Program-made: the position numbers and the translations under genes
DNA from: a virus
Virus record (IMG/VR): IMGVR_UViG_3300025168_000032
Span: 1 to 64,000 of that record
Direction: 5' to 3' (one strand)
Length of the DNA: 64,000 nt
In this document: positions 1 through 64,000 of the stretch, one piece after another
Layout: the number at the start of each line of letters is the position of its first letter
Numbering within the stretch: position 1 is the first letter of the stretch
The notes under the pieces: model-generated
What the model was told of the DNA's origin: nothing
Seen by the model: only the letters and a program-made list of their open reading frames with translations
Database searches by the model: none

Positions 1-1
1 G

Positions 2-2245
2 CAGATCGAATCCCTTAAAAGTGCATATAAACCTTTTAGAAACGACTTTTACGGTACAACAACTCTAGCTAAGCAAGGGGAGATTGTACGAGAATTTAAA
101 CAAGCTCTAAAGGCAGTGTCGGAAGACGAAGACAAGGAAGCTGGGTACGAAAGAACTTCTGATGCTAAAGTAGAAACGCCCCCGATAGAGGAGCAAGAAG
201 ATGAACAGGTTCGACTAAAAAGGCTTCCAAACTTTAAATCAGATGTTAGAATATTTTATGATAATGCCAGAAGGTCTAAGGAGTCATTGAATAAATTTTA
301 TGAATATACCAAAGGCGGCAAAAAAATAGGAAACATTTATAAGCAAAAACTTATCAGACTAATAACTCAATTACAGAAAAGCACCGGAAGATTGGCTAAG
401 GATATAGATAAGTTAATAGGAATGCCGGAAGAGGCTATTACTGAAATAATGTCTGCTGAAGAAAAATATGAAAATGCCCAACAAGTAGAAAGGGTACACA
501 CAGAGATCGTAACCTCCTTTGACGATCTGTTTAAGATGCTTGAAGACCAATTGAAAAAACCCAGAGAAGAACCAGCAACCAAAGAAATTAGTGAAGAATT
601 GACATCTTTATCTAAGGATGCTGTTGATATGGAAATCAAAAAGATATACGGTCTGTTGAATCAGATTGTAGGTTTTTTCCCTAACGTTCAGCCATTCGCA
701 GGAACAGTGGATTTCGAAGAACTGGAAGAAGAATATAGAAAAGCCCTTGAGGACTTAGACTTCAGTGTTTCTAATTTACGTACACTAAATCAGGACTCCA
801 TTGCTGAGGGAACTCTTATTGACCTTAGAGAGAGACTTAAACTGTTTTCTGAAAAATTAGAAGAGATCTTTGCAATTAAGGCGGAAGTGCCCGGAGCTAG
901 TCCACAGCCATCTAGAACCGAACCTCTTCAGAGAGACCCAAGCCCTCCTTCCCCGGAGGAAAAAGGTCAAGAAGCCGGAGCCATAACTACGAGAGACCCT
1001 GATGCTCCTACGGGAGATCAAGAAGCCGATGAAGAAGGAGACGAGGAAGTGGCTCGTTTGAAAGACGGCACATTCGCTCCTCAGAGTACATCCCAGTTAT
1101 CAACATGGTTCAAGACCAAGATATTTAAAGCCCCCATGATAAAAGCTGAAATTAAAAGGTTATTTCCTGATGGAAAAGGTGTAGAAAATCTAGCTAAATT
1201 TATAGCTTATGTTTTGATATATAAAAACCAAATCAAACAAGACGTTCAGGAAAACACATACCACCGTACAGTTTTGAAAAGATTCATGGGAATTCCAGAA
1301 AACAAAATTGGTAATTTCTTTACTGACTTAAAAAGAAGAGAGGCACCGGTTCACGATTTCTTTGTTCAGTTGGCAAATTCCGAAAAAGAGAGCGAAAAAG
1401 TCGGCCTTCTGACATTGTTCAAAAGAGTTAACGGATATCTGGACGACAACCCAGTTGACGTATCTAAGATTGATATCAGCAGAATTAAAAGGGCTCAACT
1501 AACAGACACAGGCGGTGAAGAAGCCGAAAAAGAACAAGCAACAACCGATCCCCAAGACGACGCAGAAGAGCCTAAATCATTTAAAACATATTTTACCAAT
1601 AAAAAGTCCGTAGATTTTTTCCAAAAGGCTAAAAAGATTTTAAACTTTCTTTTGCAAAACGATCCACCGAAAGAAGATGCAGTTGGCCAATTGTCTGGTA
1701 TGCTACAAGAGAAGGAAGGCGTAGAATCGTTAATATATAACAACAAATCTTATTCTTTATCAGACTTAATGAGAAGACAAGAAGATCTTACATCTATGTT
1801 TTCACGACTAAAAGGGAAGCCCGAAGTTGTTAATACCCAAAACATCATAAATAAACTAATGAGTAAACTTCAAGGGTTTGTGGATATTTGGAAAGTTGGA
1901 TTGGAAAAATACTCAGCCCCTAGTGCTTCTGGTAATCTTGGCATAGAAGAGCCCTTGAATCTGGATCAAACCCAGCAACTTGTAAGACAGGCCTCCACAG
2001 ATGCTATTCAAAGAGTGATGAAAAGAAATCCCGATGCCTCTAACGAAGAAATTTTAGGTAGGGCCTCAGAGCTTGCAATGGGCGATGATATTTTAAAAGC
2101 TTTAATCGACTCACCAGAAAAAGGAACCGAAATTAAAAGCTCCATTATTAATGGGGTAAAGCAGGAATTAGAGACAAACCAACAAGGTTTAGAAGAACAA
2201 ATTAAACTAGCAGTAAACGAACTGCTCCGGGAAACAAATGGCTAA
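2..2245 (+). CDS. Acidic helical protein of unknown function, 5' end outside the window
   Basis: I do not recognise this protein. The reading frame is open from base 2 and the codons before the GTG at 116 read like normal protein, so that GTG is probably internal and the gene starts upstream of the window. About 747 residues are visible. They are charged and largely helical in character. A linker rich in Pro, Glu, Asp and Gly lies around 890-1060 bp and divides an N-terminal helical block from a central globular-looking block. A second acidic linker lies near 1500-1570 bp. No enzyme motif, signal peptide or membrane segment is seen. The end overlaps the PhoH gene by 8 bp, so the two are likely co-translated. 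It could be a virion or assembly protein, but nothing in the sequence proves this. Confidence 0.75.
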   Translation, partial: QIESLKSAYKPFRNDFYGTTTLAKQGEIVREFKQALKAVSEDEDKEAGYERTSDAKVETPPIEEQEDEQVRLKRLPNFKSDVRIFYDNARRSKESLNKFYEYTKGGKKIGNIYKQKLIRLITQLQKSTGRLAKDIDKLIGMPEEAITEIMSAEEKYENAQQVERVHTEIVTSFDDLFKMLEDQLKKPREEPATKEISEELTSLSKDAVDMEIKKIYGLLNQIVGFFPNVQPFAGTVDFEELEEEYRKALEDLDFSVSNLRTLNQDSIAEGTLIDLRERLKLFSEKLEEIFAIKAEVPGASPQPSRTEPLQRDPSPPSPEEKGQEAGAITTRDPDAPTGDQEADEEGDEEVARLKDGTFAPQSTSQLSTWFKTKIFKAPMIKAEIKRLFPDGKGVENLAKFIAYVLIYKNQIKQDVQENTYHRTVLKRFMGIPENKIGNFFTDLKRREAPVHDFFVQLANSEKESEKVGLLTLFKRVNGYLDDNPVDVSKIDISRIKRAQLTDTGGEEAEKEQATTDPQDDAEEPKSFKTYFTNKKSVDFFQKAKKILNFLLQNDPPKEDAVGQLSGMLQEKEGVESLIYNNKSYSLSDLMRRQEDLTSMFSRLKGKPEVVNTQNIINKLMSKLQGFVDIWKVGLEKYSAPSASGNLGIEEPLNLDQTQQLVRQASTDAIQRVMKRNPDASNEEILGRASELAMGDDILKALIDSPEKGTEIKSSIINGVKQELETNQQGLEEQIKLAVNELLRETNG

Positions 2246-3560
2246 AAAAAACTATATTATTGACACTTCGGTGTTTCTCTCAGATGCAGATGCATTATTT
2301 GCTTTTGAGAACAACGACATTTTTATACCTCTAAAAGTTCTTGAAGAAGTCGATAAGCACAAAAAACGACAAGACAGTGTTGGTTTTCATGCTCGAAAGG
2401 TTATCAAACACTTCGATGGTCTTCGAGCAAGGGGTTCACTACATAAAGGAATACGCCCCAAAAAGGGTATGGGTATAATTAAGATCCTTGGCGTAACCAA
2501 CGGAGAATTTCCGGCAGATTTGGATATTTCCGTCCCCGACCACGAGATATTGTCCGTTGCGATGGATGTGTCAAGACTCATTCCCAAGAGGAAGGCTATT
2601 GTCGTTTCTCGTGACATCAATATGCGCGTAATTGCAAATGCAATTGGCCTTGAATCAGAAGATTATCTTACAGAAAAAGCAGTTGATGATGCCGATAAAT
2701 TATATGATGGTTTTTGCGAGCTTATAGTAGATGATCAATTGATTGATTTATATTATGCCGATGAAGAAATCATACTTGAAGAAGAACAAACTTTGAAACT
2801 CAACCCAAACCAGTTCCTTATGCTTCAATCGAGCGCAAACCCTAAAAAAACTGCTCTTGCGAGGTTTATGGGACCATCGCGCCCTATAGCAAAAGTGGCT
2901 CAAAATATCGGCAATATTAGCTGGGGAATCAAACCAAGAAACAAGGAACAATCTTTTGCCTTTGATTTGCTTTTCGATGATGATGTTCCACTTGTGACTC
3001 TAATCGGTAAAGCAGGGTCGGGTAAGACACTTATGGCTATAGCGGCTGGTATGGAACAGTGTTTAGGGATGGGGGAAAAGAAATATCGAAGGATTTTAAT
3101 TTCAAGACCAGTTCAGCCCCTTGGTAAAGATATTGGTTTCCTTCCCGGAACTCTTGAAGAAAAGATGCTTCCGTGGCTCAAGCCAATCCAAGACAACCTC
3201 CAAATGGTTGTTGGACACGATCGCACCATGTTGAAGAGTTTTATGGAAAAAGGACAAATCGAGGTTGAAGCCTTGACATATATTCGAGGCCGCTCGATTT
3301 CCAATGCATTTGTCATTATCGATGAAGCTCAGAATCTCACAGCGCATGAGGTCAAGACCATCATCACAAGGATCGGAGACAACACAAAAATTGTCTTAAC
3401 CGGAGACATTGAACAAATTGATAATATTTATACAAACGAGACATCAAATGGTCTCGCATTTGCCGTTGAAAAGTTCAAGACTTATGATCTGTCCGGTCAT
3501 ATAACGTTTAAGCGCGGAGAACGTTCGAAATTAGCGACTTTGGCGGCCAATATACTGTAG
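2238..3560 (+). CDS. phoH: PIN-PhoH fusion protein (PhoH-like ATPase)
   Basis: A 440-residue protein with two domains. Residues about 1-150 form a PIN nuclease-like domain: it opens with the beta strand and Asp of the family (IIDTSVF, Asp9) and has a second acidic patch at VSRDINMR. Residues about 230-440 are a PhoH ATPase, with Walker A GKAGSGKT at 257-264 and Walker B VIIDEAQN around 359-366. Bacterial proteins of this PIN-PhoH form are associated with RNA unwinding and cleavage. Short phage PhoH proteins usually lack the PIN half, so the full-length form is notable. Its role in phage growth is not established, and the link to phosphate starvation is only by name. It overlaps the upstream gene by 8 bp. 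The family assignment is very secure, the biological role is not. Confidence 0.95.
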   Translation: MAKKNYIIDTSVFLSDADALFAFENNDIFIPLKVLEEVDKHKKRQDSVGFHARKVIKHFDGLRARGSLHKGIRPKKGMGIIKILGVTNGEFPADLDISVPDHEILSVAMDVSRLIPKRKAIVVSRDINMRVIANAIGLESEDYLTEKAVDDADKLYDGFCELIVDDQLIDLYYADEEIILEEEQTLKLNPNQFLMLQSSANPKKTALARFMGPSRPIAKVAQNIGNISWGIKPRNKEQSFAFDLLFDDDVPLVTLIGKAGSGKTLMAIAAGMEQCLGMGEKKYRRILISRPVQPLGKDIGFLPGTLEEKMLPWLKPIQDNLQMVVGHDRTMLKSFMEKGQIEVEALTYIRGRSISNAFVIIDEAQNLTAHEVKTIITRIGDNTKIVLTGDIEQIDNIYTNETSNGLAFAVEKFKTYDLSGHITFKRGERSKLATLAANIL

Positions 3561-3570
3561 GAGGTAAGAT

Positions 3571-4185
3571 ATGTTGTTTATGTTAATTTTGTGGTTGAAT
3601 TTGACCGCTTTTGGTCAAGCCCCCGACCATGAGATAATTATTAAACCATCTGGTGTTAAGATTTATGTTGGAGAAGGCTTAACACCCAAAGGCTTATCAA
3701 GTCTAGTTTCAACCTACGCATCGCTTCACAAAGGAACAATTCGAAACGTAATTACTAAATCAGTCGCCCCACAAGTCTACGAAGGGAAAATCAAAATATA
3801 TGATAAGACTAGTATAAACTTTTTAAATAAATCAAAGTGTGATTATAAGAAAAATGCAATCAACTGTGGGGTCGAAAACAGACACTGGACAATGGTCCCT
3901 TCGATAACCGTGGAAAAACTTCATGCAAATTTTAATTTATCACTTTTTGATGAAGACGGAGAACTCATAGGAGCTTCATCAGTACCAGTGTGGGGGTTTG
4001 TGCAACTTTTACCTCGGTACAAAAGAACAACAATTAGCGAAAACACAATGTTTGGAAAAACAAATAGAGTAATATTGGAACAATACCCACCAAAGCGAAA
4101 AATAGTTCCACCCTTGGTAACATCATCGCATGTCTCTGACGCAATGATGATGCTTTTTCTATCAATCGAGGTGGAAAATATTTGA
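3571..4185 (+). CDS. Secreted protein of unknown function
   Basis: The protein has 204 residues and a hydrophobic N-terminus (MLFMLILWLNLTAFGQA) that looks like a Sec signal peptide, with likely cleavage after AFGQA. There is no lipobox Cys at the cleavage region. A very strong Shine-Dalgarno AGGAGGTAAG lies just before the ATG at 3571. The mature part appears mostly beta-stranded and has two cysteines around residues 90-99 that could pair in the periplasm. I do not recognise the family. It follows phoH by 10 bp and ends over the promoter of the next gene. A periplasmic or envelope-acting phage protein is the natural inference. Confidence 0.75.
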   Translation: MLFMLILWLNLTAFGQAPDHEIIIKPSGVKIYVGEGLTPKGLSSLVSTYASLHKGTIRNVITKSVAPQVYEGKIKIYDKTSINFLNKSKCDYKKNAINCGVENRHWTMVPSITVEKLHANFNLSLFDEDGELIGASSVPVWGFVQLLPRYKRTTISENTMFGKTNRVILEQYPPKRKIVPPLVTSSHVSDAMMMLFLSIEVENI

Positions 4186-4210
4186 CAAGACTATTGAGGA
4201 ATGTTATATT
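4182..4210 (+). promoter_or_regulatory. Sigma70-type promoter with extended -10
   Basis: TTGACA at 4182-4187 is followed by exactly 17 bases and TATATT at 4205-4210, with TGT directly before the -10 (extended -10). Transcription would start near 4217, about 18 bases before the ATG at 4235, leaving room for the GGAG Shine-Dalgarno at 4224-4227. The -35 overlaps the stop codon of the upstream gene. Confidence 0.85.
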
Positions 4211-4234
4211 GTATTTTAATAATGGAGAGTATTT

Positions 4235-4906
4235 ATGAACTGGGTTAAGGAATCAATAACCAGATCAAATAAAACAAGGAATCATTATACAATGTATGAG
4301 GTGGACATTTTCATTAAGGACGCATTACCTAAAAATATTGATCCGGATCTTGTTTTTTCATATATAAAGAAGCAAGTTCCTTCGTATTTTTTTAAGGATG
4401 TGGATATTATCTATGTCGGTCAATTCGATGTGTTTAAAGAAAAACAAGTTAATGCTATTTTTCAAGATGGTGCAATCTATGTGTCGAATAACCAAGACAG
4501 TAATCAAGATCTAGTTGATGACATTATTCATGAGATTGCCCATTCGGCTGAAGAAATATATCGAGATATAATATACTCTGACCAACAACTAAAAAATGAA
4601 TTTATTGGAAAAAGAAAAAAATTATATTGGATTTTGCAATCAAATGGTTTTAAACCTTATGAAAAGGTTGCAAATACATACCATTACGATAAAGAAATCG
4701 ATATGTATTTCTATAAAGAAGTTGGCTATGACACAATGTGGACAATTGTATCTGGCTTGTTTCCAACTCCTTATTCGACAACATCGTTGAGGGAGTACTT
4801 TGCAATTGGGTTCGAAGAATTTTATACGGGAGCACAGACCGATCTTAGAAAAATTTGTCCAATTTTATTTTCAAAGTTATCTGAACTTAACCAATTGGAG
4901 GGTTAA
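4235..4906 (+). CDS. HExxH zinc metallopeptidase-like protein
   Basis: The protein has 223 residues and a clear zincin motif, HEIAH at residues 99-103, in the context DDIIHEIAHSAEE. A downstream Glu pair (EEFYTG, Glu194/Glu195) could give the third zinc ligand, as in gluzincin-type peptidases, but that is an inference. There is no signal peptide, so it should act in the cytoplasm or in the virion. The promoter at 4182-4210 drives it directly, which suggests early or host-polymerase expression. Its end overlaps the start of the nuclease gene by one base (TAATG). The substrate is unknown. It might process a phage structural protein or attack a host protein. Confidence 0.75.
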   Translation: MNWVKESITRSNKTRNHYTMYEVDIFIKDALPKNIDPDLVFSYIKKQVPSYFFKDVDIIYVGQFDVFKEKQVNAIFQDGAIYVSNNQDSNQDLVDDIIHEIAHSAEEIYRDIIYSDQQLKNEFIGKRKKLYWILQSNGFKPYEKVANTYHYDKEIDMYFYKEVGYDTMWTIVSGLFPTPYSTTSLREYFAIGFEEFYTGAQTDLRKICPILFSKLSELNQLEG

Positions 4907-5685
4907 TGCCTAAACATATATCTTATTCTGAACTTAAAACATGGGCTGAATGCCCAAGAAAACATAAAATTTCATACATTGATAGAATCAGGAGGTTTAA
5001 GGGAAATGAATATACTGCTTTTGGTCGCTCTATTCACGCTTTATGTGAGAATGCTGTACAGGGTACGCTTGATGAACGAGACTATGACGACTTCTTTGAT
5101 GAACATTTTGACAGAGAGTTGGACCAACTCGGTGAAGAACATCAGCGAAAAGACGATCTTATCACAGGAATGCGAGAGCAAGCAAAACGAATCTCTCCCC
5201 TCATCCTCCCAAAATTAGAGGAACATTATGGTAAATATCAGGTTATATCAGTCGAAGAAAATCTTTTTGAAAAAATAAATGATTTTTTACTTGACAAATA
5301 TGATTTTAAAGGTTATATTGATTTAGTGATTAAAACGTCTGACGGAAAATATCACATAATTGATTGGAAGTCGTGTTCTTGGGGCTGGGATGCTAAAAAG
5401 AGAAGTGATAAACTCATAACATATCAATTAACCTTGTACAAAAAATTCTTTTGTCAAAAACACAAGATTGATCCGGCTATGGTTGAGACTCATTTCGCTC
5501 TCCTCAAGAGAACCGCAAAGAAGGAAAATGTTGAAATATTTAGAGTTACATCGGGTTCTAGAAAAACAAACAATGCAAAAGATTTGTTGGTTCAAGCCCT
5601 TGCTAATATTAAAAACAAAAATTATGTTAAAAACCGACTCTCCTGTCAAGGTTGTGAATTCTATAAGACGGTCCATTGTCCATAG
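4906..5685 (+). CDS. Cas4/RecB-like PD-(D/E)XK nuclease with Fe-S cysteines
   Basis: A 259-residue nuclease of the PD-(D/E)XK_1 group. Visible are the N-terminal SYSELKTWAECP signature, His44 in FGRSIHALCE, Asp139 in GYIDLVIK, and the catalytic Asp153-Trp-Lys155 (IIDWKSC), followed by the YQLTLY helix. Cys16 together with Cys247, Cys250 and Cys258 makes the four-cysteine pattern that holds a 4Fe-4S cluster in Cas4 and AddB. No cas1 or cas2 gene or CRISPR array is present in the window, so a role in DNA end processing, recombination or host DNA breakdown is more likely than spacer acquisition. It is translationally coupled to the metallopeptidase gene. Family assignment is firm, pathway is inferred. 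Confidence 0.92.
   Translation: MPKHISYSELKTWAECPRKHKISYIDRIRRFKGNEYTAFGRSIHALCENAVQGTLDERDYDDFFDEHFDRELDQLGEEHQRKDDLITGMREQAKRISPLILPKLEEHYGKYQVISVEENLFEKINDFLLDKYDFKGYIDLVIKTSDGKYHIIDWKSCSWGWDAKKRSDKLITYQLTLYKKFFCQKHKIDPAMVETHFALLKRTAKKENVEIFRVTSGSRKTNNAKDLLVQALANIKNKNYVKNRLSCQGCEFYKTVHCP
5291..5319 (+). promoter_or_regulatory. Possible internal sigma70 promoter
   Basis: TTGACA at 5291-5296, a 17-base spacer and TATATT at 5314-5319 lie inside the Cas4-like gene. The pattern matches the intergenic promoters but lacks the TG of the extended -10. It could feed the glycosyltransferase genes that begin at 5694. The match may also be due to chance coding sequence. Confidence 0.45.
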
Positions 5686-5693
5686 GAGAGCAA

Positions 5694-6962
5694 GTGACTA
5701 AAAAAATTAAAGTTCTGACCCTGTCAGATCACCCCCTTTCACCTTCCGGAGTAGGAACCCAAACAAGATATGTTTGCGAGGCTCTTCTTAAGTCCGGAAG
5801 GTTTTCTATTATATCATTGGGTGGTGCTATGAAGCATCAAGATTATACACCCAAGATGGTCGACCCATACAATGAGGACTGGAAGATAATCCCAGTTGAC
5901 GGATATGGAACACCAGAGATGATACGATCAGTCTTGAGAACTGAAAAAGTAGATATTGTTTGGTTTATGACCGACCCTCGTTTCTGGGGCTGGTTGTGGC
6001 AAATGGAAAACGAAGTGAGACCATTGTGCCCAATGGTTTATTACCACGTATGGGACAACAAACCATACCCAGTATTTAATAAGATGTTTTATGATTCAAA
6101 TGATTATATTGCAACAATATCTAAAGTTACTGACGATATCGTTAAGAACGTAGCACCAGACGTCAACAGCACATATATTCCCCACGCTGTTGATTCAAGT
6201 ATATTTAAACCTGTTACTGATGAACAAATTATATCGTTTCGAAAAAGTTCGTTACCAGAATCAGATCATGATAAGGTTATTTTCCTTTGGAACAACAGAA
6301 ATGCTAGAAGAAAGCAGTCTGGTACTTTAGTATGGTGGTTTAAGGAATGGTTAGATAAGAGAGATGCTCATGAAAAAGCACAGCTAATAATGCATACAGA
6401 TCCGAAAGACCCTCACGGCCAAGATCTAGATCAAATCATAAGACACCTTGGTCTCGATGAGGGTAGACAAGTACTGGTATCAAAGGAGAAGATTGCACCC
6501 GAGCATTTATCTTCTATGTATAACATGGTTGACTGTACAATAAACATTTCCGATGCCGAAGGTTTTGGCCTCGCAACGCTAGAATCTCTTTCCTGTGGTA
6601 CTCCTATTATTGTTAATATGACAGGAGGACTACAAGAGCAAATAACAAATGGCTCTGAGTGGTTTGGTATCCCATTGCACCCCACATCGAAAGCTATAAT
6701 CGGATCACAACAAGTTCCATATATATACGAGGACCGAACATCTAAAGAGCAATTCTTTTCTGCTATGGATAAGATGGTAGCGCTAGGTAAAGCTGGCCGA
6801 AAAGAAATGGGACTGAAAGGACGACAGCACGTTTTAGATAATTATAATTTTACAAATTTCACTAAAACTTGGGTAGATTATATGGTTAATGTGCATGAGG
6901 CCGAGGGATCTTGGGATACAAGAAAGAATTATAACGGAATCCGGTTCAAGGAAGTTGCATGA
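5694..6962 (+). CDS. Glycosyltransferase, GT4-like (GT-B fold)
   Basis: About 422 residues from a GTG start at 5694. That start is preferred because the Shine-Dalgarno TAGGAGAG at 5683-5690 sits just before it, and an ATG at 5676 would place the SD inside the coding sequence. The N-terminus has the glycine-rich acceptor-side loop of GT-B enzymes (PLSPSGVGTQTRYVCEAL). The C-terminal half carries the GT4 donor motif: NISDAEGFGLATLESLSCG, with the Glu residues that bind the nucleotide sugar. It is the first gene of the glycan cassette and follows the nuclease by 8 bases. Sugar donor and acceptor cannot be told from sequence. Confidence 0.9.
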   Translation: MTKKIKVLTLSDHPLSPSGVGTQTRYVCEALLKSGRFSIISLGGAMKHQDYTPKMVDPYNEDWKIIPVDGYGTPEMIRSVLRTEKVDIVWFMTDPRFWGWLWQMENEVRPLCPMVYYHVWDNKPYPVFNKMFYDSNDYIATISKVTDDIVKNVAPDVNSTYIPHAVDSSIFKPVTDEQIISFRKSSLPESDHDKVIFLWNNRNARRKQSGTLVWWFKEWLDKRDAHEKAQLIMHTDPKDPHGQDLDQIIRHLGLDEGRQVLVSKEKIAPEHLSSMYNMVDCTINISDAEGFGLATLESLSCGTPIIVNMTGGLQEQITNGSEWFGIPLHPTSKAIIGSQQVPYIYEDRTSKEQFFSAMDKMVALGKAGRKEMGLKGRQHVLDNYNFTNFTKTWVDYMVNVHEAEGSWDTRKNYNGIRFKEVA

Positions 6963-7324
6963 GCAAAGAGCAGACCGGTTCTGCACCCAGTGGCATACCA
7001 TCTGTTGCTGACTCGCTAGAGTGGTCCTATATTGAGCCCTCTCCCGAATTCCCAGAATCAGCAGAATGGTTCCAGCCCGGAATATTTGATATCAATATAC
7101 CAATTCACCCAACATACAAAGAATCACTTAATCCTGTCTTGAATGTTGGGGATCTTGTTGAAACATACAATGGAGAAATAGGAATTATAGTTGAGTCAAA
7201 GGAACCTGAAGGTATTGCCTTGAGAATCAATGATGCAAACAATAACAGCTATAGTGTCTTAATAGGTGACGAAGAAAAAGCTTATATAGGATATTCCCTA
7301 AGAAGAATCAAAAAAGATTCTTGA
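6959..7324 (+). CDS. Small protein with C-terminal SH3-like domain, unknown function
   Basis: 121 residues, starting in an ATGA overlap with the glycosyltransferase. The first half is Pro/Ser-rich and probably disordered. The second half has the motif VGDLVETYNGEIGIIVES, which resembles small SH3-like barrel domains found in many phage proteins. The same motif type recurs in the 58-residue protein at 61853. No enzyme residues are apparent. The function is unknown. It separates two GT4 genes, and the promoter for the second one overlaps its stop codon. Confidence 0.7.
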   Translation: MSKEQTGSAPSGIPSVADSLEWSYIEPSPEFPESAEWFQPGIFDINIPIHPTYKESLNPVLNVGDLVETYNGEIGIIVESKEPEGIALRINDANNNSYSVLIGDEEKAYIGYSLRRIKKDS

Positions 7325-7349
7325 CAATTTTATCAAAACGTGCTATACT
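7321..7349 (+). promoter_or_regulatory. Sigma70-type promoter with extended -10
   Basis: TTGACA at 7321-7326, spacer of exactly 17 bases, TATACT at 7344-7349, with TGC immediately before the -10. Start of transcription is expected near 7356. The ATG at 7371 follows with GGAG at 7357-7360. This promoter heads the long run of glycan genes from 7371 onward. Confidence 0.87.
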
Positions 7350-7370
7350 ATAAAAGGAGAGTTAAGCTAA

Positions 7371-8615
7371 ATGAAAAAGAAAATATTTGTTAGAGGCCCT
7401 GTTCTCTCGCAATCTGGGTATGGTGAACAAGCCCGATTTGCACTTAGAGCCTTGAAATCAAGAGAAGACCTGTTTGATGTATTTATACAAGCCATACCTT
7501 GGGGCCAAACAGGGTGGGTTTGGGATCAAAGCGAATTTAGAGAGTGGGTTGATGAGAAAATAACAACAACTCAAATTCTAATGCAGGAGAAAAAATTACT
7601 TCCTGACATCAGTCTACAAATAACAATTCCGAATGAATTTCAAAAGATATGTCCGATTAATATCGGTTATACCGCTGGGATTGAAACTTCAAAGGTTGCA
7701 CCCGTATGGCTACAAAAAGGCAACGATATGGACAAAATACTTGTTGTTTCAAATCATGCCAAGGATACATATGTCGGAACAGTAGCCCAAGCAAAAAACA
7801 ACCAGACTGGTGAAACAATTCCATACAAATTGGAAACACCGGTTGAGGTGGTTTGGGAGTCCACTCCAAGGTCACCACCTGAAGATATTCCGGGTTTTAG
7901 TTTGGATTATGATTTCAACTTCCTCATGGTATCTCAAATAAGCCCTCGAAAGAACTTTCAAAATGCTCTAAGGTGGTGGGTTGAGGAGTTTGTAGATCAA
8001 GAGGTAGGCTTGGTTATCAAGTGTAACATTAAATCAAATTCAATTTCTGATTGGGAACATTTGCAACCTTCTGTTAAAAATATGTTAGCAAATTACCCAG
8101 ATCGAAAGTGTAAAGTATATCTTCTTCATGGAGATCTATCGTCAGGGCAGATGGTTGGCCTTTACAATAATCCTAAAATTAAAGCACTTGTAAACATTTC
8201 TCACGGTGAGGGCTTTGGTTTGCCAATGTTCGAAGCAGCAAGAGAAGCCCTCCCAATCGTAACCTGCGGATGGTCAGGTCAGCGCGATTTTTTATATGAT
8301 AACGAAAAAGGCTATTTTCAAGATGTGAAATTTACAATGGAGAAAGTTCAAAGCCAAGCAGTTTGGGACGGAGTAATAGAAAGAGACTCCCAGTGGGCTT
8401 TTGCAGATCAGGGATCTTATAAGATGACTCTTAGAAAAACTATGAAAGATTGGGACAGTGCCAAAGCACTGGCAAACCAACTTCAGGAGAGTCTATCTGA
8501 ACGATTTAACGATGATAAACTTTTTGAAGGCTTTGTTTCTGCGATTTATGGAGAAGAGATAAACGTTGATGAATGGCTAAAAGAGTTAGAAGAGGATATC
8601 GTTGAACAAGATTAA
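7371..8615 (+). CDS. Glycosyltransferase, GT4-like
   Basis: 414 residues with GT-B character. The N-terminus has RGPVLSQSGYGEQARFALRAL, a donor/acceptor glycine loop like that of the GT at 5694. The C-terminal half has the GT4 signature VNISHGEGFGLPMFEAAREALP. The two GT4 proteins are probably distant relatives. It is the first gene after the promoter at 7321, so it leads the cassette transcript. It overlaps the following gene by 14 bases. The reaction is transfer of a sugar from a nucleotide donor to a glycan, and the specificity is unknown. Confidence 0.9.
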   Translation: MKKKIFVRGPVLSQSGYGEQARFALRALKSREDLFDVFIQAIPWGQTGWVWDQSEFREWVDEKITTTQILMQEKKLLPDISLQITIPNEFQKICPINIGYTAGIETSKVAPVWLQKGNDMDKILVVSNHAKDTYVGTVAQAKNNQTGETIPYKLETPVEVVWESTPRSPPEDIPGFSLDYDFNFLMVSQISPRKNFQNALRWWVEEFVDQEVGLVIKCNIKSNSISDWEHLQPSVKNMLANYPDRKCKVYLLHGDLSSGQMVGLYNNPKIKALVNISHGEGFGLPMFEAAREALPIVTCGWSGQRDFLYDNEKGYFQDVKFTMEKVQSQAVWDGVIERDSQWAFADQGSYKMTLRKTMKDWDSAKALANQLQESLSERFNDDKLFEGFVSAIYGEEINVDEWLKELEEDIVEQD

Positions 8616-9456
8616 AATAATCTATATTTCTGATTACTTTGTGAATGAGGTTCTTGGTGGTGGCGAGTTGAACGACCATGAGCTTTTATCTATTTTGGAA
8701 AACAACGGACATGAAATAGTTAAATTGAAATCTAACACTGTTGATATCAAAACACTCAAGACCAATAAGAGTAATGGCTTTGTTATTTCTAATTTCATTA
8801 ATCTTTCAAAAGAGTGCCGTAATTATCTTTCTAACAATTGCAATTATATAATATACGAACATGATCACAAATACTTAATATCTAGAAATCCCGCTTTATA
8901 CCGGGATTTTGTTGCTCCTCCTGATCAATTAACAAACATTGAATTTTATAAAAAAGCAAAATCTATATTTTGCCAATCAGTGTTCCACAGGAGTATAATA
9001 ACCAAGAACCTTAAGATTAATAATGTTATTAGTGTTTCTGGCAATTTGTGGTCAACACAGTCCTTGAAAATAATGTCATTTTTAAATAAAAAACAAAAGA
9101 AAGGGTGTTATTCGGTTTTGAAATCACCGATACCGCACAAGAACACCAGAGAAACAGCCTTTTATTGCGAAAAGAAGGGTTATGAATATAGTTTGATATA
9201 TTCTTCAAATTATCAAGAGTTTTTGTCTCTGCTTAGTAATAACGACAAATTCATTTTTCTGCCAAAAACACCAGAAACATTATCTAGGGTAGTAGTAGAG
9301 GCAAGAATGATGGGAATAAAGACAATAACAAATAGAAACATAGGTGCCTCATATGAGTCGTGGTTCTCACTAAGTGGGGACGAATTGATAGATGTTATGT
9401 CTAGCAAGAGAACTGAGATACCGAATTTAATAGTGGAAAAATTAAATGAACAATAA
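8602..9456 (+). CDS. Putative glycosyltransferase (GT-B-like)
   Basis: 284 residues from a TTG start at 8602, with AGAGG a few bases upstream. An N-terminal stretch (IYISDYFVNEVLGGGELNDHEL) resembles the acceptor-side loop of GT-B enzymes. A C-terminal KTPETLSRVVVEARMMG resembles the donor-binding helix with its Glu. It is shorter than typical GT4 enzymes (350-420 residues). Calling it a glycosyltransferase rests on this weak pattern and on its place between two clear ones. It could be a diverged or structural member. It overlaps both neighbours by about a dozen bases. Confidence 0.7.
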   Translation: MNKIKIIYISDYFVNEVLGGGELNDHELLSILENNGHEIVKLKSNTVDIKTLKTNKSNGFVISNFINLSKECRNYLSNNCNYIIYEHDHKYLISRNPALYRDFVAPPDQLTNIEFYKKAKSIFCQSVFHRSIITKNLKINNVISVSGNLWSTQSLKIMSFLNKKQKKGCYSVLKSPIPHKNTRETAFYCEKKGYEYSLIYSSNYQEFLSLLSNNDKFIFLPKTPETLSRVVVEARMMGIKTITNRNIGASYESWFSLSGDELIDVMSSKRTEIPNLIVEKLNEQ

Positions 9457-10195
9457 ATTTATTATAGTAACTCCCCTTTACAACGTGGAGAAGTGGGTAA
9501 AATATTGCATCACCAGCGTGATGAAGCAGAAATATGATAATTACGAACACTATGTCATTGATGATATTTCGACAGACCAGACAAATTCAATAATCAAGAA
9601 ATGTTGTGACAAGAGTGATAAACTAAATTTGGTAACAAATACGGAGAAAAAGTATGCTCTTAAAAACATTCATGATACTTTGGAATCACTAGACCTTGAT
9701 GACAACGATATAATTGTTATACTTGACGGTGATGACTGGTTAGCGAGCGACCAAGTACTACAGAAATTAAACAACATCTATAAACAACAAGATTGCTGGA
9801 TGACGTATGGGTCTTATGTTGAATATCCTTCGAATCAGCGTGGTAAATTTTCTAAGAAGATCCCCAATCAGATTATAGACAATTCGTTGTACCGGGAAAG
9901 CGCTTGGATGTCATCTCATTTACGTACTTTTAGATATAAGCTTTGGAAAAAGATAAATAAGCAAGATTTTATAAACCCGAAAACAAACAAATTTATAAAG
10001 GCAGCATGGGATTTGGGATTTGTTTTTCCCATGTTGGAGATGGCTGGAAAGAAAGCATTTTATGTTGAGGATATATTGTATATATACAATAGAGATAATC
10101 CGCTAAACGAAGACAAGGTGGATCACAGTAAGCAGTTAAATGAAGAGTCATATGTCAGAAGCAAGAAGAAGTATCAACTACTGAAGGAGTTATAA
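9446..10195 (+). CDS. Family 2 glycosyltransferase (GT-A fold)
   Basis: 249 residues starting with the typical GT2 opening IVTPLYNVEKWVKYCITSV. It has an early Asp (VIDDISTDQT) and the metal-binding DGDDW at about residues 92-96, which correspond to the DxD region. A later acidic segment (AAWDLGFVFPMLEM) fits the acceptor/catalytic side. It is inverting by family. The length matches short GT2 domains without membrane segments. It overlaps the preceding gene and ends one base into the carbamoyltransferase gene (TAATG). Confidence 0.92.
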   Translation: MNNKFIIVTPLYNVEKWVKYCITSVMKQKYDNYEHYVIDDISTDQTNSIIKKCCDKSDKLNLVTNTEKKYALKNIHDTLESLDLDDNDIIVILDGDDWLASDQVLQKLNNIYKQQDCWMTYGSYVEYPSNQRGKFSKKIPNQIIDNSLYRESAWMSSHLRTFRYKLWKKINKQDFINPKTNKFIKAAWDLGFVFPMLEMAGKKAFYVEDILYIYNRDNPLNEDKVDHSKQLNEESYVRSKKKYQLLKEL

Positions 10196-11793
10196 TGCTT
10201 ATATGTGGATTGTACAATAGCCATGATACATCATTCGCTATTTTGGAAAATGGCAAAACCATATTACACGTTGAGTTGGAAAGATATATTAGACAGAAAC
10301 AACCAATAGGCGATGCCTTTCAGTTGTTGATAAACGATTATCCTGAATTCAAAAAGATAAAATACTTTGTTGAAATACTGGACCCAACACACCAAACACA
10401 AAAAAAGACCCCTTACGCGCACCAGATGATTAAGAATATAGTAGAATCAAATGGCGGTGAGTACTATGTTTGTGGGCACCATCAGTCTCACGCTGCAAAT
10501 GCTTTTTATTCTAGTAACTTTAAAGATGCGTTGATTGTAACAATTGACGGTGGCGGCCGAGATATAATTGAAAACGTCGACAAGATATTAACATCTACTA
10601 CGTGGGTTGGAAAAGGTAACAATATAACAATTATAAAACATGCCGTTGAGTCACAATTTAATATAGGCTCTACGTGGAATATATTTACGACGAATATCTT
10701 TGGTTTATCCGGTGGGTGGCCAAAGGGAGATCAGGCAGGTTCTGTTATGGCAATGGCATGCATGGGAGACCCAAACAAATATTATGATGACGTGGCATCC
10801 TTACGATTTGAAAGATACGCTTATTGGAACAAAGAGAAGATACAAACATTCAACAAGCTGGCGAAAATAGCCAATGGAAGTGAGCAAAACAAATTTGATA
10901 TCGCTGCCGCCTTGCAAAAATACACAGAAGACTTTTTGTTTACACTAATTGGCGGTTTGCTAAAAGAGACAAAACAAAGAAACATATGCCTCAGTGGGGG
11001 TGTCGCTTTAAATTCCGTTATGGTTGGGAAATTGTATTCTGTATTTGAAAAAGAGATTGATAATATCTATGTTTGTCCTGTGCCTTATGACGCTGGGCTA
11101 TGTATCGGAGCAGCGCAATATGTGTGGCATCAAGTCCTAGGGAACGATAGAATAGAACATATCAATAACTCTTCTCCGTATCTAGGAATAGATTACACAA
11201 AACAGCAGATTCTTGATTCTTTGAGCTTATATGACAACGTATCGACATACGAAAAACAAAACCAGACTCACGTTTTAGGTCTCTTGTCAGAATCTAAAAT
11301 AATTTCTTTGTTTTGCGGAAAATCAGAATCAGGTAGAAGGGCTCTGGGGAACAGAAGCATAATAGCTGACCCAAGAAACCCAGAAATGAAAGACACTATA
11401 AATCAAAAAGTTAAACATAGACAATGGTATAGACCATTCGCACCTTCTATTATGCGTGAGCATGTGTCTGAGTGGTTTGAAAGGGACATCGATAGTCCCT
11501 ATATGAGTAAGGTTATTAATTTTAAACCGGAGATGGGTAAGAAGGTGCCCGCTGTAAACCACTTCAATGGATCAGCAAGACTACAAACAGTCACAGAGCA
11601 AGACAATAAGCTTTATTACAATTTGCTGAAAGAGTGGAATGAGATATCTGGTGTTCCAATATTGCTAAATACAAGCTTTAATGATAGGGAGCCGATTGTC
11701 GAAACACCCAACGATGCAATTAAGTGTTTTTTAAATACCGATATAGATCATTTATACTTTTTGGAGTACGAGTTGCTGGTGAGTAAAAAATGA
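10195..11793 (+). CDS. Carbamoyltransferase of the NodU/CmcH/TobZ family
   Basis: 532 residues with the two-domain layout of the family. The N-terminal Kae1-like domain starts with LICGLYNSHDTSFAI and has the metal-binding GHHQSH (His95, His96, His99) and a phosphate-binding DGGG. A CLSGGVALNS segment follows. The C-terminal part has the YrdC-like signature SGRRALGNRSIIADPR and the RPFAPS stretch. Family members make carbamoyl-adenylate from carbamoyl phosphate and ATP and move the carbamoyl group to a sugar or antibiotic hydroxyl. In a cassette of sugar genes the likely target is a hydroxyl of the surface glycan or its nucleotide-sugar precursor. It overlaps the next gene by ATGA. Confidence 0.95.
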   Translation: MLICGLYNSHDTSFAILENGKTILHVELERYIRQKQPIGDAFQLLINDYPEFKKIKYFVEILDPTHQTQKKTPYAHQMIKNIVESNGGEYYVCGHHQSHAANAFYSSNFKDALIVTIDGGGRDIIENVDKILTSTTWVGKGNNITIIKHAVESQFNIGSTWNIFTTNIFGLSGGWPKGDQAGSVMAMACMGDPNKYYDDVASLRFERYAYWNKEKIQTFNKLAKIANGSEQNKFDIAAALQKYTEDFLFTLIGGLLKETKQRNICLSGGVALNSVMVGKLYSVFEKEIDNIYVCPVPYDAGLCIGAAQYVWHQVLGNDRIEHINNSSPYLGIDYTKQQILDSLSLYDNVSTYEKQNQTHVLGLLSESKIISLFCGKSESGRRALGNRSIIADPRNPEMKDTINQKVKHRQWYRPFAPSIMREHVSEWFERDIDSPYMSKVINFKPEMGKKVPAVNHFNGSARLQTVTEQDNKLYYNLLKEWNEISGVPILLNTSFNDREPIVETPNDAIKCFLNTDIDHLYFLEYELLVSKK

Positions 11794-12617
11794 TATCTTG
11801 TGTTTTAAAAGGCGGGCTGGGAAACCAAATGTTCCAAATAGCTGCTGTCGTAAACCTTGCGGTTGAAAATAAAATAGCATTTTGTTTTGACCAGAATACG
11901 TGGCCCCCAATGGGAGGCGCAGGCGGAGAAGCTTTCCAAGCATCCCCTCCAACTAAATACTTAAAGAATGTATTTCGAAAATTACCTTTTAAAGATATTA
12001 AATCTAAAAACTTATTCATGGTCTATAACGAGCCTAGCTTTCATTACACTGAGATTCACCCAAGACAAAACATGCTGTTAAATGGGTACTTCCAATCTGA
12101 ACGTTATTTCGAAAAGAATGCAGAGATTATAAAGAAGGTTTTCTCCCCTCCAAAAAGCATTATCAATGATTTTAACAATAGATTTGTTAAAGAGTTTCCT
12201 GATTGTCAGTTTGTCTCTATACATGTTCGAAGGGGTTCCCACCTGAAAAACCCGCATTATCATGGATCGTGTGACAGTGAATATTTTAATGAGTCCATTA
12301 AGAGGTTTGATCAGACTGTAAAATTCTTAGTTTTTAGTGATGATATGGATTGGTGCCAAGATAACTTTCATGGAGATAATTTCCTGTTCGTAGAAAACCA
12401 GAAAGACTACGAAGACCTCTATTATATGTCGTTGTGCCATCACAACATAATATGCAATAGTACATTTAGTTGGTGGTCAGCATGGCTGAATACGAATGAA
12501 GGCAAAATTATTATAAGTCCAAAGAAGTGGTTTGGGCCCGGCTACTCCGGGCATAATCTGTCAGACATGGTCCCACCCGAGTGGGAAATCATTGATAATG
12601 GTCTGGAAGGGGAGTGA
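11790..12617 (+). CDS. GT11 glycosyltransferase, alpha-1,2-fucosyltransferase type
   Basis: 275 residues matching family GT11 along its length. The opening LKGGLGNQMFQIAAVVNLA is the classic start of the family. A central HVRRGSH is the GDP-binding HxRRxD-type motif, here with Ser-His in place of the usual Asp region. The end has NSTFSWWSAWLN, the family's third motif. GT11 enzymes transfer L-fucose from GDP-fucose in alpha-1,2 linkage. This fits the Gmd and GDP-fucose-synthase-like genes further down the cassette. Colitose-transferring relatives are also known in the family, so the donor could be GDP-colitose. Confidence 0.93.
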   Translation: MISCVLKGGLGNQMFQIAAVVNLAVENKIAFCFDQNTWPPMGGAGGEAFQASPPTKYLKNVFRKLPFKDIKSKNLFMVYNEPSFHYTEIHPRQNMLLNGYFQSERYFEKNAEIIKKVFSPPKSIINDFNNRFVKEFPDCQFVSIHVRRGSHLKNPHYHGSCDSEYFNESIKRFDQTVKFLVFSDDMDWCQDNFHGDNFLFVENQKDYEDLYYMSLCHHNIICNSTFSWWSAWLNTNEGKIIISPKKWFGPGYSGHNLSDMVPPEWEIIDNGLEGE

Positions 12618-12619
12618 AC

Positions 12620-13447
12620 TTGAACGATCACCGCTTTAACAAGTTGGAAAAGAGATATTATGATTTCTATCTAAAGAACAGAAAACAAGCAAGCCAACAA
12701 TTCATGGATAAGATATCTATAAATTCTGGTTTAGTTGGCCACTTGCACCTCCTGAAGGCCAACGGATATGTACAGATACCCCCAGAGTCTTTAAGCATTA
12801 AAGATGACTTGGGTGAAATACGAAGGCAGGTTTGTGATTACTATTCCGAAAACGACACAAGGGTTCTAAAGAACCCTTTTGGGATTAATGGGTTGTATGA
12901 ATTGGTAAAAAAAACACTGGTCCCTATCGCTTGTTGTTATTACAAGTGTGTACCAACAATAAGCTATATAAAGGTAATAAAATCCTATGCTTCAAACGAC
13001 CCAAAAGACACACAGTTTTTTCATAGAGATCCGGGTTCATACAAATTATTAAAAGCGGTTATTTATTTAAACGATGTTGATGCGTTTGGCGGCCCTTTGG
13101 TATATGTACAAAATTCCAACAAAGAAGACCTAAGTGGGATATCGGGCAGAGAAAGAATAAAAGATAAAGAAGTAAAGCAAAAATATAACAAGAAAATAAA
13201 AGAAATAATCGGACCGTTAGGTCAAGTAACTTTCTTTGATGCTAAAGGGGTACACAAGGGGAAGCTGCCAACCCGAAGAGACAGAATTGCAATAATAGTT
13301 AATTTTTCTCTTCACCCTGAATACGGACAGAAAGATAACTATAATAAAATTACTTACAACATAACAGATGGTTATAGTGATTTCGACTTAATGCTTTTAG
13401 ATTCTTGTGTGCCCATATTCGGAGTAAAAGATGAAAATAAAAGTTAA
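12620..13447 (+). CDS. PhyH-like 2-oxoglutarate/Fe(II) dioxygenase
   Basis: About 275 residues from a TTG start at 12620. This is preferred over GTG at 12614 because the Shine-Dalgarno AAGGGGAG ends at 12614 and leaves a five-base gap. The facial triad of non-heme iron dioxygenases is visible: His135-Arg-Asp137 (FFHRDPGS) and a distal His212 (KGVHKGKLP), followed by an Arg-rich strand (TRRDRIAIIVNF) that would bind 2-oxoglutarate. Such enzymes hydroxylate small molecules or sugars and lipids. Lying between two fucosyltransferase-type genes, it may modify a sugar or lipid in the glycan. The substrate is unknown. Confidence 0.85.
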   Translation: MNDHRFNKLEKRYYDFYLKNRKQASQQFMDKISINSGLVGHLHLLKANGYVQIPPESLSIKDDLGEIRRQVCDYYSENDTRVLKNPFGINGLYELVKKTLVPIACCYYKCVPTISYIKVIKSYASNDPKDTQFFHRDPGSYKLLKAVIYLNDVDAFGGPLVYVQNSNKEDLSGISGRERIKDKEVKQKYNKKIKEIIGPLGQVTFFDAKGVHKGKLPTRRDRIAIIVNFSLHPEYGQKDNYNKITYNITDGYSDFDLMLLDSCVPIFGVKDENKS

Positions 13448-14276
13448 CTTATTTGATGTTTTGACAAACCATAGCAAACCAGCGTATGGCTTTAGAACAT
13501 TCAGTCCCTTTGTGGAACCAAAGTGTATAGATTATCTTGATGGTGGTCAAGATGTATCGGTATATACAGACAAAAGCTTAAATAGAGAAAATGTACTTAG
13601 AGACCCTGCCAAAGTTAAAGTCGCTTGGCTAGTGGAGTGTAGGGAAGTACACCCCTTTGCTTATGAACAGGTGCTTCGTCTTGAAAATCTGTTTGATTAC
13701 ATATTCACTTTTGACGAAGAATTACTGAACTTGGGTGACAAGTATATAAAAACCCCAATAGCATCAAGTAGGATTATAGATAGGCATTCCAAGATTTACA
13801 AAAAAAGAAAAAACACTTCCATGATAGTTTCTAAGAAATCATGGTGTTCCGGGCACAAATACAGACACGAAATAGTATCAAAGCTAAAGAATACTCACTT
13901 ATTGGATCTTTGGGGAGAAGCCTTTAAACCAATGCCACAAGGAGCCAAAATACTAGCGTTAGCAGAGTATAGATATTCAATAGTGGTAGAGAACTCTAAA
14001 GGTAAAAACTATTTTACTGAAAAACTTATTGATTGCTTTAGGACGGGAACAATACCAATTTATTGGGGATCTAGCGCCATCACCGAACACTTTAATATGG
14101 GCGGTATAATCTGTTTTGATACAATTAAAGATTTAGACGATTTAATCCCGTCTTTAACGGAAGATAGATATGGCACAATGATAGAAGCATTAAGAGAAAA
14201 TTACAAGCTAGCCAGTAAGTGGACTTCCATGGATGACACATTTGCAAACAATTTAAAGGAGATTACAAATGGATAG
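13431..14276 (+). CDS. GT10-like fucosyltransferase
   Basis: 281 residues. The C-terminal half carries the GT10 donor-binding signature: YSIVVENSKGKNYFTEKLID, then FRTGTIPIYWGS. This corresponds to the family pattern of FENS, YxTEK and GxVPVxxG. The family transfers fucose (alpha-1,3/1,4) from GDP-fucose, and related enzymes use other GDP-6-deoxysugars. ATG at 13431 has GGAG at 13421-13424. It overlaps the dioxygenase gene by 17 bases and the next gene by 8. Having both GT11 and GT10 beside GDP-6-deoxysugar synthesis genes supports a fucosylated or similar glycan. Confidence 0.85.
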   Translation: MKIKVNLFDVLTNHSKPAYGFRTFSPFVEPKCIDYLDGGQDVSVYTDKSLNRENVLRDPAKVKVAWLVECREVHPFAYEQVLRLENLFDYIFTFDEELLNLGDKYIKTPIASSRIIDRHSKIYKKRKNTSMIVSKKSWCSGHKYRHEIVSKLKNTHLLDLWGEAFKPMPQGAKILALAEYRYSIVVENSKGKNYFTEKLIDCFRTGTIPIYWGSSAITEHFNMGGIICFDTIKDLDDLIPSLTEDRYGTMIEALRENYKLASKWTSMDDTFANNLKEITNG

Positions 14277-14685
14277 AAAATATTTACCAACACTTTCAGA
14301 GTTGATCGACAGGCTTTCAATAGCTCAATTGAAAGAGGTCTTTATAACAAAACACAAAGAGGAGTATGCTCAAGAAATTTCTGATATTTTACATGATATA
14401 GACTTGACACTAAAGGAAAAAGATGTTATATTAGATAGTAATAGTGTAAGGGCAATTGTTGTCTTGTCTCAAATGAATTTACATATTTGGCATAACGAGT
14501 CAAATTATAGAAAAGGCATAAAAGACGGAAACAACCTTGAACTTACACACGGTCTCAATGGAATTAGAAACACTGCTAAAAACAAAATACAAGAGTTAGC
14601 GGGCGGCAGAAAAGATTATAAGATTGATTGTTTGGCGGCAGAGTTTAAAGATTGGGAGATAAGCTGGGATAAAGATGAAGATTGA
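14269..14685 (+). CDS. Hypothetical helical protein in glycan cassette
   Basis: 138 residues, mostly alpha-helical, with a strong AAGGAG before its ATG. The opening LPTLSELIDRLSIAQLKEVF and the stretch IWHNESNYRKGIKDGNN are distinctive and look like a conserved family, but I cannot name a function. It has no catalytic pattern that I can recognise, no signal and no membrane segment. It sits between a GT10-like gene and a cupin epimerase, overlapping both. It may be an accessory to sugar synthesis or transfer. A sigma70-like site lies inside the gene at 14404-14432. Confidence 0.75.
   Translation: MDRKYLPTLSELIDRLSIAQLKEVFITKHKEEYAQEISDILHDIDLTLKEKDVILDSNSVRAIVVLSQMNLHIWHNESNYRKGIKDGNNLELTHGLNGIRNTAKNKIQELAGGRKDYKIDCLAAEFKDWEISWDKDED
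14404..14432 (+). promoter_or_regulatory. Possible internal sigma70 promoter with extended -10
   Basis: TTGACA at 14404-14409, 17-base spacer ending in TGT, TATATT at 14427-14432. The architecture is identical to the intergenic promoter at 4182. It lies inside the coding region at 14269-14685, about 240 bases before the cupin gene at 14675, and could raise expression of the nucleotide-sugar genes downstream. Confidence 0.55.
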
Positions 14686-15160
14686 CAATATCGATGGTGT
14701 TAAAATAGTTGAGCCTGATTATTTTACTGATTATAGAGGCGACCTGTGGACCTTGTGGAAAAGTGGTGATCACGGTTTGAGCTTCAATCATGATAAGGTA
14801 TCTACCTCTAGAAGGAACGTGCTACGGGGAATCCATGGGGATTCCAAATCGTGGAAGCTGGTCACTTGCTTGTATGGTGACCTTTATTTCGTCTTAGTCG
14901 ACAACCGAGAAGATTCGCCTACGTATATGAAATACCAGTCCATGATTTTGGACTCGAAAAAGAGAAAGCAGGTGCTAATCCCTCCAAGCGTGGGAAACGG
15001 TTTTGTAGTGTTGAGCCACAATTCCGTCTTTCATTATAAGTGGGCATATCCGGGAACCTATCCCGATGTAGATCAGCAGTTTACAATAAAATGGGATGAC
15101 CCTCGTTGTAACATTAACTGGCCAATTAGCAACCCGATATTACAACTAAGGGATAAATAA
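14675..15160 (+). CDS. RmlC-like cupin (dTDP-4-dehydrorhamnose 3,5-epimerase family)
   Basis: 161 residues with the RmlC layout: DYRGDLW near the start, LRGIHGD carrying the catalytic-type His, a VLVDNRxxSPTY strand, then LIPPSVGNGFVVLS and a WDDPRCNINWPI ending. Canonical RmlC epimerises C3 and C5 of dTDP-4-keto-6-deoxyglucose. This one is about 20 residues shorter than typical RmlC (about 180). Since no RmlA, RmlB or RmlD is seen here, it may act on a GDP- or other 4-ketosugar. It overlaps the gene before it and ends in TAATG with the TPP-enzyme gene. Confidence 0.85.
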   Translation: MKIDNIDGVKIVEPDYFTDYRGDLWTLWKSGDHGLSFNHDKVSTSRRNVLRGIHGDSKSWKLVTCLYGDLYFVLVDNREDSPTYMKYQSMILDSKKRKQVLIPPSVGNGFVVLSHNSVFHYKWAYPGTYPDVDQQFTIKWDDPRCNINWPISNPILQLRDK

Positions 15161-15792
15161 TGATTTTGCAAATACCAAAACATTTAGAGAAAGTTAGAGA
15201 GGTTACGATAACAGAGCAGGAATTGATTAATTTTGAATCAAAAGTTCGTGATACTTATGAAGCTGGTAAGATAAGAGGGCCAATTCATTTAGCTGGAAAT
15301 AACGAAAAGCAATTATTGGAAATTTTTCAATACATAAACAAGGACGATTGGGTCTTTGTTCCGTGGAGAAACCATTATCACGCCTTGTTGCATGGTGTTG
15401 ATCCTGAGAAGCTTTTTGATTGGATTTTGGAAGGAAGGAGTATGGGAACAAACAACACCAATCCTAACTTTTATTCATCGTCTATAGTGGGTGGTATAAT
15501 TCCTATTTCTGTTGGCACAGCCATGGGGTTGAAACTGAAGAATTCTCCAAATCGTGTATGGTGCTTTGTAGGTGACATGACGATGGAAACTGGTGGGTTT
15601 CATGAAGCATATAAATACGTTAAGAACTTTGATCTACCACTACAGTGGGTAATCGAGGATAACGATATGAGTGTCCATACCCCGACTGAAATGGCTTGGG
15701 GAAAAAAACAAGAAACACCAGACGGAGTTGTATATTACAAATACGAGATGGGATATCCCCATCACGGAACAGGAAAGTGGGTGAATTTTTAA
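15160..15792 (+). CDS. TPP-dependent enzyme, alpha/N-terminal subunit (transketolase or E1-alpha-like)
   Basis: 210 residues with the TPP-binding motif of the transketolase/dehydrogenase superfamily: GDMTMETGGFHEAYKYV followed by VIEDNDMS. This is the GD-x(25-30)-N pattern that binds the Mg-diphosphate. Earlier, a HYHALLHG segment and SIVGGIIPISVGTAMGL match the E1-alpha/transketolase N-half. The subunit is short: transketolase N-halves are typically around 270 residues and E1-alpha about 330. With the next gene it should form a two-subunit enzyme. In a glycan cassette such pairs may attach a two-carbon branch to a ketosugar or move ketol units. The exact reaction is unknown. Confidence 0.88.
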   Translation: MILQIPKHLEKVREVTITEQELINFESKVRDTYEAGKIRGPIHLAGNNEKQLLEIFQYINKDDWVFVPWRNHYHALLHGVDPEKLFDWILEGRSMGTNNTNPNFYSSSIVGGIIPISVGTAMGLKLKNSPNRVWCFVGDMTMETGGFHEAYKYVKNFDLPLQWVIEDNDMSVHTPTEMAWGKKQETPDGVVYYKYEMGYPHHGTGKWVNF

Positions 15793-15794
15793 TC

Positions 15795-16340
15795 ATGAAA
15801 GAAAAGAGATATAAAAAAGAAATAATAAGAGCAATGAACTGGTTAGCAGAGAAAGACAACACGATCTTTTTAGGCCAAGCCTGCAAAGTAAGCGGTCATG
15901 CCATTTCAAGCACAATTCAAGAAGTACCTATTGAAAAAAGGATCGAATTGCCGGTGTTTGAGGAAACCCAAATGGGAATCTCCACAGGTGTTGCATTAGA
16001 AGGTTTTGTTCCTATAACGATGTATCCAAGGTTTGACTTTTTTATTTTAGCATGCAATCAGCTTGTTAACCATCTAGATAAGATGAACGATATGTCCAAG
16101 GGAGAGATGCTACCTCGTGTAATCATACGAGTATCAGTTGGGTCGAAGAGTCCAATAGATGCAGGCCCCCAACATACTCAGAACCACACCGAGGCTTTGA
16201 GAAAGATGTTGACAGATGTTCATGTAGTGGAATTAACAGAAGCTGACCAAGTGTTTCCAGCTTTCGTAGAGGCTTATGAGAGAAAAGATTCTAAGTCAAC
16301 TTTGATTGTAGAGCATGGAGAGTATTATGGGACAAAATAA
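15795..16340 (+). CDS. TPP-dependent enzyme, beta subunit (transketolase pyrimidine-binding domain)
   Basis: 181 residues from ATG 15795, two bases after the stop of its partner. It shows the pyrimidine-binding half of TPP enzymes: LPVFEETQMGISTGVALEG contains the Glu that activates the aminopyrimidine ring, followed by a conserved MYPRFDFF and a GPQHTQNHTEA region that resembles the E1-beta active-site His segment. The C-terminal transketolase domain normally found after the Pyr domain is absent, making it a minimal beta subunit. The open frame upstream of 15795 overlaps the previous gene and is not needed. It overlaps the ColD-like gene by 14 bases. Confidence 0.87.
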   Translation: MKEKRYKKEIIRAMNWLAEKDNTIFLGQACKVSGHAISSTIQEVPIEKRIELPVFEETQMGISTGVALEGFVPITMYPRFDFFILACNQLVNHLDKMNDMSKGEMLPRVIIRVSVGSKSPIDAGPQHTQNHTEALRKMLTDVHVVELTEADQVFPAFVEAYERKDSKSTLIVEHGEYYGTK

Positions 16341-17493
16341 GTTTTCTTGGCCACTTATCAACGATAACATAACCCAGAAAGATAAGGAAGTGCTATCGGA
16401 TTTTATATTGAACACAAACAGATTCACGAACGGTCCCAAAGTCAAAGAGTTCGAGAAAGCGTGGTCTGAGTGGTTGGGTGTTAAGTATAGCGTGATGGTT
16501 GGTTCTGGTGCTGCTGCGAATTATATTACAACATCGATTGTTCGCGAGAAAAAGGGCCAAAAGGGCGAGATTATTGTACCTCCTATAGGATGGGTCTCCG
16601 ATGTGTCTTCTGTCATAAATACCGGCTTTACGCCCGTTTTTGTTGATGTCGACTTGGATACGATGGCAATTTCTTACGAGAATATCAAAAACGCGATCAA
16701 TAAAAATACAAAGGCTATTGTTTTAGTTCACGTTTTGGGATTCAACGGCATCAACGACAAGATTATTAAACTAGCTAAAGAAAACGATTTACTACTGATA
16801 GAAGATTGTTGCGAATCACACGGTGCGACACACAACGGTAACAAGGTCGGAACCATGGGAGATATGTCCTGTTTTTCATTTTATTTTGGCCATCACATGA
16901 CAACTATTGAGGGCGGTATGGTGTGCACAAACGATGAAGATATATACGAGTTTGCAAGAATGTTTAGATCCCATGGGATGACCAGAGAGGCTTCACTTGA
17001 AACTCAGAAAAAATATGCAAAGCCAGATGTCAATCCTTTGTTTACATTTGCAGTCCCCGGATACAACATGAGAAGCACCGAGCTTAATGCTGTGTTAGGC
17101 CTAGAGCAAATTAAAAGACTTGATGATAATATTAATACTAGATGTAATAATCTGGTAACGTGGGTTTCGAATCTAGATCCTGAGCTTTATTACGTTAATT
17201 TTCTAATGGATGGTAGTAGTAATTACGCTTTACCCCTGATATTGAATTACAATAATAAGAATATGAAATTAGTTTGTAGCATTCTGGAAAGCGAAGGAGT
17301 GGAGTACAGACTTGGTACTGCCGGTGGTGGCAACCAAGCAAGACAACCTTATTTAGAAAGGTACGAATATTCTGTGGTAGGGAAGATGAATAATACAAAT
17401 TATATACATGATTACGGTTTGTATATTGGGAACCACCCGGAATTAACTAAAAAACAAATTATAAATTTATGTGGGAGACTTAATGATGTTTGA
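16327..17493 (+). CDS. ColD/RfbH-type PLP-dependent ketosugar 3-dehydratase (DegT/DnrJ family)
   Basis: 388 residues from ATG 16327, with GGAG at 16317-16320. An ATG at 16315 in the same frame would precede the ribosome site. The fold family is the DegT/DnrJ/EryC1 sugar aminotransferases, but the PLP-lysine position holds His: SFYFGHHMTTIEGGMV, with His189 and His190, where aminotransferases have Lys before the EGG. His at this place is the mark of E. coli ColD and of RfbH/E1. These remove the C3 hydroxyl from 4-keto-6-deoxy sugars rather than transferring an amino group. With Gmd nearby, the likely substrate is GDP-4-keto-6-deoxymannose, giving a 3,6-dideoxy ketosugar. No RfbH-type iron-sulphur Cys motif was noticed, which favours ColD. 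Confidence 0.87.
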   Translation: MGQNKFSWPLINDNITQKDKEVLSDFILNTNRFTNGPKVKEFEKAWSEWLGVKYSVMVGSGAAANYITTSIVREKKGQKGEIIVPPIGWVSDVSSVINTGFTPVFVDVDLDTMAISYENIKNAINKNTKAIVLVHVLGFNGINDKIIKLAKENDLLLIEDCCESHGATHNGNKVGTMGDMSCFSFYFGHHMTTIEGGMVCTNDEDIYEFARMFRSHGMTREASLETQKKYAKPDVNPLFTFAVPGYNMRSTELNAVLGLEQIKRLDDNINTRCNNLVTWVSNLDPELYYVNFLMDGSSNYALPLILNYNNKNMKLVCSILESEGVEYRLGTAGGGNQARQPYLERYEYSVVGKMNNTNYIHDYGLYIGNHPELTKKQIINLCGRLNDV

Positions 17494-18445
17494 AAATAAA
17501 AAGGTTCTAGTCACAGGCGGAACTGGTATGATTGGTAGAGAGTTGGTAAACCTTTTGACTGCTCGTGGCGCTAAGGTGTTCATTTGTAGCCTAGACCAGC
17601 CAAAGGATATTCCGGAGGGTGTTTCTTTTGTATTTAAAGACTTAAGATACTTATCAAATTGCCTTGAGGTATGTAAGGGTATGGATTATGTTTTTAATTG
17701 TGCAGGAGTTAAGGGCTCCCCAAAGATGTGCATGGAGCAACCAGCAGACTTCTTTGTTCCAATGGTGCAGTTTAATACCAACATGATGCAAGCTGCCTTT
17801 GAGAATGATGTAGAGTGGTATTTATACACTTCTAGTGTCGGCGTGTACCACCCGGCTGAAGTCTTTAAAGAAGACGATGTATGGATGACTATGCCTTCTA
17901 AGAACGATTGGTTTGCCGGTTGGGCAAAACGCATGGGAGAATTACAAGCTAAAGCTTATTCTATTCAGCACGGGTGGGATAAAGTGTCTATTGTAAGACC
18001 AGCTAATGTTTACGGATCATATGACAACTTTGACCCCGACAACGCAATGGTTATTCCAGCTTTAATAAGAAAAGCATTCGAGAATGACAAGTTGAGTGTT
18101 TGGGGCGATGGGTCTCCAATAAGAGACTTTATTCATGCTAGAGATGTCGCATTGGGTATGATCCATATGGTAGAAAACAAGTTCACAAAACCAGTGAATT
18201 TGGGGTCCGGGGAGGGCATTAAGATCAAGCGTATAGCCGAAGCGATAGCAAACTATTTCGATAAAGAAATAGAGTGGGATGTTTCTAAGCCAACTGGCGA
18301 TGCTAGGCGGGTATTTGATATGACACGAGCAAAATCCTGTGGTTTCGAACCATCTGTGTCAATTGAAGAAGGAATAAGTGAAACCATTGAATGGTTTTTA
18401 GAAAACAAAGAAAACATAGATAAGAGATTTAATGCGTTCAAATAA
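17483..18445 (+). CDS. SDR-family NAD(P)-dependent sugar epimerase/reductase with altered active site
   Basis: About 320 residues from ATG 17483, with GGGAG at 17473-17477. A second ATG follows directly at 17486. The N-terminus has the Rossmann motif VTGGTGMIG. The middle has YTSSVGVY and the C-terminal half has PANVYGSYDNFDPDN and a GDGSPIRDF stretch typical of GDP-fucose-synthase/epimerase relatives. The active-site YxxxK is not canonical: the sequence is FAGWAKRMGE, so Ala145 stands where Tyr is expected and Lys149 is kept. It may use another residue or belong to a variant subfamily. It overlaps the genes on both sides. Confidence 0.85.
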   Translation: MMFENKKVLVTGGTGMIGRELVNLLTARGAKVFICSLDQPKDIPEGVSFVFKDLRYLSNCLEVCKGMDYVFNCAGVKGSPKMCMEQPADFFVPMVQFNTNMMQAAFENDVEWYLYTSSVGVYHPAEVFKEDDVWMTMPSKNDWFAGWAKRMGELQAKAYSIQHGWDKVSIVRPANVYGSYDNFDPDNAMVIPALIRKAFENDKLSVWGDGSPIRDFIHARDVALGMIHMVENKFTKPVNLGSGEGIKIKRIAEAIANYFDKEIEWDVSKPTGDARRVFDMTRAKSCGFEPSVSIEEGISETIEWFLENKENIDKRFNAFK

Positions 18446-19148
18446 TATACTAATAACAGGAGTCAACAGTGGATTGGGCAAATATATTCACAACCATATT
18501 AAAGGGTCCGTGGGTCTGCATAGGCAAAACCTAGGCGCTGTGCTCTCCTGTTCATCTATCGACACAATTATACATTGTGCTTTCGATGCGAAAAGAGAGA
18601 TAAATGACCACTATCAGTATTTTAATGATAATCTCTATCTCACAAAACAATTACTGGGGATGCCGCATCAAAAATTTATTTATGTATCATCTGTAGATGT
18701 TTATCGAGAAGAGCAATCATACTATAAGTTGATGAAACTTATGGCCGAATCTATAGTAAAAAACGAGAGTAAAAACTACATCATCGCAAGATGTTCAGCG
18801 ATGCTTGGAGAAGGAATGAGGAAAAACACTTTGGTAAAATTATCAGAAAAGAACCTTTTAAAAACTGGGCTTTCAAGTAAGTCTACTTTTAATTATGTTT
18901 TATATGAAGACATTTTGTCTTTTTTTAACAAGTCTATTGAAAATAATCTATCTGGTGTTTATAATTTGGTATCAAGATCCAACATATCTTTATCAGAGAT
19001 CGGTGAGCATTTTGAATATTATCCAAAATATGGAGATTTTCTATATAATACCCCTGTGGTAGAAAACAATATCCCATCTGATCTTTCCTCAATGGGACAA
19101 AGAACGTCACTTCAAAATATAAAGAGGTTTATAAAACAAAATGACTAA
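18432..19148 (+). CDS. SDR-family sugar epimerase/reductase, short
   Basis: 238 residues with ITGVNSGLG as a degenerate Rossmann glycine motif and YVSSVDVY and YYKLMK as the SDR Ser and YxxxK active site. It is shorter than extended SDR sugar enzymes (300-340 residues), and the C-terminal substrate-binding part looks reduced. It may be a reductase that acts last on a 4-ketosugar, analogous to RmlD or ColC, but this is inferred from position alone. It overlaps the genes before and after it by 14 and 8 bases. Confidence 0.8.
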   Translation: MRSNNILITGVNSGLGKYIHNHIKGSVGLHRQNLGAVLSCSSIDTIIHCAFDAKREINDHYQYFNDNLYLTKQLLGMPHQKFIYVSSVDVYREEQSYYKLMKLMAESIVKNESKNYIIARCSAMLGEGMRKNTLVKLSEKNLLKTGLSSKSTFNYVLYEDILSFFNKSIENNLSGVYNLVSRSNISLSEIGEHFEYYPKYGDFLYNTPVVENNIPSDLSSMGQRTSLQNIKRFIKQND

Positions 19149-20091
19149 AAAGAAAATTTTAATTTGTGGAGCAACAGGGTTTATTGGAAAAAATTCCTTA
19201 GAACGCTTCACACGGAGAGAAGACTACGAAATAAGAGCAGTTTATCACATTAAGCCGCCTCTTAAAGAATATGATGTTGAGTGGGTCCAAGCTGATCTAA
19301 ACAATATAGAAGATGTTAAAAGAGTTATAAAGGGGATGGATATTGTACTACAGTTAGCTGCAACTACCTCTGGTGCAAATGATATTATTAATCGTCCGTA
19401 TATTCATGTTACTGATAACGCTGTTATGAATTCTCTGCTTCTACGAGAGGCATTTGAGAACGATATAAAGCATTTTATTTTTCCAAGCTGCACAGTCATG
19501 TACCAGCCGAATAGAGTTGCAACTAAAGAAAGTAATTTTGATGGAAATCAAAGGCTATTGTCTAAATACTTTGGCGTTGGCAACACCAAAGTGTATATCG
19601 AAAAAATGTGTGATTTTTATGGCACCTTGGGTAAAACAAAACACACAGTATTAAGACAGTCCAATATTTACGGCCCTCATGACAAATATGATCTGAAGAA
19701 AAGCCATGTCTTCGGCGCGACCATAACCAAGGTTATGACCAACGACGAAAAAATTAATGTTTGGGGACCCGGAACCGAAACAAGAGACTTTTTATATGTT
19801 GATGATCTTTTGAACTTTGTAGAAATGGCTCTTGAAAAACAAGAATCCATGTGTGAGGTTTTTAATGTTGGCTGTGGATATGAGGTTTCGATCAAAGAGT
19901 TGGTTGAAAAGATTATTAAAATTTCCGGCAAAGATCTTAAGATGGAACATGACCTCAGCAAACCTCATATTCCGACAAAACTCTTTCTAGATTGCACAAA
20001 AGCTAAGGAAATGCTCGGATGGGAACCAAAGGTATCTTTAGAGGAAGGTATTAAAAGAAGTATTGATTGGTGGAAGGCCAATAATGACTAG
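19141..20091 (+). CDS. SDR-family GDP-L-fucose synthase-like epimerase
   Basis: 316 residues with the Rossmann motif ICGATGFIGKN, HFIFPSCTVMY as the catalytic Ser strand, and HVFGATITKVM plus WGPGTETRDFLYVDD in the substrate half. It resembles the GDP-L-fucose synthase (Fcl/WcaG) branch of the extended SDRs. The Tyr and Lys are in KVYIEKMCDFY, where Tyr152 lies three rather than four residues before Lys155, so the canonical YxxxK spacing is altered. Together with Gmd, the gene that follows, it may complete synthesis of a GDP-6-deoxy sugar. It overlaps both neighbours. Confidence 0.87.
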   Translation: MTKKKILICGATGFIGKNSLERFTRREDYEIRAVYHIKPPLKEYDVEWVQADLNNIEDVKRVIKGMDIVLQLAATTSGANDIINRPYIHVTDNAVMNSLLLREAFENDIKHFIFPSCTVMYQPNRVATKESNFDGNQRLLSKYFGVGNTKVYIEKMCDFYGTLGKTKHTVLRQSNIYGPHDKYDLKKSHVFGATITKVMTNDEKINVWGPGTETRDFLYVDDLLNFVEMALEKQESMCEVFNVGCGYEVSIKELVEKIIKISGKDLKMEHDLSKPHIPTKLFLDCTKAKEMLGWEPKVSLEEGIKRSIDWWKANND

Positions 20092-21091
20092 GGCTTTTAT
20101 AACCGGAATCACTGGAATGGTCGGGTCACACCTTGTTGATTTTCTATTCAAAAATACAGATTGGGATATTTATGGCTTAGTTCGATGGGATGACAGGATG
20201 GATAACCTTGAGCATTTAATGAATTATATAAATGGAAAACATAGAATTCGTTTGGTTTATGGTGATATAAACGACCTAAGTTCTTTGTTGACAGCCTTTG
20301 GTTCAAGCAAGCCAGACTATGTTTTCCATTTAGCCGCACAAAGTTATCCGAAAACCAGCTTTGATTCTCCTTTGGAGACGTTGGAGACTAATATTCTGGG
20401 AACTGCAAAAGTTTTAGACGCGATAAGACACCTGAAATTAGAACCGACAATACATGTTTGTGCCTCGTCGGAAGTTTTTGGAAGGGTTCCAAAAGAGTTT
20501 CTACCAATTCACGAGGATGTAACATTCCACCCAGCGTCACCGTATGCAATTTCAAAGGTTGGGACAGATTTGGTTGGTAGATTTTACGCTGAGGCATATG
20601 GAATGAAGGTTATGACTACTCGTATGTTTACACATACAGGCCCAAGGCGTGGTGATGTTTTCGCTGAATCCACTTTTGCTAAGCAGATAGCAATGATTGA
20701 GGCAGACTTAATACCGCCAATATTGAAAGTAGGCAACTTAAAATCCCTAAGAACTTGGTCAGATGTTAGGGATGCGGTTAGGGCATATTACAGCTTGGTA
20801 ACAGTGAATCCAATAGCCGGGGAATACTATAATATTGGTGGATCATATACCTGTTCTATCGAGGACATGTTGAATTATTTATTAAGCAAATCTACCGTTA
20901 GCACCATTCAGGTGAGAGTGGACCCCGATCGTTTGAGGCCAATTGACGCAGACTTGCAGGTACCTGACACCACTAAGTTTAGAAACCACACTGGCTGGGA
21001 GCCAACTATTCCTTTCGAAAAAACTATGGATGATCTTTTAGAATATTGGAGAGGGAAAGTAAAGTCAGGTAGTAATTTTTTATCAAGGTAA
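20084..21091 (+). CDS. gmd: GDP-mannose 4,6-dehydratase
   Basis: About 335 residues from ATG 20084, with GGAAGG at 20072-20077. An upstream TTG at 20063 would start within the ribosome site. Extended SDR features are ITGITGMVGSHL, HLAAQSYPKTSF, ASSEVFG and SPYAISKVGTD (YxxxK intact), then RMFTHTGPRRGDVFAES and RTWSDVRDAVRAY, which match Gmd rather than RmlB or GalE. It should convert GDP-mannose into GDP-4-keto-6-deoxymannose, the branch point to GDP-fucose, GDP-rhamnose, GDP-perosamine and, through ColD, GDP-colitose. This fits the ColD-like and Fcl-like genes just upstream. It overlaps the previous gene by 8 bases. Confidence 0.92.
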   Translation: MTRAFITGITGMVGSHLVDFLFKNTDWDIYGLVRWDDRMDNLEHLMNYINGKHRIRLVYGDINDLSSLLTAFGSSKPDYVFHLAAQSYPKTSFDSPLETLETNILGTAKVLDAIRHLKLEPTIHVCASSEVFGRVPKEFLPIHEDVTFHPASPYAISKVGTDLVGRFYAEAYGMKVMTTRMFTHTGPRRGDVFAESTFAKQIAMIEADLIPPILKVGNLKSLRTWSDVRDAVRAYYSLVTVNPIAGEYYNIGGSYTCSIEDMLNYLLSKSTVSTIQVRVDPDRLRPIDADLQVPDTTKFRNHTGWEPTIPFEKTMDDLLEYWRGKVKSGSNFLSR

Positions 21092-21095
21092 CACA

Positions 21096-21833
21096 ATGAA
21101 ATCAGATATTTTAGTTATTGGCGAAACATGTACCGATGTTTTTTATTATGGGGAGTGTGACAGGCTTTGTCCAGAGGCCCCAGTGCCAGTATTTGTTCCA
21201 ACTGAAATAATAAAGACACCCGGCATGGCAATGAATGTTCAAAAAAACATACAATCTTTATATGGAAGTTGCGATATACATACGAATACCAACTGGAAAG
21301 ACATAACAAAAACAAGGTTTATCCACCTCAATACTAATCAAATGTTTGTGAGAGTTGACGAGAATGATCACACTGTAAAGAGATGCGATGTAAGCAAGGT
21401 TGATTTAAATAAATACAAGATTGTTGTCATTTCAGATTATTGTAAAGGCTTTTTAACCGAGAGTGACATCAGTTATATATCTGATAATCATAATTGTGTT
21501 TTCTTGGACACAAAGAAGGTTTTAGGAGATTGGTGTACTGGGGTGAGGTTCATAAAAATTAATCATTATGAGTACAACAAGTCCAAGGATAGAATACCAG
21601 AAAACGTAAAAGACAAATTAATAGTAACTTTGGGCCCCAAAGGTTGCAAATACAAGGATAAGGTATATCCTGTAAGAAGGGTCGACATAAGGGATGTTTC
21701 GGGTGCGGGTGACACTTTCCTCTCTGGGCTTGTGGCCGAGTATCTAAGAACATCGAATATAGAATCTTCTATAAGTTATGCTAACGAGTGTGCTACAATA
21801 GCAGTACAAAAAAAAGGGGTCACTGTAATATGA
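21096..21833 (+). CDS. PfkB-family sugar kinase, HldE kinase-domain-like
   Basis: 245 residues with the ribokinase/PfkB fold. The N-terminal ILVIGETCTDVFYYGECDRLCPEAPVPVF closely resembles the HldE (RfaE) kinase start. The C-terminal DVSGAGDTFLSGL has the GAGD anion hole at 203-206 with the catalytic Asp206. It is shorter than the HldE kinase domain (about 315 residues), mainly in the middle. HldE kinase phosphorylates D-glycero-D-manno-heptose 7-phosphate at C1. The next gene encodes the matching nucleotidyltransferase and overlaps by four bases, so this is a split HldE-like pair. Confidence 0.87.
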   Translation: MKSDILVIGETCTDVFYYGECDRLCPEAPVPVFVPTEIIKTPGMAMNVQKNIQSLYGSCDIHTNTNWKDITKTRFIHLNTNQMFVRVDENDHTVKRCDVSKVDLNKYKIVVISDYCKGFLTESDISYISDNHNCVFLDTKKVLGDWCTGVRFIKINHYEYNKSKDRIPENVKDKLIVTLGPKGCKYKDKVYPVRRVDIRDVSGAGDTFLSGLVAEYLRTSNIESSISYANECATIAVQKKGVTVI

Positions 21834-22219
21834 AAGTTATTTGGGTAAATGGTTGTTTTGATATTCTACACCGAGGCCATGTAGAGTTATTTAAGTATGC
21901 CAAATCACTGGGAGAGTTTTTGGTGGTAGGTATTGATGGGGACAAGAGAATCAAAGAAACCAAGGGCCCCGAAAGGCCCGTTAACAATCGTCGAGATCGA
22001 CAATTCTTTCTTGAATCAATCAGATATATCGACGAGGTGGTCGCTTTTGATAATGATACAGAGCTTGAAAATTGGATCGAGTTTTTTCAACCAGACGCGC
22101 TAGTTGTCGGTGTCGAGTATAAAACTAAGGGAGTCATTGGTTCAGAGCATGCAAAAAAAATTGAATATTTTGATCGAGTAGGAGAATATTCAACAACAAA
22201 CATATTGGAGAGAAAATGA
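21830..22219 (+). CDS. HldE-like cytidylyltransferase-fold nucleotidyltransferase
   Basis: 129 residues from ATG 21830, in an ATGA overlap with the kinase gene. An open frame runs upstream of 21830 but overlaps the kinase. The opening VNGCFDILHRGHVELF has the HxGH nucleotide-binding motif. Later GVEYKTKGVIGSEHAKKIEYF and EYSTTNILE (ISTTxI-type motif) match the adenylyltransferase domain of HldE. It should make an ADP- or similar nucleotide-activated heptose from the kinase product. The same fold is used for glycerol-phosphate and other activations, so heptose is likely but not certain. Confidence 0.9.
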   Translation: MKVIWVNGCFDILHRGHVELFKYAKSLGEFLVVGIDGDKRIKETKGPERPVNNRRDRQFFLESIRYIDEVVAFDNDTELENWIEFFQPDALVVGVEYKTKGVIGSEHAKKIEYFDRVGEYSTTNILERK

Positions 22220-22533
22220 CATATGTAATAGACATAGATGGGACCATTTGTACAAATACGGATGGGGATTACAAGAACGCGAAACCCATTGTAGAGAGAA
22301 TAAACAAAATCAACAAATTATACGACGATGGCAACATTATATATTTTTTGACTGCAAGGGGTATGGGGAGATTTAATAACAATTCCGAATTGGCAACTCA
22401 TAGCTTTCTATCCTTAACAAAGCAACAGCTAGACAGTTGGGGAGTGAAATATCATGAGTTATTTATGGGTAAGCCCTCTGGTAACTTGTATATAGATGAC
22501 AAGGGGGTGAAAGATGAAGACTTTTTTATCTAA
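22216..22533 (+). CDS. HAD-family phosphatase
   Basis: 105 residues, ATGA overlap with the gene before. HAD motif I is VIDIDGTIC (nucleophile and acid Asp residues near residues 5 and 7). Motif II is in IYFLTARGMGR, motif III Lys is likely in MGKPSGN, and motif IV in YIDDKGVKDEDFF. It is very short with no cap domain. Similar small HAD proteins accompany capsule and O-antigen genes. Lying behind the split HldE pair, it could supply the GmhB-type heptose bisphosphate phosphatase step, but GmhB proteins are longer (about 190 residues) and carry a zinc loop not seen here. Confidence 0.85.
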   Translation: MTYVIDIDGTICTNTDGDYKNAKPIVERINKINKLYDDGNIIYFLTARGMGRFNNNSELATHSFLSLTKQQLDSWGVKYHELFMGKPSGNLYIDDKGVKDEDFFI

Positions 22534-22879
22534 TGATATTAAATTTGTACCAAAAGGGTGGGGATTTGAAAAGTGGATTGTGAACTGCGAAGAGTATTGT
22601 GGAAAGCTTTTGTATTTTGTGAAAGGCAAGAAGTGTTCGTGGCATTACCACAAGCTTAAGGACGAAGTTTTTTATATTCAGTCTGGCGCGATTACGCTTT
22701 CCTATTCAGACGATGATGACTTGGGGAATGCCAAAAAGGTAATTTTGCAAAAAGGAGATAGATTTCACATCTATAGGGGATTGAGGCATCAAATGTATGC
22801 TATGGAAGACACAGAACTGTTTGAGTTTTCAACTCAACATTTTGATAGCGATAGCCATAGGGTTATAAAGGGAGATTAA
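22514..22879 (+). CDS. Cupin-domain sugar isomerase-like protein
   Basis: 121 residues forming a single cupin barrel. CSWHYHKLKDEVFYIQSG gives the cupin motif 1 (two His and a Glu for metal). KGDRFHIYRGLRHQMYA gives motif 2 with its His. This resembles the C-terminal domain of type II mannose-6-phosphate isomerases and other small sugar cupins. It may help supply mannose phosphate for GDP-mannose or isomerise a ketosugar. It overlaps the HAD gene by 20 bases and is followed with no gap by the epimerase gene. Confidence 0.85.
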   Translation: MKTFLSNDIKFVPKGWGFEKWIVNCEEYCGKLLYFVKGKKCSWHYHKLKDEVFYIQSGAITLSYSDDDDLGNAKKVILQKGDRFHIYRGLRHQMYAMEDTELFEFSTQHFDSDSHRVIKGD

Positions 22880-23746
22880 ATGAAAACAGTATTAGTCACA
22901 GGTGGTTGTGGTTTTATAGGAAGCAATTTGGTAGATATCTTGGTAAAGCAAGGTAACAGAGTGGTAGTCATAGATGACCTATCAGACGGAAAAAAAGAAA
23001 ACTGCAACAGGTTAGCTAAATATTATTTTGATGATTTTAAAAAGATCCTAACAAATGGTCTTGATGAGAGCATAGATACTATTTTTCATTTAGCTGCTGA
23101 GGCAAGAATACAACCATCTTTCAAAAAACCATTATACACTTGTGAAAACAATTCATATGGAACAGCAATTGTGTGCGAATATGCAAGAAATAACAACTGC
23201 ATGGTCGTATATGCTGGGTCAAGTTCGTTTTACGGTGGCGTTTACCTTAACCCATATGCTTTTGCAAAATGGCAAGGGGAAGAGGTTGTAAAGATGTACA
23301 CTAATGTTTATAATATAAAATCTGGTATTGCTAGATTTTTTAATGTATATGGACCTAGAAACCCGTTGATCGGTCAGTATACCCCTGTAGTCGCCATATT
23401 CGAGCAACAATATAGTAATAATGTACCTCTGACAGTGGTAGGTACAGGTGAACAAAGAAGAGACTTTACGCATGTATACGACATATGTAACGGATTAATA
23501 GCGATATCCAAGAAGGATAGAGAAGCCTCAATATTTAATTTGGGAACTGGCACCAACCACTCTATCAATGAACTGGCAGATATGTTCGGCAGGGAAAAGA
23601 AGCATCTACCAGCCAGACCCGGAGAGGCGAAAGAGACAAGAGCAGATATATCTAACTCCATAAAGGTTCTTGATTGGGCCCCGGAGCACAAATTAGAAAC
23701 ATATATAAATAATTTTTTAAAGGAGACAAAAAATGAAATTAAGTAA
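22880..23746 (+). CDS. NAD-dependent sugar epimerase/dehydratase, GalE-like
   Basis: 288 residues with intact extended SDR features: VTGGCGFIGSNLVD, HLAAEARIQPSF, a GSSSFYGG catalytic Ser strand and PYAFAKWQGEE with YxxxK. It continues with RFFNVYGPRNP and a GTGEQRRDFTHVYD stretch, as in UDP-glucose or UDP-GlcNAc 4-epimerases. A Shine-Dalgarno AGGGAG precedes the ATG. The last gene of the glycan cassette, it overlaps the first small phage gene at 23733. The substrate is probably a UDP- or GDP-sugar, unknown in detail. Confidence 0.9.
   Translation: MKTVLVTGGCGFIGSNLVDILVKQGNRVVVIDDLSDGKKENCNRLAKYYFDDFKKILTNGLDESIDTIFHLAAEARIQPSFKKPLYTCENNSYGTAIVCEYARNNNCMVVYAGSSSFYGGVYLNPYAFAKWQGEEVVKMYTNVYNIKSGIARFFNVYGPRNPLIGQYTPVVAIFEQQYSNNVPLTVVGTGEQRRDFTHVYDICNGLIAISKKDREASIFNLGTGTNHSINELADMFGREKKHLPARPGEAKETRADISNSIKVLDWAPEHKLETYINNFLKETKNEIK
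23704..23711 (+). promoter_or_regulatory. Possible T4-type late promoter
   Basis: TATAAATA, the exact T4 late -10 consensus, lies 21 bases before the ATG at 23733, at the junction between the glycan cassette and the gp55 region. The motif occurs once more on this strand inside a gene (48888-48895), and AT-rich DNA yields it by chance, so this is weak evidence. Confidence 0.3.
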
Positions 23747-23918
23747 TCAAGCTGTAGGAGCCGTAATGATGGCCTTGCAAAAATCTTTAATGGAACAGAG
23801 CGATATCGTTCCAGTCCTACAGAGTTTTAAGCTAGAAGTTGCTGATAACGGAGAAGTGGTAGTTACAAACCCACCTGTTGTTAAACCCAAGAGCAAAAGC
23901 AAAGTAGTCACATCGTAA
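23733..23918 (+). CDS. Conserved small phage protein, unknown function
   Basis: 61 residues with a strong AAGGAGA before the ATG. The opening KLSNQAVGAVMMALQKSLME is helical and is followed by a short beta segment and a basic Lys/Ser tail. It looks like a small conserved protein that I associate with marine T4-like phages near gene 55, although its role is unknown. It overlaps the end of the sugar epimerase and shares a base with the FmdB-like gene downstream. Confidence 0.72.
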   Translation: MKLSNQAVGAVMMALQKSLMEQSDIVPVLQSFKLEVADNGEVVVTNPPVVKPKSKSKVVTS

Positions 23919-24178
23919 TGCCGCGATATGTATACCAGTGTAATAGTTGCGATGGCCACTTCCAAGTGCGACATGGGATGAAAGAAAGACAAGAATCATG
24001 CCAACTGTGTGAGGAAGTAGGTTATTTGCAAAGGGTACCGCAAATGCCAATTCTTAAAAAAGGTGAAACCACGGGGAACCAATCCACGGGGACACTTACT
24101 AAAGACTATATAGAAAAAAATCGAGAGCTACTTCGAGATATGAAAAAAGAAGCAAGGAATCAGAAACATGACGATTAA
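23918..24178 (+). CDS. FmdB-like zinc-ribbon protein
   Basis: 86 residues. The N-terminal YVYQCNSCDGHFQVRHG and ESCQLCEE contain two CxxC pairs, the zinc ribbon of FmdB-type putative regulatory proteins, here as CNSC and CQLC. The rest is a basic, helical tail. In bacteria these proteins are of uncertain function, and phages of the T4 type often have one near tail or late-sigma genes. It is coupled to the small gene before and overlaps the membrane protein gene after it. Confidence 0.85.
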   Translation: MPRYVYQCNSCDGHFQVRHGMKERQESCQLCEEVGYLQRVPQMPILKKGETTGNQSTGTLTKDYIEKNRELLRDMKKEARNQKHDD

Positions 24179-24563
24179 TTTAACAGTGTGGTTAGTAATA
24201 GCCATTTTAATATCCATAACGGCTAATATTTTCGCTCTTTGGTACATAAGGCGACTACTATCCAAGTTGTGGTTCATAGCCGAAAATTTGGGCGATTTGG
24301 TCGATCTATTGACTAATTACAAAGGCCATCTCAAAACACTCTTTGAGCTTGAAGATTATTATGGAGACGAAAATATTAAATTTGTCTTGTCTCATACTTC
24401 AAGTTTGTTGGAAGTTTTGGAAGAATATGAAGATATTTACAACATTGTCGAATACGACGAAAATTCTGAAGACGAACAACAAAAGGAAATTGAACAAGAT
24501 GCCGAGGAAACGATCCAAGAAGAGAATGTATTTTACGCAGGTTCACGAAGACGCGATAGTTGA
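24168..24563 (+). CDS. Small membrane protein with acidic tail
   Basis: 131 residues with one N-terminal transmembrane segment (WLVIAILISITANIFALWYI, about residues 8-27), a short basic turn, then a helical cytoplasmic part and an acidic Glu/Asp-rich end. I do not recognise it. It overlaps the late sigma gene by 65 bases in another frame, so the two are likely translationally coupled. Confidence 0.72.
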   Translation: MTINLTVWLVIAILISITANIFALWYIRRLLSKLWFIAENLGDLVDLLTNYKGHLKTLFELEDYYGDENIKFVLSHTSSLLEVLEEYEDIYNIVEYDENSEDEQQKEIEQDAEETIQEENVFYAGSRRRDS

Positions 24564-25185
24564 ATACTCAAGAACAAACTGCAACAAGGTAAGAACTAGA
24601 TTATATGTTGAATTGATACAGCCAGCATTTAATGAAATGGTAGACAAAATTGTGTTTACTTATAAATTTACTACATTACCTAATATTGATGAGTTGAGAG
24701 ACGAGTGCAAAGTCTGGTTAACAACTATTTTAGATAAATATGACCAAAGTAAAGGCTCCAAGGCTTTTTCTTACTTTTCTGTAATAACGAAAAACTGGTT
24801 TATTCACAAGGTCAAACAAACCGCTAAGCGCAATAAAAGAGAAGTCGATTATGAAGATGCTTTAAAGGAAGTCGATGAGGACAAGGTTGTATGCTATAAT
24901 CCATATTTGATGGAAAGAGAGCAAAAAGATTTCTGGAATAAATTACATTTCGAAATTAATAGCTGGGAAATAGATGATATGAAAGAGAACGAAAGAAAAG
25001 TTTATAATGCTGTTAGGGTCATCTTGGGATCGGTTGAAAACATAGAAATTTTTAATAAAAAAGCCGTTTATTTGTATTTGAGAGAGATAACCGGCTTAAA
25101 TACCAAGCAAGTGGTCTCTCAGCTTAACAAACTGAGAACCAAATACCGTACATTCAAAGAAGATTGGGATGAAGGTAAAATTTAA
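24499..25185 (+). CDS. gp55: Late-transcription sigma factor, T4 gp55-like
   Basis: 228 residues from ATG 24499, with AAAGGAAA a few bases upstream. A longer open frame begins upstream at 24343 but its first 50 residues are out-of-frame coding for the membrane protein. The core, FTQVHEDAIVEY, LYVELIQPAFNEMV, DECKVWLTTILDKYDQSKGSKAFSYFSVITKNWF and KQTAKRNKR, matches the gp55 family, which has a minimal region-2-like helix pair that recognises TATAAATA -10 elements. It recruits host RNA polymerase to late promoters with gp45 and gp33. This gene is the strongest proof of a T4-like phage. It also predicts that the tail genes following it are late. Confidence 0.93.
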   Translation: MPRKRSKKRMYFTQVHEDAIVEYSRTNCNKVRTRLYVELIQPAFNEMVDKIVFTYKFTTLPNIDELRDECKVWLTTILDKYDQSKGSKAFSYFSVITKNWFIHKVKQTAKRNKREVDYEDALKEVDEDKVVCYNPYLMEREQKDFWNKLHFEINSWEIDDMKENERKVYNAVRVILGSVENIEIFNKKAVYLYLREITGLNTKQVVSQLNKLRTKYRTFKEDWDEGKI

Positions 25186-25206
25186 ACGAGGCCTAGTTAA
25201 AGTGTT

Positions 25207-25500
25207 ATGTCAAAAAAAGTTGATAGTTTTATAAATGAGGCGATAGACAACATTCGTGATGATCGAAAGATAACTCGTGAACTGTTGGATGACGCTATTA
25301 AGTGGCTTGCAAAAGATGAAGCTCGCCACAAAGAAGTCGGAATTATTATTTCGAAATATGTAGAAACCCTACAGAGATCAAATGAGCAACTTGTTAAAGT
25401 TGTCAATCTTATTAGCAAAAAAGAAGTATCCGAGGGGTTATCTGAAAATGATATGTCTCAGATATATGATATGATATCGAAAGGGGATATTGAAGAATGA
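25207..25500 (+). CDS. Small helical phage protein, unknown function
   Basis: 97 residues, almost all helical (EAIDNIRDDRKITRELLDDA, then KYVETLQRSNEQLVKVVNL). No Shine-Dalgarno stands out before the ATG. It lies between the late sigma gene and the hub genes and overlaps the latter by ATGA. A late-transcription cofactor (gp33-like size and place) or a baseplate-assembly factor are both possible; nothing in the sequence decides it. Confidence 0.7.
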   Translation: MSKKVDSFINEAIDNIRDDRKITRELLDDAIKWLAKDEARHKEVGIIISKYVETLQRSNEQLVKVVNLISKKEVSEGLSENDMSQIYDMISKGDIEE

Positions 25501-26888
25501 CAAAAAGGATACAGAACAAGATCACCAATAGATTTGATTCTATATCAGATCCCTATGGTCGAAAAGAGACCAGAGATTCTATGGTATTTGATTTTGTCCA
25601 AAATGAGCTTTCTAATCCATACACAGACACTCAGTGTTTTGGTGTCATATTAATGATCGAAACCCAAGGTATATTGGGACCTGACGGTTCGACCTTGCCA
25701 ACAACCCCCAACCCAACTCATCCATTCGTTATCACTGCTAGGGTGCGCCCTCTTGAGCCCATGATCGAAGCTCAGGCTTTAGACGAGCCTTGCAAATTCA
25801 AAAGCGATCCTACTGCGCTGTATGAAAATTTAATGCAACATCCCATCGCATATTCCGAAACCCTAGATGGTGATGAGAGTTTGTTTATACCAACTGTCGG
25901 TGATGTCGTTCCGATTTATTATGACTTAGAAGGCCCGACCTCGCAAGGAAAAAAGAGAGGGCTGAGATTTAAAATGCAAAGAGTCAGGAGAGCAGAAGGC
26001 GGTTTTGATGCAACATGCTTAGCAGCGCTTGGAACCAAATTAATTGACGGAAAAATTTCATTAAGCAGAGTCGGAACCCCAGTATCAGTTATTGGTGTTG
26101 CTGGTGCTGGTGCTGCTGGAGCAGCAGGTTCTTACGGAGGAGCAGGTGCTGGAAATGCACAACAGGTGTTGATTCCATTCTTGGACTGCAAATTCGCAAC
26201 TAAAGGGTTTCAAGCTTCAACATTTGGAAAAGGAGACAGGGTAAAAAAGAAACAAATCAAACATGTTGTTTTGCACTCCACAGCCGGCAGTACTGGAAAC
26301 GGTAAGGCAAAAAGTACGATTGGCAGATTTTCTAGAACGCCAATTACAACAGGGTTTACAGACAAGAGTAAACCCAAAGGTCAACGGAAAAAGAATCCAC
26401 CATGTTCAGATTACGCACCCGGTCCACCATTTGATCCTCATAAGATGCCCCATGGGACAATTTGCCGAGAAAGAAAAGGAAAAAAAGGAAGACCAGCAAA
26501 ATACACTGTCGAAAAGAGAGTAAACACATCTATTCACTATGCATGCGATCAGGGAGGAAATATAATCCAAGGCTTGAACGAACGCCACAGAGGCTGGCAT
26601 GCCCCCGGTATGAATAAAACTTCTGTTGGAATTGAAATGTGCGGAGATCCCGGAAAGGGCAAAGGGCAAGGCGCAACTCCTAAATATGCTTCTATGTACA
26701 ATGAAAAACTTTTAGGAGCATGTGCGAAATTAGTAAAAGATATTTGCAAAAGGCACGGTTTGTCAATTAATAGAGATACCATTCGTGGACACGAACAGTC
26801 TAGCACGAATAGATCTGACCCCGGAGATAAAAAGAATCCCGGAGCATGGGATTGGGATGATTTCCTACAAAGAGTAAGGAGGGCATAG
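25497..26888 (+). CDS. gp5-like baseplate hub protein with N-acetylmuramoyl-L-alanine amidase domain
   Basis: 463 residues in two parts. Residues about 10-200 form the hub domain, with OB-fold features (TQCFGVILMIETQG, PFVITARVRPL, FIPTVGDVVPIYYDLEG), as in the OB domain of T4 gp5. A Gly/Ala-rich linker follows (about 200-222). Residues about 255-463 are an Amidase_2 domain: VVLHSTA with zinc ligand His260, SIHYACDQGGNI, GWHAPGMNKTSVGIE, RGHEQ (His432) and SDPGD (Asp441). It should cut the bond between MurNAc and L-Ala during entry through the periplasm. It is the first of two tandem paralogues. T4 gp5 has a lysozyme here instead. The ATG overlaps the stop of the preceding gene. Confidence 0.9.
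   Translation: MTKRIQNKITNRFDSISDPYGRKETRDSMVFDFVQNELSNPYTDTQCFGVILMIETQGILGPDGSTLPTTPNPTHPFVITARVRPLEPMIEAQALDEPCKFKSDPTALYENLMQHPIAYSETLDGDESLFIPTVGDVVPIYYDLEGPTSQGKKRGLRFKMQRVRRAEGGFDATCLAALGTKLIDGKISLSRVGTPVSVIGVAGAGAAGAAGSYGGAGAGNAQQVLIPFLDCKFATKGFQASTFGKGDRVKKKQIKHVVLHSTAGSTGNGKAKSTIGRFSRTPITTGFTDKSKPKGQRKKNPPCSDYAPGPPFDPHKMPHGTICRERKGKKGRPAKYTVEKRVNTSIHYACDQGGNIIQGLNERHRGWHAPGMNKTSVGIEMCGDPGKGKGQGATPKYASMYNEKLLGACAKLVKDICKRHGLSINRDTIRGHEQSSTNRSDPGDKKNPGAWDWDDFLQRVRRA
25531..26097 (+). repeat. Direct duplication, copy 1 of hub N-terminal domain
   Basis: 567 bases encoding the hub OB-fold region. It aligns without any gap to 26921-27487 at a fixed offset of 1390 bases. Several stretches of 15 or more bases are identical between the copies, such as the one that encodes FIPTVGDVVPIYYDLEG. 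The similarity ends at the Gly/Ala linker. Confidence 0.93.
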
Positions 26889-26892
26889 ACGA

Positions 26893-28416
26893 ATGAGTTT
26901 TAGTAAAAAAATGACTAACAAGTTTGATTCTATATCAGACCTTTATGGCAGGAAGGAAGCTAGAGATTCTTTGATTTTCGACGCTATGGTAAATAGCCTT
27001 TCTAGCCCGTATGGAGATACGCAGCTTTTTGGCGTTATATTGATGATCGAAACCCAAGGCATATTGGGCCCTGATGGCACAACCTTGCCGACGACCCCTA
27101 ATCCGACTCATCCATTTGTTATCACTGCTAGGGTTCGTCCACTCGCCCCATCAGCAGAGAGTTTTAATTTAGATGAGCCTTGTAAATACAAGAGCGATCC
27201 TACCGCATTGTACGAGAATTTGATGCAGCACCCAATTGCTTATTCTGAAACCTTAGATGGCGATGAGAGTTTATTTATACCAACTGTCGGTGATGTCGTT
27301 CCGATCTATTATGATTTGGAGGGCCCTACATCTTCTGGCAAGAGGCGTGGACTCCGTTTTAGAATGCAAAGAGTCAGGAGAGCAGAGGGTGGTTTTGATG
27401 CAACATGCATAGCAGCCTTGGGGGCGAAACTTGTAGATGGAAAAATTTCATTAAGCAGAGTTGGAACCCCAGCATCAGTTATTGGTGCTGGTGGTGCTGG
27501 GGGCGTAGCAGGAGCCGCAGGTGCTATAAGTGGCGCCGGAGTTGGAGCCACCCCCGGAACCCTTTCTCCTGCTACTCTAGCAGTGTGGCCAAGCGGAGTT
27601 ATAGGTGTAAAGAAAGGAGAAAAAGTGACTGGGGCCCCACGAGGGGTTTTCAAACAAGCAATGGCAAGAAGGGCTTGGTGGATGAACAAAGCTAATAATC
27701 CAAGATACCCACAAGTAGGGGCAAACAAATCAGGGAGAGATGTGAAGACTATAAAAAAGCCAAATCTTTTAACAATTGTTGACGGCACAAAGTCGAGAAA
27801 TGAGAAAAATTGTTGGACATATGATTTGAGTGTCGGAACAGACGGGGTCAAAGGTATTCTAGTCTCGACTTACAGTGGTATTGGTAGAGGAAGCTTTAGT
27901 CCCGGTGCTCCATACGCGCCTACAAAAAAAACAAAGGGTCCGGCTGTTGATTATAACAACGGAAACAATTCCACTAGCGCTGGTATGAAAATATTTGGTA
28001 GAAAACGAACTTTTAAGAAAAAAACAAATGCTTCCATTAGAGCGTTACAAATTTGGGGTATCGAACCGTGGAATTCACTCGAAGACAACAGGGGGGCCAT
28101 TGCCCACGAAACAGCACGAAAAGGAAGCCGAGCGGTTTCTTTTGGTTGTTTAGCTACGCATGGAAATGTTCTAGATCCTACTGACTCTGTACATTTTCAC
28201 GCTTGGGAAATTTGGAAAGGTGGGTCTTGGGTATATTTTTATAGCGGTCACACCGATGAATCAAAAGCTGGTAACGTTTACTGGCATAAGGGCCCCGGCA
28301 ATCCCATAAAGTCGGGAGAAAATAGAAAAACTTGGGATTGGAGTCAACCCCAAGGTGGACACTCAGCCCCGCCTCCAAAACCACCCCGAAAGAAGAAAAA
28401 GAAGAAAAAGAAATAA
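26893..28416 (+). CDS. gp5-like baseplate hub paralogue with L,D-transpeptidase (YkuD_2-like) domain
   Basis: 507 residues. The first about 200 repeat the OB-fold hub domain of the preceding gene with few changes. After a Gly/Ala linker the C-terminal part is unrelated to the amidase. It resembles the YkuD_2 type of L,D-transpeptidase: VSTYSGIGRG, NGNNSTSAGMKIFG, SIRALQIWGIEPWN, AIAHETAR with His405 and SFGCLATHGN with Cys419. His and Cys 14 residues apart with the S-x-G-C motif fit the Cys-nucleophile active site. Such enzymes make or break 3-3 and related peptide links in murein. The protein ends in a run of lysines. The family call is by motif order and should be treated as probable. Confidence 0.8.
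   Translation: MSFSKKMTNKFDSISDLYGRKEARDSLIFDAMVNSLSSPYGDTQLFGVILMIETQGILGPDGTTLPTTPNPTHPFVITARVRPLAPSAESFNLDEPCKYKSDPTALYENLMQHPIAYSETLDGDESLFIPTVGDVVPIYYDLEGPTSSGKRRGLRFRMQRVRRAEGGFDATCIAALGAKLVDGKISLSRVGTPASVIGAGGAGGVAGAAGAISGAGVGATPGTLSPATLAVWPSGVIGVKKGEKVTGAPRGVFKQAMARRAWWMNKANNPRYPQVGANKSGRDVKTIKKPNLLTIVDGTKSRNEKNCWTYDLSVGTDGVKGILVSTYSGIGRGSFSPGAPYAPTKKTKGPAVDYNNGNNSTSAGMKIFGRKRTFKKKTNASIRALQIWGIEPWNSLEDNRGAIAHETARKGSRAVSFGCLATHGNVLDPTDSVHFHAWEIWKGGSWVYFYSGHTDESKAGNVYWHKGPGNPIKSGENRKTWDWSQPQGGHSAPPPKPPRKKKKKKKK
26921..27487 (+). repeat. Direct duplication, copy 2 of hub N-terminal domain
   Basis: Second copy of the 567-base hub segment described at 25531-26097. The alignment has no insertions or deletions. 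The sequence beyond 27487 diverges into a different murein enzyme domain. Confidence 0.93.
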
Positions 28417-28434
28417 TCACTAACAGGAGTTACG

Positions 28435-29358
28435 ATGAGTAAAGTCGATGGTTATATACCAAATATAGACGGGTTAACAGAACAAGCAAAATTAGAAATT
28501 AAAAAAGGTGTCAATGACGGTTTATTCTGCACTGATGTCCAAGAGAAAGTACCAAATCGATACAAAGCAGGTTGCGAAAAGGTTATAAAAGGTAGAAACA
28601 ATTCTTGGATTGTGCTGGGTCGTGACAGGCCTTCGACAGTCGTAACGGGCGCTGGCGGAGCAGGATACACCCAGTGTGGGATGATCGATATGGTAGTTGG
28701 CCTTGGTGCTGTTACATCTACGAGGGAAATAAAGAAAGGGGAAGACCCCCTCGGTCCCAAGAATGTAGTTAGCGCTAATTTTGCTGCCGATGCTGCTAGG
28801 TTATACATGTCGCAAAGGTGTGTTGGTAAAGGTGGCATTGATGCCTACCTTGGACTAAGCAGAACCAGAGGTCCCTCTGCTCAAAATAAATCGGCAATTG
28901 CATTAAAAGCTGACCATGTTCGCATTGTAGGGCGTGAGAATGTAAGGATCTATGCCGCCAGAACACAAAACTTTCAAGGCTTTGGTCTTGGCGGCGAACC
29001 GACTACGTTAGGGACGCCAATTACAAAATCAACCATTGAACTGGTAGCCGGGAGAGAAGAAGATCTCCAACCAGCGGTTCTGGGTGATAACTTAAAAAGA
29101 TATCTTGAATCCAAAGACGAGTCGATGACAAACGTACTTAGAGTCATTCTTGGTATTGTAGGTCAATTAATGGAATTGAACTCCGCTGTTATGTTTCTAA
29201 ACCCTGCTTTGATGAAAAACATCCCCAAAAACATTAATGACTATTTCGATACAATTATAACCACGTTAAACAACGAAATCGACAAGATTAATTCACTGGA
29301 CAAACTGATAGTATCTGGTGGTAACCCACTACTTAGCAACACCGTATTTATAACTTAG
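28435..29358 (+). CDS. Probable baseplate spike or hub-associated protein
   Basis: 307 residues with AGGAG before the ATG. The central part is Gly-rich beta sequence (STVVTGAGGAGYTQCGMIDM, then ALKADHVRIVGRENVRIY), which resembles the repetitive beta structures of tail-spike and gp5 C-terminal domains. The C-terminal third is helical and ends with NTVFIT. It follows the two hub proteins and is probably part of the central spike or its adaptor. I cannot assign it to a named family with certainty. Confidence 0.7.
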   Translation: MSKVDGYIPNIDGLTEQAKLEIKKGVNDGLFCTDVQEKVPNRYKAGCEKVIKGRNNSWIVLGRDRPSTVVTGAGGAGYTQCGMIDMVVGLGAVTSTREIKKGEDPLGPKNVVSANFAADAARLYMSQRCVGKGGIDAYLGLSRTRGPSAQNKSAIALKADHVRIVGRENVRIYAARTQNFQGFGLGGEPTTLGTPITKSTIELVAGREEDLQPAVLGDNLKRYLESKDESMTNVLRVILGIVGQLMELNSAVMFLNPALMKNIPKNINDYFDTIITTLNNEIDKINSLDKLIVSGGNPLLSNTVFIT

Positions 29359-29367
29359 AGGTAAAAA

Positions 29368-32300
29368 ATGTCAAAAACTCCCATATGTGCGCCAATAGCG
29401 CCATTGCCAAAGCCCGACCCAAAGGCCCCATGTCCAACTTGTTTACCAGACAAGACCTTTGTTGAGCCAACGTGGCACACAACAGAATCCCCTTATTTAA
29501 ACAGGAAAACCTGCGAGTATATGGTATCGGTAACCGTTAACAGTCGTGGGGATTCGCACACAACAAGCTCAGTCAAAAAAGCTGGATTGCCTTTTAAAAA
29601 GTTGTTGAAAACCTACATAAGACCCGGCCTTCGGGAATTATTAAGATATTTCGACAAATTAGAAAATGATGAAATAGTGTGTGCGTCTTATACAACAGAA
29701 CAAGGCGGAATAAAATCTGTTTCCATAGGCATGGAAGGGCCCAAGCCCAAGGTCAAAGTCAAATCAAAATCTTCTAAATACGCTTTTGATAAAGAGTGTA
29801 GGGAGATCTTAGATTTCGATTATTCTGAATTTATAAAAATCAAAAACAAACCATCCACATTGCAAGGCGACAGTGTTCACAAGATATATAACATCGACGA
29901 ACAGATAAGACAAAAATACCCACAGATAAAAAATATAAATGCTATTGAGTTATATGCTAGAGCTATAGACTACCATTTTACTGGATACGGTGAAAGCGTA
30001 ATGAAAGTATTAATAGCAATACCTGCATTTATATTTGATCAAGTACCGGAGGCCCCAGACTTACCAGACGTAGATGTCAGCGCTGAGAGATTATTCATTT
30101 CTCCAAGAAGGTTACACACCGACATTACTCGGTTGAAAGAAGTGTTGTTATCTTTTTCTCAATATCAAGCATTTTTCTATCGCTACCAGAATGGGACTTT
30201 ATATTTTAAAGACACAGAGACAACAGAAGAGTCAGACGAAGCAGAGACCAGTGACCCGCTAAAGAAAGTAGGGAAAAAGTTTTATATAAAATTTTATGTT
30301 AAAAGATTAGAACTTTTCGAGAATGCGCTAGAAAAACTTCTCAAACAGAACGGGTTCACATATAGTACATTTCTTAATAGAAGAACCTCAGACATGCCTT
30401 GGAGAATAAAATTTGTTTTTGACAAGAGCGACGAAAAGCGCCCTTTTACTCTTAAGAGAGTGGGGGTGAAAATAGAAGGTTGTTATTACAAAAAATTAGG
30501 AAAAGGCCTGTCATCTTTTCTCAAAAAAGGACTGATACAAGACCAAACCCTAATGGGCTTAATAGCAAATATAAAAGATATTAGGAGTGATCTGGACGCC
30601 CGAGAAACGCCCGGATGGCTAGATTTTTGTTTAAAGTATATCTATCCCAATTTGGGAGTAAACTATGGCTCAAAAGACAAATATAAAGAACAAACAGCAG
30701 TTAATTGCTTAGGGGATAAACTTGGATTAAACGGAATCGATGATTTCGTACACAATGCTGTAGGGGAGTTCACGGATTTGTTCGCATATCAGTTTAACAA
30801 AAACCAATGTCGCGCCCTAGGGCAAAAACTTCCGGAAATCGACTTGTTTGATTCATCCGGAGGCATTCAGGACAAATACATTGATGAGTGGTATAACAAC
30901 AAATACGCAAAAATCGGTGAACCATCCATTCTAGAAGAAATGCTAAAGGATATAAAAAGTAATTGGGATAATGTAAACAAGTCAGAGGACAAATTGAAAA
31001 ATCTTATGGGGGCGTTAAATCCTTGTAATTTTTTCCAGCTTGGGCTAAAGGCCATACAGTGTTTGATGTCTGGTATGTCCTTCGAGGCCTCTATGAGGAT
31101 CATGGCTAAAAAGGCCTTATCAACAATGGCTAGTGATGCTTTGGAAAAAGTTATGGAAGCTTTACCATACGACAAGCAAGAAGAAATAAGGAAAATGGTG
31201 GAAGACAAATTTGGAAATATGCCTGCTCCTTGGGAGCAGGGGTATAAGCCCGGTAGCTTTGATAAAGTTATTGACAAGAGGACTGCTGACGGGATAGCTT
31301 CGAAAGAAAAAGCAGCAAATGAAATGTTGGATAATCAGAGCGATGCTGTAACGAAAATGAAAGAACTAAACAAAAGGGTGGAGGAGTTAGCCACTTGTCT
31401 TGAAAATCCAAACATCTGTACGCGAGACGGGAAATTGAGACCCCCTCCGCCACCAGTAGTCGCAGTTTATCCACCATTGACATATGTCGAAAACATGAGA
31501 AGGGGCGATCAAGGAGCAAGCGTGACAGCCTTACAAGTAGCTTTGGTAACGCTAGGACACAAATTGGTCCCAGATGGGGATTTTGGTAAAATAACCAGAA
31601 ACGCCCTGAAAGCATATCAGAGATCTGCAAAAATACTGGTTGATGGGATTGCTGGTCCACAAACAAGAGGCAGTATAAATTCAGCTTTAGCAGCTAAAGC
31701 ACAAGCGGAAAATGACAGTGAGGCCCCTAACGAAGACCCAATAGTTATTAACAAGCCAAACTCTACAGAAAAACAAGTTCTTGAATCGTCGGGTGTTGTA
31801 CAGGGATCTACCGATAGTTTATACGGTGATATTCTAAAGGAACTTATGGATGCTCACAAGCAAACAAACACAAGTGTACAAAACACAGAGCGAGAATTGA
31901 AAGAAGATGAACAGAAGTTAGAAAATCTAAAGGGCAAGCTAAGGAGCGTTGGCGAGGAACAAGAGCAAAAACAAAAAGATTTGGAAGCGGCTAAAGCTAA
32001 AATGAGGGCTTACATGAACCAACTTGAAATAGACTGGTTTGATTATGGCGGTATCAAGACAATGACCGCTTGGCAGAAAGTGGAGGTGAAAGATCTCCAA
32101 GACAAAATAGACGAAGCACTACAGGCAACGGCCAAATTGGAACAAGATTATAATAAGATGTTGCCCGGTATCGAGTATTTGGAAAAGAGAATTCTAAAAA
32201 AAGCCGCAGCCGTAAAAGCAGCATACGAAAAAAGAACAGAATCATATGATACTGCTATGAATTTAGAGAAAATGGTAGACGACAAGATAAAAGAATTACA

Positions 32301-35300
32301 AGGAGAGTGGTTTACGAAGAGAACTGAGTTGCAATTGGCGATGGCTGAACAGGCTAAAAAGTATTCAGCCAATGATACAACGTTAAATGAAGAATCTGGG
32401 CCGTATGCTAACTGGAATGATCTCTCGGAAGATGAAAGGACGTCCCTAACCGCAAGAGAGAGAAACAAACACGACGACAGAATCATGAAAGGTGTAAGTC
32501 CAGACGATCCTGATTTCGAGCAAGGCACCTATGGTAAAGCCTTGGGGGATATCCAATCAGCAGTAACATCGGCATATGTGGAAGCAATAATGGAGACTGC
32601 GGAATTACAACAACTTATGGGTATACTTAACAAACTCCCCGGAGTTAAGCTTATTGGTTCTTTCCTTGCGGGTTTGAAGTGCCCCTTGCCAAGTTTTATC
32701 TACCCTCCATTATCAAGTTTTCTTGGAACGTTGACTCTTGATCCTTGTGGCCCCGGCAAAACAAGGATATCCTTTGGTGAGCTTCCAAAACTGCGAAGCT
32801 TTAACGGTTGGAATTTTTTAAATATATTAAAAAATGCTTTTGTAGATGCTCTTTTGCAGGTAGTAACCGAGATAATGTTTGCTATAATTTTTAAGCTGGC
32901 TTCTATTGTGTTTGACGTAACATGCCAGACTTTAGCAGCCGCAGGTCAAGCCGCTTTTAAAGGAATAGTTGGTGACAGCGGATGGAGAAACGCGGTAGAC
33001 GATTTCTTTTGTGGCAAAGACAAGCCTGAAGACGAGCGTGATGATCACGCTGCGCTGGTTTTAAAAACAGCCGTCCCTCAAATACCCGGAGATGCCAAAG
33101 ATCTGGCTAAGACGATGTCTGTTATCGGTACTAAATCTGAATATGCAAGAGCAATCACTTCCCTACCAGAAGACCAAGATATGGGTTTTATGAAAAATCT
33201 ATCTTCACTTATAGTTGCAAACCACCCAGAGTACGCACTGACTATGGGAACTCCTGAAATGCTCGTTATGTTCTTTTCGCAGGTAGGAAACCTTTTAACA
33301 GCAGACCAGATTGTCCAACTGAGAGATTCTTTAGATTTTGAGTCGGAAATTCCTCTAGATGACAGTATATGTTTGACAGACGATGAACTTGACCAATGGG
33401 CTCAGGATAGAGAAGACGCATTAACAAACGCAGGATTAGATCCTCAAATAGCAAAAGATTTTGTTGCGAGGCAAGATGAAAGAAGGAAATCGGATTTGGC
33501 AGATATAGCAGATATTCTATCACAATCACCAGAGGGAATGCTAGAGAACGCCTTGAACGAAGCGCTTGGTGCAAGTGATCCTGATCCGGGTTGTGACGTC
33601 TCCAAGTCAGCAGTACAATTAGAGAAAATAGAGCAGGTCAAAGATGCTGTCGGTAAAGCTACCAAGGGCATGTTCAAGAGGTTAGAAAAGGCCTTTTTCG
33701 ATGATATAATTCTGTGGCGCTGGCCAATGGACCCAAGGTCATGGAATGACACACCGGGAATTCTAAGCACCATATTGGCAGATACACAGGGGTATACTTT
33801 AAATTTCCACAATATAGCAAGAAACAATATCTTTTTTAAAACATCTAACTTTGTTACTTTTGGTTTTTATCCTAAGTACGAAGAGTACCCCGAGACAGTC
33901 GGGATAAAGTTCAGAGAAGCCCTTTTGGAAACCAGCTTTAAGTCAGAAGGCACTAAGACCAAAATACCAATTAAGTATGATATTACTGATGACTATTCTT
34001 GGAAAAGTGTGATCACGTTGACGGACGAATTCAAAGAGACAAACGACCTTGGTCAAGAAGTCTACCCTCGTGCGTTCGATTACAAATTCAAACAAAAATC
34101 ACCAGAAAACATACTAGGTACGTTTAGGGTTGAAAAACCTTTGGGCCCCGATAATAAAGACTATCAAAAATATAAACTGTTGCCTTCTAACGGACAACTT
34201 GGAAAAAGTGATTTCAGAGGTTTGGTGATGAAGAACCTGTTGAACAACTGGGTCTATAAAGATTTTAACAATGTAGATATTGATGAGTCCGAGGCAAGGT
34301 CTCTGATGTCTAAATTGCAGAACATTGTAAATACAAAATTTGTAGCTTCTCTAATGAGCGTTGATGGGAATATCCCATCTGGTTTCCTCCACGGTAGTAA
34401 AAACCAAGAAATAAAAGCAGAACACCTTGAATATGTTGCCCCGGATGGGGCAGAATACGATTTTGAAGAAACAGACGCAGTTTTCGGAAGAGCAAAGTCT
34501 GGAAACGGTAGGGTCAAGTTCCTAGACCCTGCTAAGTATGGTGGAGACTATACTTCACCAAGTATTTATATTTCACCCCCTAAAGACGAAGGTTTGATGC
34601 AAATTGCGAGGGTTTTTGTTCCGCATATTTCGGAGGGGTGTAACCCAGATTTGTCAAAGTCTCATTTTTTAAAATTGGATCAAATAAAAGAAATTATAGA
34701 TGCTGCGAGAGCCGGTATGAAACCCCATAAGAAGTTGGAATTTTCCCCTGAGTGTGTAAGAGAATTCCCATTTGATAAAATAGCTTCTCCTGCCACTCTT
34801 GCTTCACTAGAAGGGGTCGTTATAGCCACCATAAGAGTATATCTGGCAGACTTTTTTGCCAAAACGATGCCTATTTGGTCAAGCATTTCTTTGGTTTCTT
34901 TGGTCAACAACGCTGAGAACTATGATGAATTGCTACCAGAGTATATTGTCATGCTTATGAAGCGAGGTCTTTCTAGCGAGAAGTCCATCTTTTCTCGTGC
35001 TACTTATGAGGCTTACCCGTATTGGCTTTTATTCTTGGAGCAAGCGGCTCAAGTTGTGCAAAGGAGAGTGAAGAACGGCTCCATAGAAGAGACAACAGAT
35101 ATTAAAGAGGCCTTTGATACTATCAACGAACTACAAAATCAACATGTTGTTGCGAGTCCAAAAGATTTGATACTTGTGGCAAAATCATACGATGGAGATG
35201 TAAAGGTCAACAATTTCGCAAATGATTATTTGGCAGAATCGATTGTTAAGGGTGGGGCATTGATAGGTGGCGTTATGGAACGTGGAGAGTTGCCTTCTGG

Positions 35301-36792
35301 CACGAGTTCTTTTGGAAGTATCTTGTGGTCTGCTTTCGGCTTAAAAGAGGCCCGGTTTAGCGCTAAAATGTGGACTCTTCACCGTGGCCGCAAAGCTGCC
35401 ATGACTTTGTTAAAATACCTTGTGATCGGTGAAATCAATGAATATCAGTTAACGATGGCAAAGAAATTGCATGAAATGAATAATATGCCGCATTTTAATG
35501 ATTTGGGTTTGTCCTTGATAGGGAAGCATGGCGCAGCGGTAGGTAAAGCTCCAGAGAGTGGAATCTGGGCGACTACACCAGATAGTGAAGGGTTCAAAGT
35601 GCCACCAGAAACAAGAAGAAAATATGGTGATGTAAATTCTGTGTCGTCCAACCCGCTTGAGAGACACAGCATAGAGAGTGCAAAGGGAAAGTTGCCCAAA
35701 GTTAAACAAGAAGATTTTGACTTTATGAAAGAAAACGGAGCACTTTTTCTAGAAAAATATATAAGACTATTCGATCGTACAGAGGAAAGCAGCACAAAAC
35801 CAATCCCAGATTTTATCAAAAACAGACCAAACCACCTCAAGGGTGTAGTTAACATATCTGATTTCAAGAAGTTTCTTAATGACAACAAAGATTCGATTCC
35901 GGCAGATATAAGAATATCAGATTGGTTTATGGCAAAAGAGATTGCCGAGTCTGAAGAAAATAAGCCTGCTGAGTATGAGGACATAGTTGGTATAAAATAC
36001 GGTGTTAGGCTATGCTATATACCCGACGAAGATTTCCGGCCTTTTAGCTTGCCAAACACAGAGGACAACAATAAGGCAATTTTAGAAAAATCTTTTAAGT
36101 GCAAGCCAATATCATTCGAGGTAGAAAGGGAATCTACGGTACCCGGCTCCTTATCTGGTCCGACTTATCAGGTTAGTGTGCTAGAAGGTTCCAAAAATAC
36201 TTTTCCCATAGAGGAGATAGAACAGGAAATACCTGATACTGAGTTAATTAAATTAATTGAATTTGATGATGATTTAAATCAAGAATTAAGGTGTTATGTC
36301 GATAGGTTGACCCTTGGCACAAGATTTGATTTAATATTTCATAAGACTCTGCACCTAAAAAGAATAACCTCCCTGCTTATGATATCATCTTATGACAGTT
36401 GGGTGCCTTCGATAGGCGCGAAAGGCAGCAAAGAAAGGATAGAACCAGAAATCCCCGAAGCTTACGAGGACATGGAAGACGATCCACCATCCTATTCAGA
36501 CCCCGGTGGAACGCCATATTTTAACGATAGCAGAAAAGAATGTAGAAAATTGTTTATAGCCAATTACAAGAGAAGCGATTATGACCCAAAGGACGAAGAA
36601 GAAGATTTCGACCCAATCAAGGACAACGTACAACAAATGATGTCAAATACATTTAGCGCTGTTTCATACGGCTCAGATGTTCCTTTCTGGATGAAATGGA
36701 GAGTTCTTAAGGAAAACCCTGACGATAAAGAGGGTAACGCTTGTGGTAATCAGTTCACTAAACTATTTAAGAAAACAGAGGAAGAAGAATAA
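29368..36792 (+). CDS. Giant baseplate/tail protein with peptidoglycan-binding domain (2474 aa)
   Basis: A 2474-residue protein, one of the two largest in the window. Residues about 1-700 are mixed alpha/beta without a recognised family. About 708-770 is a PG_binding_1 domain: RGDQGASVTALQVALVTLGH, GDFGKITRNALKAYQ and VDGIAGPQTR. About 820-1010 is a long coiled coil (alternating Lys/Glu/Leu). The remaining 1450 residues hold several hydrophobic segments around 1100-1200 (for example GVKLIGSFLAGLKCP and VVTEIMFAIIFKLA) and an acidic end. Its place behind the hub genes and before gp25 suggests a central baseplate or tape-measure-like role with murein contact. A Shine-Dalgarno AGAGG precedes the ATG. 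Confidence 0.8.
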   Translation: MSKTPICAPIAPLPKPDPKAPCPTCLPDKTFVEPTWHTTESPYLNRKTCEYMVSVTVNSRGDSHTTSSVKKAGLPFKKLLKTYIRPGLRELLRYFDKLENDEIVCASYTTEQGGIKSVSIGMEGPKPKVKVKSKSSKYAFDKECREILDFDYSEFIKIKNKPSTLQGDSVHKIYNIDEQIRQKYPQIKNINAIELYARAIDYHFTGYGESVMKVLIAIPAFIFDQVPEAPDLPDVDVSAERLFISPRRLHTDITRLKEVLLSFSQYQAFFYRYQNGTLYFKDTETTEESDEAETSDPLKKVGKKFYIKFYVKRLELFENALEKLLKQNGFTYSTFLNRRTSDMPWRIKFVFDKSDEKRPFTLKRVGVKIEGCYYKKLGKGLSSFLKKGLIQDQTLMGLIANIKDIRSDLDARETPGWLDFCLKYIYPNLGVNYGSKDKYKEQTAVNCLGDKLGLNGIDDFVHNAVGEFTDLFAYQFNKNQCRALGQKLPEIDLFDSSGGIQDKYIDEWYNNKYAKIGEPSILEEMLKDIKSNWDNVNKSEDKLKNLMGALNPCNFFQLGLKAIQCLMSGMSFEASMRIMAKKALSTMASDALEKVMEALPYDKQEEIRKMVEDKFGNMPAPWEQGYKPGSFDKVIDKRTADGIASKEKAANEMLDNQSDAVTKMKELNKRVEELATCLENPNICTRDGKLRPPPPPVVAVYPPLTYVENMRRGDQGASVTALQVALVTLGHKLVPDGDFGKITRNALKAYQRSAKILVDGIAGPQTRGSINSALAAKAQAENDSEAPNEDPIVINKPNSTEKQVLESSGVVQGSTDSLYGDILKELMDAHKQTNTSVQNTERELKEDEQKLENLKGKLRSVGEEQEQKQKDLEAAKAKMRAYMNQLEIDWFDYGGIKTMTAWQKVEVKDLQDKIDEALQATAKLEQDYNKMLPGIEYLEKRILKKAAAVKAAYEKRTESYDTAMNLEKMVDDKIKELQGEWFTKRTELQLAMAEQAKKYSANDTTLNEESGPYANWNDLSEDERTSLTARERNKHDDRIMKGVSPDDPDFEQGTYGKALGDIQSAVTSAYVEAIMETAELQQLMGILNKLPGVKLIGSFLAGLKCPLPSFIYPPLSSFLGTLTLDPCGPGKTRISFGELPKLRSFNGWNFLNILKNAFVDALLQVVTEIMFAIIFKLASIVFDVTCQTLAAAGQAAFKGIVGDSGWRNAVDDFFCGKDKPEDERDDHAALVLKTAVPQIPGDAKDLAKTMSVIGTKSEYARAITSLPEDQDMGFMKNLSSLIVANHPEYALTMGTPEMLVMFFSQVGNLLTADQIVQLRDSLDFESEIPLDDSICLTDDELDQWAQDREDALTNAGLDPQIAKDFVARQDERRKSDLADIADILSQSPEGMLENALNEALGASDPDPGCDVSKSAVQLEKIEQVKDAVGKATKGMFKRLEKAFFDDIILWRWPMDPRSWNDTPGILSTILADTQGYTLNFHNIARNNIFFKTSNFVTFGFYPKYEEYPETVGIKFREALLETSFKSEGTKTKIPIKYDITDDYSWKSVITLTDEFKETNDLGQEVYPRAFDYKFKQKSPENILGTFRVEKPLGPDNKDYQKYKLLPSNGQLGKSDFRGLVMKNLLNNWVYKDFNNVDIDESEARSLMSKLQNIVNTKFVASLMSVDGNIPSGFLHGSKNQEIKAEHLEYVAPDGAEYDFEETDAVFGRAKSGNGRVKFLDPAKYGGDYTSPSIYISPPKDEGLMQIARVFVPHISEGCNPDLSKSHFLKLDQIKEIIDAARAGMKPHKKLEFSPECVREFPFDKIASPATLASLEGVVIATIRVYLADFFAKTMPIWSSISLVSLVNNAENYDELLPEYIVMLMKRGLSSEKSIFSRATYEAYPYWLLFLEQAAQVVQRRVKNGSIEETTDIKEAFDTINELQNQHVVASPKDLILVAKSYDGDVKVNNFANDYLAESIVKGGALIGGVMERGELPSGTSSFGSILWSAFGLKEARFSAKMWTLHRGRKAAMTLLKYLVIGEINEYQLTMAKKLHEMNNMPHFNDLGLSLIGKHGAAVGKAPESGIWATTPDSEGFKVPPETRRKYGDVNSVSSNPLERHSIESAKGKLPKVKQEDFDFMKENGALFLEKYIRLFDRTEESSTKPIPDFIKNRPNHLKGVVNISDFKKFLNDNKDSIPADIRISDWFMAKEIAESEENKPAEYEDIVGIKYGVRLCYIPDEDFRPFSLPNTEDNNKAILEKSFKCKPISFEVERESTVPGSLSGPTYQVSVLEGSKNTFPIEEIEQEIPDTELIKLIEFDDDLNQELRCYVDRLTLGTRFDLIFHKTLHLKRITSLLMISSYDSWVPSIGAKGSKERIEPEIPEAYEDMEDDPPSYSDPGGTPYFNDSRKECRKLFIANYKRSDYDPKDEEEDFDPIKDNVQQMMSNTFSAVSYGSDVPFWMKWRVLKENPDDKEGNACGNQFTKLFKKTEEEE

Positions 36793-37172
36793 TGGCCAAT
36801 TTAACAGTAAGATTCCCGTTAGAACAAACAGGAAAAAACACAGGCTTTGATTTACTTTCTAGTGAAGATATAAGGGATTTGGTCAAATTTAATATCAAAA
36901 ACACCCTCTTGACATGTCCGGGCGAACGCACATTTGACAGCGAGGACTTTGGGGCTTGTTTGAGAAAAATATTATTTGAATACCCAACTGCATCTGTTTT
37001 AGACACAGCAGCTTCAGCGATAAGAAAGCAATTGGGGATATTCGTTCCGTATATTGTTTTAGAGGATGTTGATATCACAAACCCGGACAATATGGTAGCA
37101 CATGTCAGGCTACTATACTATATAAATGAAATAGAGGCTAGAGACGAACTGTTAATTAGAGTCAGAGTATAA
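36792..37172 (+). CDS. gp25: Baseplate wedge protein, gp25/W-like
   Basis: 126 residues with the GPW_gp25 fold: FDLLSSEDIRDLVKFNIKNTLLT, GERTFDSEDFGACLRKILFE and a helix ASAIRKQLGIFVPYIVLEDV. Gp25 forms the conserved core of contractile-injection baseplate wedges and resembles lysozyme only in name. It starts at the stop of the giant protein (TAATG) and is followed after 51 bases by the gp6-like gene, the order found in T4. Confidence 0.93.
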   Translation: MANLTVRFPLEQTGKNTGFDLLSSEDIRDLVKFNIKNTLLTCPGERTFDSEDFGACLRKILFEYPTASVLDTAASAIRKQLGIFVPYIVLEDVDITNPDNMVAHVRLLYYINEIEARDELLIRVRV

Positions 37173-37223
37173 AGTATAAATTGATATAAAACCTATTTAT
37201 TTTGTAAAAGAGGGTCCTTATAA

Positions 37224-39026
37224 ATGCCAAAAAGCAAAAATATTAATATAAAATACACCAGTAGAGAATTTGAATCTATCAAGGAAGACCTTATAGATCA
37301 TGCTAAACGATATTACCCAGATACCTATAGGGACTTCTCGAAGCCTTCATTCGGAGCAATGGTAATAGACAGTGTGGCTTACGTTGGCGATGTGTTGTCA
37401 TATTATTTAGACTATCATGTTAATGAATCCTTTATGGATACGTCGATAGAATTTGATAATATCAGGAAACATGCTAGATCCCTTGGTTATAACTACACTG
37501 GTGTTCCTACTACATACGGTATTTTAGATTTTTATGTTCTATGCCCAGCCAATGCAGAAGGAACAGCCCCAGATTTAACTTACTTACCAACGTTAAAAGC
37601 AGGATCGACCTTTACATCTGAAAACGGTGGAAATTTTATATTAACAGAGGACGTTATCTTCAATAGCGTAAACAACGAATTTAGAGCAGCTAGATTTAAT
37701 GGCGCGACAGGTGCTACAACCAATTTCGCTGTAAAAACTACAGGTCAAGTTCAATCTGGTATGCTGATGTCTGCTGAAGCAGACCTGACAGACGAAGCCT
37801 TCGAGAGATTCAGAAAAGTCAGAGTTGGTGCAGGAGAAGTTACGGATATAACAAGTGTTGTAGATTCCGAAGGAAATAAATACTATGAAGTTGATAACCT
37901 TGCTCAAGAAACCATATTAGTCGAAACCACAAACCCGGACGCCCTCACTGATGGTGTCAGATCTATAATCAAACCTTTTGTGGCCACTAGAAGATTTACT
38001 GTGGAGAGGGACGATACTGGAACATATCTACAATTTGGATTTGGTTCAGGGGAAGAAGACCCAACTGCTTTAGTCGACCCATCAAAAATTGCTTTAAAGA
38101 TGCACGGCAAAAATAATATAACTCTATCTTCTTTTGACCCTAGTAAATTATTAAAAAATGATAAACTTGGTGTCTCTCCTTACAACACAGTCCTCACGAT
38201 CATATACAAGTTGAATAACATTGGATCGATAAATGCAGGAGCGAATAGCGTCAGTGTTGTTTCGCGAGCAATTTATAATTTTAACAACTTAACTAGTTTG
38301 GATACCAGTCTTGTTTCCGGAGTAAAAAACTCTCTAGAATGTACAAATCCGCTTCCCATTACGTCTGTTATCGATAGCTCCGTAACCGTTCAAGAAATTA
38401 AACAAAGAGCAAAGGCATCCTTCGCAGCACAAAGTAGAGCGGTAACAAAGCAAGACTATGAGTCTTTAGTGTACAATATGCCTCCAAAATTTGGAGCAGT
38501 AAAGAGGGCGAATATAGTTAATGACCCTTCTTCAACGAATAGGCGGATTTCCTTATATGTGATATCAGAAGACGATAGCGGCAATTTAGAATCTCCGGGT
38601 CAGGTGACCAAAAACAATATTAAAAATTGGCTTGTATCTTACAAGTCGTTAAACGATGTTATCGACATTTACGATGCTATAGTGATTAATTTTAAAATTA
38701 ATTTTTTAGCTATTTCTGATAAAAGATATGACAATAAAGAGGTACTATTTGCATGTGCAGAGGCCCTTAGAGTATACTTTGAAGACATTCTTTATATCGG
38801 TGAGCCACTATATTTGACTAGATTATACGAGGTCTTGAATAGAGTAGAAGGCGTCGTAGACATAAAAAATGTCTCAATTGATGAGGCCGTTGGCGGATTG
38901 TATTCAGGCGCCAGTTTAAATTTCAAAAAAATTCTATCTAAAGATGGAACATATTATAAAGTTCCTAGAAACGTGGTTCTTGAATTAAAATATCCATCTC
39001 TAGACATAAAAGGTACAGTAAAATAA
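37224..39026 (+). CDS. gp6: Baseplate wedge protein, gp6/J-like
   Basis: 600 residues. The opening is typical of T4-like gp6: KYTSREFESIKEDLIDHAKR, GAMVIDSVAYVGDVLSYYLDYHVNESF, RKHARSLGYN. The middle is a beta-rich module and the end has a second conserved core (YDAIVINFKINFLA, LYEVLNRVEGVVDIKNVSI). Gp6 homodimers build the iris ring around the hub and control sheath contraction. The 51-base gap upstream (37173-37223) is the largest space in the tail module. It holds AT-rich sequence and the Shine-Dalgarno AGAGGG, but no convincing sigma70 or late promoter. Confidence 0.92.
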   Translation: MPKSKNINIKYTSREFESIKEDLIDHAKRYYPDTYRDFSKPSFGAMVIDSVAYVGDVLSYYLDYHVNESFMDTSIEFDNIRKHARSLGYNYTGVPTTYGILDFYVLCPANAEGTAPDLTYLPTLKAGSTFTSENGGNFILTEDVIFNSVNNEFRAARFNGATGATTNFAVKTTGQVQSGMLMSAEADLTDEAFERFRKVRVGAGEVTDITSVVDSEGNKYYEVDNLAQETILVETTNPDALTDGVRSIIKPFVATRRFTVERDDTGTYLQFGFGSGEEDPTALVDPSKIALKMHGKNNITLSSFDPSKLLKNDKLGVSPYNTVLTIIYKLNNIGSINAGANSVSVVSRAIYNFNNLTSLDTSLVSGVKNSLECTNPLPITSVIDSSVTVQEIKQRAKASFAAQSRAVTKQDYESLVYNMPPKFGAVKRANIVNDPSSTNRRISLYVISEDDSGNLESPGQVTKNNIKNWLVSYKSLNDVIDIYDAIVINFKINFLAISDKRYDNKEVLFACAEALRVYFEDILYIGEPLYLTRLYEVLNRVEGVVDIKNVSIDEAVGGLYSGASLNFKKILSKDGTYYKVPRNVVLELKYPSLDIKGTVK

Positions 39027-40552
39027 TGTCAATAAAAAAATACTTTGCAATCGCAGACAACACCATAACAAACGCATTTGAGGAGAATCTTTCGACAAGA
39101 GGCACGGGGTCCAACATGGGCCAGTCCGACATTCTCGAAGTGTTTTCTATATATGCTCAACAGAGCACAGGATCATCAGAATTAGCAAGATCCTTAATAC
39201 AATTTGATATATCTTCTATCACATCCGATAGAACAGCGGGTACGACACCAGCATCTGGAAGTGTTAGTTTTTATTTAAAACTCTATAATGCAGAACACTC
39301 TCTGACTTTGCCAAGGAATTATCATCTTGAGGTCAATTCTATTTCTGCCAATTGGGAAGAGGGCAACGGTCTTGACATGGATAACTATACAGATCTAACT
39401 TACGATTTCACAGGCTCTAATTGGATTAAGAGAGCAAGCTCGACTTCGTGGACCACAGCAGGTGGAGATTACCACACAGATACAAGTTCTTCCTTTAAGC
39501 AGTATTTTGAAATTGGCGATGAAAATTTAGAAATAGATGTAACCACATTGGTCGAGCAATGGTTGAATAGCGGTGGTAACGTGCTGGGTAGCAAGACTAA
39601 CTATGGTGTGCTCGTTAGGTTATCAGGGTCACAAGAGGCTACTAGTTCTCTGAGCCCTGCTGGTGGTGGCGCTACAAAATCGTATTATACAAAGAAGTTC
39701 TTTGGCAGAGGTACAGAATTCTTTTTCGAAAAACCATCTATTGAAGCTCGATGGGACTCCTCAAGGAGAGACAATAGAGGTACATTTTATTTTAGTAGCT
39801 CGATTGCCCCAGCTTCAGAGAATTTAAATACTCTTTTCTTATATAATTATGTTAGGGGTAGGTTGAGAGACATCGCAGGTGCGACAACCCAGCTTCCAGT
39901 TTTAAATTTGCATTACGCTTCTGGGTCAGCACCAGAAGGCTCAGCCCAATATCTTAGAGATTCTTCAAATGCAGCAGCAAATTTTTTAAGCTCATCAAGA
40001 GTCTCAGAGGGTGTTTATAAAGCGCAGTTTTCAGTGACCAGTAGTGTTGTCACTGCAACGTATCCTTACTTGGTAGATGTTTGGACGTACAGTGGTTCCC
40101 AAATACAGACAGGCTCGGCATTTACTCCAACTGATTTTGGCATGGAAAACTATGATGTATCTAATACTCATGTACTAACAATGCCAAAGCTACTAAAAAA
40201 ATATTCAAATAAAGAAACGGAAAGATTTAGACTCTTTGTGAGAGATAAAGGTTGGTCTCCTAATGTTTATACTAAGGCGGTCTCTACTATCGATAGCAAG
40301 ATTATTGAAAGTGCCTCATTCCAAATTATGAGAACTGTAGACCAAAAAGTTGTTATTCCATACGGAACAGGATCTGACAATTATAGTATGCTATCTTATG
40401 ATGTGTCGGGAAATTATTTTGATTTTGATATGAGTTTGCTTGAATCTGGATACACTTACGCATTCAAGTATTCTTTCTATGATGATGCTGTTGGTGTATA
40501 TCGAGAGCAACCATATTTATTTAAATTCAAGGTAGAAAACGATGAGTATTAG
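39026..40552 (+). CDS. Tail/baseplate protein, DNRLRE-like beta domain
   Basis: 508 residues, starting in a TAATG overlap with the gp6 gene. The first 220 residues resemble the DNRLRE-type beta-sandwich: SSELARSLIQFDISSI, then SFYLKLYNAEHSLTLPRNYHLEV, NWEEGNG and VEQWLNSGGN. That domain occurs in extracellular adhesive or carbohydrate-related proteins. The remainder is beta-rich with many Ser/Thr. It lies where T4 has gp7 or gp8, but I see no sequence relation to these. It is probably part of the baseplate periphery or a fibre-holding component. Confidence 0.72.
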   Translation: MSIKKYFAIADNTITNAFEENLSTRGTGSNMGQSDILEVFSIYAQQSTGSSELARSLIQFDISSITSDRTAGTTPASGSVSFYLKLYNAEHSLTLPRNYHLEVNSISANWEEGNGLDMDNYTDLTYDFTGSNWIKRASSTSWTTAGGDYHTDTSSSFKQYFEIGDENLEIDVTTLVEQWLNSGGNVLGSKTNYGVLVRLSGSQEATSSLSPAGGGATKSYYTKKFFGRGTEFFFEKPSIEARWDSSRRDNRGTFYFSSSIAPASENLNTLFLYNYVRGRLRDIAGATTQLPVLNLHYASGSAPEGSAQYLRDSSNAAANFLSSSRVSEGVYKAQFSVTSSVVTATYPYLVDVWTYSGSQIQTGSAFTPTDFGMENYDVSNTHVLTMPKLLKKYSNKETERFRLFVRDKGWSPNVYTKAVSTIDSKIIESASFQIMRTVDQKVVIPYGTGSDNYSMLSYDVSGNYFDFDMSLLESGYTYAFKYSFYDDAVGVYREQPYLFKFKVENDEY

Positions 40553-43500
40553 AGATCTTTTTGAAAAACCAGTTTCTATAGAAAACGTTTCAACTTCTAG
40601 TATGAAGGTTGAATCAAACGAGTATATTATAGAATCCACTAAAAGAGATAAAACATTTCAACCTTATGTGGATTTTAGCTCTGCTAGTAACTTTGCTAAA
40701 TTTGGCTCTGCTTACGAGTATTATACTAAGGCATTGGAGAGGATTTATGGTGATTATCCCTATGACGGATCAGAAAAAGAAAAAACCAAATTTGAAATAT
40801 CGTCTTCTTACTTAGACAAATATATTTTTGACAAGTTGTATCCCAAATCAACTGGGTATATTAATTTTTCATATGGCGGTTGGGGCTCCGGGTCTCCTGA
40901 CGCTCAGGGGTATGGTAGCACCGTTGCATCTTCAGATTATGAATATATTTTCATTAGGGGCGGAATACACACAGCATCTTCTGGGATGGAAAACTCACCA
41001 TTGTATAAAACTTTTGATAATTCAGTGGTTTATGATAGTGCTGCATCTCGAACTTCCACTTTCACACTAGATCCAGAAAAAGGATGGACTGTAGAGTTTT
41101 GGCTAAAGAAAGATGATTTTGATGCAACTAAGTCTTCTAGAGAAGTTATATTAGATTTATGGAACAACAACTCGACTGGTGGTTCTACATATGGTCGCTT
41201 CACTCTTTCTCTAAACGGCGGGTCGGCTCTAAACGGACTAAACAGCTTCCAAATGACATTCCGTAGCGGCTCATTAGCGTCTGGAAAGGGGATATTCGAA
41301 CAAACAGTATGTAGTAGTACATTTCACACTTCGTCATTAGCGACATGGGGCCATTACGCCCTATCGGTTGTCTCCGAATCTTCAGGCCTAATAACGAGGT
41401 TCTATACTAACGGCGACCTAAACCAAAAAACGACTCACAACGTTGGTGGCGCGATGGGCTCGGTAGGCGGAAGAATAAATGGGTACATTGGATCTTTGAT
41501 TGGTACAACTTCCCATCTATCTCCATCTAACCAATATGCTGGTAAACTAAGCGCTAGTTTAGATGACTTCCGTTTTTGGAAAGCAAGGAGAACCTCAGAA
41601 GAGGTTTATGATAATTGGTATGTACCTGCAAACGGCGGAACTAATACTGATGATGCTAATATTGATCTTGGTCTTTATTATAAATTTAATGAGGGCATAA
41701 CTGGATATTCTAGCAAAGACTCTGTTGTATTGGATTATTCTGGCCGAATCATCAACGGGTCTTGGACTGGTTACGCTGCGGGATCGAGAAACACAGGCTC
41801 AGCGTTTGTATCTTCTAGCTTGGTCACGACTGAAAAAGAAGACCCAATAGTGTATAGTACCCACCCAACCGTTGTTAACTTGTTGTCCGAATTGCAAACC
41901 TCTGGTAGTGATTGGGATGTTATCAACCCCTCTTTGTTATATAACACAATACCACAGTGGATAAGAGACGAAGACGAAGAGACGAACAGCAATGTCAAAT
42001 ACCTTTATCAAATAATAGCAAGCCATTTTGACACTTTGCATTCTCAAATAACAGCCCTACCATCTTTACAGAACAGAGTGTTTCCCAGTTCAAGCTATAA
42101 GGCACTTCCTTTTGCAAAAGATATGTTAGAGAGCAAGGGGCTGGTAACACCAAATCTTTTTGTTAATTCTAATCTTATTGAGATGTTCGGGGATAGAGAT
42201 GATAACCAAGTATTATTTGAAGAAAAACTGAGTGAGATAAAGAATCTGATCTATACTAACATTTACAATAACTTGGATTTTATTTATAAATCTAAAGGAA
42301 CAGAGAGATCAATTAGGAATATGCTTAGATGTTTTGGTATTGACGACGAAATCGTTAAGCTTAACGTTTATACTGATGGCGGAACTCACTATTTCAATGA
42401 CAAGCACAAGCAAACTTCGCAGACTACAAAGTATATAAACTTTAATAGTGGCTCTTTGATGAGCGCAACAATGTTCCTCACAGCCTCAGACAGTAATTCA
42501 CTATCTTACATATCAGGCTCAGAGGCGTCCAAAAGCGAGCAATTTTCGGCCTTTACGGCAGAGATCGACGTAGTAGTGCCATATAAGCTAAAGATGCACG
42601 AAAAGGGGCATTTTGACACTTCGTTTCTATCGAGTTCCATCTTTGGTATGCATAGGCCTGCTGACGGTGGTGCTGGTACTGATTATACTTGGAGACCGCT
42701 AACCGAAGACATAGGTAATTTTCAAATTTACCTACTTCGTGATGGAATAGAATCAGAAAACGCCCAATTTGTATTAACAAACAGAGATGGATCACTTTAT
42801 CTGACTTCTAGTGTTTATAATCAAATCTACAATAACCAAAGGTGGAATATAGCAGTCCGAGTAAAACCTGACAAGTATCCATTAATTGGTAATATTGTCT
42901 CCTCATCTAACCCCACATACAACGTAGAACTTTATGGTGTTACACACGACTATGATGATGTTCGAAGCGAATTCACTGTAACATCGAGTGTATCTTACGA
43001 TAGCGGATCAGCGTTTCTATCTGATAGCAAGCGTTTTTACTTCGGTTCTCATGTCGAGAACTTCACGGGCTCTGTACTACAACAGACTGATATGAAGATC
43101 GGTGCGTTTAGATTTTATATGGATTATTTAGAAGATTCTATCATTAAGCAACACAATTTAGATCCCTCAAACTATGGACTTAGAAAGAGTTATCAGAGTC
43201 CTACTTTATTTTCATTAAATTTGGACAAACAAGTCCCAAGTGCGGATTTGATAGCTGCTAATCATGATTTTTCAACTGTGACCGGCTCTAATGCAAGCGG
43301 CCAGTTCATAGTTGAGGATTTATCAAGCGGATCGTCAGATGTGATATACGGCTGGATTGACAACATCAACAGGAGGGAACACAGGGTCTTAGGACATGGA
43401 TTCCCAGCTTCTGTTTCTACGATGGTTGATAACGAACCTATATTCTCTTTTAAGAAAGAGTTGCCTGAAATTGCGTTTACAGCAAACAACGTTTTTATCA

Positions 43501-46500
43501 AAGGGGATAAAGAAGAATCAATCATCAAAGACGATGATGTTAGTGACAACCTGTACGCCCTTGAGAAGAGTATGGGCCAAGTAGTTTCAGAAGAAATGTT
43601 AAAGATGTTCTCCTCTGTTAAGGAAATGAATAATCTTGTTGGTAAGGCAATAGATAGATATAGGATAGAATACAAAAATTTGAACATCTTGAGAAGATTG
43701 TTTTTCGAAAAAAATGAGGGAGACCCAAATTTCGATCGATTTACTGAGTATTTTAAATGGATTGATGTAACTGTGTCTGAAATGGTAAACCAGTTGTTCC
43801 CAATCAGCACCAGACACTCAAAAGGTATTTCTAATATTATTGAAAGTCACATGTTGGAGCGTAACAAGTATCAAAATAAGTTCCCCCTTCTGGATATATA
43901 CTCAGCGACAGAGACCAGTATTAAAAGTTATTCTGAGTTAAATTATAATTGGAAATTCGGTCATGCTCCGTTGCCTGATTCTGAAAATGATAATTGCCTT
44001 TGGAACAAAGATCGGGAAGTAAGAACGGATATAGCAGATCGCGAATCAATAAGAAAAGTTATCCTTAACCACAATAATGCTACAGCGTTGAGTGCCTCAA
44101 CTGAGACAGGTGTTGTTTACGAGGCCTCGACTTACGCTATAAGGAAATTGGCCAAACCATACTCTATCGAGACAACGCTTGGTAGCAGAATACACGCTGG
44201 TATAAACCATCCCGAGAACAAAGACAGAGACTTTATCCACAATGCAGTAAGTCGCCATGGTGATAAAACAAACATTGGCATACCAAAAAATGTCGTTTTA
44301 GTTGGTGGTGGCACTGGCTCTGGTGTTATAACAAAACGAAGATGTGACGACATACACAGGCCGAACATTAAAGAAAATTTAAATGTTGATGCGTTCATAG
44401 GTAAATACGCTGGTGGTGGATCTACACCAACTCCCACAAACGCTAATGAAACTTACAATTACAGAACTGATGTTTCGAAGTTGCCATTGACAATTGTTTC
44501 TCAATCAGTACGTAGTGGTTATGGGGCTTCGGTTTTGAATGAATATCATGATGTCAGGATAACCAATCTCCACTCTGACACTACTGATTTTACAAACGAA
44601 ATCCCAATGCAGGGCCCTTTTACAAATACTTGGGTTGGCGGTCACCAATCTAGACACATCGAGGTTAATAGATACGATAACACCCTGAATGATGACGATT
44701 CAGGCGGTGCTCCCCCTAATAATATCCACAATCAGTACACCAGACCAGAGGCATGGCGTCTATTGTTCGGAGAAAGAGACTCGGGTGGATTCACTAAGTA
44801 TGATGGAGCCTTTGGATTCACAGGTTTCGATTATGGCGGCCCTTATCCCGACCCGGCAAGAAAAGGAGCAACTTTTTACCGTGGCGAAAGAGCCAAGCGA
44901 CCTGTTAATATCGAAAACATAAAAACCACGACAGGGAGCATCAGCCACGGAAGCTTTTACCAAAATTATGAGTTAGTTTCTGCTGTCGGGAAACAAGAAA
45001 ATAATCTTTATTTTAGGAAAAACCCGGTACAGTCAAATTACTTACCGACTTCTATAACAGCATCGTTGCCGACGACGACTCACCCGTTGACCCTTGTGGC
45101 GTATGCAGCAACAGCCAATGGTAATGTTTTTGGTAAACACTCGAACAATAGACAACCAGACATCCCGGCAGTCACGGGAGCCACAGCTAGCGCAGAGTTC
45201 AACGCTTATGGTACATCCGGATCGAATGAGTACTCCCTGATTAATACTTGGCTTGAGCAAGCGGGTAAAAACCATGGTATCTTGATTGAAGATGTGGGTA
45301 TCTCAATAGGGGTATCAGGCTCAGCAGCATATTCAGGCGATTTTGACACTGTTGCAAAACCAACAGGAAGCTCGGTTGAATACTGGAATGAATTAAATAG
45401 ACTTTTGACTGCTGTTCCTGCTATAACTTCAACTTATTCAATAGTAAACGCGGTCGATAATTATAGTCAAGGCTTTACCTGTCATTCAATTAACGGTCAG
45501 AACGTAGCCCTGAGCAGTAGCACGCTTGTAGGAGCCAGTGGTTCGGCAGCTTTTACTTTTTCATCATGGATAAATGTGTCCACCGCTTCGACTGGTCATG
45601 TCAAAAATCTGTTTTATACGGCAGCTTCTAAAGGCGGTCAAAGATCAGCAGAAATAAAAATTGATACAAATGGCCACTTATCTCTTACAAGGTATGGGGT
45701 TACTGGTGGTGGCGGATCTTCTAATTCGACAATTCAGATAAACGATTTTCAGGCTAGTTATAGCGGAAGCTGGATACACCTTGCATGTATATGTGGTGCA
45801 GACTACACTACAAGAGGCCAAACAGCATTTTATGTCAATGGGGTGTCTCAATCAGTAAATTCCGAGAGTCCCGGTGGCGGAACCGCACATGTAATTTCTG
45901 GGGCGGTATTTGTAATGAGCAACGGACATCAAGCAGATAGTCACTACTTCCCTTTTCAAGGAAAATATGATGAAGTATCGTATTGGAAAGCCCCATTGAC
46001 TGCCGTTCAGGTAATACAATTATACAATTGTGGTACAAAGTTTAATTTAACAGGCGCCTCCGCTGGAACTTATCTTCCAACTGGTGATTTGACTTCTTGG
46101 TGGACCTTTGATGATACTACAATTACAGGTAGTATGCACACCGGGTTTACAATCACAGACCATGCTGCCACATTTGGGGCTAATACGTTAACCGTTAAAG
46201 ACAAATATCAAGAAGCAGGGTCGGGCATCTTATTAACACCAGTAAGCGGAGTTATAAATGCAAAACCAATGGCGCTGTTTTCATTAAAAACGTCAACAAA
46301 CACCGCTGCTTACAACGGGGAAACAACACACGGAATAACAGCCGGGTTCGTTACTAGTTCTGCGATTACTATTGGTGTCGACCACTTTGCTTATCTGAAT
46401 TGTACAAGCTCCTTATCTGGAACTATTTCATTTACTGGTGGTATTAATGACTCTGTTGCTTCAAGGAACTTGCATTCGATCAATGACTCTCTTCTTGGCG

Positions 46501-47810
46501 AATCTAAAAACAGAACAATTATAACATCTCGCTTTTCAGCACCGGGTGGTATTGAAGTGCAAAGCAAGGGGTATTTAGATGCATACTCTCACGAATATTC
46601 TGTTCACAATGCACTGCCATATAGAAATCTGACAGTTAGAGGCTCTGGTTCAGGCGAGTCTGGTACGATTAGGGCTATAGATATACATGGCAACAGATCA
46701 GGCTTAAGAACACATCTACAAAGACATAGTGGTAAATTTGGAAGCGATTCAGGAGTGGGCTCCGTCACCTCGACAGAGTATGTCACTGTTCCCTCGTTTC
46801 ATAAAATACCAAGAAATGTTAGCAGAAAACCAACCAGTACTTCTCAATTATTATCTCCTGTTTTTAATGAGGACCATAACAACGCCTTTTTTCAGAGTCC
46901 AATTCCGCAAAGTGATTACCAATATAGTTGGGTTACCTCATCTTTAAACTATAACTATGGAATCAGAAGTGGAAAACAACGGGTTTATGGTTACCTCCCA
47001 AGGGATGGTGAATTAGTAAACACAGACTTGGATCAAAGTGCTAATTTTTCAAGTAACACTAGTTTTATCGAGATAGGCACGGATACTCTGTGGAACGGTA
47101 TTGTTGGCCAAGGAAGTTCCAATAGAACAATGGCTTGCGCTTTCTGGTTTAAAAGAACAACAGATACTGTCTCATACGACTATCAAAGAATTCTTTCCTT
47201 CTCATATAGAGATTTGCAATTATCTTTGTTCGAAAACAAATTTAGATTCGAGGCAGACTGGTCTACAACAGATGGGGTTTGGATTTCCAAGGAGACGTTT
47301 GAACTCAACAGGTGGTACCACATAGTTCTTATGTATGATGGTGGTGCAACTTCGAATGATCCGGTACTATATATTGATGGAGCCCTAGCGAATGGTTTCG
47401 ATGAAACGGCAACCCCAGTCGGAAGCCTTGTGCCCTTATCTGGACAAAATTGTTACATAGGAAATAGTTATTTTAAGAACGAAGCATTTAGGGGAAATTT
47501 GGATAACTTTGCAATCTTTAGCGATGGGTTATCGCAAGCGAATGTAACCACCCTATATAACGATGGTGATAGATTCAGGGAATACGCGTATAGGACAAAC
47601 ATGGAATTGTATTACAGAATGGGCGCAGGAAGCTACAAGGGGCTTACGCTGGAAAGTTTTAGTGAAGACACAACAAGTAACTTTTATGACATTTCAGGTA
47701 ACGGTAGAAATTCTACTGATGCTGCTAATTTATCATTTACAACTTTATTTTCGTACACTGTTTACGATGCGATAACCTTTCCCACAGCCTCAGAGATTTT
47801 TGGAGTATAA
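40542..47810 (+). CDS. Giant baseplate/tail protein with three LamG-like domains (2422 aa)
   Basis: 2422 residues. Three LamG/concanavalin-like lectin folds can be seen, each with the typical opening strand and closing DxxxxW/F stretch: about 167-355 (GWTVEFWLKKDDF ... LDDFRFWKARRTSEEV), about 1670-1830 (FTFSSWINVS ... YDEVSYWKAPLT) and about 2196-2342 (ACAFWFKRTTD ... LDNFAIFSDGLS). Between the first and second is a helix-rich core (for example SEEMLKMFSSVKEMNN, about residue 1010) and a long beta region. It overlaps the DNRLRE-like gene by 11 bases. The lectin-like folds suggest binding of host surface sugars or baseplate stabilisation. No T4 counterpart is obvious. Confidence 0.83.
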   Translation: MSIRDLFEKPVSIENVSTSSMKVESNEYIIESTKRDKTFQPYVDFSSASNFAKFGSAYEYYTKALERIYGDYPYDGSEKEKTKFEISSSYLDKYIFDKLYPKSTGYINFSYGGWGSGSPDAQGYGSTVASSDYEYIFIRGGIHTASSGMENSPLYKTFDNSVVYDSAASRTSTFTLDPEKGWTVEFWLKKDDFDATKSSREVILDLWNNNSTGGSTYGRFTLSLNGGSALNGLNSFQMTFRSGSLASGKGIFEQTVCSSTFHTSSLATWGHYALSVVSESSGLITRFYTNGDLNQKTTHNVGGAMGSVGGRINGYIGSLIGTTSHLSPSNQYAGKLSASLDDFRFWKARRTSEEVYDNWYVPANGGTNTDDANIDLGLYYKFNEGITGYSSKDSVVLDYSGRIINGSWTGYAAGSRNTGSAFVSSSLVTTEKEDPIVYSTHPTVVNLLSELQTSGSDWDVINPSLLYNTIPQWIRDEDEETNSNVKYLYQIIASHFDTLHSQITALPSLQNRVFPSSSYKALPFAKDMLESKGLVTPNLFVNSNLIEMFGDRDDNQVLFEEKLSEIKNLIYTNIYNNLDFIYKSKGTERSIRNMLRCFGIDDEIVKLNVYTDGGTHYFNDKHKQTSQTTKYINFNSGSLMSATMFLTASDSNSLSYISGSEASKSEQFSAFTAEIDVVVPYKLKMHEKGHFDTSFLSSSIFGMHRPADGGAGTDYTWRPLTEDIGNFQIYLLRDGIESENAQFVLTNRDGSLYLTSSVYNQIYNNQRWNIAVRVKPDKYPLIGNIVSSSNPTYNVELYGVTHDYDDVRSEFTVTSSVSYDSGSAFLSDSKRFYFGSHVENFTGSVLQQTDMKIGAFRFYMDYLEDSIIKQHNLDPSNYGLRKSYQSPTLFSLNLDKQVPSADLIAANHDFSTVTGSNASGQFIVEDLSSGSSDVIYGWIDNINRREHRVLGHGFPASVSTMVDNEPIFSFKKELPEIAFTANNVFIKGDKEESIIKDDDVSDNLYALEKSMGQVVSEEMLKMFSSVKEMNNLVGKAIDRYRIEYKNLNILRRLFFEKNEGDPNFDRFTEYFKWIDVTVSEMVNQLFPISTRHSKGISNIIESHMLERNKYQNKFPLLDIYSATETSIKSYSELNYNWKFGHAPLPDSENDNCLWNKDREVRTDIADRESIRKVILNHNNATALSASTETGVVYEASTYAIRKLAKPYSIETTLGSRIHAGINHPENKDRDFIHNAVSRHGDKTNIGIPKNVVLVGGGTGSGVITKRRCDDIHRPNIKENLNVDAFIGKYAGGGSTPTPTNANETYNYRTDVSKLPLTIVSQSVRSGYGASVLNEYHDVRITNLHSDTTDFTNEIPMQGPFTNTWVGGHQSRHIEVNRYDNTLNDDDSGGAPPNNIHNQYTRPEAWRLLFGERDSGGFTKYDGAFGFTGFDYGGPYPDPARKGATFYRGERAKRPVNIENIKTTTGSISHGSFYQNYELVSAVGKQENNLYFRKNPVQSNYLPTSITASLPTTTHPLTLVAYAATANGNVFGKHSNNRQPDIPAVTGATASAEFNAYGTSGSNEYSLINTWLEQAGKNHGILIEDVGISIGVSGSAAYSGDFDTVAKPTGSSVEYWNELNRLLTAVPAITSTYSIVNAVDNYSQGFTCHSINGQNVALSSSTLVGASGSAAFTFSSWINVSTASTGHVKNLFYTAASKGGQRSAEIKIDTNGHLSLTRYGVTGGGGSSNSTIQINDFQASYSGSWIHLACICGADYTTRGQTAFYVNGVSQSVNSESPGGGTAHVISGAVFVMSNGHQADSHYFPFQGKYDEVSYWKAPLTAVQVIQLYNCGTKFNLTGASAGTYLPTGDLTSWWTFDDTTITGSMHTGFTITDHAATFGANTLTVKDKYQEAGSGILLTPVSGVINAKPMALFSLKTSTNTAAYNGETTHGITAGFVTSSAITIGVDHFAYLNCTSSLSGTISFTGGINDSVASRNLHSINDSLLGESKNRTIITSRFSAPGGIEVQSKGYLDAYSHEYSVHNALPYRNLTVRGSGSGESGTIRAIDIHGNRSGLRTHLQRHSGKFGSDSGVGSVTSTEYVTVPSFHKIPRNVSRKPTSTSQLLSPVFNEDHNNAFFQSPIPQSDYQYSWVTSSLNYNYGIRSGKQRVYGYLPRDGELVNTDLDQSANFSSNTSFIEIGTDTLWNGIVGQGSSNRTMACAFWFKRTTDTVSYDYQRILSFSYRDLQLSLFENKFRFEADWSTTDGVWISKETFELNRWYHIVLMYDGGATSNDPVLYIDGALANGFDETATPVGSLVPLSGQNCYIGNSYFKNEAFRGNLDNFAIFSDGLSQANVTTLYNDGDRFREYAYRTNMELYYRMGAGSYKGLTLESFSEDTTSNFYDISGNGRNSTDAANLSFTTLFSYTVYDAITFPTASEIFGV

Positions 47811-47811
47811 A

Positions 47812-50800
47812 ATGGCGAATTATTATTTAGATTATGTAGGATTGAACACATTCATTTATGAACCGGTTGGTTATGACGAAGACGCTCAACTGGCACGGGA
47901 GTTTGTATCTTTCGGGTCATTTGTTCAGTTTAAACAAAACCATATTGGGTCGACGTTGGGCGGAACCACTCCAAACGATCTTAAATATGTTAAAAATTTT
48001 GATTTCCCAGCACACTTGGTCGACCCACAGACCGGAGCCCATGCAGCTAATGACGCTGGTCTCCTTCGGGCAACTGCATCGTTTTTTCCTGCTCTTATAC
48101 TCCATCGCAATGGTCCTTATGGTTTTCCAACGTGGAAACAAATCAGGGTTGGCGATAATCCCCTCACTCGTAGACAAAAGAAGAGCAACATTTTCACCTT
48201 TGTTCGAGAGCCCGGAGAAGAGTTTTCTTTCAAAATGGCAGGCAAACAACACACCTTAAGAAGCAAATATGGAGCAATTGAGGCGTACCACGAAAGTCCG
48301 GTTACATCAAAATATAAACCATTTGTGGTTTCTGTTGGGAGCATTCAGGGAGACTCGCTGAGTCGTTTTAGAATAAAAGCCTCATACGGAAATGCAATAG
48401 CTGGCTTTACAAATCCAGAAATAAATAATTATTATGACTTTAATGACAAGGAAAGCGATGAGTTTAATCAAATTAAAAAAGAATACCTCAATGGTGGATT
48501 AGATAGCGATGGCAGCTTAGTTGATTCATTTGAATCATTTACCTATAGGGAGGTAGTGTTTCCACAAAAGCAATACACATATAGGCATTTCAAGAGACAA
48601 AGAACCACTTTCTCTTTCCCGTGGAGATATGAGAGAACAAACAGAAATTCTAATGGGCAAATATCCAATGGGTTTGGTACCGCCCCTGTATCCCAAAGCG
48701 TATGGCCCTTGGACGTAACGGAAAATTGGGCGACAACGATAGTAGGTGCATCTAGGCTTGCCCTCGGCAGCGCCCCGAACGAAGTTTATTTTGGTCTAAC
48801 AGAGGGCTCCAATACTAATCCCGGTATCTTGTGGAATAGATATAGTAGTTTTAATAAAAACAATACCTCTTATTTGACCTTTGGCCTTATAAATACTCAT
48901 TTCGCCCCTGCTCCAATATATGCCCGAAGACATACATTAATACAATCAGAGTCAGTAGTTTCTCCATGTGGTATGCCTATAGAGGGAATTAGATATGGAA
49001 CAACGCTTGGTGATATAGCGATGGAACATATACCACAGGGCGAAGCAGCATGGGACACCCCATCACAATCTGGTCGTGCTCCATTTTATGACACATATAA
49101 TTTGTACCACGTAGATCTCAAAAGCAAATACAAAGATTATTCTATAATTCCAGAATTTAGAATGTCCAATCACGTAAAAGCTTACCAGTCAACTGGTTCT
49201 ATTGAACAAAACTTGAGTATTTTTGAGCTAACAGGAGGCCTTGCTTCTACCACAGGCTCAGCAGAGGCTAATTTCTATAAAATCTTTACAAATACTGACT
49301 TTATGGAACATTTTGAATTTGTCAAAGAAGAACATAAGGATTTTGTTAAACCAAGCAGGCTTATGTTAAAGTGCAAAGCGGTTAAAAAGTTCTTACCTTA
49401 TGACGGTTTTTATCCCGTTCAGCGATCTGTCGAGGTAGCAAAGCAGTTTTTCCAATCATATTCGGGATCTTTCACGGTTACCGCTAGTAGCACCTCTTGG
49501 GGTACGGGCAACAAACCAGAATTTGCAATGCAAAATGTTCTTGCTCCGATGTTTGCTCCCGGAGTATTATACAATTCAATAAAATCCGGGGTAGCAGTTG
49601 ATTACCCCATCGTAACGGGGTCCTATATGGCATCGGGAACCGAGGGGTCAAATGAAAATCTAAATGCGATTTTGTCGCACCCAACTCTAGATGCTGACCA
49701 ATACATGATAAGACTCAAATACGATGCGTCGACTGACGGGATAGTCAACTGGGATAAGAGAGTTCCCTTTAAAGCGCTGATCGAGCCTGCAAGACACTTG
49801 TCAAGTTATTCAATCCCCACCCAAGAACCACATGCCAGCGGAAACGTATCAGCTTCTGTTTTCTTTTCTCCTAAGTCCGGGCCACTATACAAGCTAATGA
49901 TACATAATTATTTGGCAGAAATCCCAGAGTTCTTTTTGAAAGGGAAAGAATTTTCTAGAATTGCATCTAAAAAATCAAGCGATCCAACAGTGGGGAACGC
50001 TAGAAAGGATCACACATATATGATGAGAGTGAAGATGTTTAAATCGACATTGTCTGGTACTTTTGCTCAGGGTCCACTCGCTGTTGCAACTGATATCGGG
50101 GTAGAAACTCCGCAGATTACGGATGTCAACAACTTCGAAACTTTTACAATGTATTCTAGGCCTAGCGCCTTTGGTCCTCCAAGTATTTGGAGACACGCAA
50201 ACGGAGTGAATGTCAAAACAGTTCAGGATTCGAGAGAAGGTTATAATTATCCTTTTACTCCTCCTTATTATCATGGTGAGGGATGGGCTGATATCAGATT
50301 CCAGCCAAGCGAAACTAAAAAATATACTATAAATGAGATAGTAAACCAATCCACTGTTGAGTATTTTCGGTGGATTGACGAAAACTCTTTGGCTGGCTTA
50401 TCGCCCAGCTATGGAAACAAAGAAACCATTGGGGACAAAGCAAATGATACATTTCTTCAACTTTCTGCCTCGCTAAACCTCTTCACGAAAGCCTCCGTCA
50501 GTACTACTGGGCAAGGCGCAAATGAGCAAACAATCGTGGTCTCTACAACGGCAAACGATGACCAACACTGGGTTATACAACCACACTTTGAATCACCAAT
50601 GTTAAACTTTAATCATTTGTCTGCTTCGACTTCTATCACTTTGCCGTTAAACGGCTCCGAGTCCGTGCCAAGAGGAATGTGGCACCAATATGGAAGAATC
50701 GAGGAAGATCCATCCAAAGGAATATTTATGCAAGTCACGGATGTTCCAGACAGACATATTGAAATTATAAATGGAGGAGTTCCAGAGTCTTCTGCTAAAG

Positions 50801-51765
50801 ACCCCACCACTTCCACAACAGGCTCGCTAATGGACCTATGCGGATTCAATAGTGCCCCAGTTAAAATGGGACAGTTGGCTGACACCAAAGAAGTAAGAGA
50901 AGCAGTGGTTGCTGTTCCTTTTATCGAAGAAGAAGGCAGAAGAAAATTTTTCAAATTAGATGAAAAGGAAGTCCGAGTCGCGATACAGCGCTCGAAAGGG
51001 AAAAGTGCTTTAGCCTTAATCAACCAAGGCTTTCCTGAAGAAATACCAGAAAGTGTCCAAAACATGGTTGATAAGATGAAGCATTATGTTTTTCCACCCC
51101 CAATGGACTTCTATAACGATTTAAGGTCAGTTGACCCGATTGCGATGTATATTTTTGAATTTAAACATAAATTTGGAAAACAAGACTTGGCAGATATGTG
51201 GCAAGGGGTTCAACCAAACATTGGAATTTCCCATGAAGAGGCAACGGCATATAGCAGTCATAGTCTGCTAGAGGAAGAGCTTCTCGGGCAAAACAGCGAC
51301 ATACCTGATCGTCTTCGGTGGATGATCTTTAAGGTAAAACAGAGAGCAAAGGTAAATTTTTACGACAAGAGTATTATTAAACAAGTGGGGAATGCTTCAC
51401 AAGGAGCGATAGCTAATGTTGACCAAGATATAGCGGATTCGTTCGAGAGTTTATTAAAGGCCGGCAACGACTCGGGTCCACCAATTTCATTCAATTGGCC
51501 TTATGATTTCTTTTCGTTGGTTGAACTAATTAAGTTGGAAGCTAATGTCAAGTTTAGTGAGGAGTCCAAACTTCCTCAAACTGGTGGTATAATGAAAAGC
51601 GCAACACAAGCTATAATGAGAAATATCCCGAAGAAAGCCGATCAAGATACATCGACTGAAGCTCTTATGGAGACCAATAGAACATATTATAGTGCCGCTG
51701 GGTCTACCAAGATCACATACAGCGATGGTTCTACAAAATGGGTAGCAGGAGATAAAACATCATGA
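47812..51765 (+). CDS. Large tail/baseplate structural protein, unknown function
   Basis: About 1317 residues. ATG 47812 is chosen because GGAG lies at 47802-47805 and the stop of the preceding gene is just upstream. An in-frame ATG at 47800 would overlap the preceding gene and the ribosome site. The sequence is beta-rich with aromatic residues (KQYTYRHFKRQRTTFSFPW, YHGEGWADIRFQPSE) and a helical acidic end, RKFFKLDEKEVRVAIQRSKG. I do not recognise a family. It is likely a component of the tail tip or fibre network. It ends in an ATGA overlap with the next gene. Confidence 0.75.
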   Translation: MANYYLDYVGLNTFIYEPVGYDEDAQLAREFVSFGSFVQFKQNHIGSTLGGTTPNDLKYVKNFDFPAHLVDPQTGAHAANDAGLLRATASFFPALILHRNGPYGFPTWKQIRVGDNPLTRRQKKSNIFTFVREPGEEFSFKMAGKQHTLRSKYGAIEAYHESPVTSKYKPFVVSVGSIQGDSLSRFRIKASYGNAIAGFTNPEINNYYDFNDKESDEFNQIKKEYLNGGLDSDGSLVDSFESFTYREVVFPQKQYTYRHFKRQRTTFSFPWRYERTNRNSNGQISNGFGTAPVSQSVWPLDVTENWATTIVGASRLALGSAPNEVYFGLTEGSNTNPGILWNRYSSFNKNNTSYLTFGLINTHFAPAPIYARRHTLIQSESVVSPCGMPIEGIRYGTTLGDIAMEHIPQGEAAWDTPSQSGRAPFYDTYNLYHVDLKSKYKDYSIIPEFRMSNHVKAYQSTGSIEQNLSIFELTGGLASTTGSAEANFYKIFTNTDFMEHFEFVKEEHKDFVKPSRLMLKCKAVKKFLPYDGFYPVQRSVEVAKQFFQSYSGSFTVTASSTSWGTGNKPEFAMQNVLAPMFAPGVLYNSIKSGVAVDYPIVTGSYMASGTEGSNENLNAILSHPTLDADQYMIRLKYDASTDGIVNWDKRVPFKALIEPARHLSSYSIPTQEPHASGNVSASVFFSPKSGPLYKLMIHNYLAEIPEFFLKGKEFSRIASKKSSDPTVGNARKDHTYMMRVKMFKSTLSGTFAQGPLAVATDIGVETPQITDVNNFETFTMYSRPSAFGPPSIWRHANGVNVKTVQDSREGYNYPFTPPYYHGEGWADIRFQPSETKKYTINEIVNQSTVEYFRWIDENSLAGLSPSYGNKETIGDKANDTFLQLSASLNLFTKASVSTTGQGANEQTIVVSTTANDDQHWVIQPHFESPMLNFNHLSASTSITLPLNGSESVPRGMWHQYGRIEEDPSKGIFMQVTDVPDRHIEIINGGVPESSAKDPTTSTTGSLMDLCGFNSAPVKMGQLADTKEVREAVVAVPFIEEEGRRKFFKLDEKEVRVAIQRSKGKSALALINQGFPEEIPESVQNMVDKMKHYVFPPPMDFYNDLRSVDPIAMYIFEFKHKFGKQDLADMWQGVQPNIGISHEEATAYSSHSLLEEELLGQNSDIPDRLRWMIFKVKQRAKVNFYDKSIIKQVGNASQGAIANVDQDIADSFESLLKAGNDSGPPISFNWPYDFFSLVELIKLEANVKFSEESKLPQTGGIMKSATQAIMRNIPKKADQDTSTEALMETNRTYYSAAGSTKITYSDGSTKWVAGDKTS

Positions 51766-52733
51766 CTTTTTTTAATAAAAAGGAAGATGTTATTAAGATA
51801 GAGTTGACTCCTCACGGTAGAAAGTTACTGTCGCAAGGAAAACTAAAACCAGAGTTTTATGCTTTTTTTGATGATGATGTGATTTATGATTCAGAACGTG
51901 GAGGCTTTACGGAAACCAACTTACAATCAAAAACTAGAATTTTGTCAGAAACTCCGTCGCTAAGACCACAAACAACTCACCGTGGGGTAGATACTGGGCT
52001 TAAGAGTTCTTTGTCGATAGACAAGAACGATTCGATGACTTATGCGATTGGAACTAACAATTTTTCTGACCAAGATGCGGTTGGTTGGGAAGCCTACATA
52101 CTACAGGGTGAGGCTGATACTTTTTCTTATAATTACACAACCAACACAAACGAAAATATCAAAATTCCTCAAGTTAATAGTTTGTTGAACTTTACGATGT
52201 CAATTGGTGATGTTAGGCAAGGTGGCATGCCAACTTCAAATTACATTGATTATAGCCCGGATATGGGAGCAGACGATGCAAGCTTTATACGAGTAAAAGA
52301 GCAGGAAATGTTAATATATCTTAGTGAAAAGAACGGATTTAATACTAGTGACAATTACACAATGGATGTCTTTTTATACGAAGAGGATAAAGCTGAATAT
52401 AAAAAGCTTAAATTTCTTTCTAGGGATATTGATGAAAACGAAATAAAAAATGACATACTTAGATTAAGAACCCCCGGAAGTGAAGATGGCATTTTCGAAC
52501 AACCAGAAGAGAGTGTCGATGCTGACACGGTCGAGCAATACTTTGACCTCATGATTGATTCCGAGGTGTCAAGAATCAAAATATGTGAGGGTATAAGATC
52601 CTTGAGTGCAAAAGATATATTTGTTGATTTGCAAGATTACGATTGCGATGATTTGCTGGATAAAGAGGAAGCTTTAGATGTTAATATATATTCTACTGGA
52701 AACAATGACATAGAGGTATGCGAAGATGAGTGA
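51762..52733 (+). CDS. Tail-associated structural protein with HGR-type N-terminal motif
   Basis: 323 residues. The N-terminal IKIELTPHGRKLLSQGKLKPEFYAF resembles the opening of the protein at 57873 (IILDAVLTDHGRMVLAKGDG), so both belong to a related family of phage structural proteins, perhaps fibre or collar proteins. The C-terminal half is acidic with a Cys-containing tail (YDCDDLLDKEEA, EVCEDE). It has no enzyme motif. Overlaps both neighbours. Confidence 0.73.
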   Translation: MTFFNKKEDVIKIELTPHGRKLLSQGKLKPEFYAFFDDDVIYDSERGGFTETNLQSKTRILSETPSLRPQTTHRGVDTGLKSSLSIDKNDSMTYAIGTNNFSDQDAVGWEAYILQGEADTFSYNYTTNTNENIKIPQVNSLLNFTMSIGDVRQGGMPTSNYIDYSPDMGADDASFIRVKEQEMLIYLSEKNGFNTSDNYTMDVFLYEEDKAEYKKLKFLSRDIDENEIKNDILRLRTPGSEDGIFEQPEESVDADTVEQYFDLMIDSEVSRIKICEGIRSLSAKDIFVDLQDYDCDDLLDKEEALDVNIYSTGNNDIEVCEDE

Positions 52734-55700
52734 TTTTTTAGTTGGTAACGAGTTATTGCCCAATGTTTATATAAAGGGCATAGAAATCCTCGAAGGACAC
52801 AATGACGACAATGCATCTCTTAGGGCCCATGTCTGCATTGTTGATACCTCTTCTTTAGGGGTTAAAAAACTGTGGTCTGATAACGACCGACTTACAACCG
52901 CAATGTCTATTCTATTTGTAGCAAGTAGTGAAGAAGAAATCGGAGATTTGATAACAGATGGAAATATAGATTTTTCTGAAAGAGCAATCCGCGAAAGGGC
53001 AAACAGTTTGCAAAGCAACATTATAGATTTTGTCTTCCCAACAATAATTAACAAAACATTTAATTCGAAGGTGGAGACATCTATCGATGATGGTTATAAG
53101 TATTTCAATTTCACTTTCGATTTCAAACACAATTTGTTAAAATCAGAATTGAAAATTTTCAGCGCTGTTTACCTAGATGAGGCAAAAGCATCCGCGACTG
53201 GTGGTTCTATAAAAATTATCCCGGAAATGTCGTATTACGGCCCCGTATCATCAGAGACCGTATTTCAGAAATCAAACATAAACAGAACGACAACGGTATT
53301 CTTAAACTCTAACGGTACCCAATATATAGGACCAGTTCATATGCACGAAGGGGGATATATGGCAGGATCTTACCACAAGAATGTGCCTCACTCTAAACTT
53401 ACAACATTAGAGGTTTTTAACTATAAAATAAAAGATTATAGAGAAATGAAACCCGACAGTTACAACAGAGAAAGCCAAATTAAAAAAGACAACAATTATA
53501 CTCCTTTTACTGAGTTATACGATACGGTCACATATTCCGGTAATATTTCTGCATTGTTTGGAATCAACGTCAGGGACATGTTGTTAAGGAAAACTAAATT
53601 TGGTAGAACACTAGAAGGACTAAACCCCGTTGTATTAAACTCTATTATGTCTAATTTTAAAATAAACAACCTTACGATAATAAGAGACAGGATTAAATTA
53701 GCCTATGGAACTAACAAGATCGGAAGTCCGATAGAGACTTATCGAGATTCAGTTAGCAAAGAATATATTATAACCTCTTATGACGAAAACAAACTTATAA
53801 AGCCATTAACTAGATTATCGAAAAACAAAGATTTTTATTATGATATGGTTATAGAAGAGTTGCCAATTTTAACTGCCGGAGAGGAGCCATTGTCAGGTCA
53901 ATTTTATAGAAACAATTTACAAGATTATAATATTGATGGAAGCATCAAGGAGATGTTTCTAGGCGAAAATAATATAAGATTTTTTGAATTTGAAGATTTT
54001 CTCATTAACGATAACAGGGTAGGCGAATATATGTATGAGGTAGAGTTATCGTTTAAAGACCCAACAATACCATTTGTACAAAGTCTTTTTGATAACATTT
54101 TAGAAACGTTCAAGAGGGTCACGGATTATTGTGATATGTTGTCTTCTAAGAAAAATTACAACTATGACATGGACCAAACAAGAGACAACTTTTTTGATAA
54201 TCAAGATTTCGAATATCAAGAAAATTACTCATCTGCCCCATGGGTTCAGGGACCCTTGGTGCTGGCTAAAATGTATTCTTACATGTACAACATGGGACAG
54301 GCTGACTTGTCGACTATTCTACAAAGCAATACTTCAAAATTAAACCCTAGGTTTGCAACAACTAAAAGTGCTAGCTCTTTTTTGGAAGAGATGGATAGAA
54401 TGATTCACAAAATGATAAATTATTTTTCTTTTTCACCAAGCCAAATAAAAGAAAACAGTCTTAAGGTTTTTCCTAAGAACACTCCAAGATCAACTTTGGT
54501 TAAAATCAGCCACAGATTCGAAAAAATATTCTTGCCTTTTGAAAATAGGAAGCGCTACAACTTTATAGAACCAAATTACACCTCGGGTGTGCCGAAGATA
54601 CAACCCGAGGAATTTTTAAATAGACTGTCCCAAGAAAGAAGCAAGCTGTTTACAGACGGCCCTGCAATCTATAGTTCCCAAGAGCCTGTTGATCCTGACA
54701 CATTATCTGGTCTTGTACAAACTACTGGTTTTTCTTACGGCTATATAAGCCCAATGTCCGTTCGGGATAAAGGAGTCCGGTTTGACCTAAAAGAACCAGA
54801 ATCTATTGATGTAAACAAATTTAATAAATTATTTGATAATGTTCAGAGGATTCCACCAGAGAGGCCGACAAGAAGAAAAAAAACAAGAAAGTCAAGGACA
54901 AGAAAAAGAAAATTTTCAAATTTAAATTTGTCTCCTAAGTTTTCTATACTTAGCCCTATCCCTATGAACTTCGAGGACACCGCAGAAGAAGAAATAACTA
55001 TTAATTCGGAAGAATATCTAGGTAATGATTCTTCTTTCGTCGTGTATGACAAGGACCTTGTTTTTAAATTGGAGCCTATTCCGGAGCAAAGTATGTCTGC
55101 GATAAGTAGCCAACTTTCGATAGCCCCACCAAGCAGGGTGGTGTCAAAAAATACTTTTGATATTGATAACAAACAAAATATTTTAAATAAGATTAAGAAC
55201 AATTCAACCCCTGAAGCATTTTCGTCAAGAGTTGCAAACTTGCCAAACCATATGAAGGCCCTGTTTTTATCAAAAGGTAAATCATCAAAAATTAACCTGT
55301 TCAAGCGGAAAGATAGATTAGTAGCTAAAGACACTGAATTGCTTAGCAAGGTTTCGTATTTTACTATCGTTAAGGTCGAGGTTCTGGTAGGTTATGAAGC
55401 TATAAAAGAAACGGGAGAAATGCTATTAAACAAGCCCATTTGGGATATGTTGGACCCAGATAGTTTACTCGATATGACAGGCTATTATTTCTGTAAGATG
55501 GTTTATCACGTAGACAAAGAACTCGGAATTGGAACAGACGACAGGACCAATCTAGCATTTACAAATAAATACTTTTTTATTTCCAGAGGTGATTTATACG
55601 ATCCCTCTTTGGCAGATGGCCAAAGTGATGATCTTGATTCTGACTTAGTTATCAGTGAATATTCTAACAGTATTGATTTCAACATGTCACAGGCGACTAG

Positions 55701-55854
55701 TAATATAGTAACCCAAATCAACAACTTTGTTTCAGGCCGGCCACAGGCTACAACAATTTCCACAGCTATACCCACTTCAACAACCACAACAACCACAGCA
55801 ACTCCCACTTTAACTAGTGGCACGACGACAGCTACAACAGGAGGTTCGTACTAA
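52726..55854 (+). CDS. Large structural protein with Thr-rich C-terminal tail
   Basis: 1042 residues. The bulk is mixed alpha/beta with no recognised family. Around residues 705-725 lies a strongly basic segment (RPTRRKKTRKSRTRKRKF) followed by the last structured part. The final 40 residues are Thr/Ala/Ser-rich (TAIPTSTTTTTTATPTL), like a mucin-type linker. It overlaps the gene before by 8 bases and the next by one (TAATG). It is probably part of the tail or fibre complex, and the flexible ends may allow attachment of other parts. Confidence 0.72.
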   Translation: MSDFLVGNELLPNVYIKGIEILEGHNDDNASLRAHVCIVDTSSLGVKKLWSDNDRLTTAMSILFVASSEEEIGDLITDGNIDFSERAIRERANSLQSNIIDFVFPTIINKTFNSKVETSIDDGYKYFNFTFDFKHNLLKSELKIFSAVYLDEAKASATGGSIKIIPEMSYYGPVSSETVFQKSNINRTTTVFLNSNGTQYIGPVHMHEGGYMAGSYHKNVPHSKLTTLEVFNYKIKDYREMKPDSYNRESQIKKDNNYTPFTELYDTVTYSGNISALFGINVRDMLLRKTKFGRTLEGLNPVVLNSIMSNFKINNLTIIRDRIKLAYGTNKIGSPIETYRDSVSKEYIITSYDENKLIKPLTRLSKNKDFYYDMVIEELPILTAGEEPLSGQFYRNNLQDYNIDGSIKEMFLGENNIRFFEFEDFLINDNRVGEYMYEVELSFKDPTIPFVQSLFDNILETFKRVTDYCDMLSSKKNYNYDMDQTRDNFFDNQDFEYQENYSSAPWVQGPLVLAKMYSYMYNMGQADLSTILQSNTSKLNPRFATTKSASSFLEEMDRMIHKMINYFSFSPSQIKENSLKVFPKNTPRSTLVKISHRFEKIFLPFENRKRYNFIEPNYTSGVPKIQPEEFLNRLSQERSKLFTDGPAIYSSQEPVDPDTLSGLVQTTGFSYGYISPMSVRDKGVRFDLKEPESIDVNKFNKLFDNVQRIPPERPTRRKKTRKSRTRKRKFSNLNLSPKFSILSPIPMNFEDTAEEEITINSEEYLGNDSSFVVYDKDLVFKLEPIPEQSMSAISSQLSIAPPSRVVSKNTFDIDNKQNILNKIKNNSTPEAFSSRVANLPNHMKALFLSKGKSSKINLFKRKDRLVAKDTELLSKVSYFTIVKVEVLVGYEAIKETGEMLLNKPIWDMLDPDSLLDMTGYYFCKMVYHVDKELGIGTDDRTNLAFTNKYFFISRGDLYDPSLADGQSDDLDSDLVISEYSNSIDFNMSQATSNIVTQINNFVSGRPQATTISTAIPTSTTTTTTATPTLTSGTTTATTGGSY

Positions 55855-57833
55855 TGTCTACCAAACTAAGAATAGCAGATATGGGAATAGATGAGTTGAT
55901 GTTAAATGGCGGAGGCGATGCAATTCGTGAACTTAGCTTTCAAGAAGAAAAATATGACTTTGAAGAAAACACAGTTGTACAAAGAATCGTAGCAACAACA
56001 GTAAAAGGTTTCGACATAACAAGTATTATGGCTTTCGGGCCTACATATTATAACCATAATGCTACGTTTGACATGCCTACTGATATTTCTTTCTTGAGTG
56101 GTATGGAGCTTCATAAGCAAACTAATTTTTTTAAAATTAATAATGACTACCTCTACAGTTCTATTGAATACGATACGTTCATTGCAGATAAAGACCACAG
56201 GATGATACCAACGGTTTATTTATCTACTGTTAGCTCGCAGAACATGAAAGAAGTTGATAATTTTACCCCATTCTCAACTAGCATCAATTCTAAAAAGATA
56301 AAGAACTTCAATACAGACCTTGAGTCTCACTACGTCGGCTCTGACGGGGCTATTGTGCAAAAGCGCTCTAGAGTCTTCTTCGGTTCGGAATATAGCTTTG
56401 GGATCGGTAACTCATCATTATCTGAGTTTCCTTACCACAACAAAATTATTTTTTCTGCTGTAAAAGAACAAACAATTTTGAGCATACTGAAGGACCCAAG
56501 AATCGACCTTTACGACAAAATAGTAAATGATTACATAGAATATCCCAAATCAGGAACTACATTTGAAATAGGAGGAGTTGAAAGAGAGGCCCACTCGGTC
56601 GACCTATTTAATCTTATAGGCCAAGGTAACTCCTCTTTCTCGAACGACCAAATGCTTGTTATGCCACCCTACGAAGAAAAATCTACAATGGAAGAAGAAT
56701 CAGCAAGATGGGCCGCAAACCTTAATATAAAATCAGCGGCGCTACTCGCTACCAGAAACCTTGGAGAAATATATGATGAAGAGCTAGCGGAATACGAGTG
56801 GTTATTTTTTAAAATTGAAAAATACGCAGGTGATAATACAAATGTATCTCCTGTTCAAACTTATATAGTGGCGGATACCACTGGTGATGTTATTTTAGCA
56901 GATACCCAAATCAAGCCTATGGAGCAATATACTTATATTGTTATGGGCTACGCCTTAGTAAAAGGCTCGGAATATTCTTATAGATTAGCGGATAAAAGAG
57001 AATCAGAGGAAGAAGTGAGATTTGAAATTGATGTTGTAATCAAGCCATCTATGAAAATTCTAGAGCTTCCACTTTTTCGAAAGTCAGTGTTTGTTACTAA
57101 GAAACCCCCAATACCTCCGTATGTAAAATTTATTAATAAATCAAATTCGAAAAGTAAAATAAAAATATTATTGGATCTACAAAGAGGTGAGCAAGCTTCT
57201 AAATTCGTATCAGTGCACGAGAAAGATAGTCAAATAATGAATTTCATTCCGGGTATTAACGAAGATGAAGACATAGAGTTTGAATATTCTGAACATCCCG
57301 GAAAATTTGAAATATTCAAATCATTTAGTAAAATTACAAATTATAATAGGCATGACACTTCTTTCATAGCTGAGAATGCGGTAGGCATGCCGTATGTTGT
57401 AATAGACGAAAAGATAAGAGCAAACAGAAAATATTATTATTTTTTTAGAACTATAAACGATTTTGGTTTACCCTCAAATCCGTCTCCTATATACGAAGTT
57501 GAGTTATTAAAGGATTCAGATGATTCTAAAATAATTGTTAATATAATTAAAGTTAATAACGAAATAGATTTACGGTTCCAGCCTGATGTAAAGTTCGGGC
57601 AATTTCTTCATGTCCTTCCCGCGTTCGCCCAGTCGCAAATAGTATACCCTCCCGAGTACAGCGGTGAAACATATAAAAAATTACTACCAAAATTTGGTTT
57701 AGGATATGCAGCGGAACCAGTTTGGGGTAGAAAATTTAAATTTAGGATTACTTCCACGAATACTGGTCGTAAAATAGATTTTAATATAATTTTTGACATT
57801 GTAAAAAGAGAATCAGAAGAAAATTTGAAATAG
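55854..57833 (+). CDS. Structural protein, unknown family
   Basis: 659 residues, beta-rich, with segments (YTYIVMGYALVKGSEYSYRL, YYYFFRTINDFGLPSNPSPIYEVELL) that resemble fibronectin type III-like strands. A DxxxxF-rich start (MGIDELMLNGGGDAIRELSF) is helical. It is followed by a 39-base gap with a strong AGGAG for the next gene. It is presumably a tail or fibre component. Its neighbours share the same general composition. Confidence 0.72.
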   Translation: MSTKLRIADMGIDELMLNGGGDAIRELSFQEEKYDFEENTVVQRIVATTVKGFDITSIMAFGPTYYNHNATFDMPTDISFLSGMELHKQTNFFKINNDYLYSSIEYDTFIADKDHRMIPTVYLSTVSSQNMKEVDNFTPFSTSINSKKIKNFNTDLESHYVGSDGAIVQKRSRVFFGSEYSFGIGNSSLSEFPYHNKIIFSAVKEQTILSILKDPRIDLYDKIVNDYIEYPKSGTTFEIGGVEREAHSVDLFNLIGQGNSSFSNDQMLVMPPYEEKSTMEEESARWAANLNIKSAALLATRNLGEIYDEELAEYEWLFFKIEKYAGDNTNVSPVQTYIVADTTGDVILADTQIKPMEQYTYIVMGYALVKGSEYSYRLADKRESEEEVRFEIDVVIKPSMKILELPLFRKSVFVTKKPPIPPYVKFINKSNSKSKIKILLDLQRGEQASKFVSVHEKDSQIMNFIPGINEDEDIEFEYSEHPGKFEIFKSFSKITNYNRHDTSFIAENAVGMPYVVIDEKIRANRKYYYFFRTINDFGLPSNPSPIYEVELLKDSDDSKIIVNIIKVNNEIDLRFQPDVKFGQFLHVLPAFAQSQIVYPPEYSGETYKKLLPKFGLGYAAEPVWGRKFKFRITSTNTGRKIDFNIIFDIVKRESEENLK

Positions 57834-57872
57834 TGTTCTAATTATAGAAGAAAACCTTTTTAGGAGAAAAAA

Positions 57873-58820
57873 ATGGCATTTTTAGACAATAGTGGGGATA
57901 TAATCCTCGATGCAGTATTAACAGACCACGGAAGGATGGTTTTGGCAAAGGGAGATGGGTCTTTCCAAATAACCAAGTTTGCTCTTGGGGATGAAGAAAT
58001 CGACTATTCTCTATATAATTCTTCCCACGCTAGCGGCTCGGCTTACTATGATTTGGAAATTTTACAAGTTCCGGTTCTTGAGGCATTCACAAATAATGCT
58101 TCATCAATGAAGTCAAAACTTGTTACGATGGGTAACAACAACCTGTTATACATGCCAGTTCTCAAGCTAAACACAAATTTAACAAACACGAAACAACACG
58201 GTTCAGGATCTCATATGGTTGCGGTTGATCGAGAAACAGAAGGAACAGATGCTGCCCAAACTGGTGCGGCTGTTGGCTATATCGGGACTGACGCAGTCCA
58301 AGGGATAATGTTTGGCCAAAGTCTAGAAGGCACAAATTATATAAGGATAGATCAAGGCCTTGATACTACTGAGGTCTCTCCTAAACAAAGAAGTTCGATT
58401 CGGGACATGATTGAGGCATCGTATATTATGCAAATTGATAATCGTCTTGGACGAATCGTAACGTCTGGCGGCGACAGGGTTTCTGAAGATTATATTGATG
58501 ATGACAATATCGCTTATTATACGGTAGACGCATCAGACGGGATTGTATTAGATAACACCGATGACTCTAATTCTACAACCCAAACTATTTCTGGTCCTCG
58601 TGGATCGATGCTTGAATTTAAAATTGAAGCATCACTTCAATTGCAAACGAGTACCTATTTATTTAACCAGCTTGGTGGAACAACCACCATGGTTCGAAAA
58701 GACGGCACAGCGGGAACTCAAAGTGTAAGATACATTGATTCCACTGTCAGAGTTACGGGCATGTCAACAGGTTATTCAATTGATGTACCTATCAGGTTTA
58801 TTAAAACAGTTACTAGCTAA
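57873..58820 (+). CDS. Tail-associated structural protein (HGR-type N-terminus)
   Basis: 315 residues. The N-terminal block (GDIILDAVLTDHGRMVLAKGDG, then ITKFALGDEEIDYSLY) looks like a common motif of phage proteins of this class and is shared with the protein at 51762. The middle is Gly/Asp-rich beta and the end is an OB-like strand set (RVTGMSTGYSIDVPIRFIKT). The TTTTTAGGAG ribosome site is strong. It may be a tail collar, fibre or decorating protein. Function is not known. Confidence 0.75.
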   Translation: MAFLDNSGDIILDAVLTDHGRMVLAKGDGSFQITKFALGDEEIDYSLYNSSHASGSAYYDLEILQVPVLEAFTNNASSMKSKLVTMGNNNLLYMPVLKLNTNLTNTKQHGSGSHMVAVDRETEGTDAAQTGAAVGYIGTDAVQGIMFGQSLEGTNYIRIDQGLDTTEVSPKQRSSIRDMIEASYIMQIDNRLGRIVTSGGDRVSEDYIDDDNIAYYTVDASDGIVLDNTDDSNSTTQTISGPRGSMLEFKIEASLQLQTSTYLFNQLGGTTTMVRKDGTAGTQSVRYIDSTVRVTGMSTGYSIDVPIRFIKTVTS

Positions 58821-58837
58821 CAAAAGAGAGACAAAAT

Positions 58838-59947
58838 ATGGCTAATTTTTATAAAAATTTAAATTCTAGTGGAGATATCGTCAATACTAGAACATTGCTT
58901 CACGAAGCAATCCCTTTAACGGGTACAATCGTGAGTGGAACTTACAACGCAGGAACCACCGAACATAATATCAAAGACTATAGTCACGGTATGTTTCAGT
59001 CTGTATATGACTATCCATACTTAAGTTCTTCTGCTAATCACATATTCGATATAACGATTGGCGTCGGGGCGAACTCAGCGTTATATGGTTCAGTTACCAG
59101 TCAAAAATCAAAGAAGAAGAATATCTACAATCAAATGGCTCAAGTCCTTATGGGATACGATGCTACTGGCTCTATTCTTCGTTTTGACGCCGACGGTGAT
59201 CTTCTTGCCGGTGGCACAAAAATTGATGATGGGTTCTTCATGAACTTTTCTAGACTTTTGGTTAAAGACGAGATTAAGAAAGGTTCGTTTGAGATGGAAC
59301 TCGGAGTTATTTCAGCGTTTGCAGAAGCGGGAACACTCCATGCGGAGAGAGTAAAAATAACAGACTCTAGCGGGTCAGACGGCTATTTGGTAAATTCACC
59401 AGTTGGCGAGTACGGAATTCTCTATGCTACTGCCTCTGTTTTGAATACTGACACGCTAGCAGCAAATCAATCATATGCTGTTGGATTATTATTCTATCAA
59501 GCTGGTATAGCATTTATTTCTGGATCTGTTTTCACAGATGCTGCTGACGGTGGTATTCTCAACAATGCTACAGCCACCAGCGCCCTTGGCAAAACGTCAG
59601 GAGTAACTGGACTTAATTTTGTTACTGGTTCTGAAATTTCTGCTTCGGCAAATGCAATTAGAAGTAGAATTTATAATGTACAATTCAACAATACAGTAGA
59701 ATTAAATTCGACAGTTTATTTCTGTCGTGTAAATCACAATGAGTATAATTATTCTTCTAATCCGACTTATCTTTCTGGATCTAAGCTTCGAGTCAAAACC
59801 AAAACAACAGACTTGCCTGTTTCATATATTACAACTGTTGGTCTTTATAATGACAACAACGAATTGATGGCAGTTTCTAAGTTGAGTGAACCGCTCAAGA
59901 AGACCCCAGATAATGAATTTACGATTAGGGTTAGATTGGATTACTAA
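58838..59947 (+). CDS. Structural protein, C-terminal domain shared with next gene
   Basis: 369 residues. The last about 90 residues (NHNEYNYSSNPTYLSGSKL, then ITTVGLYNDNNELMAVSKLS) match the C-terminal end of the protein at 59950, so these two are partial paralogues. The N-terminal half is beta-rich with a repeated Ser/Thr pattern. A C-terminal GLYND-type strand with a long linker resembles domains that bind other tail proteins. It follows its neighbour by 17 bases and precedes the paralogue by 2. Confidence 0.76.
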   Translation: MANFYKNLNSSGDIVNTRTLLHEAIPLTGTIVSGTYNAGTTEHNIKDYSHGMFQSVYDYPYLSSSANHIFDITIGVGANSALYGSVTSQKSKKKNIYNQMAQVLMGYDATGSILRFDADGDLLAGGTKIDDGFFMNFSRLLVKDEIKKGSFEMELGVISAFAEAGTLHAERVKITDSSGSDGYLVNSPVGEYGILYATASVLNTDTLAANQSYAVGLLFYQAGIAFISGSVFTDAADGGILNNATATSALGKTSGVTGLNFVTGSEISASANAIRSRIYNVQFNNTVELNSTVYFCRVNHNEYNYSSNPTYLSGSKLRVKTKTTDLPVSYITTVGLYNDNNELMAVSKLSEPLKKTPDNEFTIRVRLDY

Positions 59948-59949
59948 AA

Positions 59950-61110
59950 ATGTCTTTCTTCAAATTTCATGAAGACGATTTGTTTAACAATACGGTTGAA
60001 GCATATCCTGAGTATAAATTTTATATACAAAGTTCCTCAGTCTATATTGATGATACGCCAACACTTTCTGGTGCGTACTCTGATAATATAATTGGTGTAC
60101 CAAAGGGATTTGTGTCGCTGTATGAGTATAACATAGACAGGAGCACAACAGGTAAGATTTATCCGTTTGTTTTTAAAGACGGGGTCCGGAATACCTTCAA
60201 GAAAGAAACGAGAATAAATTATCAAGCTCGCAATTTACATGGCAACACGATAACTTCCTCATATAACATGTCAGCTAGTATAACAAGAATATATTATCCA
60301 ACAACTGTTGCGGAGGCAAGTAGGACATACTTAAAGCCCCTGAAAAACACGTTTAACCACTACGCTTATCTGAGCCCATTTTACCAATACTCTTCATCCT
60401 TTGGGGACAAGGCCACACAAGCAGCCAATTTAATTGCTATTCCATCTATTTTGTTTGGATCTTCAATAAAGAAAGGGTCGGTCAGATTAAGATATTATAT
60501 GACTGGTACTTTAATTGGCGAATTGCAAGATGAAAATCAAAATGGCGAGTTAATCCAGATAGGACCTGTAGGCTCAACAGGTTCCGGCTCTGTAGCAGGA
60601 GTGGTTTTATATAACGAAGGGTTTGTGGCACTGACCGGGTCATGGTCACTAAATACTGAAACACTGGTTTATGACGCATCTGACACTTCTAAGTGGATTT
60701 ATTTTGGTTACGGTGCAAATGATGGTAACACGACCCCAAGCCTAACATCCCTATCATCAAGTTTTTTAATGGAATATTCTGGTACCACCCACATACAGAC
60801 AATGACGATGTTAGCCCATGCGAAATACGGTGAATTAAATTACTCCAATAATCCGACTTATATAACCTCGTCTGACGCCTTCCAAATAGCGACTGGGTCT
60901 TTCTTATATATGGAGACTCCTCCGAAGATTAAAAATATTGTAAACACACAGTTTGCTGATGAAGTCCCGAAGTTTAAAAAGACAGTGTATATCAGTAAAA
61001 TTGGAATTTATGATAAAGACAAGAATTTGATTGGGATCGCCAAGATGGCAACCCCAGTAAGAAAACAAGAAGATCATGATTATACTTTTAAAATAAAACT
61101 TGACATTTAA
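59950..61110 (+). CDS. Structural protein, partial paralogue of the preceding gene
   Basis: 386 residues. The N-terminal half has a distinctive set of segments (SFFKFHEDDLFNNTVEAYPE, YLSPFYQYSSSFGDKATQAA). The C-terminal about 100 residues have NYSNNPTYITSSDAF and KIGIYDKDKNLIGIAKMATP, clearly related to the end of the protein before. No Shine-Dalgarno is obvious before the ATG, which lies two bases after the preceding stop, so coupling is likely. The -35 of the next promoter overlaps its last codons. It completes the tail module. Confidence 0.76.
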   Translation: MSFFKFHEDDLFNNTVEAYPEYKFYIQSSSVYIDDTPTLSGAYSDNIIGVPKGFVSLYEYNIDRSTTGKIYPFVFKDGVRNTFKKETRINYQARNLHGNTITSSYNMSASITRIYYPTTVAEASRTYLKPLKNTFNHYAYLSPFYQYSSSFGDKATQAANLIAIPSILFGSSIKKGSVRLRYYMTGTLIGELQDENQNGELIQIGPVGSTGSGSVAGVVLYNEGFVALTGSWSLNTETLVYDASDTSKWIYFGYGANDGNTTPSLTSLSSSFLMEYSGTTHIQTMTMLAHAKYGELNYSNNPTYITSSDAFQIATGSFLYMETPPKIKNIVNTQFADEVPKFKKTVYISKIGIYDKDKNLIGIAKMATPVRKQEDHDYTFKIKLDI

Positions 61111-61128
61111 TATATTATATGTTATAAT
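61100..61128 (+). promoter_or_regulatory. Perfect consensus sigma70 promoter with extended -10
   Basis: TTGACA at 61100-61105, 17-base spacer, TATAAT at 61123-61128, with TGT before the -10. Both hexamers are exact consensus. The start of transcription should fall near 61135, which is at most a couple of bases before the ATG of the RuvC gene at 61137. The -35 overlaps the end of the tail module. Confidence 0.9.
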
Positions 61129-61136
61129 ATTATATT

Positions 61137-61661
61137 ATGAAACAAGTTATTTTAGGTTTAGATGTTAGCACAAGTAGGGTTGGTATAACTATTTTAGATT
61201 CTAACACAAGTTTGATTGATTGTCAAGTAATTAAGCTAAACTCTAAAGATAAATTAGAAGATAGATGTTATCAGATAGAAAGATACTTGCAAGTTAATTA
61301 TAATAAATATCATATAGAAGAAATATTTATTGAGGCCCCATTTATTATGTTCTCTGGTGGAAAGACAACTGCTATGACAATGGCGAAATTGCAGAGATTC
61401 AATGGTATGGTATGTTGGATGGTTCGCAACTTGTATGGCATTTGTGCTGTTTCAATCGCTGCGAATAAAGCTAGAGGCCTTGTAGGCCTCAAGATAAAAC
61501 GTGGAGAAAAAACAAAACTTAAGGCTATTGAGTGGGTTCAAAAAGAGTATCCAAAAGATTTTATTGTTGAGTACACAAGATATGGAAACCCCAAGCCGGG
61601 AACTGATGATAAAGCAGATTCAATCATAATTGCAAGAGCGGGACTACTTATTGAAAAATAG
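61137..61661 (+). CDS. ruvC: RuvC-like Holliday-junction resolvase
   Basis: 174 residues with the RNase H-fold acidic set: Asp9 (ILGLDVSTSRVG), Glu66 (IFIEAPF) and Asp158/Asp161 (GTDDKADSII). Two basic stretches (GLKIKRGEKTKLK) may bind DNA. Phage RuvC-like enzymes resolve branched replication and recombination DNA before packaging; T4 itself uses the unrelated endonuclease VII. No ribosome site is seen upstream. Given the promoter at 61100, the message may be leaderless or nearly so. It has its own transcription start and is followed directly by a small membrane gene. Confidence 0.9.
   Translation: MKQVILGLDVSTSRVGITILDSNTSLIDCQVIKLNSKDKLEDRCYQIERYLQVNYNKYHIEEIFIEAPFIMFSGGKTTAMTMAKLQRFNGMVCWMVRNLYGICAVSIAANKARGLVGLKIKRGEKTKLKAIEWVQKEYPKDFIVEYTRYGNPKPGTDDKADSIIIARAGLLIEK
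61474..61490. repeat. Inverted repeat inside the RuvC gene
   Basis: Perfect 7-bp inverted repeat GAGGCCT and AGGCCTC around a 3-base loop TGT. It lies within coding sequence and is not followed by a T-run on either strand, so it is not a terminator. Its meaning is unknown and it may be a chance product of codons. Confidence 0.5.
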
Positions 61662-61669
61662 GAGTTGTT

Positions 61670-61810
61670 TTGAAAGCGATTTATTTTTTATGTTTTTGCT
61701 TGAACATATTGTTGTTTATGGTAGGTGTATCAATTGAATTGGGGTATGGTGCATTAGCGTTATCTTCGATTTCAGCAGGTCTTTGCTTGGCAGCTTATTT
61801 ACAAAAATAA
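61670..61810 (+). CDS. Tiny membrane protein, 46 residues
   Basis: 46 codons from TTG 61670, with AGGAG at 61660-61664 and a 5-base gap. The frame encodes MKAIYFLCFCLNILLFM followed by a Gly/Ala-rich second hydrophobic stretch ending in AAYLQK. Two membrane segments with a tight turn are predicted. It overlaps no other gene and starts nine bases after the RuvC stop. The SD and codon content support a real gene. It could be a holin-like or membrane-regulatory peptide, which is a guess. Confidence 0.65.
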   Translation: MKAIYFLCFCLNILLFMVGVSIELGYGALALSSISAGLCLAAYLQK

Positions 61811-61811
61811 T

Positions 61812-61840
61812 TTGACAAAGAAATTAGAATGTATTATATT
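61812..61840 (+). promoter_or_regulatory. Sigma70-type promoter
   Basis: TTGACA at 61812-61817, exactly 17 bases, TATATT at 61835-61840. The -10 falls on the first codons of the frame that would start at ATG 61829, so that ATG cannot be used from this transcript. Start of transcription is expected near 61847. Confidence 0.83.
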
Positions 61841-61852
61841 AAAGAATGTCCA

Positions 61853-62029
61853 TTGAAAATAGGTGATCTTGTGTTAGATGTTAACCCCCATAAGGCCCCT
61901 GAAGTATTATATGGACATGGGGTTGTTGTTATAACATTAAATGAAAATTATGTTATGGTACACTGGACTCGATATGATATAGTGGAAGCGGTTGATATAG
62001 GAAATCTGGAAGTGTTAAACAGTCAATAA
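61853..62029 (+). CDS. Small SH3-like protein, start revised to TTG
   Basis: 58 residues from TTG 61853. An ATG at 61829 opens the same frame but lies inside the -10 of the promoter at 61812. From TTG the protein begins MKIGDLVLDVNP, the usual start of small KOW/SH3-like phage proteins. It then runs through HGVVVITLNENYVMVHW. It resembles the C-terminal domain of the protein at 6959. A strong Shine-Dalgarno is not seen before 61853, but the transcript would start only a few bases earlier. Role unknown. Confidence 0.7.
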   Translation: MKIGDLVLDVNPHKAPEVLYGHGVVVITLNENYVMVHWTRYDIVEAVDIGNLEVLNSQ

Positions 62030-62043
62030 AACGGGAGGGCAGT

Positions 62044-62364
62044 ATGCCGAAAAAAGGATTAGATAAAAAAGGTGACGTTGGTCTCATGGACAAACAAAAA
62101 AGCAAAGTTGAGCCACCAAAAAAATATAAAGTTGTTCTTTATAATGATGATTACACCCCAATGGAGTTTGTAACAGCGCTATTAATTGAGATCTTTCATA
62201 AAGACGCTGCAACTGCGAAAGCAATAACTGCTCATGTTCACAACAAACAACGCGGAATAGCTGGAATATATTCTAGGGAAATAGCAGAGACCAAGACCCA
62301 CCAAGTTGTTTCTCTTGCTAAAGCACATGAACACCCCCTACTTGCTGCATTTGAGCCGGAGTGA
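62044..62364 (+). CDS. clpS: ClpS, ATP-dependent Clp protease adaptor
   Basis: 106 residues, the same length as E. coli ClpS. After a basic, probably disordered N-terminus the core is almost the bacterial consensus: YKVVLYNDDYTPMEFV (Asn-Asp-Asp and gatekeeper Met of the N-degron pocket), HVHNKQRGIAGIYSREIAETK (His of the pocket) and EHPLLAAFEPE at the end. ClpS binds N-terminal Leu, Phe, Trp and Tyr and hands these proteins to ClpAP. Good GGGAGG ribosome site. Phage copies are rare, and this one may redirect host ClpAP to host proteins or speed turnover of chosen phage proteins. It is 27 bases before the ADP-ribosyltransferase gene. Confidence 0.95.
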   Translation: MPKKGLDKKGDVGLMDKQKSKVEPPKKYKVVLYNDDYTPMEFVTALLIEIFHKDAATAKAITAHVHNKQRGIAGIYSREIAETKTHQVVSLAKAHEHPLLAAFEPE

Positions 62365-62391
62365 CTATTTAGTATAGCTTGAGGACTATAC

Positions 62392-63651
62392 ATGAAAGTT
62401 AAAATAAAAAGAAAGGCCGATGAGGGGTTAGACGAGATGTATTCGACTGCCGGTTCTTTTGGTCACTCACACGCAAACATAAGCCCAGAAGACGAACACT
62501 GTGGCCACGTAGAAAGATCAAAACACCAAGGCTTACGAAATGTCACAGAGCAGCAAGGTATTTTAGGTAAGTATGTCTGGCCATCAGCCAACCCCATGTA
62601 CGCAAATGATTTGGATATATTTGGCGAACCAGACACTGAGATAGAAAGAAAGCTTTACCTACAACTCCACAAACACTTTAATACAACAAGTCACTGGGTT
62701 AAAGAAAATGAGCCCCCGCTTGACGAGGAGAGTATTAAAGCTTTGAAATCTATATTATCATCTGGTGCATATGCCGATGATTTTAAGAAATGTGGTAACC
62801 CGGAAGCCACAATGTTGCGCGGTATGTATGTTCCTTTGGAGTGGGTAAAGAAGAATGCATCCGGGGCCCTTGAGGCAATGTCACCAGACACGGAAATTCT
62901 TAATTATAACAAGCCCTTTCCAGTTAACTTTACATACAAATCACAAGGTAAATATGGTGGAGTTAGTTCTTGGACACCAACAGAGAGAATCGCAAAGACA
63001 TTTGCATCGACAGAGAATCCGGGTGGAGAGATATCTTGTATTGTATACGCCAAATGCAACAGTGGGTTGTTTATGAACACCCAGCCGTTTGCTAAGTATA
63101 AGGGTGGAGAATACAAAAAAGATAATGGAATCAAGAAACTGAACCCAGCCAGCGTTGAGTCAGAGTTTCTGCTTTTCGGAGAATGTCAGGTTGAAGCAAT
63201 TCAACTCCGAGGCCCGAGAATATCTCAAGATACAGAAATAACACTAGAAGATCTTGACAGGATCATCGGAGAGGAAATGCAACAAGCACTTTCTGAAAAG
63301 TGTTGGCCCGGATACGAAAGAAACCCGAAAGTCGCCAAAGGTGAAAGGGGTTCCTGTAGGAAGCAGACAAACGAACAAGAGTCTGAAGCATCCTTAGAAG
63401 AGAAGACTGATTATTCTAAAGAGAAGGACTCCGGTCTACACGGTTGGTTCTCTCGCCAAGGCGGTAAAGGAAAATCACAAGGGTGGGTTGATTGTAACAC
63501 TTGCCGAAAGGACAAAAAGACAGGTAAAAAAACTTGTAAGTCCTGTGGTAGAGAAGATGGTGAAAAAAGATCTAAGTATCCGTCATGCAGGCCTACGCCG
63601 GGAGCATGCGGAACAAAAGGTAAAGGTAAAAAATGGGGGAAGAAAAAATGA
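62392..63651 (+). CDS. Putative ADP-ribosyltransferase with Cys-rich C-terminal tail
   Basis: 419 residues. The centre has the R-S-E layout of arginine-specific ADP-ribosyltransferases: Arg143 (MLRGMYV), Ser192-Ser193-Trp-Thr195 (GGVSSWTPTERIAKTFAS) and Glu256-Ser-Glu258 (VESEFLLFGE, the ExE motif). T4 Alt, ModA and ModB are functional analogues that modify host RNA polymerase and ribosomal proteins. The C-terminal part (about 300-419) is basic and Cys-rich (WVDCNTCRKDKK, TCKSCGRE, YPSCRPTPGAC), suggesting a zinc-binding module. It may be a virion-packaged or newly made modifier of host proteins. The enzyme class is inferred from motif order, without structural proof. Confidence 0.78.
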   Translation: MKVKIKRKADEGLDEMYSTAGSFGHSHANISPEDEHCGHVERSKHQGLRNVTEQQGILGKYVWPSANPMYANDLDIFGEPDTEIERKLYLQLHKHFNTTSHWVKENEPPLDEESIKALKSILSSGAYADDFKKCGNPEATMLRGMYVPLEWVKKNASGALEAMSPDTEILNYNKPFPVNFTYKSQGKYGGVSSWTPTERIAKTFASTENPGGEISCIVYAKCNSGLFMNTQPFAKYKGGEYKKDNGIKKLNPASVESEFLLFGECQVEAIQLRGPRISQDTEITLEDLDRIIGEEMQQALSEKCWPGYERNPKVAKGERGSCRKQTNEQESEASLEEKTDYSKEKDSGLHGWFSRQGGKGKSQGWVDCNTCRKDKKTGKKTCKSCGREDGEKRSKYPSCRPTPGACGTKGKGKKWGKKK

Positions 63652-64000
63652 ATCTTACAAGCGAAGAAGTAGCAAGAATTATAGAGCAAGAGATAAGCGC
63701 GGTCCTTTCCGAGAAGGATGATCGCTGTACTCGTATTGCTAAACGTAAATATGATGTGTGGCCTTCTGCCTACGCCTCTGGCGCCGTTGTTAGGTGCCGC
63801 AAGGGCGAAATCTGGAAAGATGTAAAGGAAGAGGTGACCGATGATGAGGAGGGCGAACTCGAAGATATTGAGGACGAGTTGAAGAATGCCTCGAAAATGC
63901 ATAAAGGCCAAGCCGATAGGATTGACAAGGTCCTAAAAGAAGACGAGCTTGATGAAGAAGAAAAGAAGGCTTGTAAACCTTCTAAGGGCAAACGTTTCGC
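63648..64000 (+). CDS. Cys-containing phage protein, 3' end outside the window
   Basis: The frame opens at ATG 63648 in an ATGA overlap with the previous gene and runs to the end of the window (at least 117 residues). It contains RCTRIAKRKYDVWPSAYASG, then AVVRCRKG. I recognise this VWPSAYASGAVVRC-type motif from phage proteins of the T4-like group, where its function is unknown. An acidic Glu/Asp-rich segment follows and then a basic KACKPSKGKRF stretch. Its start motif EEVARIIEQEISAVLSE recalls the IIGEEMQQALSEK region of the preceding protein, so the two may share a recognition peptide. Confidence 0.72.
   Translation, partial: MNLTSEEVARIIEQEISAVLSEKDDRCTRIAKRKYDVWPSAYASGAVVRCRKGEIWKDVKEEVTDDEEGELEDIEDELKNASKMHKGQADRIDKVLKEDELDEEEKKACKPSKGKRF

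What the first reader, a model, noticed from the sequence alone, without database searches (positions are those of the whole stretch)
25497..28416. Tandem gp5-like hub proteins carrying two different murein enzymes
Two adjacent genes share a gapless 567-base OB-fold segment at an offset of 1390 bases, then diverge. One carries a zinc amidase (His260, His432, Asp441), the other a Cys-type L,D-transpeptidase-like domain (His405, Cys419). T4 has a single gp5 with a lysozyme. Duplication and domain exchange appears to have produced a hub with two tips or a mixed trimer that cuts murein at two bond types.
Basis: partly seen in the sequence, partly recalled or inferred. Interest (0 to 1): 0.78.

Follow-up and report, generated by a model that had tools for sequence, protein, structure and literature searches.

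The report
Duplicated phage tail-tip proteins, different enzymes
A large uncultured T4-like phage carries two side-by-side copies of its probable tail-tip protein, each fused to a different cell-wall-attacking enzyme, and its relatives do the same with two or three copies but (in the sample read) never more, which suggests but does not prove a three-part tip that carries a mix of enzymes.

Summary
P1 (25497-26888) and P2 (26893-28416) share an N-terminal domain of about 195 residues (84% identical, Ka/Ks 0.09); their C-terminal domains are unrelated. P1 carries an Amidase_2 domain with all three zinc ligands. P2 carries a divergent YkuD_2-type L,D-transpeptidase domain (hhalign 87.6%; His405 and Cys419 align with the invariant His and Cys; 105 control proteins score at most 3.3%). 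The same gene slot was read in 79 related phage loci. Of 69 groups (window included), 11 hold tandem N-domain paralogs: 3 have two, 8 have three, none four. Their enzyme domains include M15, M23, SLT, lysozyme, amidase, DUF2272 and phosphatase-like. Duplication arose about nine times; in one clade N-domains stay orthologous by position while enzymes are swapped. The N-domain model (two helices plus beta-barrel) has OB-folds as nearest, non-significant, matches; no gp5, gpV or VgrG model matches, so 'gp5-like hub' rests on gene order, fold and fused enzymes. A mixed trimer, as proposed for some T6SS VgrG spikes, is the most interesting reading but untested. 'Two tips' has no support.

The parts
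24343..25185 (+). Sigma-like gene (ORF bounds; true start probably later), anchor of the survey
   Evidence: weak PHROG late sigma factor match E 0.013; 60-75% identical in relatives
25207..25500 (+). 97-aa conserved small protein, overlaps the start of P1
   Evidence: a protein of about 95-110 aa sits here in the relatives read
25497..26096 (+). P1 N-terminal assembly domain (aa 1-200): two helices plus OB-like barrel
   Evidence: 84% identical to P2; AF2 pLDDT 74.5, nearest folds OB, E 0.02
26097..26162 (+). P1 Gly/Ala-rich linker
   Evidence: sequence
26229..26885 (+). P1 zinc amidase domain (H260, H432, D441), with an insertion of about 70 aa after the first ligand
   Evidence: Pfam Amidase_2 E 8.8e-22 at aa 339-444; residues
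26893..27486 (+). P2 N-terminal assembly domain (aa 1-198)
   Evidence: 84% identical to P1, Ka/Ks 0.09
27487..27558 (+). P2 Gly/Ala-rich linker
   Evidence: sequence
27751..28248 (+). P2 L,D-transpeptidase-type (YkuD_2-like) domain, His405 and Cys419
   Evidence: hhalign 87.6%, 139 columns; controls at most 3.3%; 12.6 bits against 5.3 for the best of 1000 shuffles
28435..29358 (+). P3, conserved gene after the hub genes; possible needle/spike protein
   Evidence: found after the hub genes in 78 of 79 readable relatives; weak match to the C-terminal part of immuto and Mel-JY01 proteins at the same slot; no PDB fold match
29368..36792 (+). 2474-aa protein with peptidoglycan-binding domain (aa 715-767)
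   Evidence: PG_binding_1 E 9.9e-13
36792..37172 (+). gp25-like baseplate wedge protein
   Evidence: PHROG baseplate wedge E 2.6e-6, Pfam GPW_gp25 E 3.7e-4
37224..39026 (+). Baseplate wedge subunit (gp6-like)
   Evidence: PHROG baseplate wedge E 3.8e-15

Best explanation
P1 and P2 are paralogous tail-tip (spike/hub) subunits of a T4-superfamily contractile phage. They share an N-terminal helix plus OB-like assembly domain and carry different C-terminal wall enzymes: a zinc N-acetylmuramoyl-L-alanine amidase (P1) and a YkuD_2-type L,D-transpeptidase-fold enzyme (P2). Both are probably virion parts; after tail contraction the tethered enzymes open the wall at two places, the glycan-peptide bond and the stem peptide or cross-link. 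The slot evolves by tandem duplication of the assembly domain followed by exchange of the enzyme. Because copy number in relatives stops at three and gp5-type spikes are trimers, the copies most likely co-assemble in one mixed trimer. Shown: duplication, purifying selection, amidase signature, LDT-type domain, recurrence in relatives, domain exchange. Inferred: OB-fold, hub location, virion incorporation, catalysis, and the mixed trimer (about 0.42 on its own).
For: Repeat and selection. Enzymes. Constant slot before P3, gp25 and gp6. Hub proteins of relatives mostly carry wall enzymes. 11 of 69 groups with 2 or 3 tandem copies, none with 4. About nine independent duplications plus one stable triplet. 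Enzyme exchange at constant N-domain. Helix plus beta-barrel model, nearest folds OB, the outline described for the A-1(L) spike (PMC10966104). T4 gp5 is a trimer with an OB-fold and lysozyme (PMC3004832). Separate endolysin-like amidase elsewhere.
Against: No gp5, gpV or gp5C family match in the record; fold match not significant (E 0.02, TM 0.3); P3 not recognised as a needle by fold; no virion, interaction or activity data; only the best 80 of 325 sigma-anchored loci were read.
Confidence: 0.6

Rival explanations
1. Alternative tips: each virion carries a homotrimer of either P1 or P2, so the phage makes a mixed population of particles, a hedge against different host walls.
For: 84% identical assembly domains could serve equally well in the same site; homotrimer-only behaviour was concluded for two VgrGs in one T6SS (PMC4924876).
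Against: The ceiling of three copies and the conserved triplet order in L160, L163 and L175 are not expected from hedging, though not excluded.
Confidence: 0.25
2. Only one paralog is the structural tip; the other is an accessory wall enzyme bound elsewhere in the virion or free in the cell (for example in lysis).
For: No virion data; loci L125 and L166 have extra wall-enzyme genes without the shared N-domain.
Against: Both keep the whole N-domain under strong purifying selection; a separate endolysin-like gene exists.
Confidence: 0.15
3. P2's C-terminal domain is an LDT-fold remnant without catalysis, serving as murein binder or spacer.
For: No curated model recognises it; it reads AHET where the family reads H-G/S; it is unique among the hub proteins surveyed.
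Against: His, Cys and the S-x-G-C motif are kept.
Confidence: 0.2

Closest known systems
T4 gp5 (tail lysozyme and spike, with gp27)
   Same: Tail-tip protein with OB-like N-domain and a murein-degrading domain, in a T4-type genome near gp25/gp6
   Different: T4 has one gp5, OB + lysozyme + beta-helix in one chain, homotrimer (PMC3004832). Here 2-3 paralogs in tandem, enzyme at the C-terminus, separate gene P3 after it, no sequence match to gp5 families
Anabaena phage A-1(L) hub gp15 and spike gp25
   Same: One phage tip with two wall-degrading activities; spike with N-terminal helix plus OB-fold (PMC10966104)
   Different: Both activities are on one hub chain, not on tandem paralogs of the spike
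T6SS evolved VgrG sets (V. cholerae VgrG1-3; Aeromonas dhakensis)
   Same: Up to three paralogous spike proteins, some with C-terminal effector domains, proposed to act as a heterotrimer (PMC8668125)
   Different: Bacterial secretion system, not a phage; VgrG fuses gp27- and gp5-like parts; that same paper finds mixed effectors rather than mixed VgrGs to be the requirement, and PMC4924876 argues against mixing in another system
Pelagimyophage gp5 clusters
   Same: gp5 is among the most divergent structural genes, read as adaptation to host walls (PMC7029224)
   Different: No tandem paralogs mentioned in the passages read
LDT-fold murein effectors and hydrolases (Tlde1a, DpaA)
   Same: LDT-type Cys/His enzymes that trim or cut murein rather than only cross-link it (PMC9638812, PMC8263019)
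   Different: Free effectors or periplasmic enzymes, not fused to a tail-tip domain

Membership tests
T4 gp5 (Gp5_OB/Gp5_C, Phage_base_V) | Sequence match to the family models | tested here: not met
   no match at E up to 10 in the whole record
T4 gp5 (Gp5_OB/Gp5_C, Phage_base_V) | N-terminal OB-fold | tested here: inconclusive
   helices plus beta-barrel, nearest folds are OB proteins by my knowledge of them, E 0.02, TM 0.3
T4 gp5 (Gp5_OB/Gp5_C, Phage_base_V) | C-terminal beta-helix needle in the same chain | tested here: not met
   chains end with the enzyme domain; candidate needle P3 is a separate gene
T4 gp5 (Gp5_OB/Gp5_C, Phage_base_V) | Trimer bound to gp27 in the baseplate hub | not testable with these tools
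   needs virion structure or interaction data
Amidase_2 (P1 C-domain) | Family model above cut-off and three zinc ligands | tested here: met
   78.3 bits against 26; H260, H432, D441 present
YkuD_2 L,D-transpeptidase (P2 C-domain) | Match to the curated family model | tested here: not met
   no Pfam or NCBIfam hit
YkuD_2 L,D-transpeptidase (P2 C-domain) | Profile homology with catalytic His and Cys in register | tested here: met
   87.6%, 139 columns, H405 and C419 on invariant columns; controls. Caveat: the profile's first member was found through P2 itself
Mixed-trimer spike as proposed for VgrG | Two or three paralogous spike proteins with different C-terminal domains in one genome | tested here: met
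   window and 10 other groups
Mixed-trimer spike as proposed for VgrG | Physical co-assembly in one trimer | not testable with these tools
   no multimer prediction or biochemistry available

The most novel reading that the evidence does not exclude
This T4-like phage group builds a mixed (hetero-)trimeric tail spike in which the chains carry different envelope enzymes (in relatives, for example, a phosphatase, a glycosidase and a peptidase), exchanged like cartridges on a constant assembly domain, so that one needle attacks several bonds at once: a phage counterpart of the proposed VgrG heterotrimers.
Probability: 0.42. Interest if true: 0.82.

Novelty: new variant of a known kind. Interest (0 to 1): 0.67.

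Why it matters
Phage spikes such as T4 gp5 are known as homotrimers. A phage group that duplicates its spike gene two or three times, keeps the assembly domains alike and swaps the enzymes would show that three-fold tips can be asymmetric and multi-enzyme, and would bring a phage test case to the open question of mixed VgrG trimers in type VI secretion. It offers a ready test set (11 phage groups, three with a positionally stable triplet) and a natural catalogue of wall-enzyme cartridges on one carrier domain.

Tried and rejected
Direct searches for P1, P2, their N-domain alignment and P2's C-domain in IMG/VR, GTDB contigs, phages and plasmids gave no full-length relative, so I went by way of gp23, synteny and the sigma-like anchor. 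Chance repeat or misassembly rejected: 23% nucleotide divergence, Ks 1.39, Ka/Ks 0.09. P1 as the lysis endolysin judged unlikely: a separate Amidase_2 plus PG-binding gene exists. P2 as an M15-, M23- or amidase-type enzyme rejected: no family hit. The YkuD_2 Pfam model itself does not reach P2, so a family profile was built. P3 as a proven beta-helix needle not established: no fold match, weak profile match. One literature query on heterotrimers returned mainly G proteins. In L125, L166, L178 and L180 the additional ORF does not share the N-domain, so they are not counted as tandem paralogs.

Full report
The window is the first 64 kb of a 185,652-base virus record. Its capsid protein, portal, prohead protease, sheath and wedge genes are of T4 type. 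Its gp23 has hundreds of relatives in IMG/VR at up to 72% identity; the best matches among deposited phages are an uncultured phage, Flavobacterium phage immuto, Microcystis phage Mel-JY01 and Rhodothermus phage RM378.

P1 (25497-26888) and P2 (26893-28416) are adjacent, each has a Shine-Dalgarno-like leader, and they share a gapless repeat at offset 1390, 76.9% identical over 567 bases. The shared protein domain is 84% identical with Ks 1.39 and Ka/Ks 0.09: both copies have been kept by selection. After residue about 200 each has a Gly/Ala-rich linker and then an unrelated domain.

P1's C-terminal domain is a clear Amidase_2 (E 8.8e-22) with H260, H432 and D441. P2's has no convincing hit in Pfam, NCBIfam, PHROGs or PDB. 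By eye it resembled YkuD_2, and the only phage-collection hit (E 1, 81% coverage) was annotated murein L,D-transpeptidase. A profile of 14 YkuD_2-type proteins aligns with it at 87.6% probability over 139 columns, His405 and Cys419 falling on the invariant columns. The same profile gives at most 3.3% for the other 105 proteins of the slot, and the real domain outscores 1000 shuffles. I take it as an L,D-transpeptidase-fold enzyme. Whether it acts as carboxypeptidase, endopeptidase or transpeptidase cannot be told; LDT-fold enzymes with hydrolytic activities are known (PMC9638812, PMC8263019).

To see what the slot holds in other phages I anchored on the upstream sigma-like gene and read the downstream genes in 80 related loci. 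The usual order is: sigma-like gene, a small protein of about 100 aa, one to three hub genes, P3, a long protein. The slot could be read in 79; P3 follows in 78, and in L189 the contig ends first. With the window these make 80 loci in 69 groups at 85% identity. Most hub genes carry a wall enzyme: VanY 24, Phage_lysozyme2 8, M23 7, Amidase_2 7, M15_4 6, SLT 3, DUF2272 3 and others among 96 proteins, some matching more than one family. Eleven groups have tandem genes sharing the N-domain: the window, L147 and L182 have two; L114, L133, L160, L163, L167, L171, L175 and L189 have three. None has four. In L171 one of the three has no enzyme.

A tree of the N-domains puts each genome's copies together in eight cases (support 97-100, except L114 with 83 and long branches), while in L160, L163 and L175 the copies group by position. 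This means about nine separate duplications (gene conversion could mimic some) and one triplet that stayed through divergence. In that clade N-domains stay 63-73% identical by position, but the C-domains at position 2 are at background in all pairs (20-24%), and at position 3 L160 and L163 share an M15-like domain (53%) while L175 has a glucosaminidase-like one (22-27%). This is domain exchange on a constant carrier.

Is it a hub? The AF2 model of the N-domain (80 sequences, pLDDT 74.5) has two helices, then a beta-barrel. The best Foldseek hits are ribosomal uS12 and TDRD3, which I know as OB-fold proteins, but E 0.02 and TM 0.3 are not significant. Family models of gp5 and gpV find nothing in the record. 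The A-1(L) spike has the same outline, N-terminal helix plus OB-fold (PMC10966104). P3 resembles weakly the C-terminal part of single-chain proteins at the same slot in immuto and Mel-JY01, which by eye read as OB plus needle; its own model has no PDB match. A separate Amidase_2 endolysin-like gene elsewhere in the genome makes a lysis role for P1 unlikely. I rate a tail-tip location as likely, not shown.

How it works, most likely: both proteins sit in the spike and reach the periplasm when the tail contracts; amidase and L,D-transpeptidase-type activities then loosen the murein locally. A ceiling of three copies fits a trimeric spike with mixed chains, as proposed for VgrG in V. cholerae and examined in Aeromonas, where mixed effectors rather than mixed VgrGs proved to be the requirement (PMC8668125); another group concluded against mixing in their system (PMC4924876). 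Homotrimers of alternative copies remain possible. Nothing suggests two tips.

Novelty: dual wall activity in one phage tip is known on a single chain (A-1(L)), and paralogous enzyme-bearing spikes are known in T6SS. Tandem, enzyme-swapping spike paralogs as a recurrent feature of a phage group were not found in the papers searched, which is not proof of absence. I class it as a new variant of a known kind.

Noticed in passing
L133:9303-10628; L147:6922-8418; L160:6925-8226; L163:6925-8259; L175:6925-8394: Tyrosine/dual-specificity phosphatase-like domains with an HCxxGxxR motif are fused to the tail-tip N-domain (Pfam E 0.03 to 5e-5): unexpected chemistry for a phage tip.
   Followed up: partly
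29368-36792: A 2474-aa protein between P3 and gp25 carries a peptidoglycan-binding domain at aa 715-767 (E 9.9e-13).
   Followed up: no
62044-62364; L008:2736-3350; L008:5778-7343: The phage encodes ClpS, ClpP and a GroEL-type chaperonin (Pfam E 3e-29, 2e-38, 1e-62).
   Followed up: no
L008:3362-4270 (genome 143362): Separate endolysin-like gene: peptidoglycan-binding plus Amidase_2 domains.
   Followed up: partly
5676-23746: A long run of genes that read by eye as sugar-nucleotide and glycosyltransferase-type genes lies directly upstream of the sigma/hub cluster; similar genes lie there in L109 and L110.
   Followed up: no
L114:3699-5168: First of three tandem hub genes has an SGNH/GDSL-like hydrolase domain (Pfam E 0.026), possibly a deacylase.
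   Followed up: no
28384-28413: P2 ends in a run of lysines (KKKKKKKK), unlike P1.
   Followed up: no
L178:4891-5970: A gene that reads as tubulin/FtsZ-like lies between the sigma-like gene and the hub gene in one relative (one Tubulin match, E 1e-7, among the slot proteins).
   Followed up: no

What the first reader, a model, noticed from the sequence alone, without database searches (positions are those of the whole stretch)
27800..28416. L,D-transpeptidase-type catalytic domain on a virion hub
The C-terminal part of the second hub has the motif order of YkuD_2 enzymes (VSTYSG, NGNNSTSAG, SIRALQIWGIEPWN, AIAHETAR, SFGCLATHG). Phage hub lysins are usually muramidases, amidases or endopeptidases, so this class on a baseplate would be unusual. 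Acting as a hydrolase it could cleave L,D-crosslinks; acting as a transpeptidase it might reseal the entry hole.
Basis: partly seen in the sequence, partly recalled or inferred. Interest (0 to 1): 0.7.

Follow-up and report, generated by a model that had tools for sequence, protein, structure and literature searches.

The report
Transpeptidase-type enzyme on phage tail hub
A marine phage appears to carry, on one of two paired tail-hub proteins, a cysteine enzyme domain related to the bacterial enzymes that cross-link cell walls, in a position where its relatives carry wall-cutting enzymes, so it probably helps open the host wall with a chemistry not described for phage tails in the literature I could search.

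Summary
The C-terminal domain of the 507-aa ORF (26893-28416) is a remote relative of the YkuD_2 (PF13645) L,D-transpeptidase catalytic domain. Pfam and NCBIfam miss it. A profile comparison with real YkuD_2 proteins gives 96.6% probability and E 4.8e-10 over the whole domain; the best of 100 shuffles gives 16% and 1.6e-3. It keeps Arg400, His405, Ser416, Gly418 and Cys419. A second allele, in a phage 97.7% identical up to this gene's stop codon but only 42% identical in this domain, keeps the same residues, which suggests a working enzyme.

The gene sits in a baseplate module. In 80 related viruses the same position codes for modular proteins whose C-terminal domain is VanY, Amidase_2, M23, M15, SLT, lysozyme or muramidase; the tandem sister copy here carries Amidase_2. 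The most likely role is cutting host peptidoglycan during entry, by hydrolysis at the DAP-D-Ala bond. Transpeptidation (resealing) is possible but unsupported.

No other hub among the 80, and no genuine tail gene found in 50,697 phage records, carries this class. It is a new variant of a known kind: a swappable hub lysin with a new catalytic class.

The parts
26893..28416 (+). hub2: 507-aa protein with an N-terminal hub-type domain and a YkuD_2-like catalytic C-terminal domain
   Evidence: ORF; N-terminal residues 4-226 81% identical to hub1
27748..28245 (+). YkuD_2 (PF13645)-like L,D-transpeptidase-type catalytic domain, residues ~286-451
   Evidence: hhalign 96.6% prob, E 4.8e-10, whole-domain alignment; A1 v A2 96.3%, 1.5e-9
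28090..28092 (+). Arg400, invariant in all 50 aligned sequences
28105..28107 (+). His405, presumed catalytic base
   Evidence: invariant in all 50 aligned sequences
28138..28149 (+). Ser416-Phe-Gly418-Cys419, catalytic motif with the presumed nucleophile Cys419
   Evidence: Ser, Gly and Cys invariant in all 50 aligned sequences
28390..28413 (+). C-terminal run of eight lysines directly before the stop
   Evidence: read from DNA; the second allele L026 also ends in Lys
25497..26888 (+). hub1: 463-aa tandem paralogue
26511..26828 (+). Amidase_2 catalytic domain of hub1
   Evidence: Pfam E 8.8e-22; genome search
25207..25500 (+). 97-aa conserved gene directly upstream of the hub genes, used as synteny anchor
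   Evidence: alignment 53-69% identity to relatives; 414 viral loci matched
28435..29358 (+). 307-aa conserved downstream neighbour of the hub slot
   Evidence: present next to the hub in relatives
31369..31722 (+). endolysin-like region (probably peptidoglycan binding) inside the 2474-aa baseplate-module protein
   Evidence: PHROG endolysin families, residues 668-785
36792..37172 (+). gp25-like baseplate wedge protein
   Evidence: phrog_261 E 2.6e-6; PF04965 E 3.7e-4, below the curated cut-off
37224..39026 (+). baseplate wedge protein
   Evidence: phrog_219 E 3.8e-15; 31% identical to annotated baseplate wedge of Flavobacterium phage immuto

Best explanation
Hub2 is one of two tandem tail-hub (tip) proteins of a contractile-tailed marine phage. 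Its C-terminus, a position where relatives carry interchangeable wall-cutting domains, carries a diverged YkuD_2 L,D-transpeptidase-type domain. During entry it is carried into the periplasm with hub1. Cys419, activated by His405, attacks the L,D bond between the third residue (DAP) and D-Ala4 of a peptidoglycan stem; because D-Ala4 of a donor stem also carries the ordinary 4-3 cross-link, hydrolysis of the acyl-enzyme cuts that cross-link, while the hub1 amidase strips stems from glycan. Shown: homology, conserved active-site residues, gene position, nature of the slot. Inferred: virion location, catalytic activity, hydrolysis rather than transfer, and the exact bond.
For: Homology to YkuD_2 over the whole domain. 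Arg400, His405, Ser416, Gly418 and Cys419 invariant among 50 sequences. A second allele, 42% identical, keeps R/H/S-x-G-C and EIWKGGSW, so the active site is preserved across large divergence. The identity of two near-identical phages (97.7% over 28414-38070) drops exactly at the hub2 stop codon, as expected for an exchanged domain. In 94 ORFs from the same slot of 80 relatives the Pfam domains are VanY 25, Amidase_2 7, M15_4 5, M23 4, Phage_lysozyme2 3, DUF2272 3, DUF5715 3, SLT 2, M15_3 2, Muramidase 1. Tandem hubs with complementary activities occur elsewhere: L143 SLT+VanY+OmpA, L144 VanY+SLT. A separate Amidase_2 gene at genome position 143707 is the likelier endolysin. Literature: YkuD-family enzymes include LD-carboxypeptidases and LD-endopeptidases as well as transpeptidases (PMC12729407); hydrolytic DpaA and LD-carboxypeptidases lack an Arg conserved in transpeptidases (PMC8263019); hub2, its allele and YkuD_2 have Ala at Cys+2, where canonical (S/T)XGCh(R/N) motifs have R/N (PMC10434034).
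Against: No activity data. No structural model. The His-to-Cys spacing is shorter than in any compared YkuD_2 (14 v 22), and one near-invariant His is lost (Ile330). The Ala at Cys+2 is a trait of nearly all YkuD_2 members, so it does not show that this one is a hydrolase, and I identified 'the conserved Arg' of PMC8263019 with that position by inference. The N-terminal domain matches no known hub family.
Confidence: 0.58

Rival explanations
1. The domain is a true L,D-transpeptidase that re-cross-links peptide stems after the tail has passed and so reseals the entry hole, protecting the host from lysis while the phage replicates.
For: YkuD_2 relatives are annotated as murein L,D-transpeptidases; the acyl-enzyme can be resolved by an acceptor DAP as well as by water.
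Against: The characterised domains found in this slot in relatives are wall-cutting, apart from one wall-binding OmpA domain; a single virion carries few copies, so large-scale repair is unlikely; no sequence feature separates transferase from hydrolase here.
Confidence: 0.14
2. An L,D-carboxypeptidase or D-amino-acid exchange enzyme that edits stem ends without cutting cross-links, like the type VI effector Tlde1a.
For: Tlde1a shows that an altered LD-transpeptidase fold can be delivered by a phage-tail-like machine and trims tetrapeptides (PMC9638812).
Against: Trimming alone would not open the wall for a tail tube; Pfam gave no match at all at E<=10 for hub2, including to the Tlde1 domain family.
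Confidence: 0.12
3. The domain is a catalytically weak or dead relative kept for binding peptidoglycan stems and positioning the hub.
For: One near-invariant His replaced and loop lengths altered; an OmpA (wall-binding) domain occupies a hub paralogue in L143; inactive YkuD domains are known (PMC10434034).
Against: Arg400, His405, Ser416, Gly418 and Cys419 all kept, also in the 42%-identical allele.
Confidence: 0.1
4. Not an L,D-transpeptidase-type domain: chance motif similarity in an unrelated fold.
For: No hit in Pfam, PHROGs or NCBIfam; PF13645 search of the genome empty at E<=10; no structural model.
Against: Profile-profile E 4.8e-10 against 1.6e-3 for the best shuffle; motif order and the surrounding strands align over the full domain.
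Confidence: 0.06

Closest known systems
YkuD_2 (PF13645) murein L,D-transpeptidase catalytic domain proteins of Bacteroidota and other bacteria
   Same: Full-length domain alignment; R..H, S-x-G-C-x-A, N-x-x-S and IKxGS(C/W) elements in the same order
   Different: Carried on a phage hub protein instead of being a free bacterial protein; H-to-C spacing 14 not 22; VAHG His replaced by Ile330; scores below Pfam detection
Modular hub lysins of related marine myoviruses (L027-L031, L129-L208)
   Same: Same gene position between the 97-aa and ~307-aa genes and a C-terminal wall-active domain; N-terminal domain 26-29% identical in L027-L029 and clearly homologous there
   Different: Their domains are VanY, Amidase_2, M23, M15, SLT, lysozyme or muramidase; none is a cysteine L,D-transpeptidase type. 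The N-terminal match to the L030/L031 muramidase hub (23%) is weak
T4 gp5-type hub with tail lysozyme
   Same: Hub protein of a contractile tail carrying its own wall-cutting domain (established knowledge)
   Different: No detectable sequence relation of the N-terminal domain; different enzyme class
Type VI effector Tlde1a
   Same: L,D-transpeptidase-type enzyme delivered by a contractile injection machine and acting on peptidoglycan (PMC9638812)
   Different: Different family with a capping subdomain and an HXX14-17(S/T)HGC motif; a toxin acting on competitors, not an entry enzyme
DpaA/YafK (LdtF)
   Same: A hydrolase with the YkuD fold, showing the fold need not cross-link (PMC8263019, PMC11449479)
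   Different: Canonical YkuD branch; cuts the lipoprotein-peptidoglycan link; periplasmic bacterial enzyme
L125 stand-alone YkuD_2 gene in a 44-kb viral contig
   Same: YkuD_2 domain in a probable phage genome (E 1.5e-48)
   Different: 189-aa free protein, not fused to a tail protein

Membership tests
YkuD_2 (PF13645) | Score above the Pfam gathering cut-off (27 bits) | tested here: not met
   No match in hmmscan or in the six-frame PF13645 search
YkuD_2 (PF13645) | Homology to real family members by profile comparison | tested here: met
   hhalign 96.6%, E 4.8e-10; beats 10,000 shuffles by HMM score
YkuD_2 (PF13645) | Active-site Arg, His, Ser-x-Gly-Cys in order | tested here: met
   R400, H405, S416, G418, C419 invariant in all 50 rows
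YkuD_2 (PF13645) | VAHG His and FSN..S..SS.G segment | tested here: not met
   Ile330 for His; YNN for FSN; S360 kept; SS-x-G replaced
YkuD_2 (PF13645) | L,D-transpeptidase fold | not testable with these tools
Canonical YkuD (PF03734) | HXX14-17(S/T)HGCh(R/N) motif | tested here: not met
   H-X10-S-F-G-C-L-A; no PF03734 match
Enzymatically active L,D-transpeptidase | 3-3 cross-link formation | not testable with these tools
   needs an enzyme assay
Hub lysin of this virus group | Gene between the 97-aa and ~307-aa genes in the baseplate module | tested here: met
   window order and relatives
Hub lysin of this virus group | Conserved N-terminal domain plus C-terminal wall-active domain | tested here: met
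   N-terminus 81% to hub1 and 26-29% to L027-L029; slot contents
gp5/VgrG-type hub | OB-fold or needle domain recognised by sequence | tested here: inconclusive
   No Pfam, PHROG or PDB sequence match for the N-terminal domain
Hub lysin of this virus group | Protein present in the virion | not testable with these tools
   needs virion proteomics of an isolate

The most novel reading that the evidence does not exclude
The domain acts as a transpeptidase with its own carrier as acceptor: it joins the lysine-rich C-terminal tail of hub2 (eight lysines ending the protein; the second allele also ends in Lys) to host DAP, as L,D-transpeptidases join the C-terminal lysine of Braun's lipoprotein, and so rivets the injected tail tip covalently to the sacculus.
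Probability: 0.05. Interest if true: 0.9.

Novelty: new variant of a known kind. Interest (0 to 1): 0.6.

Why it matters
Known tail-tip lysins are, from established knowledge, muramidases, transglycosylases, amidases and metallo- or NlpC-type peptidases. A cysteine L,D-transpeptidase-type domain in a slot where relatives keep swapping lytic domains would add a bond, the DAP-D-Ala L,D bond, to those a phage can attack on entry, suggest hosts or growth states rich in L,D-linkages, and give a natural test of whether this fold can serve as a lytic enzyme. It also exposes a large natural library of exchangeable hub lysins in one virus group.

Tried and rejected
Direct searches with the domain or the N-terminal part in viral contigs and 50,697 phage records: nothing. 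Single-sequence AlphaFold: useless (pLDDT 32). PDB sequence search with the domain, with a YkuD_2 consensus and with the N-terminal profile: no relevant chain. The 169-aa YkuD_2 consensus was written from memory only as a search bait; it was checked against Pfam (267.9 bits) and left out of the profiles used for the main test. Phage-record hits to YkuD_2 or YkuD: the contexts read were bacterial flanks of prophages or likely bacterial contigs and were not counted as phage enzymes; not all ten YkuD hits were read. The OQ658363/L124 gene was set aside as a phage enzyme for the same reason. Alignment A2 was too diverse for pattern scans.

Full report
Observation. The preceding ORF 25497-26888 (463 aa) is a paralogue: residues 4-226 are 81% identical, and its C-terminus is an Amidase_2 domain (Pfam E 8.8e-22). 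The C-terminal part of the 507-aa protein has no hit in Pfam, PHROGs or NCBIfam, and six-frame searches with PF13645 and PF03734 are empty at E<=10.

Is it a YkuD_2-type domain? I used a YkuD_2 consensus as bait (it scores 267.9 bits with PF13645), collected real family members from plasmids and bacterial genomes, and built profiles without any hub sequence. hhalign of the hub2 domain alone against these gives probability 96.6%, E 4.8e-10, hub2 residues ~286-451 against nearly the whole domain; the best of 100 shuffles reaches 16% and 1.6e-3. With the second allele added: 96.3%, 1.5e-9 (that profile did include the consensus row). By hmmsearch without filters the domain has 16.5 bits against 8.3 for the best of 10,000 shuffles, and among 243 ORFs of the window only this one scores (E 2.5e-4). 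In a 50-row alignment six columns are invariant, among them Arg400, His405, Ser416, Gly418 and Cys419. Of 48 near-invariant family columns hub2 keeps 19; 10,000 random draws never exceed 12; note that the alignment itself was optimised, so the last figure favours hub2 somewhat.

Departures. The family's VAHG His is Ile330, FSN is YNN, and SS-x-G is lost. The distance from His to Cys is 22 in all 48 compared members, 14 in hub2 and 27 in the second allele. This is a diverged, loop-variable offshoot, not a close member.

A second allele. Contig 3300025128_008049 (L019/L026/L033) is 97.7% identical to the window over 28414-38070, and the similarity falls exactly at the hub2 stop codon; upstream, the hub2 C-terminus is only 42% identical in protein. 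That allele keeps RGAI.HET, S.GC.AT and EIWKGGSW. Retention of the active site at this divergence argues for a working enzyme, and the sharp boundary argues for domain exchange.

The slot. The wedge protein 37224-39026 brought relatives. Where the neighbourhood is present, one hub gene lies between the 97-aa and the ~307-aa genes: L027 and L029 carry VanY, L028 a weak DUF2272, L030/L031 an N-acetylmuramidase. The N-terminal domain is clearly shared in L027-L029 (26-29%), only weakly in L030 (23%). Using the 97-aa gene as anchor, 414 viral loci matched and 80 were kept; the next gene is a hub-size ORF in nearly all. Ninety-four such ORFs give VanY 25, Amidase_2 7, M15_4 5, M23 4, Phage_lysozyme2 3, DUF2272 3, DUF5715 3, SLT 2, M15_3 2, Muramidase 1 (some proteins match two families). 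No other hub among them matches the YkuD_2 or hub2 profile. Tandem hubs with different domains exist in L143 (SLT, VanY, OmpA) and L144 (VanY, SLT).

Virion location. It is inferred: the gene lies in a module with two baseplate wedge proteins, one gp25-like, and a separate Amidase_2 gene elsewhere (genome position 143707) looks like the endolysin. No sequence match ties the N-terminal domain to gp5 or VgrG.

Mechanism. L,D-transpeptidase enzymes attack the DAP3-D-Ala4 bond with their Cys and release D-Ala4 and anything attached to it (PMC9638812). If water resolves the acyl-enzyme, a 4-3 cross-linked donor is cut loose; LD-endopeptidase activity is known for LdtCd2 and LdtCd3 (PMC12729407), and DpaA shows a purely hydrolytic member (PMC8263019, PMC11449479). 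Given a slot otherwise filled mainly by cutting domains, hydrolysis is the best reading; resealing remains possible. The eight-lysine C-terminus recalls the acceptor lysine of Braun's lipoprotein (PMC11449479) and is the basis of the speculative tether idea.

Novelty. PhaLP lists the YkuD cluster only 10 times among phage lytic proteins and does not list PF13645 in it (PMC8310338). In 50,697 phage records the YkuD_2 bait finds one record, a Pf-like record with the gene in bacterial flank; a generic YkuD bait finds ten, of which the two annotated contexts read are bacterial flank or contig. A stand-alone YkuD_2 gene exists in one viral contig (L125). I found no report of such a domain on a tail hub in the open-access library, which lacks most subscription journals.

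Activity, bond and virion presence need experiments.

Noticed in passing
L143:5278-9516: Three tandem hub paralogues in one virus, carrying SLT, VanY and an OmpA (wall-binding) domain respectively; a hub with a wall-binding domain in place of an enzyme is unexpected.
   Followed up: partly
L125:3591-4160: Stand-alone 189-aa YkuD_2 protein (SWGCLAV motif) in a 44-kb viral contig, with a holin-like gene about 2 kb away on the other strand; possibly an unusual lysis enzyme.
   Followed up: partly
window 28414 against L019: Two otherwise 97.7% identical phages differ abruptly at the hub2 stop codon, i.e. allele exchange at the hub slot within one virus species.
   Followed up: partly
A7 hub ORFs: Several hub C-termini match no wall enzyme (for example L144:3699-5162, L157:5285-6613, L158:5291-6757, L194:1462-3024), three match DUF5715 and one weakly Ribonuclease_T2: candidates for further unknown hub activities.
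   Followed up: no
window 5676-23746: Cluster of glycosyltransferases, a Nol-like carbamoyltransferase, an aminotransferase and three nucleotide-sugar epimerases directly before the baseplate module, suggesting virus-encoded glycan synthesis.
   Followed up: no
window 29368-36792: 2474-aa protein in the baseplate module with an endolysin-like, probably wall-binding region at residues 668-785.
   Followed up: no
OQ658363.1, MK416017.1, MW462191.1: Phage records whose L,D-transpeptidase genes lie among bacterial housekeeping genes, i.e. included host flank or a bacterial contig; a trap for novelty searches.
   Followed up: yes
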